64,000 nucleotides of DNA from Antedon mediterranea. Taxonomy: Eukaryota; Echinodermata; Crinoidea; Comatulida; Antedonidae. Positions 1 to 64,000 of this stretch are shown in pieces; the first letter of the stretch is position 1, and each line of letters begins with the position of its first letter. Where the stretch lies: contig NC_092676.1 of assembly GCF_964355755.1 (NCBI RefSeq), positions 912,288 through 976,287 of the forward strand, given 5' to 3'. The position numbers and the translations under genes are program-made. Under the pieces are notes generated by a model. It was not told the origin of the DNA, ran no database searches, and worked only from the letters and a program-made list of their open reading frames with translations.

Positions 1-2588
1 TGGTCTAGGTACAGTGGATTGGGGTGGTTGTAAAGGTGGTATAGTAGATTGTGGTGGTTGATGAGCATTCGCGATGTTTCGTGCCAACTGTTCCTGATAT
101 TGCAGCAACTGAGATTGTTCAGCGTTAGGTTGTACTTGTGATACACCACCCGCCATCATTTGATACATTCTGTTATTTCATGTAAAGAAAACAATGACGT
201 CATTTATATTAAACCAATAATTTGTAAGCCCTATCTCACAAATAAAAAAGTAATGTAAAAGACAAAATGGAAACACGCAACATTTTTCAATAAAGAAGAT
301 ACTCACAGATGGTTATGATAAGGATGCAACAAATTTGGATCTTGCATTCTTGAAACATTGCCTGCTTGCTGCCGGTTGGTCATCTCCAGATGATGTTGTT
401 GATAAATCGCGTGCATAAACGCTACGTAATCCTGATTCTCTTGTTGCATCTGAGCTTGTTGGTGGTAAAACATTGAGTTGTTGTTGGCGTGCATTTGAAA
501 CATATATTGGTTATGTACCTGCTGTTGAGTGGTTGAGATATTTTGTATCGTAGGCCCACCTCCTCTGTAAACTGGCTGGTGAGCAGAAATTATCGGTTGA
601 TGATGCCTGTTAAGTTGTGCCAAACCAGATGGAGGCTGCAGTCCAATACGAGGAAGAGGCTGTGTGTGGTCAGTAACAGTTTGACCAAGTGTGCCACATC
701 TTTTATCAGGTTCTGGACATTGCTGTTGGTGGGAAAAGTCACTTTCAACTGCCTGTTTTGTTGTAACTGGACCATTAAGTTGTGTGTGGTCAATGTCTTT
801 ATTTTCATTTAGTAATGCACTGTCATTAAACTTACAGGCGCTATTAAATATTTCAGAGAGCTTTGGATCCTCTCTTTTCTGCAAATTTCTAGAATCTTGG
901 AAAAAAGAAGGAACGTCTTGTTTTTCCTCTGTAAGATTGGACGACGCAGCAACATCAGTAGTGACATTCCTTGGAACAAACTCTTTTGCCATCGCAGTTA
1001 ACTTTGTTTTCGGTTGTTCTTCGTGTTTTTCGTTAGTCATTTTATTTTCTAGATGTATCGCATTATCTAGCAATTCGTTAACGGCAACATTGTGGTTTTC
1101 TGTTATCTCTCCAGTATTGTCTTTACCGTTGTTTTCTATTTGTGTTATTTCCAATTGCTGTTTAGCATTACCTGGTACAAACGGCTTAGCTATAACAAAG
1201 TTTTCTAGATTGACTTTTAATCCCATAGGTGGTTCTGTTACATGTATTTCCAGCTCCGTATTCTTTATTTCTTTATCTAGTAATTTTGGAGGAGATTTTC
1301 TAACACTTTCTAGCTTAATATTTTGATCCACAATTACATTAATGGTACCTGGTGAACCTGAGGGTGACTTTGGTCTTTTTCCATAATAATTCAACTTTGT
1401 CTTTGGAATGTTGGGAGACATATCTGTTGGTATTTTGATCAAAAAGTTCGTGTTCTGTCGATCATATTCGGCAATGAGTTTCGAAAGATCTACCTTCTTC
1501 TTAGCCTTTGATACTGTCTCTGCTTCTTCTTGATCACATGTGCTTCTGATGTAGGCATTTTCGTACTGAGGTTTTACAAAATCAATTTCGAATGGCCCAC
1601 GTAATAAACCCTCCTTCTAATATGATAAATTGTGTAACAAACAAACGTTAAACAGTTTAATAATCTTATCGTTTCTTATTACATTAAAAGAAAAATATAT
1701 TTCAAAGAATATATTTTAGAAAAGCTTTTTATGTATTTATTGTTAATGCTTGGATAATTGAAAAACACGAACATTAATTACCTCCATGGACTCTTCGAGA
1801 GAGCACCACTCAACACTACTTGAAGACGTTTCCGATCGAGGACTGCCGCGGTCACAAAACCGCCTTCGACGTCGGTTCAAAAAGACCGCATGTATCTTTT
1901 TCCATGATCTTAATGGCCTGTCCTGTTGATATCTGTTATCGGGTCCAGACGGACTTGGTACAATGTCGTGTTCGGTCAGTACTGTATTGATGGTGTCGAC
2001 AGTGTCATTGCTTGTTGTGGAAGTAACATCGTTATCCTTATCACTACTATTATTATAGTCAATTGGTGAATAGCTTTCTGTCTCTTCTTGACTATGACAA
2101 TCGCTACTTAATGAACTAAAAACTGAGCTACTGAAAGTGTATAAAGAGCGTATAAGGTGCTAGCATTTCTACATTTTTACTCACAACATAGTAACTAAAA
2201 CAAGGAATGATAAGTAGGCCTAGCCTAGACCTAGGCTATCTTCGTTTTTTAAACAATTATCAATATTTACCACGTTATTAGGCATAGGCCTAGGCCTATA
2301 CCTCCTATGATTGTTACCACACACAATAGGCCTAGGCTATTAATAATAACATTTTAGTTCATCATACCTGCAGCTAGCAGCATCTTGTGAATCTCCATTA
2401 TTACATATTCGAGACAGTAAATCAGAAAGTGTGGTTGTTTCAATGCGTTTCTGTGTTTCTTCGGTTCGTTGCACAATTGTTTTTAATCGAGAATCTAGTG
2501 TATCTTCTATCGGCTTCCAAACTTGAGAGTCTACTACTTTTTGAACAAAACTCCAATAATTACAGGGTATATATACAGATTCACTCAT
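1..2588 (-). CDS. Q/P/N-rich protein with two PAM2-like motifs (partial, runs off left edge)
   Basis: I do not recognise this family. Four coding exons join in frame on the minus strand: 2368-2588 (start codon 2586-2588), 1782-2130, 307-1616 and 1-169, giving about 683 visible residues with the C terminus beyond the window. All junctions are GT-AG with matching phase. The N terminus (about 1-70) is charged and probably helical; residues 75-190 are Ser/Asp-rich followed by an Arg-rich patch; the C-terminal part is rich in Gln, His, Pro and Asn with low complexity. Two stretches resemble PAM2 motifs that bind the MLLE domain of poly(A)-binding protein: NFVIAKPFVPG near residue 330 and KLTAMAKEFVPRN near residue 395, the latter close to the family pattern L-N-x-x-A-x-x-F-x-P. 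This suggests a cytoplasmic mRNA-regulation role, by inference only. Confidence 0.7.
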
Positions 2589-4972
2589 AATTCACTGTTG
2601 TTTTTACAAACTCTGTCTATTTTATACAACTTTCTTGTTGAGAAATTATTTTTTCGACGAGCGCAAAATGATCTAAAGATGCATTGCCTATCGAACATCG
2701 AATATAAACAAAGTTGCTAGGAAGGTGCGCAACATTGTTTCTAGAGTACGGGCACGCGCGCGCTTGTGACTAAGAGCGTACTTACGTGATTTCATGGTTT
2801 CTGAAAGAACTAACAACTTAACATTCATTATTTATTATGTATATAAAATAATAAATATTGGACAAGCAATATTTTAGCCGGTTTTTTTTTTATGTGTGAT
2901 GTAAGGAAATTTTATTTCACATCACAACGAATAAAAACAATAGCGAATTTAATTATAGAGCTAAGCAGATGTAACTAACCATAATGTTTGTTTTGTCGGC
3001 GTTTTGTAACTGATGATGATTTTAGTCATCGACTAAACGCAAAGCTGTAAGACTTCGTTTTTAATGTGTTTTGCTGTTTTCCAATCATCGAATATGAAGC
3101 AACACATGTATTAAACAAATTATACATTGTATATGTGATATGATAGACTTGGCTGATATAAACATTCACACAATACAAAAGTACAGAAGATAATATAATC
3201 GGTTTGCAAGTAGCATTTATTACAAGCAAATTAATAATATAAATATTAATCGTCGATACTCAGCGACTACAACAATACTTTTGTTAAAACATCATCCCTT
3301 CTTAATCTTTCCGGTAGTAATGCCCTTTAACGGTTCAGTTTCTGTGATTTGGCAGCCGTCGTAAAATATAGGGGAGTTTGGGGACGTGAGTTTTATGTAA
3401 TTTAAGTCCAAATGACATAAACACGACATAAAAAGGACTTATACAGTTGGAACATGACAATGACAAGTGTACTTGAATCTCCCCATAAAGACACAACGTA
3501 CGCAATGATGTGCGCGCCACGCAATTAATTTGACCAATCGCAAACGACAGGTGCTGCGTTGTTGCGCGTACATCCCTGCATGACGACAGATTAAAAATGT
3601 ATGGCATAATAAGAAATGATCATACTTATTACAAATATGAAATACAGTGACTTTTTTAGATTTAAATGAATTAATAAATGTAAACAAAATGAACCAGCCT
3701 GATTCGAAGCCTTTCAGCACCACAAACATGGAAGTATAAAATATGTCACCATTTAAAAATTATTTTAAAAAGAAAACAAATTAATGTAATAAAACATTAA
3801 TAACATTTACATGGAATGTTCATATAATGCTTTAACATAATTTTTAAAATTAAATTATGAAATTATTTTTTAGAAACAAGAAAAAAATTCAAAATTATGA
3901 CTTTCTAATTATTTTACCCTAAAAAAGTAACAATGTAATAAGAAAAGTGAATGATTTTTAATTATGTATAAAATGTTGGGAAACTTGAAGTAAGTGTCAT
4001 TTATTGAAATAGAAAAAAACTAAGAAGGGAAAGATTTGCTGCTAATCATTAATAAGTCTAAAACACTAGACGTCTAATTTTCTAAAACAAAAACATTTCT
4101 ACCAGTCATATAGATAAATACATTGGAATGTTTTTACAGTGTAGATTTGTAAGAAAAAAATAGAATGCTTGAGAAACGTCAAAGGAAGAGAAAATTTCAA
4201 CAGAAACTTTTGTATAAAACCTTTTGTAATTTGTATAATACCACCACTACAACTAAAAAGGTAAAGGTTACTAATTTAGTAAAATATTTTTTAATTTAAA
4301 TCTTATTTTCAACTCATTTATTAATGAATTGAAAACTAGTAGAGTAAAAAAAATCCACATTTTTAGACTAAATAAAAACAAAGAAAATGCTTTTATAAAT
4401 TAAACAGTAACTTTTTGCCTAAAATTAAATACTTTTGAAAACAATTAACTATAAAATAATAACAAAAACTATTTATGCTATATTATCTATATGACTGGTA
4501 GAAAGAAAGCGGACGAATTAAGTAAAGAAAGCAAAACATTTAATAATTCTCACTACAAAAGGTGAATATCTACTGTAATTCAACATGAACATGCAACCAG
4601 AGAAAGTATATACATGAAGAATGTTGACCATTAAACTGGACACTTGGACATCGCTTAGTGTCAACTGCTGGACTTCGCCCAGTGTCAATAGCTGGACATT
4701 GCCCAGTGTCAACTGCTGGACATCGCCCAGGGTCAACTGCTAGACATCGCCCAGTGTCAACAGTACTCTCCAGTCTCATGATATTTTGAGGTAAAGATGT
4801 TACTCTTTTGATATCCTATCAATAACAAAGCATTCTTCAATTTATACTTTCTATGATGTCATGCTAACATTGTACACTATATTAAATAAAATAACCAGTT
4901 CCCTGCGGCGGGGGAGGAGGTTGTGAGAATATCAACGTGAAACAGACTGCCAACCTAGTGAAACTGAACCTG
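2589..4972. other. Intergenic region between the PAM2-like gene and TMEM39A
   Basis: AT-rich sequence with no convincing exon. It holds the promoter side of the left gene near 2590-2780 and the 3' untranslated side of TMEM39A up to 4972. Around 3490-3600 lies a GC-richer patch with CCAATCGCAAACGACAGG-type sequence that resembles the dispersed 'ttggttcccac' MITE family described further right. A minus-strand AATAAA (plus TTTATT) lies at about 4317-4322 and is one candidate polyadenylation signal for TMEM39A. Confidence 0.5.
4638..4770. repeat. About five copies of a 24-bp minisatellite in the TMEM39A 3' flank
   Basis: Imperfect tandem copies of a unit close to CAACTGCTGGACATCGCCCA plus GTGT. 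The unit length is a multiple of three, so it is open in several frames; the minus-strand frames across it are repeat artefacts rather than genes. Confidence 0.85.
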
Positions 4973-7900
4973 TCATTTGTCAGGGTCATCGATAGCGTAC
5001 GCTTTTCCGAGGACGAACCGATCTCTTAGAAGCTTAAAAAGCACATAGTAATTGGAGAATAGTAACAGTGAGATTGATATGACATAGTTCCAGTATGAGT
5101 AACGAGCTAGCAGGTACAACTGGTACAGGACGACAAATATTTGCAACGTTACCATTATATTGAGGACACGCAGTGGCTGACTGAACATGAACTGAAAACA
5201 AATAAATAAAAAGTGTGTTTTCTGTACAATGAGAGCTGATAACTAGTTCTAGGAAAGGAAGTTAGACATTTACAATGATGATTTGTCAGATCCAGAACAA
5301 TTACATACAAAAATCATATTACATCAGTATTACATTTAATAGAGAACTCAGTGAAGGCTGTTATAATCTGGTTATAAATAAAAAAGGCCCAATTTTCAAT
5401 CAAATGACTCTTAACACTTTGACTGCCAAACACGAAGATCTTCGTGTTTAAAAACACAACGCTTGACTGCCAAACACGAAGATCTTCGTGTTTCGCGTTT
5501 TTTTACGAAATCCGGTAGATCGGTTAATTATTGGTATATACTATAAATATGAAAATGGTACCTGTCGAAATAACAAACACCGCGCATCACAGTAGCGCGT
5601 AGAGCGATGGCTTGGCGCATTGTGTATCGGTCGCGCACTAGCTATGCCGCCGAAGGTTTTTGTGGACTGACATGTTTGTTTGTTATCTGAATAAAAAATA
5701 ATGGAGTCATTTTCCATATGAAGTCTTTAATTTTATTATTGTATGTATACCCTAATTGTTTTGGTGTTTTACTGAAAGTGACCGAGTTTCACGCAACAAA
5801 CTTGTTTTGAAATGGTATGGATATTATCATCAGTTTACTATCTAGGCTAGGCTAGCCTAGGCCTAGTCGTAAAACGGTTCCGGACCAACTTTAGGCCTGG
5901 TGTCTTTACTATGTCGATTTTGGCGAAACATTGATGTAAGATTTATGATTTATAAATGTAATACATTTTTCGATAGTGATAACTTGTTTTTATAGGCCTA
6001 TCGGTGCCGTGTAAGTAACTTTTTCGTTGTTTGTTGATCTCACCGGGCGATATTTTCATATTGTGATGTCTTGCACAAAATCGCGAATATCTCGACTTTC
6101 TTGCGCGAAACTACGAAAAACTCAAAAAGTGGGTTACTTTCATTTTACTATTACGATTTACATATTGCGATTTAAAAATCGTTCTTGGTACCATTGTAAA
6201 GCTAAAATCTTTATGATTATTTTAGTCTAAATTAAATATAAATCAGATCACATACATAGTTTCAATCAGCTTTAATAAAAACATCGAATTGGGCTAAAAA
6301 CGCTGGCGGTGGCAGTTTCTAATTGGAAAAACCTCTGGCAGTCAAAGTGTTAAGAAATTTACATTTATTGTTTTTAAGAACTGCATTTTGCCATTTTTAA
6401 TATTTTCAATAAAAACGACAGGAAGGAAATTGCAAAAGACAATGGCAACAGTGATATGAATTATGTCAGACACAGAAAACGGTGCAATGAACTGATCTGC
6501 CATTTGTAATATTTTAGTTGTTTTAGATAATATTTTATATCAGCATACAAATACATTGATGATACTTACATAAAATCTAGCATAAGAGCTATCAGAGGGC
6601 TGTGCCACATTTTGTTGTCCAACTGCTTTGTATAAAGCTTTCTGATATCTTACAAGCACTCCTTGTGGCCATACCGTTAAGTCAGACCAGCTAAAAAAAA
6701 CATTACATATTTATTTATACCATTATACCAATGGGGCTTTTAAGTACATTGACCTGAGTGTATACTTGCTATTTAATTGGGTTACGTAAACCAGGGAATA
6801 TTGAAATTACACTAACCAAGAAGAGTGTGCTTTCACTCTTCCCTGGTATAACTTGATGTTTAGTATAGTGCTACTGAATAGGATAGTGACATTTTCTAAT
6901 GAATGTTTAGTATTCATTGAATGAAGAGAATATATAATTTGTGGCATATTTTCACCATTCAACTCATAAATGGTTTGTTGTTTTATTATGTACAGCAATT
7001 TCTTTAATTCTGGTAGATTTGATTGATGTTTCTTTTAGTTTCTTTGCTGTTTACGAATATTTGTATTTGTTATCTTAGGCACTTTGAAGCTAAGGTGGTT
7101 ACACCTTGTGTAGCAACTCTGTGTAAAATATTGAATACAAAAAAACCCCAAAAAAAAACAAAAAAAACTCATAAATTAATTATGTAAACTAATTTGCTAG
7201 AAAACATACCAGCTGTTTATACTTACACATGTTGTGGTGTGTTACTGTAGCCATGGTCTATCTTCTGCCAGCAGCCAAGATGTAGTGCACAACGATGCAG
7301 AACATCACAATACTTATGTGGTAAAAAATGTGAACTGAACATGATAAACGAGTTAATCCATACAAACGCTATATGTTGACATGACCACCATAGATCCAAG
7401 TATATTGAACTCTGGGTAAAAAAAAAATGTATTTACATAACTTTAGTAGTCATTGGTTGGAGGTACACACATAATTGGTGACAAACTGTGACTTAGGCTG
7501 CTTTTGTGCTTTCCTGGCAGCTAGTGACTATGATTTTATATTTTCTCCTTGCGTCGTGTTTGTTTAATTAGTTGATTTGTATTATATTTTGTAAAATGTA
7601 TATTTTGCCTGAATAATAATAATAATTTTAAAGGCATAGTTGTTAAAAAATGTATTATTATAATAGAATTACATTATAAATTAACAAATTTTGGTCAAAG
7701 TAGCAGTGCATCTCTCTACTTTGGTTTTAAGTTTCTTGTGGTTTTTTTTTTCTGTTTTTTATCTTTATTTCTTTATTTTAAGTGTTATTCAATTAAAATA
7801 CTCTTGGTAAACGATGTACTCTACAGGAAATGTTTTCACCAGAGTAGTGTGGATTACTTGAATTTGTACCACTTTAAACATAGGGAAATAACAGATTACT

Positions 7901-10761
7901 CTATCAAATACCAAAAAAAAAAAACAAAATAAAATATAAATTTTTACCTGCAAAAAACAGATCGGAACAAAACCAACGTAATAAGCGCAAACCATTGAAT
8001 TAAATAACACGTTTTTAATTCTCATATTGAAATCGACTTTTAAAAGATCAGCTTCTCGACGAGTATCCGACGGCGAATGCGTACATTTATGCATTGGAAT
8101 CATTCGGTTAAGGTCATGTGATCCCACTTTATTGTAATCATCTTCCATTGACTTTAACGTGGACTGAAGTTGAAATATTGGCGTACTGGTGTCAAAGGTC
8201 AAACCATAGAGAAGAAAATAAGATACCAAACTGAAATGAAAACAATTATATTAAATTTGCAGTTTTGGTGAATGAATATATAATGCCATTCTGTGTTATT
8301 AATAAACTATTATACAAATAATGAATGTTTATGAGTGCAATGGTAAAAATAATGGCACGAGGTGAATGATGAAAGGTTATATCAACGAGGCAAAGCCGAG
8401 TTGATATAACCTTTCATCATTCACCAAGTGCCATTATTTGTACCATTACACGAATACAAAACATTCATTATTTGTTTTATATAACATCTAGACGTTTTTT
8501 TTTTCGTACACAAAAATGTTTCAAAAAGTACTATTTAACGATCGTTGAATAGTGCGTACTATTGCACGCCATGTGACCCACATTCGTCCAATCAAATGAC
8601 AGGAATTTATATAGGTGTTATATAAAAGTATTTATTTCATCCTTCACAAGTTTCAATCTTAAAAAAGAAGTCTAAAGAGATAAATGTTTAATCACAATAA
8701 ATTTTCCAATTTATTGAGATGAGTGCTAGGCCTACTAGCAACATAACATTCTACACTGACCATTTTAGTAATTTCTTATCAGAGTAAAAAGCATTTCTTC
8801 CTCACATGTAATATTTAATAATTATAAGGAAGTGATCTGTCTATATAACACTTACGGATATGCAAGGAAGAGTATATTCAATGGTGAATTATTACAGAAC
8901 AGTTTCCATAGTGAATAGCCAGCTAAGAAGATGAAGCCAATTACTAGTATGAACTTAACCATCTGCATTAAGCACACGCTTACAGACATCACGTTACCCT
9001 GAAATGATACCTATATAGTAACAAAATTGAATAGATTTAATTTGTTATAAAATTTAATTAATGTTAATGTGCAAATGCAGATTGTCCAAAAGCTCTTAAA
9101 ATAAAAAAGGGATGAGAGAGAAAACAAATTGAATTACAAAGAATTAAAAAGATGGGTTTTTAAAAATTTGATATTTTAATTTAATAATTTAAAGAATAAT
9201 GCAACCCTTACATCACGCACCAAACTCCAAATGAGCCTTCTTGACAAAACAACAGTAATGAAGATCACTAAAAATGGGTTTATCAGGTAAAAGTTCTGAA
9301 AAATAAGAGGAAATCAATTTATTTCTAAACGTTATTAAAAAATGTGCAAATAATAGCTTTCACTCTTTGCATGTTGCTAACCAATCTGTTAAGTACACTT
9401 AGAAATGATTTATTTATCAGAAATTTTAAGATAAATAATTTAAACGACCTAATTAATTTGCGTGAGATTGCCAGCAACAGAAATAAGTGGCTTTTGTTAT
9501 TTTGAATCTTTATTTTTACGTTATTTTATATTTTTTGTTGTTGTAGGATGCATGCATATAAGAACGTATCAGATTTTGTAAATCCACAGTGCGTGGTTTT
9601 GTTACATTTTTTGGAATAAAGTTACCTATATATATATATATATACATTTTGTGTCCAGTTATTACAGTATGCAAGTCAAACTAACCAAAGCTGTATTTGA
9701 TGGCGGTACAGGCAGCCACCAGACAGTTTTGTAGATGTTTATATACTGGATGAAAAGCGCCATCAACAGGTAAAAGAACATCATCGATTCAAAGAAGAGG
9801 TTTCCATCGGCTGGCAGCGACGGGATGTCCAAATGGCGTATCGGGGTAATGGTGATTAAGGTCGTGGTCATCAATGGGTTATTTCCAACAACATTTGGTC
9901 CATTTCTGTTATAAAATAAATTCATGTTTATTAAACATTTTATTGATTTCCAATCTAAAATTTACCAAACAATTATTTTTATCTTTATAAACGTACTAAA
10001 ACATATGAAATGCATCAAAATAATATTGTTGATTTGCTTTTGTACACAATCATCATAATGAGCATGGGTTACCATTATTACACCATACATGGCTGGTTTG
10101 AACACACACATGGGCCCTCTGGGAGACCAGTCTTTGACTGAAGAGGTTACCCAGTATAAATATATATTTCAATCAATGGGCAGGCCAGTAAACGTTTACC
10201 AAATATAAGATTTACTATTGTGTATATAAACAGTATAATGGTTAGGGCAACTGCATATCAAGCAGACGGTCCGAGTTCGAGTCTCGGTTGGGGCGACTTT
10301 TTCTCATTCTCACAGATTTCGTCATCTTTATCGTTTCAAAACAGTATCTATTATCTATAGTCAGTAGGACTAGCCTAATAATTATAATTATTTTTAAAAA
10401 AAATATATATATTAAAATACATTAATTAAATTACAATTAAATAATGATTAATATTAATAAATTTATAAAATTAGACTACACGCTTAACTAAAGCTTAACA
10501 GTAACACAATCTCAAGATTATAAATTTGAGGGACCATCATAATAATATGCTAGGCCGCCCAGTCTATCAGCATCACCATCAGTATCAACTGGTGGGGACA
10601 ACAAAGTATTTTCTGGCTTCATTCATAAACATCTATCTCGGCCTCGCTTACCGTTGGCGAAGTGTTGCACTTTGGGGCGAATTTCTAGCAGTTTGTGCTG
10701 AAGCTATTGGAACTGGACGGTTCGCAGGTTGTCTTCCTGGGCCACGTCTACCACCCGCCAT
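4973..10761 (-). CDS. TMEM39A: Transmembrane protein 39 (TMEM39A/B family)
   Basis: Multi-pass ER membrane protein; the vertebrate member (SUSR2) acts in ER-to-Golgi export, autophagy control through the SAC1 phosphatase and collagen secretion. Eight coding exons were reconstructed: 10652-10761, 9686-9905, 9212-9295, 8856-8998, 7948-8230, 7227-7411, 6570-6690 and 4973-5191 (stop 4973-4975). Phases fit throughout, giving 454 residues against 488 in human. Recognised family signatures are the N terminus [23 protein letters not shown] in exon 2, a VLSRRLIW segment in exon 3, [14 protein letters not shown] and [11 protein letters not shown] in exon 5, [13 protein letters not shown] and [13 protein letters not shown] in exon 6, and [12 protein letters not shown] near the C terminus. 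Several hydrophobic membrane segments are visible. One ortholog is expected in invertebrates, so it may equally be called TMEM39. The start codon matches the family N terminus and lies head-to-head with UBXN11. Confidence 0.95.
5411..6353. mobile_element. Non-autonomous TTAA-flanked DNA transposon (piggyBac/Kolobok-like)
   Basis: The sequence begins TTAACACTTTGACTGCCA and ends with its inverse complement TGGCAGTCAAAGTGTTAA, so a TTAA target duplication flanks inverted repeats of at least 14 bp. The left end carries two direct copies of a block containing the palindrome AACACGAAGATCTTCGTGTT. No transposase frame is present over about 940 bp. It lies in the last TMEM39A intron. Confidence 0.85.
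8310..8484. mobile_element. Palindromic MITE in a TMEM39A intron
   Basis: A long near-perfect hairpin: the arm containing AAATAATGAATGTTTATGAG and GGTGAATGATGAAAGG is repeated in inverse complement after a short loop near 8390-8400. The outer part of the arm recurs at 16148-16200 in a UBXN11 intron, so it is a dispersed element. Confidence 0.8.
8540..8640. repeat. Dispersed repeat, second copy near 32560-32640
   Basis: The stretch around TGTGACCCACATTCGTCC and AATCAAATGACAGGAATTTA recurs with small changes at about 32565-32635. It directly follows the palindromic element and could be part of the same mobile unit. Confidence 0.65.
10231..10300 (+). pseudogene. tRNA-like sequence or SINE head
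   Basis: An A-box-like stretch (AATGGTTAGGGCAACTGC), an anticodon arm-like hairpin CTGC-loop-GCAG, a perfect T arm (CCGAG TTCGAGT CTCGG) with a B box, and a T-rich pol III terminator (CTTTTTC) occur in the correct order and spacing. The 3' acceptor side TTGGGGCG has no pairing 5' strand, so this is a tRNA pseudogene or tRNA-derived SINE head rather than a working tRNA. Confidence 0.6.
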
Positions 10762-11315
10762 TGATGCTGCATTGAAAAAAGTAAAATTTAAAGACTTTTA
10801 TTGATTTATTCATCAGTTGTAACCTGTAAACATTAAAGTTCTCTTGCCGGAAGTCAACAACTACACATCGCTGTTAAGAATGATGGGAAACTTGACCTTT
10901 CAGGAATTTTACGTTGAGGTCGTACTTCCGTATTTACCGTTGAACTTTTTCCATAGATACATGACGCTTTTTGCATATAGTTATCAATGAAAAGTTAAAA
11001 CAAATATATATTTATAACTACAGTATTTATTTAGTAACAATCAATTCAATAAATTGGGTTAGTAGGTATACATATTAGGTATGAATAGGCACTGTAATAT
11101 AATATACTCTGTGTACTGTGTAGCCTATAGCTACTAGGTGGCTGATGAGTCTCTCCACCACACTCTCCTCTCTCTCACTGGGCTAGAGATATAGAGACTA
11201 TTTATTTAGGCCTACTACTACTAGTAGTCTACTCTAAGTAGGCCCAGGCCTAGGCTATGCATACCCCTATATACAGTGAATATTTTGTTTGCACTTTACA
11301 GATTTAGCCATCATC
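10762..11315. promoter_or_regulatory. Shared head-to-head promoter region of TMEM39A and UBXN11
   Basis: The start codons of the two genes are divergent and 554 bp apart. An acceptor-like TTTACAG at 11295-11301 suggests that UBXN11 has a 5' untranslated exon in this interval. No TATA box is obvious. Bidirectional function is inferred from spacing. Confidence 0.6.
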
Positions 11316-14300
11316 ATGACAAGCCCTTACAACAACTTAAAAAAGAACAAGAAAATGCCACTGCCAGGGTAAGAAGACAAATAAAAATACAGAAATAAAA
11401 AATTAAAATTTTTAAAACCATAAAATTAAAATTTAATTAGTAAAAGAGACACTTTTGTATTTACAGACAGCGCGCTGCACCTTACAGATCTGTTCCAGTT
11501 ACTGGAGACACAATTCTTGATGAGATGTTACAGAGGCTAGAGTTGCAAGAAAAGAGTGGAGTATACATTGAAGATGCTTCAGGTTCTAATAAGAAAACAC
11601 AAACAGGAAGAAAGAACTCAGCACCTGGTAACAATATACATGTCAAGTTTTGGGTTTGCTGCTGGCTTGAGATTCTCCAATTATGACCGCGCCATGTGAG
11701 AGCTTGAGGTCGGGTCAAATCATGAGACTTGACGTGTATGTGACGCATCGTTCCCACAGTTAAATTAATAATTATCATTTGAGATTTTTCCGCTTTATAT
11801 GACCACAGTAGTACCATATTAATAAGTTGTCTCCTTTGGGGTCCAACAAAGTGTGTTCTCTAAATAGGGGTGTCCCAACTTTTCTACTCTGTGCCTTTTT
11901 AGTTTAACATAATTTCAACAAATTTAAATAAATAGTTTTACTTTTACATTAAACTCAAGACAACTGAATCATTTTAAATAGTGATAGTGAAAAGTGAAAG
12001 TGCTATGATTAATAGATTTGTTTTTCTTTACTCATAAAATGTTTTGTACTCTCGTTTAGCGTGTCAAACAGTTTCAGTTTCATTGACACAATACAAATAC
12101 AATTGAGAACATTCAATGGGCAAAAATAAGCATAAAAAACCCAACAAATTAAGCAAAAGTAAGACATCAAATCAAATACTAAAAGGTTAATTTTTGTTAT
12201 TGCTTTTTTATTTAGTGGTTCCAACTGATATGGACCTGATGAGTGGTATGATGAGTAAAATATCCCAGTTGGAGTTACAAGTGAAATATTACACTAAAGA
12301 AATTATTGACAAGGTAAATGTGTTTTAAACTAAATTCATTCTCCTTCCATAATTTTAAAGTCTGTAAAATCTGAATTCCGCTCCTGTAAAATCTGAATTC
12401 CACTCCTGTAAAATCTGAATTCCACTCCTGTAAAATCTGTTCCACTCCTGTACAGAACCAGTAGTGATAAATTGGTTGTAGGTAATCATTTTTATACGTA
12501 GCCTAAATAAAGAAAATAATATTTTAACATTATCTATTTTTATTCTATTGATAAATTATTCTGTATTTTAATGTTTACAGGATAAGAAAATAAATGTTTT
12601 AGAAGAAAAGGTTAATCTTTTACAAAGATATAAAGGTACAGGTAGGTACAGGTAAAGGTACAGGTAAAAGTACAGGTAAAGGTACAGGTAGGTACAGGTA
12701 GGTACAGGTAAAGGTACAGGTAGGTACAGGTAAAGGTACAGGTAGGTAGGTAGGTACAGGTAGGTAGGTAGGTACAGGTAGGTAGGTAGGTACAGGTAGG
12801 TAGGTAGGTACAGGTAGGTACAGGTAGGTAGGTAGGTACAGGTAGGTAGGTACAGGTAGGTAGGTAGGTACAGGTAGGTAGGTAGGTACAGGTAGGTAGG
12901 TAGGTACAGGTAGGTAGGTAGGTACAGGTAGGTACAGGTAGGTAGGTAGGTACAGGTAGGTAGGTAGGTACAGGTAGGTAGGTAGGTACAGGTAGGTAGG
13001 TAGGTACAGGTAGGTAGGTAGGTAGGTAGGTAGGTACAGGTAGGTACAGGTAGGTAGGTAGGTACAGGTAGGTACAGGTAGGTAGGTAGGTATTATTTTG
13101 ATTGAATGAAGAGAATACAATTATAAATGTCAAACACCCTGCCAATTGAATCCTGTGTGTTTGCAAGCCTTTTGATATAACAAAATATATATTTTTTCTC
13201 TTTGTTACTTTTGTGCTTTTTTTTTATCGATTTTAAAAAAGATTGAGATTTGATTGATGGAGGTATATAGACAAATATGCTCATTTAACCATGATGGTGT
13301 AACCAACACATAATTATTCTCTGTTAAGGTTAAAATAATTATCATAATGTTTATTGTTAGTGGCGATGATTCGCTGTTGGTCTGGAACGTAATAAAGAAT
13401 AAAAAAGAATAAAAAAATATAATTATTATTTTCTTACAGGATGTAATGAAGAAAGTGGTACAAGAAGTCACAAAGTTGAAGAATTGGAAAGAAAATGTCA
13501 AAAACTAGAAATAGAACTCCAAGATATTCAAGTTAGTACTCAGCTGATGGTGCTGATATTTCTCGTTCGATTAAAATTTCAATAATGTGTTTAATTTGTC
13601 TGTTTCAGTTTCAACTATAATAATAATATTTGTTCTGTGGTAGAGTTTTTTTAATTAGATTTTCAAACCTTAAAATATAGAATGATAATTATCACTTTTA
13701 ATCACCATATTAATATATTATAGGAATTCTTGGAAGATTATGGTATGGTTTGGGTTGGAGATGATGATGATGTTTATGAAGAGTTAAATGAAACAGAGAA
13801 ACCAACAGTGGGGAATCCAGGTATTAAGTAGTTACTGAAATTGCGCCCTCCATGCTTGGTTGATATTTTTACATTTACAGTACAGCACAATCTATGGTTT
13901 TGCCATAGTTTTATAAAGACAAACTCTCAATATTTAATTTTACCAAGTTGGGAGCTCTTCTGCTTAGAGATTGCACATGCAAACTAGAAGTACTTGCAGT
14001 TTTGTGATTAATATATGATTTATAAAATGATCAAGTTACAATGTTTGAGTATAAAATTATCGTTGTAATTGTTTTCAACAGCAGCTTCACTGGCTTCAGA
14101 CCAAAATCAAAAAGTTGATTTTGACAGGGTGATTGAAAACATTAAAGAGTTAAACGTCATTGCTGGTGAAGGGTTAAAAGAAATAAAACATACGTCTGGA
14201 GGTGCAAGATTACACACTAAAGAGCAGGTACCACTGACCCTGTACGCTAATGGTATCTTCATGTTCAATGGACCTTTCAGGTGCTATGATGAACCTAGTA

Positions 14301-17300
14301 CTAAGGTAACACTCAGATATAGTCCACTTGATAAAATAAACAATTTCAATTGGTTAATCTACCGTGAATGTTAAGTAATAGTTATTCACCTCATTCAAAC
14401 AAAAACATTTTAAAAAAATATTTACCAAATAAAAACCAGAATTTAAAGATAAAAATTATCATGGAAGCCCATGTTGCCTGGAAGACAACAGATTTCCAAA
14501 AAAAGTGACCATCTTTAAAAGTTAAAATCATTATTGTTTTGTGTTTTTGGCAAAATTGAATAACTTTATTAAAACTACAAAATGTCCTATTCAAAGTTTT
14601 TTTTTTATTCATCTTAAGTTTATTTTTCATGATTTTGGGGACAAATTGTAGTGAAAGCTAATGAACTACAAACTAGAAGCAATGAATTACACCATGTTTA
14701 GGATTTGTCATTAGAAACAAATATGTTCATATAATCAACCTAGATTGTTACAATTGCTATTGAAATACATAAGCAATTTGTAAATTATTTTACAAACTGC
14801 TTTATGCACTGTCTATATAGTGCAGTACTGTTGTAAAAAGTGTACTATTATGTCTTGTATTATTTTAATTAACTTCAAATTCTTGAATAGTGATAGTAAA
14901 TTATACAGACCACCACTGTGAAATTTAATTTTACCATTTGATAATTGAAGTTGATACATAATGCTGCATTACATTACAAATAACATGCTGTACTTGATTG
15001 AACATGTAATATATTATTGAAAACGTCCATAAAAATTATGATTAAAAATAAAGTACATATTCAAGGATATTGCTTCAATGTTGTATTAACTAATTTGTCT
15101 AATAAATTGTCAACACTCTTTATGGGTTCATTGAACTTTAAGCAGGATTTTATGTCATTGTATTCCAAGAAATAAACATAAAATGACATCATTTATTTTC
15201 CTCATTATTTCAGGCTTGTATTCAAGATTTTACTGATGGGTATTTCCCGTCGGAATTAAAGAAACGTTATCCAGATGGAACTCCATTTTTGGTAAATCAA
15301 TCTTCTATCATTATTATTATTCATTATTACATTATTATTATTTTATTTTTATTGTAGTATTACCTACCTATATTATTGTAGTATTACCTATCTACTATAT
15401 TATTGTGGTATTTACCTACCTATATTATTGTGCTATTTATTTATCTACATCTCCTCTTTGGGTTCTTTGGCCCATAGGGCTGCAAAGTGTTGTCTACCAG
15501 TGAACCAAGTCGATCTTTGGCAAAAAAACTTGGCTTCGTTCCGAGATTCCCATCCAAATGCTATTCTCTCCTATTCCACTTTCACCAGGTTGTTCTTAGA
15601 TTTGGGTATTTATTTTTTCAAAAAAATACACAGGGTGTACCTTACCTTGTGTGTTATTATATTACGGTATTTATAATTGTTTGCTCATAAAATAATGGAA
15701 ATACTGAGTTTTAAATGAAAAACAGATCAATTAAAACTTTTATTTCCTATATGTTTTTCTATAAATTAAATTCTATGAACAATTGAAGGAAATTAAAAAG
15801 AAGGTAACATTTTCCAAACTTTTGATTTTTTCAAAATTCTTTCATCAGGTAAAAGATAAAAGAGAGGTATTTTACCAAGACCCTCGAAGAAAGGAGAATT
15901 TTCCTGGATCAGGACAGACGCTGGGAGGGGATAAAGTACCAAGTAAATTGGTGCCAACTAATCTTAATAGAGGAACATCAATGACACACCACCAGAATGT
16001 GGTTTCACTTACAGATGACTTTACAGGTAAATCGTTTTTAATTTATTTTTTAATATATTTTTATTTATTAGTTTATATTTAATATTTTATTTCTGTGTAA
16101 AATTAAAGGATTTTGTGGTTTACAAAACTTAAGTTAAATTTTTGGTAGTTTATTATTATACAAATAATGAATGTTTATGAGTGAAATGGTACAAATAATT
16201 TCATGAATTTTGTGAAAATAGACAATGTCATCTTTCTTGCACTTTAACTGAAATTATTATAATTATTTATTTTATTATTATTATTATATAATATGAAAGA
16301 AGGGTACAGTAAATTCTCATAATACTCTCTTCTAAAAATATCCCAAAAAGTCACACATTTCTTTTTTACATAAGAGACACATTTTGGAATATGAGACTTT
16401 CCAGAAAACCAGGCTGAGGTTATCTCAGGGGTGTCTGGTATTGGAAAAGTTGACTACTATTTCAAGCAATTCATCTTTTTTTTTTTGAAATTTAAGATCA
16501 ATGAAATGTAGGGAAATTGTATATTGGATTTGCAAAGCACTTTCTTTTTACTGTTGCCCTTTATTTATATATAATAAATCTAAACAAGGACTTTAATAGG
16601 GTGGTTCCCTGGTCAGTTGAATAATCAATTTTATTGATCAATGGTGGTTGACTGAAGGTCAAAATTATTGATTAACTTTTGAATTTCCGTACCATACCTA
16701 TTCCCTACAAGTTTACAAACAGTATCCATGACAACTGCATAACGTTTCCATGACAACACAGCAGCTAATTTACCATTGAATAGTTTCTTTACATTTGTGA
16801 ACTTTGAAATGAAGATGATAACAAACGAAATAGCAGGGATTGTATTGATTTCCAATTGCTCTTTGGAAATAAGGCCATTTCTATAGCTCCTAATTACCTT
16901 GCAAAAATCTCCACATCTGCATGTATGACTATATAGCCACAGATGCTTTGTTATATCTCTATTTTGTAGTTGAATTTTTAAATGCCCTTGGAGTGATGGA
17001 TCATTATTAATTTCTCTTTAGCACTAGAGAAAAGACTCCCTGTTATGCAGTTCACTTCATTTAATCTAAGCTTTAACTTTATGGCCGTGTCTTCAATTAA
17101 TTTCACCTTTTTTTTTTTAGGAAATCGAATACTTATTATTATAAATATGAATTCTAATAATTTGCTATGTGGTAACTAATGGAAGATAATTTTAATGGGT
17201 TTATGCCATATTATGTATTTGTTAATGGCAAAACTTACTAATTTTGTATGAAATTAATTTATTTATGAATATTTGAATTATTTGTTTTAGGACTAAAGTT

Positions 17301-20300
17301 ATCTAAGGATCAATTTTTAAACAAGCTTCCTCAAAGTGTTGTTAGAAATGGCAAGGTAATAGATGTGCGTTCTTCAATAGGCAACCAATTATCTTCTACA
17401 AATTCAAAGGCTCACATTACAGTCATTGATACGCCTATAGTTAAATCCATCAAGGAGCGTGTTAACAGACACCCGTCAGCGAACGCAAAGACCACACGCT
17501 CATCGACTCGTCCATTGTCGGCACGCAACGTTGCTACATTGCGAGTGAAATCTGAAGCCGGTAACGAAACTTATGTGCTCAAGTTAGGATATGGTGATAC
17601 AATAGGAGATGTGAGGAAGTACATTGATGAACATAGGTAATTACATATTGATTAAACTTAGTCTGCTTTCAGTAGTGCTTTGTTGCTGATATGCGTACCT
17701 AGTCTAATTGACTTGTGTACTCATTGTCTAATCTAATACATGGTCCTTCAGTCTCATTTCTCAAGTTATCATTGCCATGTTATGCATACTTCATTGGCCA
17801 TAATAGTCACTGACTTATTTGATATTCGTTACTGTTGCTCAACTAGCAACCATTTTCACCTTTTCTCTCAACTATGCAGTTCATATGCAGTTATTATTTC
17901 CCTGTAATGCATTTTCCATTAACCTTTATAGTCAATGATTTCTTTGATATTCTTTATTTTCACCTCTCTTAACTATGCAGTTAGTATTGTCTTCAAGAGG
18001 GGATCTAGCATGGTTGCTTGTTGGACATGTGGTTCCCCTCTTATACTAACAGCTAAAATGAAATTATTAACTACTTTTTAATATAAATTGTTGAAACTGA
18101 CAAGCTATTAATATTATTATGTTATATGCGAGCTTGCTTCCATTGCATCTTTTTTCTTAATTGTCAAATATTATTTTGCATATTAATAACTGTCATGCAT
18201 TAAACAATAACAAACACACAAACATAAAATTATATGAAGAAGCAGTATAATAAATTCTATTAACAATATGCAATCATCAGTATACTTTCTAATTATAGCT
18301 ACTATAAACCATATTGATTAAAACTTCATTACTAATTCAGTGTTTTATGGCTAAAAGTAGTAACCTTCTCTCAATGATGTATTGATTAAAAAGATGAATT
18401 GCTAATACCATTATTGAACTTTTACTTATTATTTATTTTTATACTACACCCTTAACAGCTCCCTACATTAAGCAATGTGTTGTATTAGTGTGTGTCAATA
18501 TACAGTGTTGTGTGGGTCAGTGTCAATGTACAGTGTTGTGTGGGTCAGTGTCAATGTACAGTGTTGTATGAGTCAGTGTCAATCTACAGGGTTGTATGAG
18601 TCAGTGTCAATCTACAGTGTTGTATGAGTCAGTGTCAATCTACAGGGTTGTATGAGTCAGTGTCAATCTACAGTGTTGTATGAGCAGTGTCAATCTACAG
18701 TGTTGTATGAGCAGTGTCAATCTACAGTGTTGTATAAGCAGTGTCAATCTACAGTGTTGTATGAGCAGTGTCAATCTACAGTGTTGTATTAGTGTGTGTA
18801 AATCTACAGTGTTGTATACGTCAGTGTCAATCTACAGTGTTGTACGGTGTGTGTCAATCTACAAATGTTGTGTGGGTCAGTGTCAATATACAGTTTTGTA
18901 TGAGACAGTGTTGTATGAGACAGTGTCAATATACAGTGTTGTATGAGTGAGCGTCAATCTACAGTGTTGTGCGAGTGTCAAGAACAGTGTTGATATAAAG
19001 TTTGCGGTACACCACGTATATTAGTTCCGAAAAGAACTGTTGAGTTTCTCAACGTTTCGATCAATATGCTTTGATCAGTTTCAGTTTCAGTTTATTTTCC
19101 ATTTCAATTTATGAACATAAGATAAACAACTTATATGGATGGATAACCGTAAGAGCGAAGCTCGTTAGCCGGTCACCCGTTAGTGCAGTGACATTACAGA
19201 CAACATAAAGACAAGACAAAGGTGCAATACATAACAAGACATGTGAACACTTGTGTTTGCAACCCCTTGGATAAAAAATATATTTATATAAAGGAGAAAA
19301 TTAGATATTAATTATTATATTTCTTTTTGATCATAAAATGATAATTTTTAACTTACTTCTGAAGAAGGTTAACATGAAGATTACATATAGTTATTTTTAT
19401 TTTTACTAGTACATGGTAATAAAATCTGAATATCATCTTTTAGATAAAAAATGTAATAGATTTACATACACACACATATATATGTATATATATATAAATC
19501 AAAGAGCTGCATAGGCAGGATATAGAAAAAAATCAAGATCAAATAAGTTAAAACTGCCTCAATATAGATTTATTTTAACGACATGTTTCGGGCATAGCCC
19601 ATCATCAGGTGAAAAGAATTGTAACAAAGGATAACATATATATTGTTTAAGTAAACTTAAATAATGTTACTTAAATATAACATAATATTACTGATATGTT
19701 GATAATAAACTGTGAATAAATTTCTTCTTAAATAAACTTAAGGTACATTGGTTCTTAATAAAATTGCTTATATCATTCCACAATATAGGTCCTTGCCGTT
19801 TAATGGTATTCATTCCCAGGTCTGTTCTGAAATTATGCGGACGCAAATCATTTAATGTTCTTGTATTATGAAAATGTGTTTCTTTTACCCTAGCCCAAAA
19901 AGTATTGAAATTACTTGGTAGATTATTATTAACAAAATTAAACATAAAAATTGCTTTTTGTAATTTATAATTATCATAGATTGTTAAAGTTTTTAATTTT
20001 AAAAATAAGGGTGCAGTATGGGCCAGCCAGGATGAGTTTGTACAGAGTCTAATTATTTTCTTTTGTTTTAAATGAATAGTTTTCAAATTGCAGTTGTTTG
20101 CATCTGCCCAAATAAGATTACAATAATATAAGTATGGGAGAACTAGAATGTGCGATATAAAGAAAATAAAATATTCGGTGCGAGAGTCTAAATAAAGTGC
20201 CAGTATATTTAGAAATAATATTGGATATATATTCTGTGTGATTAAACCATGTTAGTGTTTCATCTATAATTACGCCTAAAAATTTAGTATTAGAGACCTG

Positions 20301-20858
20301 TGAAATAGTAGTATTGTCAATCATAATTTGAATATAGTGATATTGTCATCTACTATGCTTATTTTTAAATATAATGTAATTTGTTTTAAGTATATTAAGT
20401 GATAATTTATTAGATTTAAGCCAGGAGGAAACTTTATTTAGTTCTTGATTTACTGTCGTAATGAGTTGTTTAATTTATCAGAAACTACTATATTGGTGTC
20501 ATCTGCGTATAAATAAAATGAGAAATTATCGGAAATAGAAACAATATCGTTTAAATAAATTATAAATAATAATGGGCCCAAAATGGACCCTTGTGGATCG
20601 TCCTCAGGAGTGAGGTGTACCGCAAACTTTATATCAACATTTGATTTCTCCTTGCAAACCTTCAAACAACATAAGAACAGTGTTGTATAGCGTATTAATT
20701 AAATGCGTTGTTTCATTTTTTACAGGTCTATGGGCAACATAGAATATGAGATCCTCACTACATTTCCAAGAAGAACATACTCAGATCCACTAGCTACTCT
20801 TGAACAATGTGGCCTGACACCAAATGCTACAGTTATACTAAGAACAAAGAAACTATGA
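11316..20858 (+). CDS. UBXN11: UBX domain-containing protein 11 (Socius)
   Basis: Eleven coding exons join in phase: 11316-11368, 11467-11627, 12216-12313, 12581-12635, 13440-13531, 13724-13820, 14082-14305, 15214-15291, 15849-16026, 17291-17636 and 20726-20858 (stop 20856-20858), giving 504 residues. Residues about 75-165 look like a coiled coil. Residues about 235-300 form a SEP domain with LYANGIFMFNGPFRCYDEPS and the hallmark DFTDGYFPSELKKRYPDG. The linker keeps the family stretch DQFLNKLPQSVVRNGKVIDV. The last 80 residues are a UBX fold (VATLRVKSEAGN ... YEILTTFPRRTY ... LTPNATVILRTKKL). Family knowledge: UBX proteins usually bind p97/VCP, and UBXN11 binds Rnd GTPases; vertebrate forms have a Pro/Gly repeat tail that is absent here. 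Introns are hosts to several repeats, including a LINE in the last one. Confidence 0.95.
12361..12452. repeat. Four-copy tandem repeat, about 22 bp unit, UBXN11 intron 3
   Basis: Copies of CTCCTGTAAAATCTGAATTC with small changes; the last copies are shorter. Confidence 0.85.
12636..13092. repeat. GGTA/GGTACA minisatellite starting at the UBXN11 exon 4 splice donor
   Basis: About 450 bp of GGTA and GGTACAGGTA units. The array starts directly at the donor of exon 4 (AAAG|GTACAG), and its first units keep AAAGGTACAGGTA, a copy of the exon-intron boundary. The minus-strand frames rich in Pro, Thr, Tyr and Leu across it are artefacts. Confidence 0.95.
15345..15445. repeat. Tandem repeat TATTATTGTAGTATTACCTA-like, UBXN11 intron 8
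   Basis: Three to four imperfect copies of a unit close to 30 bp. Confidence 0.75.
16148..16200. repeat. Fragment of the palindromic MITE seen at 8310
   Basis: TATACAAATAATGAATGTTT and the following bases match the left arm of the element at 8310-8345. The rest of the element is not recognisable. Confidence 0.75.
18478..18985. repeat. VNTR with a 25-28 bp unit, UBXN11 intron 10
   Basis: About 18 imperfect copies of GTCAATCTACAGTGTTGTAT with spacer variants GAGTCAGT, GAGCAGT and GGGTCAGT. The plus-strand frames rich in Ser, Val, Cys and Gln are artefacts. A mobile insertion begins at its right edge. Confidence 0.9.
18971..20683 (-). mobile_element. 5'-truncated non-LTR retrotransposon, with adjoining repeat ends
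   Basis: On the minus strand, 20450-20665 encodes reverse-transcriptase motifs PQGSILGPLLFIIYLNDI and YADDTN, and 19688-20086 encodes the usual C-terminal region of CR1/jockey-type elements (RRQGPILWN-like and FKKKFIHSLL). The reading frame is broken between them. The 3' end looks LINE-like, with repeated CTGAAA near 19080. AAGAACAGTGTTG occurs on both sides (18971-18983 and about 20671-20683), a probable 13-bp target duplication. Two motifs of the form CTGATGA...CGAAAC lie at about 19575-19605 and 19045-19080 on the minus strand. Confidence 0.8.
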
Positions 20859-21509
20859 AACTAAGCATTATCAAAACAAACTCTGTTCAAGTATCATCTA
20901 CTCGATTCTCACTGCTGTATCTCCACATATTACCCCAGTATCATAGGAAAATTCCTTGTGTTGCTGTATTATAGGTTATGTTTTAGGTTATAGTCTATTA
21001 TGCTAGGCGATACAATGTGGGAAACATGTGATGCTGTGTTATGGAATTTTCCTTTGACACTGAGAAATCTCTAGATACAGTACCAAGAATGAGTTGATTG
21101 ATCCCTGCAAATCGAAAGATCCCTATACTATTATACACTTAACTAAGGGAAACAAAACAAAGACTTTTATTATGTAAAGTATCAAATACATTAAGTTGTG
21201 GAAAATACAGTCCATACTTGTACTGTACTCACTAACAGCAAATAGGCAGTTAATAATGTCCTAGTTAAACTAAATTAAAATCTGCTCAAAGTGCATTCAC
21301 TGTCTTTATAAATACCGTCCAAGCTTACTATTTTATAGGAAAAAAACTGACATTACAAAACTTGTAAGATGATTTATATACACCTGTATTAATATATGAA
21401 CTCTCTATAGAATTAGATAATGCGGTCACATTTCAGGAAATATATGTTATTTTAACCATACTCTTATGTTTGTGGACATTTTATATGTAACTCATGTACT
21501 GTGAATATC

Positions 21510-21515
21510 AATAAA
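21510..21515 (+). terminator. Candidate polyadenylation signal of UBXN11
   Basis: AATAAA lies about 650 bp after the stop codon, and no other plus-strand gene starts before it. Confidence 0.5.
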
Positions 21516-21663
21516 ATATGTCAGGATTTCCTCAACAAGAGGTTTACTATTGAAAGAACTAATTAAATTTAACGTGGACTTCCTACAATTATCTGTATAG
21601 ATAGTCAATTATTATAGTTTCATAAAATGTTTCACTGCAGGGACCAGTGCCTTCTTTAAAACC

Positions 21664-21775
21664 GTGCACAGTTAAAGGCCCATTTACACTAGGACGATAA
21701 GTGCACAGTTAAAGGCCCATTTACACTAGGACGATAAGTGCACAGTTAAAGGCCCATTTACACTAGGACGATAAC
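21664..21775. repeat. Three tandem copies of a 37-bp unit
   Basis: Near-identical copies containing GTGCACAGTTAAAGGCCCAT and ending ACTAGGACGATAA. The last copy continues into ACGATCGACGATAAA, which looks like the terminus of a MITE that has been tandemly duplicated. Confidence 0.9.
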
Positions 21776-21964
21776 GATCGACGATAAATAGATAAATATT
21801 ATATAATATAATTAGTATATATCAGTATCTTTTATTTCCATAAAACGTCAAAAATAGAATACAATTTTAAAATATAAGTGACACGGCATTGTGGCAACCA
21901 ACAAGTTGAATTGTGAGATTCATTTACAAATGTTGAAAAATATAAACATAAAAATCGTAGTAGA

Positions 21965-22210
21965 ATTTTAGGCTTATAGTATCCAAAACTTCATCTTTAT
22001 TAATGTTTGTTAAAAGCAATATAATTGTTCACTGCACGACTCCCGTTAGTGCCTTTCTCAAAACCACCTTAACAGTTGGTTTTAACCAACATTGCCATGT
22101 CTAGAGTGTTAGGCTTATAATATCCAAAGATTCATCTATATTAATGTTCTTTAAAAGCAATATAATTGCTCACTGCATGAATCCCATATGTGCTTTTCTC
22201 AAAATCATCA
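21965..22210. repeat. Diverged direct duplication of about 108 bp
   Basis: 21965-22073 and 22103-22210 share AGGCTTATA, TTAATGTT, AAAAGCAATATAATTG and TTTTCTCAAAA in the same order, separated by about 30 bp. Confidence 0.75.
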
Positions 22211-23639
22211 AAATTAAATTATAACGAATTTTAACCTTCATTTTCTGCTCAAAGTACATTAACTGTTGTGTAATTGACTCGTTAGCGATGTAACTCTCTC
22301 ATCACGATTTTAATCTATTCTGTCATATTGATTGTTTAATGAAATGGTTATCTACAAATTAATAGTATTGCAAGTAATAGAGAAACTGCTCATACAGGTT
22401 GATCCCCATATGTGGACGCAACGCGCAACGACCTAGGCTCAACGTAAGTCAGTTGACCAATCACAAGCGACGACAGCCTACAGTTCAGAGGATACATTGC
22501 ATCATGGTTGGTCAAATTACTTACGATGGCCCCTAGTATTTGTACAGTCACACAAACCCAGTAATTTTATTAAACGTAAGCCTATGTTCAGATGTTGCAA
22601 ACATCTTGATTTAGAATGAAAACTTGTTTTATCATAACAGTATTATTATACTGTCAGGGGGTAATGATGATTTGTTTTCAAAAAAACATTAAAGTGGCAA
22701 TAGGCCTACATCATTATGTTACATGAAAGCATGTTTCAATGTTTTGTAGAATGTTTCATGCCCAAGTTAGCCTATATATGTAGTAAGCCTATATAAAAAT
22801 GTAATAAACTAATAATTACTGACTAATATATGGATGATAATTATTAATGTACGATGGTGGTGTGAAAGTGACGATGATGATGGTTAAATATATTTTCCGT
22901 ATTGTCTACATATATAACAATCACAGCACACGTTTTGATTTTGTGGAATCGAATTACTGCCAGGTGCCTGATAACATTAATCTAGTCTAGATTAGCCTAC
23001 CGTATGAGACGATAAACAACAGGTGCCTCTCTTTAAGTACATTGCGATTTACCCTCTCTAAAATATTGATTATATATTATTTAATAAAAATTAATACCAT
23101 ATTTAAAATTTCATATAAAGGCGATTTAGAGTTTATATTTTAGACCCTATTCTGCACCATGACAATTACTAAATATAATGCTACTACTGCAGGATGGTTT
23201 GTCTGTTTGTCTGTCTGTCTGCCTGTCTGAATGAGCACAGGCTACACTTATTGTAATTATGGCGTGCCTATCAAATTCCTGAACTTATGTTTTTGATCCA
23301 AAATGACCAGGTAAAAATGTGCAGCATATTGAGAGCTTTTTTTTCATCTTTTGTGGCGTAAACACAACTTTTATTCACATTCATATTATCATGAGAACTT
23401 GATTATATACGCTATATAAGAATGAACTGTTCAAATATTATTATTTGACATGCTATTGCTAATTCAACTTATTTTATCATTAGCTATTATGCTATAATAT
23501 ATCGGCAAGATCACAGTTTGACTTCCTCACAATCGTGCGTGTCACATAAAATAATATACGATACATCATGGAGTTTACTCCATGGATACATCCATGCGCA
23601 CCTACCTCATTAATATTCATAAAGATCTTGCTTCGAAGC
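22211..23639. other. Intergenic region, no gene seen
   Basis: A patch at about 22400-22525 (ACGCAACGCGCAACGACC, GACCAATCACAAGCGACG) resembles the MITE family at 29416 and 30346. A short (TGTC)n microsatellite lies at 23197-23230. Nothing else was recognised. Confidence 0.5.
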
Positions 23640-23708
23640 AGTTTAAGAGTATCCTGCATAAGTCAAGTCAATCATTGTGCAGGCATCACTCGGAGCGAAT
23701 ACAACTCA
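23640..23708 (+). other. Possible 5' untranslated exon of the micro-exon gene
   Basis: The sequence ends ACAACTCA|GTAAGTATC, a near-ideal donor. The matching acceptor TTTCTATTCTCAG is at 24593-24605, opening an exon at 24606 that contains the start codon at 24663. The left boundary is not defined; transcription data would be needed. Confidence 0.4.
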
Positions 23709-24124
23709 GTAAGTATCAAAGCTTAATTAATATACATACCGTAATTAGCGCTTGATTAATAGGCCTATTAGTAATAAAACATTACGTATTCCTTTATTCA
23801 ATTATGTATCAGTATGCTGAGTATCATGCCTCAAAAGAGATGGGCTTATTTTATAGAAATATAATCAGACAGTATAAAAGAATTGATAGAACTTGTCGCT
23901 TGAAATCTCAAAGAAATACAATATTTTATTATTTTTATATTATATTTTAAGGCGTTTTATGTAATCGTTTAACAAACTACATCATGCCACGCCTTAGTGT
24001 ATGTAATACATTACGCCTACGTATAGTGTCGCGTCGACAATCTAGTCAAATACCCGCATCAGACACCTTCTTACGTACGTATCTGGATTTTGTCCAGGGA
24101 CCAGAAATAAAGTACAGTACTTTT

Positions 24125-24306
24125 TAAAGGTACGTTCACACTGAGCCTGGATGAATGCAGACTGGACCCCGGTCCCGTTCACACTACATTATTCCGAAAT
24201 TGTGTATAAAAACGTATCTGTAGTGTATGATTAACAAAATGTAATTCAGCCCGGTGGTCTCCAGCCACCGGACCGAATCCAGGCTCAGAGTGTGAACGCA
24301 GACTAA
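24125..24306. mobile_element. MITE with long inverted repeats
   Basis: The left end AAGGTACGTTCACACTGAGC and the right end (inverse of GCTCAGAGTGTGAACGCA) form imperfect inverted repeats around a centre with its own CCGGTGG/CCACCGG hairpin. TAA flanks both sides. It lies in the presumed 5' UTR intron of the micro-exon gene. Confidence 0.75.
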
Positions 24307-24662
24307 GAAATAAGAATCAGATTTTTATGAAATTTCATAATTATTATTATTATTATGTAAAAGAAATAACCTGTTTTAAAATGGAAAATCACCATCTGCT
24401 TATTAATTATTAAAATATTAATCGAAGCGTAGGACGAATAATGAGTGGGGGAAATTGAAAATTATATTTATATTTTGAACTGGCGTTTAAATTGAAACGA
24501 GCGATTGTCTCAGCCCATCAAATGAATTTTCTTTTTACTCCACCAAATATGGTGAATTCGTACGTATGTTAGATTTATTAGATGATATAATGTTTCTATT
24601 CTCAGTCTCTTTACGTCATCTACATACAACATTCCGTAGCAGCTCTCTTGAAGAAGGCAACA

Positions 24663-27600
24663 ATGTACATGCGCAATGTCCTCATCCTGTCGTCATTTAT
24701 GTTAGCAGTTTTTGCTATATTCGTAGTCAATGCACAGACAACATTGCAGGTAGGCATATATTGCAATGTTAGCATTGTGGTGTTTTTTTTAGGATTAGTC
24801 TTTATGACGAAAACACATTTGCAATACTCTATTTTAAAGTCAATACATTGTTATATAAAAAATATTATGATTCATGTAAAAATTAATAATTACTAGATGG
24901 CACGCTCGCTTCGCTCGCGTACCATCTAGGTCGTGCCCACAGATGGTTCTCGAATACACAGTATTTTCCAGCGAGAAAAAAATGGAGATTTCAAATAGTA
25001 CGTACTGCAGGACTATAATACATTGTCGTTTACAGAAACGAATAAATATACACGATGATTTATGTAGTCAGCTAAAATTAGCACCCTGGGAATTACTTCC
25101 GAGAGAGAAACAAAATGAGTCATTTTTTTTTATTTGGACTCATTTAAACAAACCAAATTTGTGTTTTGTATGTAACATTAAGGGTTGAGGGATGGGGGAA
25201 GAAGATAGGTACAAAGAGGAAACATTTTAAAATATATTCTTATCCACTCAGTAACGAAATATTGTTTTTAATGTTTTATAGGCCTATAAATAATATACCA
25301 CTAAATACAGTAAAACATTTACGATTTAATACTTTGTTAAAACTCTCACTGTCATAGTCGATTGAAATACTAAAGTACATGTAACGATACACCACTACGT
25401 ACGTTTATATATTTTTAAATTATTAATTAATACAAACGTTGAGAAGCAACTGTCAGTAATAACGTTTATTTATTTGTATATTATATGTTTATAATCTAAC
25501 AGTAGGGCCTACCCACACTCACGGTAATAAAGTTTATTTGTATATTTGTTTATATTATATCTAACAGTACCAACACTCACAGTAAGAAATTTGCGATTCA
25601 AATTGCGATCAAAAGTGGTTAATACCTTAACAGTATTGTACAGCATTGCAATACTATTTATGTTTATTCTCCAAGGAGGCCCATAAATCTAAATCTATAC
25701 CTCTATAGTTAAACCAAATAATTTGGAATGTTCCATTCATCACAAATCAATACATTTGTAAAAACGTATATTACATGTATCAAAATAGCATTTTTTAAAG
25801 AAAATCGGCCTGTCTTCAACATTATGATGCTGTACTCGAACTGTTCAACCAGTTTTCAGCTATTAAAAACAATTATCGTAGGAGGAGATAGGAAAATGCG
25901 AAGTGTCCTCGTATTATTGTGTGCGGGTATTTTTCAAATTGACATCCATTAGACAGTGTATACCACGATCGGAAAACACCCCTATTTGGGGCAAATCGTT
26001 GAACCTAAATTCGTTTTAATCGTCAATAACTAATTATCGAACTCAATTTAATTAGTAAACAGGGTTACATCAGGTGGTTAAAATTAGTACCGAAAGTACG
26101 AACCAACTTTATATACCATCGAGTAAACATTCTAGAAATAACGCGCGATTTATCGATTTTTGCCCTTACGTAAATTTATATATAGATAATAATGTATTCT
26201 TATTATGCTTTCCTTTTTGATGAAAATTAGGCGGGAGCGAATCCTTATATATTCAAATATATTTTATTTTATACACATTTAAATTCATTCCTAATTTATA
26301 ATCATTAAATGGATATGGATTGCTGAATTAGAGAAACGTGTGACCCCGCGCATCGACAATGCAATGTACTGTGTAGGCCTTTCAACATTATAACAAAAAT
26401 TTAATGATAACAAATATTACTATCGGCATTTTAGAAAATATTCAAAATTGATATTCCATTACTTTACTATTGTTTATTGTAATATAAATTATTATTTACT
26501 ATAATTATTCATATTCTATTTTTTTTTAATGGAATTTTAGCCGGAACCAGAAGCGACTCCATCTGTAAGTAAATGCTATCCTTAAAATATAATCATACCT
26601 TATAAACATCATAATCTGTATAATTAGTACCAGTTGGTGAAGGCCCTCTATATCAACAAAACAAGTTTTGGGCGCGTTCAAACGATGATAACAATTAACA
26701 TAATTCTTACGCGCACGTTGACGAACATGATAATAATAAATACAACCATGATTCTTATTACATGATAACTGATTATAATCTATTCTACTATTATTCAATT
26801 TGTATGTGACGATTACATTAATAACGAGGTTGGTTCCTACAGCGAGAAACGCAATGATGATAACATAATACGCGCAAGGCAAGGTTTGCGCGCGCGTAGA
26901 ACTTGATCAGTTATCCCAAGAATTGCGGTGGGCAAATTATAATACTCTCTTCGTTCTAGAAGGAACCAATCTTGTATATAAAAAAGAATATAATATTGTT
27001 ATAAAACTTATAGCGCGTTAATTTTTTTTCTCAATCCGCACTAATGTTGTAGGCAGAGCCAGGGGGTAATGTAAGTATAGGCATGGCGTGTATTAGTGCA
27101 TTGATTTGAGTGTGATAGTCGTGTTTGCATGTCGTTAAGCCTTGTCTACACTATCAAACTTTATGTGACAAAAAAATGTGATGTGCCCATATATGGACAC
27201 GATGATGTCATATCACTACCATATTTAGTCATACCACTACCATATTTGATCATATCACTACCATATTTGGGCACATCACACTTTTTTGTCAAACTAGTTT
27301 GATAGTGTTGACAGAGATTAAGATGAGTCTTAATACCCCTTTATGTCTTCTATACGCGATATTGTATGCTCATTCATTTTAAATTAGATGAATGGTCTGA
27401 ATTATGCTGTTCCTTTTATTTGTGATTCAGTTTCAATGTGTTTGAATTACGTTGCAGTAAACCGTCTTGTGCATGTGCAAAGCTTGATGATTGTTTTAAT
27501 ATGTAGAATTCTGTTTTCCAATTAAACAAGTTTGGTTTAATATTAAATACACAGTAAAGTAACTGAAGGCAAAATCTTTTTCTATAGCGTTATGTAGGCC

Positions 27601-30600
27601 TTAAGCTCTATCAAACTTTATGTGACAAAAAATGTGATGTGCTCATATGGACATGATGATGTCATAGCACTACCATATTTAGGCATATCACCACCATATT
27701 TGGGCACACTTTCTTTGTGAAACTAGTTTGATAGTGTAGACAGAGCTTAATACACAAACGTGTTTTATGTTCTCACGGATAAAGTTATGAATTCTATTCT
27801 ATTAGTAAAGTTATGCTGTTTGTGGCACGCCGTTTTTCGAAAAGGAAACACAGTACAATTGAGAGTTTCTCGACATTTTGGTCGTTAGGCCACGACGGCG
27901 TTGGCAATAGCACAACAACAACCAACACGTCACGAGACATTCTTACCATGTATTTCCTTTTGGGAACCCATGATGTTATACCACAAACCTAACTTTATCA
28001 TTATATTTATTTGGCATGCAGACATTTAAACAGTATTGTAATGAAATGCTAGCTACTAATAATTAGGTACGTAGGCTAATAAAATAATAATAAGTTTTTG
28101 ACGTCATTAATACACCCATGCAATATTCGTGTGAGATTACACGATATTTAACTATTTAGCGTGTCTTCGTAATACTGTATAATGTTGATTCATTGTGTAG
28201 CGATATCTCATAAACGCACAACGCAAGGATGTACACACAATGTCATTTTACGCGCGTATAAACGATGATAACAACTAACATATTTCTTACGCGCGCGTTG
28301 ACGAATTTTACCAATACAAGCGCGACGGATTAAGTAGCTTGTGATTGGTCAATTGTTTTGTACATTTATTTGCGTTCGCATGGCGACAATCGCTATAGTT
28401 ATTTTAACTCGAAAGTTCGGTGGAATCATTCATGATTTATTTAATCAATATTTTGTTGTCGTGATCTTGTGTAGTTTATGTCAATTGTAGAAAGACGTAT
28501 GAGGTTCATCTTAGAATAAAAATAAATTAATTCATAATTACAACAACTCAATTGAGACTATACAATAAAAAAAAGAAATTGTATTTCTATATATATGCGT
28601 GTGAATGTATTGATATTATATTTATATACAAATATATAAACTGAAAGAAACACAAATTATGATAACAAACGTTTCATAAGTAAACAACTTTTTTTCTTAA
28701 ATATGCAATAGATAACATAATATGCAGAAAATAATGTAAACATATAATAGTTCTGTAATTGTTTTTTTATGTAACATTGAATGAATGAAGGTGGTGGTTA
28801 ACAACAAAAGATAAAAAAAAATGGTGTTGTATGAGCACGATCGATGTATATTGATGATATTACCCTTAGGGTCTTTCACACCTGTTCTGGCACGGTTCCG
28901 GTCCGGCGCCGGAAAATCCAATTGAACGTCAATGTTTCGTTTTCACGCGGCTACGCGCATATCGATTGTCGCATAGCCGCGTGGAGCATCGTGAAAACGA
29001 CTCACATTGTTCCATTCGCCGGACCGGAACCGTGCCGTAACAGGTGTGAAAGACCACTTAGAACTTTACATCAACATATCTGGTGTATGCTTAAATTATA
29101 TTTCTATCTGTACTTGTAATTGTATAATTTATTCATAATCGTTCTTTATTTAGTTATCTACACTTCTTTCTGTCTGAATTTAATTTTTTTTTAAATTATT
29201 TAAAATTTATTTACTGGATGTATTGATTTTATGTAAATATCATGGAACCGAAGCCTAATAGTATCATTATCGTTGTTTTTCAGGCTGAGCCAGAAGCTAC
29301 TGTTACAGTAAGTTATATCTAATCATTTTGCATTTACTCGTACTTAAGCCTATCTATCTATCATAGACAATCTACTGGCCATCTATTGTTATAGACTATT
29401 ATCAGTGCTATCTTTAAAGCTTGGTTCCCACTAACGACGCAACGTAACGCAATCTACGCAACGTAAGCAAATGTCCTTATAATAATGGTATTTGCCCCCG
29501 CCTGCGTGAAATCAAACATGCTGTGTTTGCAGCACTATGCGTTCGTCATCGATTACACTTTGCTTCAATACGTCACCGCGTTGCGTTCTAGTGGGAACCA
29601 TGCTTTAGATGAGTAAAATTACGCCTTTAGTTGCGTTCAGTCGTGAGAAGAACCTATACGTTTTAAAAGCGTTATTATCAAGCTCAAACCAGCCATCATC
29701 ATAAATATCATCAACATCATCAACAATTCATCCCCAGTTATTGTTGCCGGCCATTATAATCAGGTGCTATTCATATTCCATCATTTAGTTTATGTCTTTA
29801 TACTAAATGACACTTTCATTGATTGGTTCCTTATAAGTAGTGAACATTAACAATATCATAATAACAGTTACAATAGCTTTTGAAGTATGCCAATTATTAA
29901 TATCACCATACAATTCATCTTCACTCCTTTAATGTTGCAACTTATATAACCTGTTATTTTCGATTTATGAAAACAACATACTAACATTACGTGTTATTTG
30001 TTTTTCTTTTAGAGTGAACCGGAGGTAAGCGACGTCAGCATGTCTATAAAATGTTCAATAAATTCAACCGATCTTGTATATATTTAGCAGGGAATCGCAT
30101 AAGAGCAAAGGCCATGAACCTATACCGTATATAGCATTCAAGAAAGTTCAAGAAGTCCCGAATCCTAAATAAAACATTTTTGTATAATTTATTTGTAAAT
30201 TTATATTTTAAGTTAAGGGTGCCCCACAGATCAATAGCTTTGCTTGCTGTTTTTCACACTTTATTGAAACTTTCTTGTCTTCTTTTGATTTATATAGTTA
30301 AGAATTTTGTGTGAAAAATGAAAAATACTCAATCAATCAATCAAAAAAGCTTGGTTCCCACTAGCGACGCAACCCACCAACCTACGCAACGTATGAAAAT
30401 GCCCTTTCAATAATTGTGTTTGACCCCATCTGCGTGAAATCAAACCTGTGATGTTTGTAGCACCGTTGCGTCGTCGGTTCCCACGCAATTAAAGCACTTT
30501 TCGTCAATACGTCGTTGCATTGCATTGCGTTGCGCGAGTGGGAACAACGCTAAAGCTTGGTTCCCACTAGAACGTAACGCAAGGACGTAAACGCAACGCA

Positions 30601-31005
30601 AGCGTTTTAACCAATGACAAGCGAAGTTATAGACATTTAGCAATCACAAGCGAATAAGCCATCGCTTGTGATTGGTCAATTCACTTGAGTTGCGTTACGT
30701 CCTTGTGTTGCGTCGCTAGTGGGAACCACGCTTTAACACGAATGCAAGGACGTAAGCGAGTGAGTTTACAAGTGAGGGTACCACCAGCACAAGCGAAAGT
30801 TCGTAGGATAATCCATCACTTGTGATTGGTAATTAAGTTACCTGCGTTGCGCGTATATCTTTGCGTTGCGTCCATTCAATACTGACGAATTAACTTCTTT
30901 TAACTGTTTCAGATGACCACAGCAAGCGGTTCTGTATCATATTCTGGTAGTTTATTCTTCATTACTGGATGCATTTTAAATACACTTCTAGTCAAGACGC
31001 TTTGA
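24663..31005 (+). CDS. Small secreted or GPI-anchored protein encoded by phase-0 micro-exons
   Basis: No known family was recognised. Six coding exons join in phase 0: 24663-24749 (29 codons), 26541-26564, 27053-27070, 29284-29307, 30013-30024 and 30913-31005 (stop 31003-31005), giving 85 residues. Every internal exon has a pyrimidine-rich acceptor and a GTAAG(T/C) donor, and a length divisible by three. Exon 1 encodes a typical signal peptide (Met, Arg, long hydrophobic core, cleavage expected after FVVNA). The micro-exons encode PEPEATPS, AEPGGN, AEPEATVT and SEPE. The last exon begins MTTASGSVSYSG and ends in a hydrophobic tail, as in GPI-anchor signals; a Lys lies three residues from the end. 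The mature peptide would be only about 40 residues, acidic and rich in Pro, Thr and Ser, comparable in build to CD52-like peptides. Any micro-exon could be skipped or added without frame change. Alternatives: a transmembrane peptide, or a non-coding transcript with chance frames. Confidence 0.7.
26667..26730. repeat. Dispersed repeat, copy 1 (second copy 28249-28312)
   Basis: GCGTTCAAACGATGATAACA and TTCTTACGCGCACGTTGACG recur as CGTATAAACGATGATAACAA and TTCTTACGCGCGCGTTGACG in the next intron of the same gene. Confidence 0.8.
27135..27321. mobile_element. TTAA-flanked MITE, family A copy 1
   Basis: TTAA at 27135-27138 and 27318-27321 flanks inverted repeats TGTCTACACTATCAAACT / AGTTTGATAGTGTTGACA. 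The centre has tandem CACTACCATATTTG units. Related copies are at 27601, 33587, 36473 and 55897. Confidence 0.85.
27601..27750. mobile_element. TTAA-flanked MITE, family A copy 2
   Basis: TTAA at 27601-27604 and 27747-27750. The left inverted repeat lacks the TGTCTACA portion; the right end AGTTTGATAGTGTAGACAGA is complete. Confidence 0.85.
28866..29060. mobile_element. TTA-flanked MITE with about 40-bp inverted repeats (Harbinger-like)
   Basis: TTA at both ends; inverted repeats contain GGTCTTTCACACCTGTT and GGCACGGTTCCGGTCCGGCG. A second, inner palindrome surrounds TCGTTTTCACGCGGCTACGC near 28935-29005. No coding capacity. Confidence 0.85.
29416..29606. mobile_element. MITE, family B copy 1
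   Basis: Ends AAAGCTTGGTTCCCACTA and TAGTGGGAACCATGCTTTA are inverse complements; the interior has repeated GCAACGTAACGC-type sequence. Confidence 0.85.
30346..30554. mobile_element. MITE, family B copy 2
   Basis: Ends AAAGCTTGGTTCCCACTAG and GAGTGGGAACAACGCT; interior clearly homologous to copy 1 (AATGCCCTT, CTGCGTGAAATCAAAC, CAATACGTC). Confidence 0.85.
30553..30735. mobile_element. MITE, family B copy 3, abutting copy 2
   Basis: Begins AAAGCTTGGTTCCCACTAG directly after copy 2 and ends CTAGTGGGAACCACGCTTTA. The interior has ACAAGCGAA and CGCTTGTGATTGGTCAA, also seen at 28330, 30820 and 35650. A partial fourth copy follows to about 30880. Confidence 0.85.
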
Positions 31006-31317
31006 GTTTCAAAACTGAATAGGCCTATAGGCTACCAACAATAGCCACATCGAATTAGTTTTATTTAATGTATTAATTCAATTCTTCACAGAGATGAACC
31101 CGCAAAGGTTTTATATTATCAATTTAAAATGTTATATATACACATTAAACATACACTTTGTTAACTCCTACCCACAATTAATGTTAGCATAGGAAATTTG
31201 GTAGAATTAACCAAAAATAGTTTTAAGAAGAGGACAACATTATTTTAAGAAGAAGCAAGGCCTACTTGTATTGATACATTGCTGTCTTGAAATTATGCGT
31301 TTTCCGTAGATTTTTAT

Positions 31318-31404
31318 ATATAATAATAATAATAATAATAATAGTCTGTTCTTATAGCGCATGCGCATAAGCAAGCTCTCGATGCGCTTTACATCAAAAA
31401 TAAA
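31318..31404. repeat. (TAA)n microsatellite and short dispersed repeat
   Basis: AATAATAATAATAATAATAG followed by TTCTTATAGCGCATGCGC and ATGCGCTTTACA, a motif common in interspersed repeats of marine invertebrates. AATAAA at 31399-31404 is a possible polyadenylation signal for the micro-exon gene, with low certainty. Confidence 0.5.
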
Positions 31405-31913
31405 AGGAGGAAATGTTCAAATTAATGAAAGCTTGTTGGAAAAGGAATGAATATGAATATATGAATCCGTTTTAACAAAATAGTTGAATAGTTGACACAT
31501 GGTTGTCCCTTCTGTATCATGAATGGAATATTGTTTAGTGTCGGATTAACTGCAAACAGCAAACAATGTACAGTATATGATTTTAACAATGTAAAATTGT
31601 TGCCACAAAGTTTTCGCCGTGAAGACCAAGATATAAATTATTCCATCTCATTATAATAACTATAAACTGTGTTACATAAAAAAAAAAACACATCAAATTT
31701 GTAATTAGACAATACTATTATTGTTGGTGTTATTAAAATGTAATAATAATAAATATCATTCATATTTAGCTAGCCACAAAATCGATATGCTGGCTTACAT
31801 TCTCACTTATTACCATCCTCATTAGTTTTAAATGAATAGTGTGCATCAAAGACATTTCCTGTTGTCTAATTATTGTTGATCAGAGTAAAAAAATGGCTAT
31901 TATGTCATAAAGT

Positions 31914-32094
31914 TTATCGCAAATAGCATGCGCGACGCATGATGGGAAGGGGTTGGGAGAAAACGTCACGACGCGTAAGTACGTTGTTGTTTGTACGTAC
32001 GCGTCGTGACGTTTGCTGCCAAACCTTTCCACAACCATGCATTGTAAAATGACGTTCCTCGCGAATTCAAGCTATTTGCGATCAACCATATTGA
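31914..32094. mobile_element. Palindromic MITE
   Basis: Ends TATCGCAAATAGC and GCTATTTGCGATCA are inverse complements. The central arms ACGTCACGACGCGTAAGTAC and GTACGCGTCGTGACGT pair around a short loop. Confidence 0.8.
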
Positions 32095-33586
32095 CGTAAT
32101 GCTGCCCAGGTATACTTCTCAAACATACGTAGGTATGCTATGCTTGCAAGCCCAGGAAGAACACGATGCAATGTATATATCAACATTCAATTACCACAAA
32201 GGTTGAATTCGATATAAGAGTCTGATATTATGCTAATAACTAGAATATTAAATGAGGACTCTGACAATGATATCGTGTTTAGTAGCAGTCATTATCTGTT
32301 ATGATGCACTTCGTACAATACATTTTTCATCACAATTCGCATTTTTTGAATAAAAGTGTTTTTTTTTGTAAAACTTAATATGTGTCTTATTAGTTTGTTA
32401 TTACCCGTCTAGAATCAATACGGTTGTATAGACTTTGAAATCAACATAATGACGAAACTGTTTTTTTATAATAAAATCGAAAAAATAATGGTGAGAAAAT
32501 AAAAATCTACGAGTCGTGAATAAGATCAACCAAGAGACATGATTCGAATTTGCTTCTTCAATAAATAGTACTTACTATTGCACGGCATGTGACTCACAAT
32601 CGTCCAATCAAATGACAGGAATTTATTTAATGGATATCTTATCTTTAAAAAGCTGATGACAACCATTAGTCAGGTGAAGTTTGTTTGTTTTTACATTGTA
32701 TATGATCTAATCGATTTACGAAATCTCATATACATCTCAATACTATAATAGCATATTGGTTGCTGTTTTGATTTCGCCATAATACTAATATTATATTACT
32801 TGACGTCTAAATAAAGATACTATTGACTTTGTTGAAGTAAACAAGCCAAAATTAAGACAGTAATATCGATTTATGATTTACAATAACGATTTACAATTAA
32901 ATACTGGTTAATGCCATTTTAACAATCTCTCCGTGAACGTTTTAAGCGTGCTAGTCATTTATCAAAACGTCATGACTTTTATCGTTAGTTTTTATTACGG
33001 ATAACAAATAAGCAACAAATAAGTAAATTGTTTGTTCTTTATTTTATCTTTATAAATTCTATTTATTTTAATTTAATTTTTATTGTTTCATGTTTATGTC
33101 TTGTCATGATGTATTTCTGAGAGGGTCCCTAATGATCAGCTTCGGCAGACTGAACCACCCTCATAAAATATTGTTGAAATAAAATAAATAAATATATTTT
33201 AAAACATGGTTTTTGAGCTTTGAGCGTTTTTTGCAAACAGCTATTGAGTAGGCCTATCAAATATGGTTTCTCCTATTGAATCTCTTACTAAATATAGTAT
33301 TAATGTATAATCAGCATGCTGTTGTACTTGTATATACTGTATGTTGTATCCTAATTGTTACATTTTTGCAAGATCCTTCCTTGTGTATTGTACAAACGAC
33401 TCATGAGGTCAAAGGTGTTTCTCATCACATGTTTTCCGTGTAATTTCAAATGGTTTGTTTCAATAGGCCTATTATCTGCTAATATAATTATTGTTTCAAT
33501 ATCGTAGTCATAACACCAGTAATAATGGATGTATTTGTAATGCACTTTTATAGACCAATCGTCTCGAAGCACAATGGACTAGATTC
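32095..33586. other. Intergenic region, no gene seen
   Basis: AT-rich; contains the second copy of the 8540 repeat at about 32565-32635 and otherwise nothing recognised. Confidence 0.5.
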
Positions 33587-33753
33587 TTAAATCTGTCTAT
33601 TATCAAACTAGTTTGCCAAAAAAGTGTGATGTGCCCAAATATGGTAGTGATATACTCAAATATGGTAGTGAGTGATATGACATCATCATGTCCATATATA
33701 GGCACATCACATATTGTTGTCACATAAAGTTTGATAGTGTAGACAGAGCTTTA
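33587..33753. mobile_element. TTAA-type MITE, family A copy 3 (reverse orientation)
   Basis: Inverted repeats CTATTATCAAACTAGTTTG and AAAGTTTGATAGTGTAGACA with internal CAAATATGGTAGTG units, inverse to copies 1 and 2. TTAA on the left; the right end reads TTTA. Confidence 0.85.
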
Positions 33754-33891
33754 GGGTCTCTTTGTGTTAAGCTACATACATCTCAAAACTAAGTGGCCTA
33801 GTTACAATACAGAAACATTCATTTAAGTTTTCTTTGTTTCAAAGTGCCACCAAACGCTGTACATTCTTCCATTTACATTACAAGGGGTTGA

Positions 33892-34250
33892 GATGAACCT
33901 GTACACACTGTAGTAACACCTGATGAACCTGTACACACTGTAGTAACACCTGATGAACCTGTACACACTGTAGTAACACCTGATGAACCTGTACACACTG
34001 TAGTAACACCTGATGAACCTGTACACACTGTAGTAACACCTGATGAACCTGTACACACTGTAGTAACACCTGATGAACCTGTACACACTGTAGTAACACC
34101 TGATGAACCTGTACACACTGTAGTAACACCTGATGAACCTGTACACACTGTAGTAACACCTGATGAACCTGTACACACTGTAGTAACACCTGATGAACCT
34201 GTACACACTGTAGTAACACCTGATGAACCTGTACACACTGTAGTAACACC
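33892..34250. repeat. Perfect 12 x 30-bp tandem array
   Basis: Twelve identical units, GATGAACCTGTACACACTGT plus AGTAACACCT, with no substitution; the last unit is followed by TACTCTTTC. All three minus frames are open because the period is a multiple of three. On the plus strand one frame is open and reads DEPVHTVVTP per unit, but a stop codon (TGA, 33889-33891) lies directly before it, and it stops at about 34277. Confidence 0.95.
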
Positions 34251-34430
34251 TTACTCTTTCAGCGACTCCACGTTATCATGATAGACCACATTAGTTATGT
34301 AAAGCCTCATACATTTGAACTAACATTAAAGTTCAAGGCACATTGTAACCCAATCATTTGTTCTGCTGTATACTGCAAATCAAGATTTAGTCATTAAAAA
34401 ATTATTAATTTTAAAAGTGGTTTGATACCA

Positions 34431-37400
34431 TCATGTATCTGAGATAAGCATGTTCTGATATCTCATTAAGTTCTCATCAAGCATGTGATAGGGAAACGGA
34501 CACTGACTTTCAATCCACTTTGCTGTTCTTAAAAGACTCTTATCCGAGAAACGTGATGCAATAAGTTGCAGACTAATCGGTAGGCCATCAGATGACACAC
34601 ACACTGGTATAGATACTGCAGGAAGCCCTACAAAATAAAAGACAATACATTGCTATAACATATAGCAGTGATTTATATATTTTTTTTTGTGAAATAACTA
34701 ATTCCCCATCAAGTATACTTTAAAATGGAAAAAAAATAAACATTATTTTTAAAAAAATTTTTTAAGTTAGTCACATGTAAGAGTGTAGAAAAGGTAATGT
34801 AAATAGGTAACAGAAATAATGCTGGCATATAAAGAAAATGGAACAGCATATTGCTGTTTAACCAATATTACCTGCTAGATTAACTGTTGTTGCAGCACAA
34901 TCCACCATTGCATATCTGTCCTTATTTGAAGTAACTTCAGCTTGAGTTAAGCCTGGGTAATCAACTATGGGTGTCAAAAGAATGTCGATTCCACTTGCAA
35001 AAACACTTTCAAAGTCTTTACAAATTAATTGTCTAACCTTCATTGCTTGCTCAAAATATTTATCATACTTGCTGTAAAATAAAAACAAGAAAACAAGTAA
35101 ATAATAAAAAACTTCAATAAATAAAGAAATGTTATCATACATTTTGTATAATTTTCACAAAGGTCAACATTATACTCTATGAAGGTTACATGTGAACCTT
35201 GTGTATACATAATGATATATTGCAGCCCAAACTAAAACTGTTATTACCATGATTTATGACCATTGCTAATCTATACTAATATAAAAGCCTTACTCTTTTA
35301 ATAAAAAGTAGTTCCCAGTCAGAATGCGCCCTCTGACAATATCATTGAAGCCTTCATGTCTCGTCTCGGCATAAAGGTCATCTACGGATTCACCTTTTTC
35401 GCTACGATGACCTATAGTCATTTATCACAGTAAAAAATAATAAAATTAAGAATATTCAGTGAGTGATGGGTGTATGTAAATCCAATACACTGTCACATAA
35501 CATTAGTGCAACCATACTTCCATGGTGCAACAAGTAAAAAACTAAATTCTTAAGTTCACTACATTCTTCATTTACTTATTGTTAAGACAAGGTAATAATT
35601 ATTTTATTATTGTTAAGTTAAGCGACAAGTGGAACAGTCCATTGCTTGTGATTGGTCAAGTTACTTATGTTGAGCTTACATCTTTGTGTTGCATCATGGG
35701 AAATAAGTTTTATGTCAATGAAAAATAAATCAAATAACAGTATGTTAGAGGGTACCTTGTACTTACCAAATTCTACACCATCATATATAGACATATTAGA
35801 GGCCACTTCTACGTTGTTTAAGATATTGTAACATGACAACCCATATTGGTGATTGGGCAGTGAGACTTGCGACACACGTGCTCCGCCCGCCTCAAACATG
35901 TCAATACACCTTGACCACGCCTCTAAAACTTTATCTGTTGTGTAGGGTGAACGGAATTCCTAATAAATATTAAAAAATTTTAATAATTTATTTACTGTAT
36001 ATCAAATAAAAATATATAAATTGTCTAATAAGAACTGGAATATTTAGGTTTTTAATTTATTTATATAACAACATTTTTATGACGACTTCAGAAAACTTAG
36101 TTTGGCTAACCCAAAAGTTAAGTAAGAAATGAACTCCAAACTTATACTGTAGATAACAGGTATATCACATATACTGTAATACCTTTGGGATTCCAATATG
36201 CAATTTCTGAACAGAAATATCTTCTGGTAGAGAAATGTGTGGAAATGGTCTTGCATCAGATGTGGAATCAAGTGGATCATGACCTCCAATGGCGTCTGAA
36301 AGAAGAGGTGTCAAATAACAAATACCTTGCTGTTTCTGGTTGGCTTTTAAATAGGAATTTCCTTAAGTTTAAGTTGAATTAATACTATTAAAAATAAGTT
36401 ATAGTAAGACGTCTATTCTGTAAAAAATATTCTGTAACTCAATCAATATTTAAGTTACAATTTAAAATGTAAAGGTCTGTCTACACTATCAAACTTTATG
36501 TCACAGAAAGATGTAATGTGCTCATACATAGACATGATGATGTCATATCACTACTATATTCGGGCACATCACACTTTTTTTTTGTTAAACTAGTTTGATA
36601 GTGTAGACAGAGCTTAAGGGTGTTTTACTTGGCCTAAATGTGATCGGTGCGCAGGTATACTGTAGTACACATCACAAAGCACAGTCTTCTAGACATTGCT
36701 CCCAAATGGTTGACACACACAGGATGCATGTGGTACGTTGCCATACTAGGAATTTATTCTACAGGTTAATGTACACATGCTCAACAGCCTACAGTATACT
36801 TCTCAACTACAGTATATAGCATATGAAATGACATAATTTCCACCTTGTTTCTAGCCTTGTGGGGTCATAGCGCTTTAGAGAAAAACATTTTTTTTGGGTT
36901 AAGCACTATACTGTACAAAAGACAATTATTACAGTATTATTATTATTAAATATTTTGCATTAGCCCACAGTAGCTAATTCATATTACCAATTATAAATGT
37001 AAAAATGATATGTACTTAAAACTAGAGCAGCATCATCTATATATCTTGTCAATATACCAGGACAGTCAAGAGAGTGAACTAATGGAATTAGACCATATCG
37101 TGATAAAAGTCCATATGTAGGTTTGTAGCCGACTACTCCACACAAAGCAGCAGGTACTCGTACAGAGCCTGAAGTGTCTGAACCTAATGCACTGAAAACA
37201 TTGAAAAGTCACAGATTATTAAAAAGATAAGAGACGTTAATAATTTAAGAGATGTTAATAATTTAAGAGACGTTAAAACCCGAACAGTAGAAAGTTACAT
37301 TTAAAAAAAAACATACTAAACTTTTTAGGTTGAGTTTCTTTATTCAGCAATGTCATAAAAATACAAGCATCATCACTTATTTGGCAAATTTAGCAGAAAA

Positions 37401-39567
37401 ATAAACAAATCTTAAAAATTAGAAGAAAATTAACTTACGCAAAACAAGCACCAACAGCAACAGCCACAGCGCTACCACCGGAACTGCCGCCAGTCGTAAA
37501 CCAATCAGAATCCCCGATACTGGTCACATGATCTGTATGATCGGCCTCAGACTGATGGTTTCTTTTTGTAAGTTTTTCTGAACGTTCAAATGGATATCGC
37601 CAAGGGTTTCTAACTGCACTATGAACACCGGTGTTTGAATAACTCCTTAAATAAAATGTCAAACAAAACAAAAATTGTAGCATAAAAACATTTTGTATTG
37701 TGAGACAACTCTTTATTAAAGTATTCCTTGTTTTACAAGCAATTAATGTAGAGGGCGCCACAGTACATGTTAACTGTAATGGATTAGTAAAGATTATTAT
37801 TATACATTTTAATGAAATATTTAAAGTATACATTTGGTATTTTTTAAGTAATCTTAGAATTAAAGTTTGAGTGAAATAAAAGTCATAAATCATAATTTCT
37901 GTGACAATTGAATTGTTAGCATATTATTGAAACTTACCCCATTGCAAATTCATCCAGGTTGAGTTTTCCCATGCTGATAGCGCCCTCATTCAACATTCGT
38001 TTAACAACAGTCGCAGTGTATGGTGGCTTGTAACCTGTAGAAAAAACCCATTAACAACATCTATAAAATAATTATTTTAAATGTATTATAAAGAATAGCC
38101 TTAATAATAGAATAGTCTCTTAGCATTATAGAAACAATCAAACTATTATACTATAGGCATTTAAAGCATACTCACATTTGAATGAACTAATCTAAATGGG
38201 GACTACTTTCAAGTTTATTGTTTCACACATATTAAAAAAAATATACAGAACATTTGATAAATTGATAAATATAATTAATAAATTAAGCAATTTTAGGAAT
38301 CTTGATTGGAATTCCTTTCAATGCTCCTTAGTTGTTTGTGTATTTATCTTTGTCTTGATGATTCAGTAGAAATCCAGATGATCCTGCAGAAATCAGATGA
38401 TCCTGCAGCCCCATCCCTTCTTGATATTTGTTATATTGGTATTAGGTTAGTTTTACAAGTATATAAACCTACAGTAAAATGGAATGATGATGTCATACCA
38501 GAGAGACTTTTTGAAGCACATGTTGTTGTAACATCTCTAGTGGAGAAGTTGTCTTTCACAGCAACAGGAATTCCATCAAGTAATTTTAAAAGTTTACCTA
38601 AAAACAAAAATAAATAAACTTGTGATGGTTAAGCAGGCCTTGTCTTTTGAGAATTGCACTCCTCACACATTCAGGGTTCTTGTAGGTGTGCCTTCTTTGG
38701 GGGTATTTTAAGAGCGTGTTAGGCGAGTGATTACACCTCAAAAGACTGGTTAAGGAACATGTAAAGAGATGTTTGTGGGTACATTATGTGTTTCCTGAAA
38801 TAGAAAATAGTAATAAGAGATAATTGAGATTGTTTGTTTGTCTGTCTAGAACAACCATCTTCTGAAGTAACAAAATGTTAGTTAGTATGTTGAGAGTTAT
38901 ATTATATCATATGATATTGATGATATTCAAGCAGAAAAAGTATTCAAAAGTGAACATTTAAAACAAAATATTTAACCTTTTGAAATGCGTTGATCCGTTT
39001 CTTCTACGTTGTATTTGGCTGAATCAAACGTTGTTGTGACAAAAAAATTCAATTCACTGAAAACTTGTGCTCGTTTTCGACAGCGAGAGTAAAGTTTATT
39101 AGCTGATAATTTGCCTTCTTTTAACTGCCTAATGATCTAGAATTTGAAAAGAAATACTAACTTCAAATGTATCTGTAACGTTGGGCCAATCACAATGACA
39201 CACCTCACAACCCAAGCTTATTCATTATGCGTGGTGATGACCTCCTTCTAGCTAGCCTTTAGGCCATACACTAGTATAAGTAGTGTACTGTTGCCTACCT
39301 AGGATAACTAGTAGGGGATCCGTCTAGTTTGTACACTCCTCCTAGCCAGTAGATAGTAGTAGTAGTAGTAGTCCTCTTAACTAACTAAGACTCTAGAGTT
39401 TTAGGCCTAGCCTAAACTATACTAGTATTAGTATTTAGGCTCCCTTTTCTTTTTCTAGTTAGTAGTACAACAAGGCCTAGCTAGCCTACTCTATAGTTCA
39501 GAATAAGACTACCAGCTTAGAATAGACGTAGTGACAAACTTACTTCTTTGATCTTGTATTTAGACAT
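34431..39567 (-). CDS. QRSL1: Glutamyl-tRNA(Gln) amidotransferase subunit A, mitochondrial
   Basis: GatA of the mitochondrial GatCAB complex, which converts Glu-tRNA(Gln) to Gln-tRNA(Gln) using ammonia from glutamine. Eleven coding exons in phase: 39544-39567, 38977-39136, 38499-38597, 37938-38034, 37439-37645, 37016-37191, 36183-36295, 35767-35959, 35294-35411, 34872-35071 and 34431-34627 (stop 34431-34433). The product is 527 residues, against 528 in human. The amidase triad is visible: Lys76 in PVAVKDNF, the cis-Ser of GGSSGGSA near 181, and the nucleophile Ser near 205 in [13 protein letters not shown]. The last motif is usually DTGGS, so a conserved Gly is Ser here. Other family landmarks are [35 protein letters not shown] and [11 protein letters not shown]-like sequence near the end. 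The start was chosen by matching the short family N terminus (MSKYKIKE then [10 protein letters not shown]). Introns hold MITEs. Confidence 0.95.
36473..36617. mobile_element. TTAA-type MITE, family A copy 4, in a QRSL1 intron
   Basis: Inverted repeats TGTCTACACTATCAAACTTT and AACTAGTTTGATAGTGTAGACA. TTAA follows the right end at 36614-36617; the left TTAA is not preserved. Confidence 0.85.
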
Positions 39568-40029
39568 CTTATACCACCGAAATAGTGATTTAAGTTTATT
39601 TATTCTGACAAAATAAAAACATACCCTCGATGCATCTCACACATGTGATGTGCACTCATGCGTATCAGAAAAGATCCAGCCAATCACAAGGCATGATGAT
39701 CAGCCCAATAAACAGGTATATAACACTTAAATCTCAAATAAGTAACCTAAAGTTACGTTCTTAAATGTGTTAATTAATTCTGTATAGATAGTTACGTACC
39801 GTATAATATTTTGGGGTCACCACCAGTTAGTTAGACTATCTTTTATTGCCATTTCTTACGTTGTTTTTGCATGTATTTTGTTTACTGAAATATAAGCGAA
39901 CGGCTGATTGAAGTCTAATCCAGGCGAACGACGCCACCACCACACACACACACGTACACGGCCGAAGTGTTTCCAGCCCCGGCAGAAAACTGATAATTTC
40001 ACTACATTTCTTGAGTATTTAATGCCACT
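39568..40029. promoter_or_regulatory. Shared head-to-head promoter region of QRSL1 and CDC5L
   Basis: Divergent start codons 462 bp apart. A (CA)n-like run lies near 39938-39952. No TATA box is evident. Shared control is inferred from spacing. Confidence 0.6.
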
Positions 40030-47097
<7,068 letters not shown>

Positions 47098-47330
47098 TAG
47101 TCAAATCAAACTGTAGAAGTACAATTTGCACAGACTCTTCTCTACCATGGTTCTGGTAGAACAAGTTTTTTTCAGAAAATGACTTAACTGGAAGTCCAGT
47201 ATACACATTTGGCTCACATGCACTTTAAAGAACTCAAAAGATCAGTACACCCCAGAATAAGAATATTTTATTAATTTGTTATCAACTTTGAATTTCAAAA
47301 ATGAAATTCAAGCTCTGTCAAAGTGATTTT

Positions 47331-49469
47331 TTAATAATTATATATTTTTACATTGTTTGACCCAAAGTTTGCTACAGCTACCCTTCTTGGTTGGTTAGAG
47401 ATTATAGCAATTCCAAGAGGAGTGTTTAACCCACCATCATCTATTCTTTTTATAAAAACCCCATTTTTATCAAATAACTGAAGTTTGTGATTACTTGATA
47501 CCAGTATGTTTTCCTTAGAATCAATTATGACATAATGAGGACTTTCAACAACGCAACCTGCACCCACAAGATTTCTCATAAACTCATCATTTGCATCAAA
47601 CATTTGTATTCTGTTATTTCCACGGTCTGCAACAATTATGTTTCCCTCTTTTGTTAGTGCAACACCATATGGTTGATTCATATATCCACCGTTGCTACCG
47701 TATGACCCAATTTGACCAAGAAGTTTACCATTATCAACATTAAATTTAAACACACAATGATTTTCACTATCTGCAACATACATGATTCTAGTTTCCTTAT
47801 TGACTGTCAGCCCACATGGATGTTTAAATGTACCTTCACCAAATGTACAAATTTTCTTCAGTTTGTCATCACACATTACAACAGTTTTTTCAAATGTGTC
47901 CCCATGAAGAATTTTGCCATCGTCCATTTGGTGCATATATGCAACATTTACACGGTGTTCTAATGATATTCTACCAATAAAAGAGTATTCTTTGTTAAAC
48001 TTTAGTAAATCTTTACTGTAACTTGATATTAATATACACCCGTCTTCTTGTACTAACACATCTTTTACTTCTTTATGGTTGTTGTGTACTTTAAGCTGTC
48101 CAATGTTATCAATGGTATGTACAAGCACTGGTGCTTTCACCTTGATTTTCACTGGTGATCCTTCGATTTCTTTTGCTCTACAGGTGATGTTCATCTTCCA
48201 TTTTCCTTCTTTATTGGGTCTTCCTGTTATTTTGTACTCTCCACTTCCCTGGTGTGTCACTTGATTGTCTGATTCTTCACCTGATTCATTAAATAAAGTT
48301 GCAGCCAATAGTGATGTCTCACTTCCTTCTGCACTTGAAACTTTCACTTCAAATGTCTGTCCCTTTATGACTGTAATACGTCTGTCACCTTTAGCAACCT
48401 CATACAAACATTCACCAATTTTACCAATTCCTTCTAAATTGATCACATCCAAGTTTTTAGATGGAATGAAACTTGGGGTCACAATCCCCTTGAATATTGA
48501 TTCATCAAAGTTTGGTTTTAAAACCTCATCTTTAACAACATTGACTTTTGCCTCGTGAGATTTAAATGTATCTCTTTCTTCTGGTTTGTTCATCATTGTA
48601 TTAATTAATGATGACATCCTATTAACTTTCATCAACTTTGAGTCCATTCTGTTAACTCGATCGTCAACCACCTCTCTATTTTCTTTGTAAATCTGTTCAA
48701 GGTCTGTCAACAGAGCTCTGCTGTTCTCATGAACCTTTTTGATAATGTTTTCTTCTTGTAATTTAATCGCTGTTTTGGATAATGTTAATTCAGATTCCAT
48801 GTCTGATCTTTCTTTAGTGATTGTATTGCATGTTTCTTCTAGTTTTTCTTTAATTTCTTTGGCACTTTTCATAACATCTGTAACATTTTGATTAAACTCA
48901 TCTACAGCCGTCTTGAATAGAATCACATTATGTTCATTTTGATAACAACGAAGAACATATTCACATTTCTTGCATCCACTTTTAGAACAAGTTCTACAAT
49001 AAAATTCAAGCATGCAGGTTCCATGAAATTTACATTTATTTGGCAAATCATCTTTATCCAATGTGTACAATGAATGGTTTTTCGTTGAAGGAATTATTTC
49101 ATGTAGCTTGATGCATTGTCCACATAGATATAGCTGACATTCAGAGCAGTAGTATTCAGGTTGGTTATCATCAGAGCTTAAACATTTTGATGGTTTTTCT
49201 TTTTCAATCTTTTTAACATACTCAAGTTGATAACTTAACATTTCATTGGTAGTAAGATCTTTAAAATCAAATTGGTTTAGGTCATCATACATCTTACAGC
49301 ATTTTGGACATTTTATTTTGCCGCTTGTTTCAAGCAAACTCTGTAGGCAATGAAGACAGTAACTATGGAGACACTCAAGTGTCTTTGGTTCTGTCAGTCT
49401 TTCTAGACAGATTGCACATTCAAGATCATTTTTCTCTAATTTAAATTGAAATGCTTTTTGTCCCAACAT
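47331..49469 (-). CDS. TRIM-NHL protein 1 (TRIM2/3-like architecture), intronless
   Basis: A single 712-residue frame. A C3HC4 RING runs from residue 18 to about 57 (CAICLERLTEPKTLECLHSY ... CPKC), followed by a B-box-like zinc site near 95-130 (YYCSECQLYLCGQC), a B-box 2 near 147-185 (CKFHGTCMLEFYCRTCSKSG), a coiled coil near 190-290, a filamin/ABP280-type repeat near 350-440 and NHL repeats from about 450 to the end (MYVADSENHCVFKFNVDNGK; NIIVADRGNNRIQMFDANDE). The architecture predicts a cytoplasmic E3 ubiquitin ligase with an RNA- or protein-binding beta-propeller. Expanded intronless TRIM-NHL sets are known in invertebrate deuterostomes and are often linked to immunity, which is inference here. 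It lies opposite CDC5L. An acceptor-like sequence sits just before the start codon, so a 5' untranslated exon is possible. Confidence 0.95.
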   Translation of the reverse strand: MLGQKAFQFKLEKNDLECAICLERLTEPKTLECLHSYCLHCLQSLLETSGKIKCPKCCKMYDDLNQFDFKDLTTNEMLSYQLEYVKKIEKEKPSKCLSSDDNQPEYYCSECQLYLCGQCIKLHEIIPSTKNHSLYTLDKDDLPNKCKFHGTCMLEFYCRTCSKSGCKKCEYVLRCYQNEHNVILFKTAVDEFNQNVTDVMKSAKEIKEKLEETCNTITKERSDMESELTLSKTAIKLQEENIIKKVHENSRALLTDLEQIYKENREVVDDRVNRMDSKLMKVNRMSSLINTMMNKPEERDTFKSHEAKVNVVKDEVLKPNFDESIFKGIVTPSFIPSKNLDVINLEGIGKIGECLYEVAKGDRRITVIKGQTFEVKVSSAEGSETSLLAATLFNESGEESDNQVTHQGSGEYKITGRPNKEGKWKMNITCRAKEIEGSPVKIKVKAPVLVHTIDNIGQLKVHNNHKEVKDVLVQEDGCILISSYSKDLLKFNKEYSFIGRISLEHRVNVAYMHQMDDGKILHGDTFEKTVVMCDDKLKKICTFGEGTFKHPCGLTVNKETRIMYVADSENHCVFKFNVDNGKLLGQIGSYGSNGGYMNQPYGVALTKEGNIIVADRGNNRIQMFDANDEFMRNLVGAGCVVESPHYVIIDSKENILVSSNHKLQLFDKNGVFIKRIDDGGLNTPLGIAIISNQPRRVAVANFGSNNVKIYNY

Positions 49470-49499
49470 CTGTTAAAATTGAAAGAAAAAATCGTATTT

Positions 49500-52400
49500 T
49501 ACTTTAGATTTAACTTTACTTAATTAATATTATCGTGGAGAATTTCTCCATGGCATATTTACAAAAAAAAGTTTTCAAACCTGGTTTACAGAACTTTCTC
49601 TACTATAAAAGAATCATTTAAAAAATAACTGTTTTATAAAAACTTTAATATTGAAATATATTAATGTTTAACAAAATTGATGGTTAAAATTACGTACAAA
49701 GTGTGTGTTTGTGCATTACTGTATCATAAATGAAATGGGAAGGAAGTTACTAACTTGAATTGTTTACTTTGGGATTTTACAAGACAATTGAGCTTTTTAT
49801 TGGTTGATAATTGTGTATGTCATTGTCACACTAGATATTAGGAAATGCAGTTTGTATCATTCTTGTGTTATTCCTACGCATTGCAACCTTCAAACAACAC
49901 CCACACTAATGTTTTAAGCTATTTACAAAAACTTTTTTTTTAAATGTACTAAAACTTGTCAATTTGGTTTCCTAAGTACAGTACTAGATAAGTGGAGGAT
50001 GCAGCTTTGATATTTCTATGCATGAGAACATCAATCAATCATCGACATTTTTATTCCATAATTAAAATAAGAACATATACAGTACAACATTGATACAACA
50101 TATCTCCCTGCAACATCCAAGCTGTTTTCAGTATTAACAAAGTAAAAGGAAATTGTTAAATACAAATTTTTATTTAAAGTGGTTGCTTTTTTAGTGTTAT
50201 TACTCATAATTACATTTCTGTATTGTGCTCATTTTTCTTGAATATCCAAATGCCATAAGTGGGGGATTTTTTGTAGTCTAAAGTCTAGTTTGTATTTGTA
50301 TCAGACAACAAGTGTCCAGGCCACCAAGTTGATTCGTTACTTTCAATGTGAAATACATAATTAGAACCACCTGCTGATTATTTGTACACTATAATATTCA
50401 ACAACAAAACACATACAATTACATTTTTATTAGTCTGCCAGTGTCTACTGAATAACACATTTTTCCCATATACAATTACTGTATGCCTTTTTCTAATTCA
50501 ATAATTTAAATTCAGATTCTATGTTCTGATCTTTTTTAGGTCTGCTGTGACATGTTTCAGTTTGTCAATATGTTTAACAACTTTTTTTGAAAATTTTCTT
50601 ACATTTCTTTTATTTTAATATGATCATTTTTCTTTTACCGTAGTAGTTTTAATTCTGTGCGATAAAAAAGTAGTTATTTGTATTACATAGATTCAGCGGG
50701 ATTGTCCCGTTTTTTTATGCTCTGGCCCGCTGTCCCGCCTAACCCTTGAATTGTCCCGCCCAACCCTTGAATTGTCCCGCTTTCAAAATATTTTATGATG
50801 AAAAAAAAATAATGAAATAATATTTTGAAAACTACCAAGATTGAATGTTGATACGCCGAATTATTAGGTGAATCGGTGAATTTTATATGAACTGAAGTAC
50901 AGACTACACGACGATTGGATTACGATTGTTACTACTAACGAAAGTAGGCCCAGCCTAGGTTCCTTATCATCTATCAATCATCTGCGGTTAAAACTCACTT
51001 GACTTTCATGCGTTGGTGGCCGGCCTCACGTGACTTCTAGCCAGAGAGCAGGGAACCCAGCAGACAGATGGATGCGGTCGTACGTTGAATTGTTTACAGT
51101 CATCCGATTAGCGAAGCCAGCGCAATTAAATTTTGTAAATTGAACAATGTCTGCAATCGTACTAAAATTACTTTTCAGTTAAAAACAAGTTTAGGCCTAT
51201 AATTTGGGCTTTCTTGTGAAAACATTTTTCACCTCAAAGAAACTTGCTATACCTCCCTGGCTAGACGGCATTACGACAATATTTTGTACCGAAATTCAAT
51301 TAAACGGGGCATTGAAGATCGTCAAAATCCACTCAATATGGCCATTTTCAACCGGGAAAAGTAGATTGGATCGTACAAGGGACCCACTCTGACCAGGGAG
51401 GTAGCAATGTCATATTCGGTTGGGACTTTTACCATTGAGTATATATAGTTTTTCCGTTGATTTAACCTTCCGGCCCTTATTTAACGGCGTATTTTGAGTG
51501 TTGAGATAGTTAACGAAAAATCTTGGTTGTTAAAATATGCATTATGTGTGTCAAATTAATGACGTACGATCGTTTTTTCCATGGCTGGAAACGGACGTCG
51601 TCTTATTTACTAAACTAATATACAGTAAACGTTCTGAAAGGCTACCTGCACGTGTTTGAGCTGCGTATCGTCGCGGTTGTCTGACGGTGTACTTTGTACG
51701 AATCGTTCGTGGCCTAGCTCGTAAAACCTTTCCTGCATGGCTACGGGCCTAATTACGAGAGTCATAATAAGGACTTCCATGTGACAATAGAAGAATATTA
51801 ATCAGGCAGAGTCCGTGATGGTGACATTTTAGGAGGATATTATAAGTATGCGGATTTGTCTGGAGAAATTTCTACACAGAACGAACGCGAAAACCCACCC
51901 ACAAAATAAAAAGGAAGTATGAAATATCAAAAAAGTTTATTTTCTTCAGCAAAACTTTACTTTAATCATTTTAACATTTTAAAAACTATATAATTAACTA
52001 AAATGCTCAGTAAAACATAATTAACACACGCAAAAAAAAACCAATTATACATGATGAATAACAATACAAAAACCCATTCTGGCAGATTGTCAAAAAGCAA
52101 TAAAAATATCGCTATAAACAGACTCTCCTAATGTAGTACAACATAATTAAGTATAATCCGGTTAACATTACACCTTCAAAAGTCTATGATATATATGCTC
52201 AATAAGGATTTTCTAAATCTAAATACAGTGTACTATTAAACTACTAATTGGAGCACTTTTAGTGGATATGTGCACTACGGTACAGAATATACATTTTTTC
52301 AATGTATTAGTTATTTACAAGTACTGATGAATAAGTTTTAATCTTTTATTTATTTTCCAAAGACAAAGTTTGAGGATTGTTGTTACTAGATTATCAGCAG

Positions 52401-52620
52401 GGTAAGTCCAGCCATGTTCTGATTTGTTGAGATTGAAACCAACTGACGGTTGTACCAAACACTACACTCATTTTATACTGACAGATTTATTCTTGAAACA
52501 ATTTTTGATATTTGATATCATTTACTGTGCAGTACAGTATTTATTCATTAGCAAATTATGTTAGTTTGTAAACAGTTGTTTTTTATTAGTATTATTGCTG
52601 TATTACAGTATAGATTGTTA
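49500..52620. other. Spacer between TRIM-NHL genes 1 and 2
   Basis: 49740-49990 and 50230-50410 are homologous to the 5' flank of gene 2 (55030-55290 and 56060-56250), part of one segmental duplication. A short tandem repeat of CTAACCCTTGAATTGTCCCG lies at 50700-50785. No other gene was recognised. Confidence 0.7.
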
Positions 52621-52621
52621 A

Positions 52622-54763
52622 TTAATAATTATATATTTTTACATTGTTTGTCCCCCAGTTTGCTACAGCTACCCTTCTTGGTTGGTTAGAGATTATTGTA
52701 ATTCCAAGGGGATTGTCTAACCCACCATCATCGATTCGTTTGATGAAAACCCCATTTTTATCAAATAACTGTAGTTTGTGATTACTCGATACTAAGATGT
52801 TTTCATCGGAGTCTATGGCTACATAATGAGGACTAACAACATGACCATCTTTCTTACCACTGTCTACAAGAATTCTCATAAACTTATCATTTGCATCAAA
52901 CATTTGTATTCTGTTATTTCCACAGTCTGCTACAATCAGATTTCCTTCTTTTGTCAGTGTAACACCATATGGTCTATTCATTTGACCCTCACTACCATAT
53001 GTACCTATTTCACCAAGAAGTTTACCATTATCAACATTGAATTTAAACACACAATGATTTTCACTATCGGCAACATACATGGTTCTAGTTTCCTTATTCA
53101 CTGTCATAGCACATGGATTTTTTAATAATCCTTTACCAAACGCATGAATTTTCTTCAGTTTATCATCACACATTACAACAGTTTTTCCATAGGTGTCACT
53201 ATGAACTATATGGCCATCGCCCATTTGATGCAAAAAAGCAACATTCACACGATGATTTACTAATACCCTACCAACAAAAGAGTAGTAAGCTGCGTTAAAC
53301 CTTAGCAAATCTTGACTACAACTTGATATTAATATACACCCATCTTTATCTAGTAGTACATCTTTTACTTTTTTTTCTTTATTAAGTACTTTAAGCTGCT
53401 TTTTATCAATGGTATGTACAAGTTGTGCATTCACCTTGATATTCACTGGTGATCCTTTTACTGGTTTCCCTCTAGCAGTTATCTTCATCTTCGATTCTCC
53501 TTCTTTAGGGCATCTTCCTGTTATTTTATACACTCCACTTCCCAGGTGTTTCACTGTGGCTGATTCTTTACCTGATTTGTCAATGTCAATTAAAGTTGCA
53601 GCCAATAGTGATGTCTCACTTCCTTCTGCACTTGAAACTTTCACTTCAAATGTCTGTCCCTTTATGACTGTAATACGTCTGTCACCTTCAGCAACCTCAT
53701 ACAAACATTCACCAATTTTACCAATTCCTTCTAAATTGATCACATTATCCAAGTTTTTAGATGGAATGAAACTTGGGGTCACAATCCCCTTGAATATTGA
53801 TTCATCAAAGTTTGGTTTTAAAACTTCATCTTTAACAACATTGACATTTGTCTCATGAGATTTAAGTGTTTCTCTTTCTTCTGGTTTGTTCATCATTGTG
53901 TTAATTAATGGTGACATCTCATTAACTTTCATCAACTTTGAGTCCATTCTTTTAACTCGTTCATCAACCACCTCCATATTTTTTTTGTAAATCTTTTCAA
54001 GATCTGTGATCAGAGTTCTAGTTTTCTCCTGAACCTTTTTGATAATGTTTTGTTCTTGTGATTCAATCGCTGTCCTGCATAATTTGAATTCAGATTCCAT
54101 GTCTGATTTTTCTCTAGTGATTGTATCTCGTGTTCCTTTAAGTTTTTCTTTTATTTCTTCAGCACATTTCTTAACTTTTTTAGCATTTTGATTAAACTCA
54201 TCTACAGCAGTCTTGAATGGAATCACATTATGGCTATTTTGATAACAACAAAGAACATGTTCACATTTCTTACATCCACTTTTAGAGCAACTTCTGCAAA
54301 AAAATTCAAGCATGCAACCTCCATGAATTTTACATTTATTCGGCAGATTATTTTTATCCAAAGTGTACAATGAATGGTCTTTCAACAAACTGATGATTTT
54401 ATGCTGCTGGATGCATTGTCCACATTGATAAATTTGACATTCAGGGCAGTAGTATTCAGGTTGGTTATCACAGCTTGAGCATTCTGATGGTTTTCCAGAT
54501 TCAATTTTCTCAACATTTTTAACTTGATTACTTAACATTTCATTGATAGTAAAATTGTTCAAATCTTGTTGACTAATGTCATCATACTGTGTACAGCATT
54601 TTGGACATTTTACATTGCCGCTTGTTTTAATCAAACTCTGCAGGCAATGAAGACAGTAACTATGGAGACACTCAAGTGTTTTTGGTTCTGTGAATCTTTC
54701 TAGACAGATTGCACATTCAAGATCCTTTTTGTCTAAAAATTGAAATACTTTTTGTCCTGACAT
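52622..54763 (-). CDS. TRIM-NHL protein 2 (TRIM2/3-like architecture), intronless
   Basis: A single 713-residue frame, a close paralog of genes 1 and 3 in the same orientation. RING from about residue 17 (CAICLERFTEPKTLECLHSY), B-box-like site (CSSCDNQPEYYCPECQIYQC), B-box 2 (CKIHGGCMLEFFCRSCSKSG), coiled coil, filamin-type repeat and NHL repeats (VADSENHCVFKFNVDNGK; LIVADCGNNRIQMFDANDK), ending NWGTNNVKIYNY. Part of the coiled-coil/filamin coding region (53590-53825) is almost identical to gene 1 (48295-48530), while the rest has diverged more. Function as for gene 1. Confidence 0.95.
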   Translation of the reverse strand: MSGQKVFQFLDKKDLECAICLERFTEPKTLECLHSYCLHCLQSLIKTSGNVKCPKCCTQYDDISQQDLNNFTINEMLSNQVKNVEKIESGKPSECSSCDNQPEYYCPECQIYQCGQCIQQHKIISLLKDHSLYTLDKNNLPNKCKIHGGCMLEFFCRSCSKSGCKKCEHVLCCYQNSHNVIPFKTAVDEFNQNAKKVKKCAEEIKEKLKGTRDTITREKSDMESEFKLCRTAIESQEQNIIKKVQEKTRTLITDLEKIYKKNMEVVDERVKRMDSKLMKVNEMSPLINTMMNKPEERETLKSHETNVNVVKDEVLKPNFDESIFKGIVTPSFIPSKNLDNVINLEGIGKIGECLYEVAEGDRRITVIKGQTFEVKVSSAEGSETSLLAATLIDIDKSGKESATVKHLGSGVYKITGRCPKEGESKMKITARGKPVKGSPVNIKVNAQLVHTIDKKQLKVLNKEKKVKDVLLDKDGCILISSCSQDLLRFNAAYYSFVGRVLVNHRVNVAFLHQMGDGHIVHSDTYGKTVVMCDDKLKKIHAFGKGLLKNPCAMTVNKETRTMYVADSENHCVFKFNVDNGKLLGEIGTYGSEGQMNRPYGVTLTKEGNLIVADCGNNRIQMFDANDKFMRILVDSGKKDGHVVSPHYVAIDSDENILVSSNHKLQLFDKNGVFIKRIDDGGLDNPLGITIISNQPRRVAVANWGTNNVKIYNY

Positions 54764-55896
54764 CTGTTAAAATTGAAAGAAAAAATTGTATTTTACTTAA
54801 GATTTACCTTTTTTTAGTATTATCATGAAGAATTTATCCATGGCATATTTGCAACTAAATGTTTTCAAACCTGGTTTACTATATCTAATATAAAAGAATC
54901 ATTACAAAAAACAGTAACTGTTTTATAAAAACTGCAAATTTCAAAAATATTAACAAAAGTGAAGGTTAGAAGTACTTACTTTATCTTGAGAGTGCACTGT
55001 ACTAAAGTGTGTACTTATGTGCTTGATCATAAAGGAAATGGGAAGGAAGTTCATACTATTAACTTGAATTGTTTACTTTGGGATTTTCCAAAACAAGCTT
55101 TTTATTGGTTAATAATGTGCGTGATATGTCACACCAGGAATTAGTAATGCAGTTTGCATCTCTTGTTATTCATACGCATTGCAACCTTCGAACAACACCC
55201 ACACTAACGTTTTAAGCTATTTACAAAAACTTGTTTTGAAAATATACTGAAACGTGTCAATTTGGTTTCCTAAAATCGGTAGATTAATTGAGTGTTCAGC
55301 TTTGATATTTCTATGCCTGATAACATCCATCCTTTTTATTAACTAAAAAAGTAAACTTTAAAATGAAATACAGAGAACTATAGTAGTATACAGTATTATG
55401 TACATCAAATAAGCAATATGTTGGTACCAATGAACTTTAAAGTTTTATAGTTTAATTAAATTTAATGAATTTTAACATTTTTATAAATTATTAACTTTTA
55501 TCTTTAAGTTTGAATGTTGTTTATATAATTTTGTATTGTTTTTAAGAGGGCCTCTTAGCTGTGTAGTACATCTGTTAGAGTTTCAGTACCCTTGTAAAAC
55601 ACAGTTGAATTTAATCAATATATTATCAGTAACAGCTTCATTCATTTTTTTACAAATCTATAATGTTTACTGCACATGATTTGATTGGTTGTAACTTAGT
55701 TGTTGTTACACATCATCGTATGATCATTACATAGGTTACTACTCTACCCCCTGTTTATTTGTCCATGAGGATATTGAACTCAATTATGATCCAATAGCTG
55801 ATGGAACGATTACTCAGAAGTGTATGAATGGATTTAACCCTTTACAGGGACGTTAATAAATCAACACAGCAGTGAGGATGTTTGTATTCTAAAGAA

Positions 55897-56020
55897 TTGT
55901 CTAGACACTATCAAGCTTTATGTGACAAAAAAGTGTCATGTGCCCCAATATGGTAGTGATATGGTCAAATATGGTAGTGATATGACATCATCATGTTCAT
56001 ATATGGGCACTATCACATGC
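55897..56020. mobile_element. Truncated TTAA-type MITE, family A copy 5
   Basis: TGTCTAGACACTATCAAGCT, GTGACAAAAAAGTG and TATGGTAGTGATATG match family A; the other inverted repeat is missing. Confidence 0.75.
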
Positions 56021-56394
56021 AAAGGTATATTTTTAGTATTGTTACAGTACTTACGTTTCTATATTATGCTCGTTTTTCTTGAATATCCATAGTACTTCAA
56101 TCCAAATGTATAAGTGAAGGATTTTTTGTAGTCTACTTTGCATCAAACAAGAAGTGTCCAGGCCACCAAGTTGATCTGTTGCTTTCATGTGAAATACATA
56201 ATTAAAACCACCTGCTGCTTATTTGTACACACTATATTAATTCAACAACAAAACACATACAAATACATTTCTAGCAGTTGCAAGTGGCTGCTAAGCAAGA
56301 TATTTCTCCATTGTAACAGGTTCGTACTACTAGTGTCATAGCTGTATCGCGTAGTATTTTCCGGCGCTACTGTACACCACTGACACAAACACAA

Positions 56395-57970
56395 CTAGAT
56401 TTGAACTCGTCACTTTGACGAGTTTGGGTTATCCGCGCAAACGCAACATGCACATACTTTAAACTATATGAACCTCGACAATTATTATGCCATCCTATGA
56501 CATGAAATAAACGTGTTTACAGTGCTGAATTGTACCTATTTTGTAGCATACAGCATATTACAGTGTTTACAGAATACACTGTATTTTATATGCAGTGTAG
56601 CATAGAAGAAATTACGAGACTCATCTTTTAAATCCAATTATTAACACGATGACGTCATCAAATTGACATATAAAAATAACAATTTTAGAAGATAATTATC
56701 TAAATAATTACATTAAAACAAATTTGAAGAATTTTGGGAACGTAAAAGTGAGATGCGCTCTCGTTTAAACGCAATGAACTTTTACGCAAGAGATGAAAAT
56801 ATGACTTTTTGAATTCAACTGGCCATATGATGACGTCACAACATCTGATTGGCAAAATATTCACATCAATTCGTATCTACAATCCAATAGCTTCCAGAAA
56901 CGTTTTAATAATGATTATCACTTTTTAATCTGACGAGCTATAACAGATTGAAATTTACTGTAAAGATGAAAATAAGTGACCCAAGTTATTTACGTTTTTA
57001 GACATGATGACGTCATAAAAATTAAAATATTTTTAATTCATGCGAAAGATAGTTGATTGACGTAGACAATATTACAATTGCGGGGGGAAATGGAATACGT
57101 ATAAGCGAGATGCGCTTTGTTGAATGTGATGAGCAATAACAAAAGAGTAAAAAATCCTATATTTTACATTCATGTGGCCATACGATGACGTCATAACATC
57201 CGAGTGGTAAAGGTTCTGCATGAATTCATATCTACAACATATCTGCTTACATATTAAATTAAAAAAATTGGGGGTCGTGGATGATCCTGAGGAGATATAA
57301 TAGATTAAAAATAGGCTTAATTTTGACAATATGTTGTCACTTTTGCAACTAAAACGCGCGCAAATGGTGTAAATCAACGTGTTCGTATGACGTCATTTTA
57401 ATTTGAAATGATGTCAATCTTTTTTAAAATGACTAAGAAAGGCTGTAAAATCATAAATCAAGAGAAAAACACATGATTTTCATGCTCCGTGCGCACATTA
57501 CGCGTAATTTTTTTCGCGCGTGTGGGAATTTTTGACATGCTTAAAATGTCATGATCAGCGTAGAAAGTTGATTAGAAATTAATTTTGCGCATTTTGAAAT
57601 TTTAAATGCGCGTGCGCGCGTAACTTCTTGTAAAACATGCCATTTTTAATCCATAGAAAATTGACCCATGATATGAATTATAATTTCATTAAGTTTCATG
57701 AAACAATATTTGTTGGTTCTAAAGTTATGATCAGTTATAGAAATTCATAAAATCGCGCGTATCTTACGCAACGCGACTTTGACATCGTCAAAAAGCTTGG
57801 CTGCACATCTACACTTCAATGTCAATCTTTTTACCAAGTTATACAAAGTTATGTTGACAAGCAATATGGGATATGCTGTGGACAAAAATCTGGGAAAGAA
57901 AGAAGAATAACAAAGAAGAAGAAAAAAAAAGATATTTACAATCACATAGGTTATCTGCAACTAAGTTGTA
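56395..57970 (-). mobile_element. Helitron-like non-autonomous element, inverted copy
   Basis: On the minus strand it ends with a hairpin AACTCGTC-AAAGT-GACGAGTT, then CAAATCTAG followed by T, the arrangement typical of Helitron 3' ends. Its interior matches the two elements at 58958-61339 in inverse orientation (for example AAAATCGCGCGTA, CATTTTTAATCCATAGAAA, TGACGTCA blocks). No Rep/helicase frame is present. Confidence 0.75.
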
Positions 57971-58807
57971 AAAACTAAATAAAATCATCCACAAAGACAA
58001 TTCTTGATTTGAAAAAGTTAAATTCTTTTATTGTAGCTAGTAACCAGTCGGAAGGAGATATAACAAAAACAGTGTTACTATTTAAAATAACATATCAGTA
58101 ATCAAGTCATTAACGACACTAGGCTACTATTGCGTAACAAACAACTAGCAAAAAACTATTAACTACTGTATAGTAAAACCATTAACATGTTTTTTTAAAA
58201 GCAAACAATTCTAAAATGAAGAAAGGTAAAAATATACGCTTACCTACTAACCAATCAGAAGGAGATGAAAATCTTAACTTTGGGCTAGGCACTGGTAAGT
58301 GTCATATATTCACAGTTGTGTATTCTATGACCATTTCCCCCACCTTTTGCTTTAATGGGTCCCACAAGGTTTCTCAGAATCTGCAGATAAATCATTCAAG
58401 TATTGTGTATAATTAACATACCTGTTATTACACATTGTACAAATACATTAGACTTGCCCCAATTCTCTAGCAGCTTTTTATGTTTTATTATAACATCAGC
58501 TGCCATCACAAATTTTTCCAATTGTAGCTCAAAATGTATGAAACGCCATATGTGCCAAAATATTTATCTTTTTCCTAATATTAAGTCGCCATCTATACTA
58601 ACAATTAATATTACACATACAAACACTTTACATGATTAATTAGAAAATTGATAATGAATTTATGAATGTTTAAAATATCTAACAGCTTTATTGTTATTTA
58701 ATATTAATTTGAGAATAATAGTATTGACATTATTTGTAAAAATTAGTTAAAATTTAAGTTAAATTTTTCACTTTCCTAAAGTTAAACATGGTTAGAATGC
58801 ATTGGTT
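57971..58807. other. Spacer left of TRIM-NHL gene 3, no gene seen
   Basis: AT-rich; forms the 3' flank of the broken third TRIM gene. No convincing exon was found. Confidence 0.5.
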
Positions 58808-58957
58808 TTAATAATTATATATTGTTACATTGTTTGCATCATAGTTTGCTACAACTACCCTTCTTGGTTGGTTAGAGATTATTGCAATTCCAAGAGGAGT
58901 AGTTAGGCCACCATAAGCATCTATTCGTTTGATGAAAACCCCGTTTCTATCAAATAA
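58808..58957 (-). pseudogene. Detached C-terminal NHL segment of TRIM-NHL gene 3
   Basis: Encodes LFDRNGVFIKRIDAYGG and PLGIAIISNQPRRVVVANYD, ending NNVTIYNY and a stop, equivalent to the last 49 residues of genes 1 and 2. It continues the frame that is interrupted at 61340. The upstream in-frame Lys-rich sequence comes from an A-tract in the inserted element and is not native. Confidence 0.9.
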
Positions 58958-59001
58958 TTGGTTATCCGCACTTGGCGGATAACCCCTTGTTATTGTCAGG
59001 A

Positions 59002-59034
<33 letters not shown>

Positions 59035-60184
59035 CTATGTTATTCTTCTTTCTTTCCCCGAATTTTGTTCGCAGCACATCTCTATCTTGTGGCCAACATA
59101 AGATTGTATAACTTTGTCATAAGGTTGACCTATAGCTGTAGATGTGCAGCCAAGCTTTTGGACGATTTTGGAGTTGCGCAGCGTAAGTTACGCGCGATTT
59201 TATGAATTTCAATGATTGATCATAGAATAAAAACTAAAAGTTGTTTTGTATTGAAACTTTGTGAAAATTTAAGTGAGATCATGCGCAAACTTTCTATGGA
59301 TTAAAAATGGCATGTTTCACAAAAAGTTACGCGCGCACGCGCGTTTGAAATTTCAAAATGCGAAAAATCAATTTCTAATCAACTTTCTATGCGTTTCATG
59401 TCATTTTGAGCATTTCAAAAATTCCCACACGTGCGCAATTTTTTTACGCGCGCGTGCGCACGTAGCGCAAAAACATCTTTTTTTTGCTTGATTTTTGTTT
59501 TTTCAGCCTTTTCTAGTACATTTACCAATTTTCAATCAATTTCGACTTAAAATCACGTCATACGAGCACGTAGAATTGAACAATTTGCGCGCGTTTTTGA
59601 AGAAAAAGTTCAAAAATTCGTCAAAATTATGCCTTTTTTAAAACAGTCATAGATTCTAAACTCCGAGGTGAAAATATTTAAAATTTCAGATTCTGGAAGT
59701 AGATGAGTTGTTTTTCTCGAATCATGCATTGATATGGCTAACCAGACATTGTGACGTCATCGTATGGCCACCCGAATATAAAATATAGGATTTTTTTCTC
59801 TTTCGTCATAGCTCGTCAATTTAATAGAGCGCATCTCTACTTATCCTTATTCCATTTCACTCAATTTTTTTATATTGTCTAGATCAATCAATTACCTTTC
59901 GCATGATCCACCATTTTAAAAATTGTGATGACGTCATCATATTCAAATGCGTCAATAACTTTGGTCACTTATTTTCACCTATTCTGCACTGTATGTAGTA
60001 CGTATACAGTATATAGTGTTATACCGTATATACTTAGACGCGACGCAACATAGAGAGCGCACTAACATTTTTCAATGCCATAATCGTTTTATTTTTTTGC
60101 GCGCACTATTCTAACGTATGACGTGCACGTGGCTTTTGCACTGCGGATAACCTAACTCGTCCGTAGTGACGAGTTCAAATCTAG
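58958..60184 (+). mobile_element. Helitron-like element copy 1, inserted in TRIM-NHL gene 3
   Basis: Starts TTGGTTATCCGCACTTGG, with a short palindrome GGTTATCCGC/GCGGATAACC, and ends GCGGATAACC, hairpin AACTCGTC-CGTAGT-GACGAGTT, CAAATCTAG, followed by T. A T-tract of about 24 bases lies at 59009-59033. GC-rich motifs ACGCGCGC and TGACGTCA recur. No transposase frame is present. Confidence 0.75.
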
Positions 60185-61339
60185 TATTTATTTGTTTCCT
60201 TCCACCCTTCTCCCCCATTTTTTGTGCGCAGCGTATCTCTAATTCTGGCCAACATATGATTGTATAACTTTGTCAAAAGATTGCCATGTAGCTGTAGATG
60301 TGCAAGAAACTTTTTTTTTCAAATTTCGAGTCGCGCAGCGTAAGTTACGCGCGATTTTGTGAATTTCAATGATTGATCATAGAATAAAAACTAAAAGTCA
60401 TTTTGTATTGAAACTTGGTGAACATTTAAGTCATATAATGCGCAAACTTTCTATGGATTAGAAATGGCATGTTTCATAAAAAGTTACGCGCGCACGCGTA
60501 TTTAAAATTTCAAAATGCGAAAAATCAATATCTAATCAACTTTCTACGCGTTTCATGTCATTTTGAGCATTTCAAAAATTCCCACGCGTGCGCAATTTTT
60601 TTACGCGCACGTGCGCACGTAGCGCAAAAACATCATTTTTTTGATTGATTTTTGTTTTTCCTGTCTTTTTTAGAAAATTTACCAGCTTTCAAACAATTTC
60701 GACTTAAAATCACGTCATACGAGCACGTAGAATTAAACAATTTACGCGCATTTTTGATGAAAAAGTTCAAAAATTTGTCAAAATTATGTCTTTTTTTAAA
60801 CAGTCATAGATTCTAAACTACGTGGTGAACTTTTTTATAATTACATATTCTGGTAGTAGATGAGTTGCAGATATCAAATAATGCATCAATATGGCTAACC
60901 GGACATTCTGACGTCATCGTATGGCCACTCGAATATAAAATATAGGATTTTTGTCTCTTTCCTCGTAGCTCGTCACATTTAATATAGCGCATCTCCACTT
61001 ATTTGTATTCCATTTCCCCCCCATTTTTTTATGTTGTCTAGGTCAATCAATTATCTTTCGCACGATTCACCATTTTTAAAATTGTGATGACGTCATCATG
61101 TTCAAAAGCGTCAATAAAATTTGGTCACTTATTTTCACCTATTCTGCACTGTATGTAGTACGTATACAGTATATAGTGTATACCGTATATACTTAGAGGT
61201 GACGAAAAATAGAGAGCACACTGAAATTGTTTCAATGCCTTAATCGTTTTTCTGCGCGCAAAATTCTAACGTATGACGTGCACGTGGCCTTTGCGCTGCG
61301 GATAACCTAACTCGTCCGTAGTGACGAGTTCAAATCTAG
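60185..61339 (+). mobile_element. Helitron-like element copy 2, tandem with copy 1
   Basis: Homologous to copy 1 from about 60200 onward (TTTGTGCGCAGCGTATCTCT, GTAAGTTACGCGCGATTTTG) but without its first 5' palindrome. It ends with the same hairpin and CTAG at 61336-61339, followed by the T of the host gene. Confidence 0.75.
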
Positions 61340-63331
61340 TTGAAGTTTGTTATTACTTGTTACCAGTATGTTTTCCTCATAATCTGTGATTACATGATGA
61401 GGATGATGAACATGGCCATCTTTCTTACCACTGCTTACAAGAATTCTCATAAACTTATCATTTGCATCAAACATTTGTATTCTGTTATTGTCACAGTCTG
61501 CTACAATTAAGTTCCCCTCTTTTGTCAGTGTAACACCATATGGTTGATTCATTTGGCCTTCTTTGATACCATGTAAACCTATTTTACCAAGAAGTTCACC
61601 ATTATCAACATTGAATTTAAACACACAATGATTTTCACTATCTGCAACATACATGGTTCTAGTTTCCTTATTCACTGTCAGTCCACAGGGACTTTTTAGA
61701 GTACCTTTACCAAATGTACTGATCTTTTTAAATTGATCATCACACATGACAACAGTTTTGTTGAAGTCACTATACACAAAGTGGCCACCACCCATTTGAT
61801 GCATACAAAATACATGTACATTGTCTGGTACTTCAATCTTATCAATGAAAGAATATTCTTGGTTGAATTTCAATAAATATTTACTACAACTAGATACAAT
61901 CAAAGATCTATCTTTATCTGATATTACGTCTACTACTTTGTTCTTATCTACTTTAAGCGTTTCTATGTTAAACACGGTATGTACAAATCCTAGATCTTCA
62001 ACTTTGATATTGACTGGCGATCCTTTGATTTCTTCTCCTCTAGCAGTGATCTTCATCTTCCATCCTTCTTCTTTAGAGCACCTTCCTGTTATTTTGTAGT
62101 CTCCACTTTCCTGGTATTTTACTTCCGTGGTCGATTCTTCACCCGATTCATTAAATAAAGTGGCACGCAATAGAGAAGTTTCACTTCCTACTAAATTTGA
62201 CAAAACATTAACTTCAAACAGCTGTCCTTTTGTAACTGTAATAAGTCTGTCACCTTCAGCAACCTCATACACACATTTGCCAATTTTACCAATTCCTTCT
62301 AAATTGATCACATTATCCAAGTTTCTAAATGGAATGAAATTAGGTATCATCATTCTCTTGAAAATGGATTCATCAAAATTCGGTTCCAAGACTTCATCTT
62401 TAATAACATGTGCATTTGCCTCGTGAGATTTAAGTGTTTTTTTTTCTTCTGGTTTGTTCATCATTGTGTTAATGAATGGTGACATCTCATTAACTTTCAT
62501 CAACTTTGATTCAATATTTCTAACTCGATCATCAACAACTTCTTTGTTTTCTTCGTAAATCTTTTCCAGATCTGTGATCAGAGTTCTAGTTTTCTCCTGA
62601 ACCTTTTTGATAATTTTGTCTTCTTGTAATTTAATCGCTGTTCTCGATAATTTAAATTCAGATTCCATGTCTGACCTTTCTTTAGTGATTTTATGAAGCG
62701 TTCTTTTTATATTTGTCTTTATTTCAACAGCACTCTTTATAACTTCTGTAGCATTTTGATTAAACTCATCTACAGCGGTCTTAAAAGGAATGATGTCATG
62801 TTCATTTTCATAACAACTAAGAACATGTTCACATTTCTTACATCCACTTTTAGAACAAATTCTACAATAATACTTAAGCATGTAGGCTCCATGAATTTTA
62901 CATTTATTTGGCAGATAATTTTTATCCAAAGTGTACAATGAATGGTTTTTCAATACCTGGATTATCTTATGTAATTTGATGCATTGTCCACATTGGTAAA
63001 TTTGACATTCGGGACAGTAGTATTCAGGTTGATTGTCACAGCTTGAACATTCTGCTGGTTTTTCAGTTTCAATCTTCTCAACATTTTTAACTTGATCACT
63101 TAACATTCCATTAATAGTAAAATTGTTCAAATCTTGTTGACTTATGCTATAATACTGTGTACAGCATTTTGGACATTTTATTTTGCCGCTTTTTTTCATC
63201 AAACTCTGCAGGCAATGAAAACAGTAACTATGGAGACATTCAAGTGTCTTTGGTTCTGTGAATCTTTCCAAACAGATAGCACAATCAAGATCCTTTTTGT
63301 CTAAAAATTGAAATGCTTTTTGTTCAGACAT
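61307..63331 (-). CDS. TRIM-NHL protein 3, truncated by a Helitron-like insertion
   Basis: The frame has 674 residues. The first 664 are native: RING (CAICLERFTEPKTLECLHSY), B-box-like site (CSSCDNQPEYYCPECQIYQC), B-box 2 (CKIHGAYMLKYYCRICSKSG), coiled coil, filamin-type repeat and most NHL repeats, up to VTSNNKLQ. The last ten (LDLNSSLRTS) are read from the hairpin end of the inserted element, followed by a stop. The missing last 49 residues are at 58808-58957. Loss of the terminal strand set would probably open the NHL propeller, so the product may be non-functional or altered; the rest of the frame is free of stops, so the insertion looks recent. Confidence 0.9.
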   Translation of the reverse strand: MSEQKAFQFLDKKDLDCAICLERFTEPKTLECLHSYCFHCLQSLMKKSGKIKCPKCCTQYYSISQQDLNNFTINGMLSDQVKNVEKIETEKPAECSSCDNQPEYYCPECQIYQCGQCIKLHKIIQVLKNHSLYTLDKNYLPNKCKIHGAYMLKYYCRICSKSGCKKCEHVLSCYENEHDIIPFKTAVDEFNQNATEVIKSAVEIKTNIKRTLHKITKERSDMESEFKLSRTAIKLQEDKIIKKVQEKTRTLITDLEKIYEENKEVVDDRVRNIESKLMKVNEMSPFINTMMNKPEEKKTLKSHEANAHVIKDEVLEPNFDESIFKRMMIPNFIPFRNLDNVINLEGIGKIGKCVYEVAEGDRLITVTKGQLFEVNVLSNLVGSETSLLRATLFNESGEESTTEVKYQESGDYKITGRCSKEEGWKMKITARGEEIKGSPVNIKVEDLGFVHTVFNIETLKVDKNKVVDVISDKDRSLIVSSCSKYLLKFNQEYSFIDKIEVPDNVHVFCMHQMGGGHFVYSDFNKTVVMCDDQFKKISTFGKGTLKSPCGLTVNKETRTMYVADSENHCVFKFNVDNGELLGKIGLHGIKEGQMNQPYGVTLTKEGNLIVADCDNNRIQMFDANDKFMRILVSSGKKDGHVHHPHHVITDYEENILVTSNNKLQLDLNSSLRTS

Positions 63332-63498
63332 CTGTAAAAAAAATCAAAATGATTGACTATTTGTTGGTAAACTCTTTAAGAATTTTTCAACTGAATTTGT
63401 TAACTTTAATCAGACAAGTTTACTACAAGATCTTTTTTCCTGAAATTTTCTTTATCATCTTAACTAGTAATGTTTATAAATGTTTGAAGAAAAACATA

Positions 63499-64000
63499 GG
63501 GCCTGTTTCTGCTGCAACTGCTCAAAATACGGTATAAAAATACGGTATTTTTTATACCGTATTTTTTAGTACCCCGTTTCTGCTAACAATACTTCTTGGG
63601 TGGTCGTGTTAAATTTCATCTTTTTTACCCCAATTGCCATTCATTTATTTGATCGATAATTAAAAGTCGCAATAAAGGAAGTTTTACGTCTCACTTTCAA
63701 CAGCCTAGCCCTAGTGATAGAGATGTTGTGAGAGCACAGAAAGCATCGTAATGGGGAAAATTAATTCGTTCCCTCCCCGAGTTATTGTATTTTGCAATGT
63801 TGTACTGCTTTCGCAGGCTCTTCAGCTTTGAGTTTACTTGCTTTGGAGACAAGTCTATTCCATACTCCTGCTTTATTTTTTTAGAAATGTCTTTATAAAT
63901 GTGGTTGTCCCTTTTATTACCTTTTAGTTGGCCAGACATTTTAGCTTCCCCACACACATTTATTTAGTAAAACTGTGACGTCTTCGCTCCACATTTTCGC
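63499..64000. mobile_element. Left part of a Harbinger-like element (partial)
   Basis: Starts near GGGCCTGTTTCTGCTGCAAC, followed by a palindrome around ATACGGTATTTTTTATACCG at 63535-63575, and contains the Myb/SANT-like ORF. Harbinger elements usually carry a Myb-like gene beside the transposase. The other end lies beyond the window. Confidence 0.45.
63697..63957 (-). CDS. Myb/SANT-like DNA-binding protein (partial or short)
   Basis: The 86-residue frame contains IYKDISKKIKQEYGIDLSPK, QVNSKLKSLRKQYNIAKYNN and SGRERINFPHYDAF, the second half of a Myb/SANT-like (Myb_DNA-bind_5 or MADF-like) domain as found in Harbinger Myb proteins. The first helix with its conserved Trp is absent, so an upstream exon beyond the window or a truncated copy is likely. 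The second Met (63939) may be the start if it is complete. Confidence 0.6.
   Translation of the reverse strand: MCGEAKMSGQLKGNKRDNHIYKDISKKIKQEYGIDLSPKQVNSKLKSLRKQYNIAKYNNSGRERINFPHYDAFCALTTSLSLGLGC

Follow-up and report, generated by a model that had tools for sequence, protein, structure and literature searches.

A probable single-copy animal gene with four tiny in-frame exons and a predicted small acidic surface peptide

The 64 000-nt stretch of DNA analyzed here (the window, positions 912288-976287 of contig C7) very probably harbors a real, single-copy animal gene that includes four tiny in-frame exons. As far as could be checked, this gene has not been recognized before; it has no counterpart in the family libraries searched and is best read as an orphan with a MEG-like cassette layout outside flatworms. 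The full reading, that is, a real single-copy, probably unannotated coding gene for a small cell-surface peptide, appears reasonably likely.

The six exons (Table 1) are spread over 6.3 kb of the + strand (24663-31005), are delimited by AG/GT borders and all have lengths divisible by three. The introns are 1791, 488, 2213, 705 and 888 nt long, and when the exons are joined, all junctions are in phase 0 and the frame reads to a single stop after 85 aa, MYMRNVLILSSFMLAVFAIFVVNAQTTLQ-PEPEATPS-AEPGGN-AEPEATVT-SEPE-MTTASGSVSYSGSLFFITGCILNTLLVKTL-stop. The earlier note on this DNA, which had described six such exons, among them four symmetric phase-0 micro-exons starting with x-E-P and a final exon with Ser/Gly and hydrophobic residues, was accurate on each of these points, and the micro-exons were recovered both by the join and by a fixed-rule scan described below. 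These four exons, of 24, 18, 24 and 12 nt, are consecutive among the six coding exons and account for 78 of the 258 nt of the coding sequence (30%). The codons of their shared E-P(-E-A-T) core differ only synonymously, at third positions (GAA/GAG, CCA/CCG, GCG/GCT), which suggests selection on the peptide, that is, a constraint at the protein level. The next polyadenylation candidate downstream of ATTAAA, an AATAAA at 31399, borders a dispersed repeat. Several MITE-like repeats with inverted ends are embedded in the introns (27150-27320, 27608-27750, 29416-29608 and 30346-30736).

Table 1. Exons of the putative micro-exon gene and its candidate polyadenylation signal (positions in the window)
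Feature	Position	Strand	Length	Description
Exon 1	24663..24749	+	87 nt	donor GTAGGC; good ATG context AACAATGT; MYMRNVLILSSFMLAVFAIFVVNA/QTTLQ; signal-peptide-like; single copy
Micro-exon 2	26541..26564	+	24 nt	PEPEATPS; donor GTAAGT
Micro-exon 3	27053..27070	+	18 nt	AEPGGN; donor GTAAGT
Micro-exon 4	29284..29307	+	24 nt	AEPEATVT; donor GTAAGT
Micro-exon 5	30013..30024	+	12 nt	SEPE; donor GTAAGC; best splice sites among the four micro-exons
Exon 6	30913..31005	+	93 nt including TGA stop	MTTASGSVSYSGS, then hydrophobic LFFITGCILNTLLVKTL; GPI-signal-like; single copy
Candidate polyadenylation signal ATTAAA	31144..31149	+		within the single-copy 3' flank of the micro-exon gene

The splice sites had been called good, and this holds for the AG/GT borders and for the micro-exon donors (three GTAAGT and one GTAAGC) but not for the scores under a stricter generic matrix, which passes exon 5 only and rates exons 2 and 3 as mediocre or poor. 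These poor scores, the main caution at the sequence level, probably reflect both weak sites and a matrix that is unsuitable, being too strict for an AT-rich genome. With phase-0 introns throughout and cassette lengths all divisible by three, loss of any one cassette would remove 4-8 residues and leave the reading frame intact; each of the 16 computed combinations remains open, so that 16 isoforms of 59-85 aa would be possible. Exon 5 is predicted to be retained in most transcripts, and skipping would be likeliest for exons 2 and 3, which have the weaker splice sites. It is quite possible, if somewhat short of probable, that splicing is constitutive and yields a fixed 85-aa precursor, the short exons being an inherited layout as in the vertebrate casein and other SCPP genes. 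Short phase-0 exons alone do not imply alternative splicing, and the gene is single copy without a paralogue, unlike the family-forming schistosome MEGs; against this, weak splice sites in exons of such small size often go along with skipping or regulation, and lengths divisible by three tolerate skipping. Constitutive splicing would bear on the isoforms only and would leave the favored explanation otherwise unchanged. The more far-reaching proposal, that an animal outside the flatworms, probably a deuterostome, independently acquired a schistosome-MEG-like system in which combinatorial skipping of micro-exons diversifies a surface peptide, so that a single gene would encode as many as 16 acidic GPI-anchored variants distinguished by blocks of 4-8 residues, is doubtful.

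The hydropathy profile of the joined protein consists of an N-terminal peak (3.1), an acidic, hydrophilic middle part and a hydrophobic end (mean of 1.8 over the last 17 residues). Exon 1 probably encodes a signal peptide, as had been proposed: the hydrophobic peak is followed by a cleavage site between VNA and Q that fits the -3,-1 rule, and secretion is predicted from this anatomy. After cleavage, the mature stretch up to S60 would comprise 36 aa, with a pI of ∼4.05, 7 Thr, 7 Glu, 6 Pro and no N-x-S/T sequon; micro-exons 2-5 would contribute most of this acidic Pro/Thr/Glu-rich segment, which is probably disordered and also a probable target of O-glycosylation. Exon 6 encodes a Ser/Gly stretch with a possible omega site, S60, then a short spacer and a final stretch of 17 residues, most of them hydrophobic, and this tail would most likely be swapped for a GPI anchor, given that by hydropathy the C-terminus has the anatomy of a GPI signal. 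The description of the product as a tiny acidic peptide of a secreted or GPI type fits this anatomy. The attachment of GPI is not certain because the hydrophobic tail contains N78 as well as K83, a Lys three residues from the end. A product that is not GPI-anchored, either a type I membrane peptide that retains the C-terminal hydrophobic stretch as a transmembrane helix or a plainly secreted one, is a less likely but serious contender: the hydrophobicity of the last 17 residues would suit a GPI signal as well as a transmembrane helix, and a Lys so close to the end is atypical of GPI signals. However, the cytosolic tail of such a protein would consist of only 2-4 residues, and a Ser/Gly run with a short spacer after it is in keeping with a GPI signal.

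That intronic or intergenic sequence offers splice-like signals by accident is highly improbable. Apart from the matrix passing a single exon, this possibility draws on the fact that candidate micro-exons are not rare nearby, with ∼1.4 per 10 kb per strand found by a fixed-rule scan (criteria: YAG, 9 or more pyrimidines among 17 bases, GTRAG, and an open stretch of 6-60 nt divisible by three) that is blind to peptides. When applied to the intron span, however, the same scan picks out the four micro-exons and nothing else on the + strand, and its result for the - strand is empty; the remainder of the window, on both strands, contains 19 candidates, none with x-E-P, and among the 64 candidates on both strands of 224 kb of the chromosome, the x-E-P start is limited to these four (0 of the 60 others). 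A search of the genome (354 Mb in 18 contigs) leads to the same conclusion. Of the strict pattern, a 24-nt x-E-P-E exon followed by GTAAGT, there are two occurrences, both inside this gene. The looser x-E-P...GTAAGT pattern occurs 15 times, close to the counts for the reversed-pattern controls (19 and 17), but 3 of these 15 occurrences fall into a 2.8-kb part of this gene; the probability of any such three-member cluster anywhere in the genome is ∼1e-7. Chance clustering of x-E-P micro-exons is ruled out, and the micro-exons are, moreover, flanked by compatible first and last coding exons. Apart from alternative donors of exons 4 and 5, the introns contain no further x-E-P exons with weak splice sites. 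The motif TAG followed by TGGGAACC was considered as an extra exon and rejected, given that it recurs within a dispersed intronic repeat.

The terminal exons 1 and 6 are single copy in the genome, and the joined protein has no paralogue in the 354 Mb, no match in the PDB and no Pfam family above the cut-off (the best, MUCL1, scores 14.9 bits against a cut-off of 35), all of which agrees with the claim that the gene is undescribed. A literature search for micro-exon genes of this kind in echinoderms returned nothing relevant. No tandem relatives were seen within 224 kb, and the neighbors encode a SEP-domain protein, an amidase (QRSL1-like), a CDC5L-like protein and a TRIM-NHL protein. The only other match of the joined protein in the genome (contig C6, E 0.04), in which an E/P-rich N-terminus precedes a GPCR-like transmembrane segment, was judged to be a chance one. 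The lack of a paralogue and of a known family, along with an exon number below that of typical MEGs, could be taken to indicate a pseudogene, decayed or lineage-specific, of a once larger micro-exon gene, but with all six exons open, their borders intact and zero frame-disrupting lesions, there is very little to recommend this explanation.

The micro-exons had also been suggested to originate by duplication, and on this point the evidence is divided. Exons 2 and 4 share 19 of 24 bases over a stretch that comprises the acceptor and the first 18 exon bases, in support of duplication, but pairwise comparison of the 120-bp intron flanks of the micro-exons revealed no significant similarity. An old duplication with subsequent intron turnover and convergence on x-E-P each fit this pattern.

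In its layout, the gene is closest, in part, to the platyhelminth MEGs, which are apparently restricted to that phylum (PMC4350168). With the MEGs of Schistosoma, Echinococcus and Hymenolepis, it shares a series of four very small symmetric exons, directly one after the other and separated by long introns, and the potential for frame-preserving skipping; the product predicted here from hydropathy and the -3,-1 rule would be secreted or membrane-anchored, as in MEGs (PMC7653826, PMC5825161, PMC10526429). Four of its six exons form a consecutive run of symmetric micro-exons, that is, more than half of the exons, as in MEGs (PMC7653826). The proposed likeness to schistosome MEGs thus stands for the symmetric micro-exon architecture but does not extend further: there are six exons, counting coding exons only and leaving room for an untranslated one, compared with at least seven in MEGs (PMC7653826), 30% rather than ∼80% of the coding region lies in symmetric exons of 6-36 nt (PMC5825161), and the host is very unlikely to be a flatworm. 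The gene is set beside MEGs by layout and not by protein sequence. Indirect evidence on the host comes from the sialyltransferase family PF00777, a very large family expansion in this genome, with ∼150 exon matches on contigs C1-C11, many of them in tandem clusters. Flatworms are not known to have this family, so that these matches point to a deuterostome and not a flatworm as the host. The words TAGGCCTA are also abundant (22 observed compared with 0.6 expected), which we take to be an echinoderm-like feature. Mitochondrial COX1, sought as a marker of the taxon, gave no match.

CD52 can be viewed as the nearest functional analogue with respect to size and anchoring. It has two coding exons and one N-glycosylation site, in contrast to the four cassettes and the sequon-free mature part found here, and no match to the CD52 family was detected by Pfam cut-offs. 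The predicted product would resemble CD52 in having a tiny mature peptide (in soluble human CD52, a 12-aa glycopeptide; PMC11982460) flanked by a signal peptide and a GPI-type tail, the latter predicted here by hydropathy. The SCPP genes, a vertebrate family, likewise have short exons, with the signal peptide encoded early, and disordered products that are secreted; they are not known to have GPI tails, begin with an untranslated exon and carry S-x-E phosphorylation motifs. As in the SCPP genes (caseins, amelogenin, SPP1 and relatives), all introns of this gene are in phase 0 (PMC7807025); there is, however, no Pfam match that would indicate SCPP homology, and the neighboring genes listed above are not those of a SPARCL1-derived cluster. 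Because no homology to MEGs, CD52 or SCPP proteins was detected by the Pfam and PDB searches, the gene is filed under none of these.

A MEG-type layout has been described as apparently confined to flatworms. A well-supported case in another animal would demonstrate that this architecture is able to emerge more than once, and its role in diversification could then be tested in an animal that is not a parasite; diversification of the product through cassette inclusion is an attractive hypothesis. Genes of tiny exons are easily overlooked by gene finders and RNA-seq aligners, so that animals may have more surface peptides of this kind than current counts suggest.

Several other features of the window merit mention. 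On the - strand, the region 47331-63343 contains at least three tandem long-ORF genes of the RING/B-box/filamin/NHL type (TRIM2/3-like), which together with a fragment around 58808-59116 amount to a locally expanded family. An array at 33892-34251 consists of twelve identical 30-bp units (GATGAACCTGTACACACTGTAGTAACACCT) and offers several open frames, with both strands represented; one of them reads DEPVHTVVTP and was considered as a possible related coding exon, but this was rejected in view of the identical copies, the multiple open frames and the lack of a good acceptor. Partial matches (∼72%) recur on contig C3 between 19.7 and 25.1 Mb. Long minisatellites are located at 12634-13092 (18-28 bp units), 18477-18911 (28 bp) and 46318-46667 (22 bp), and remains of a LINE-type reverse transcriptase (YADDTNI), split over several frames, are recognizable on the - strand at 19688-20698.
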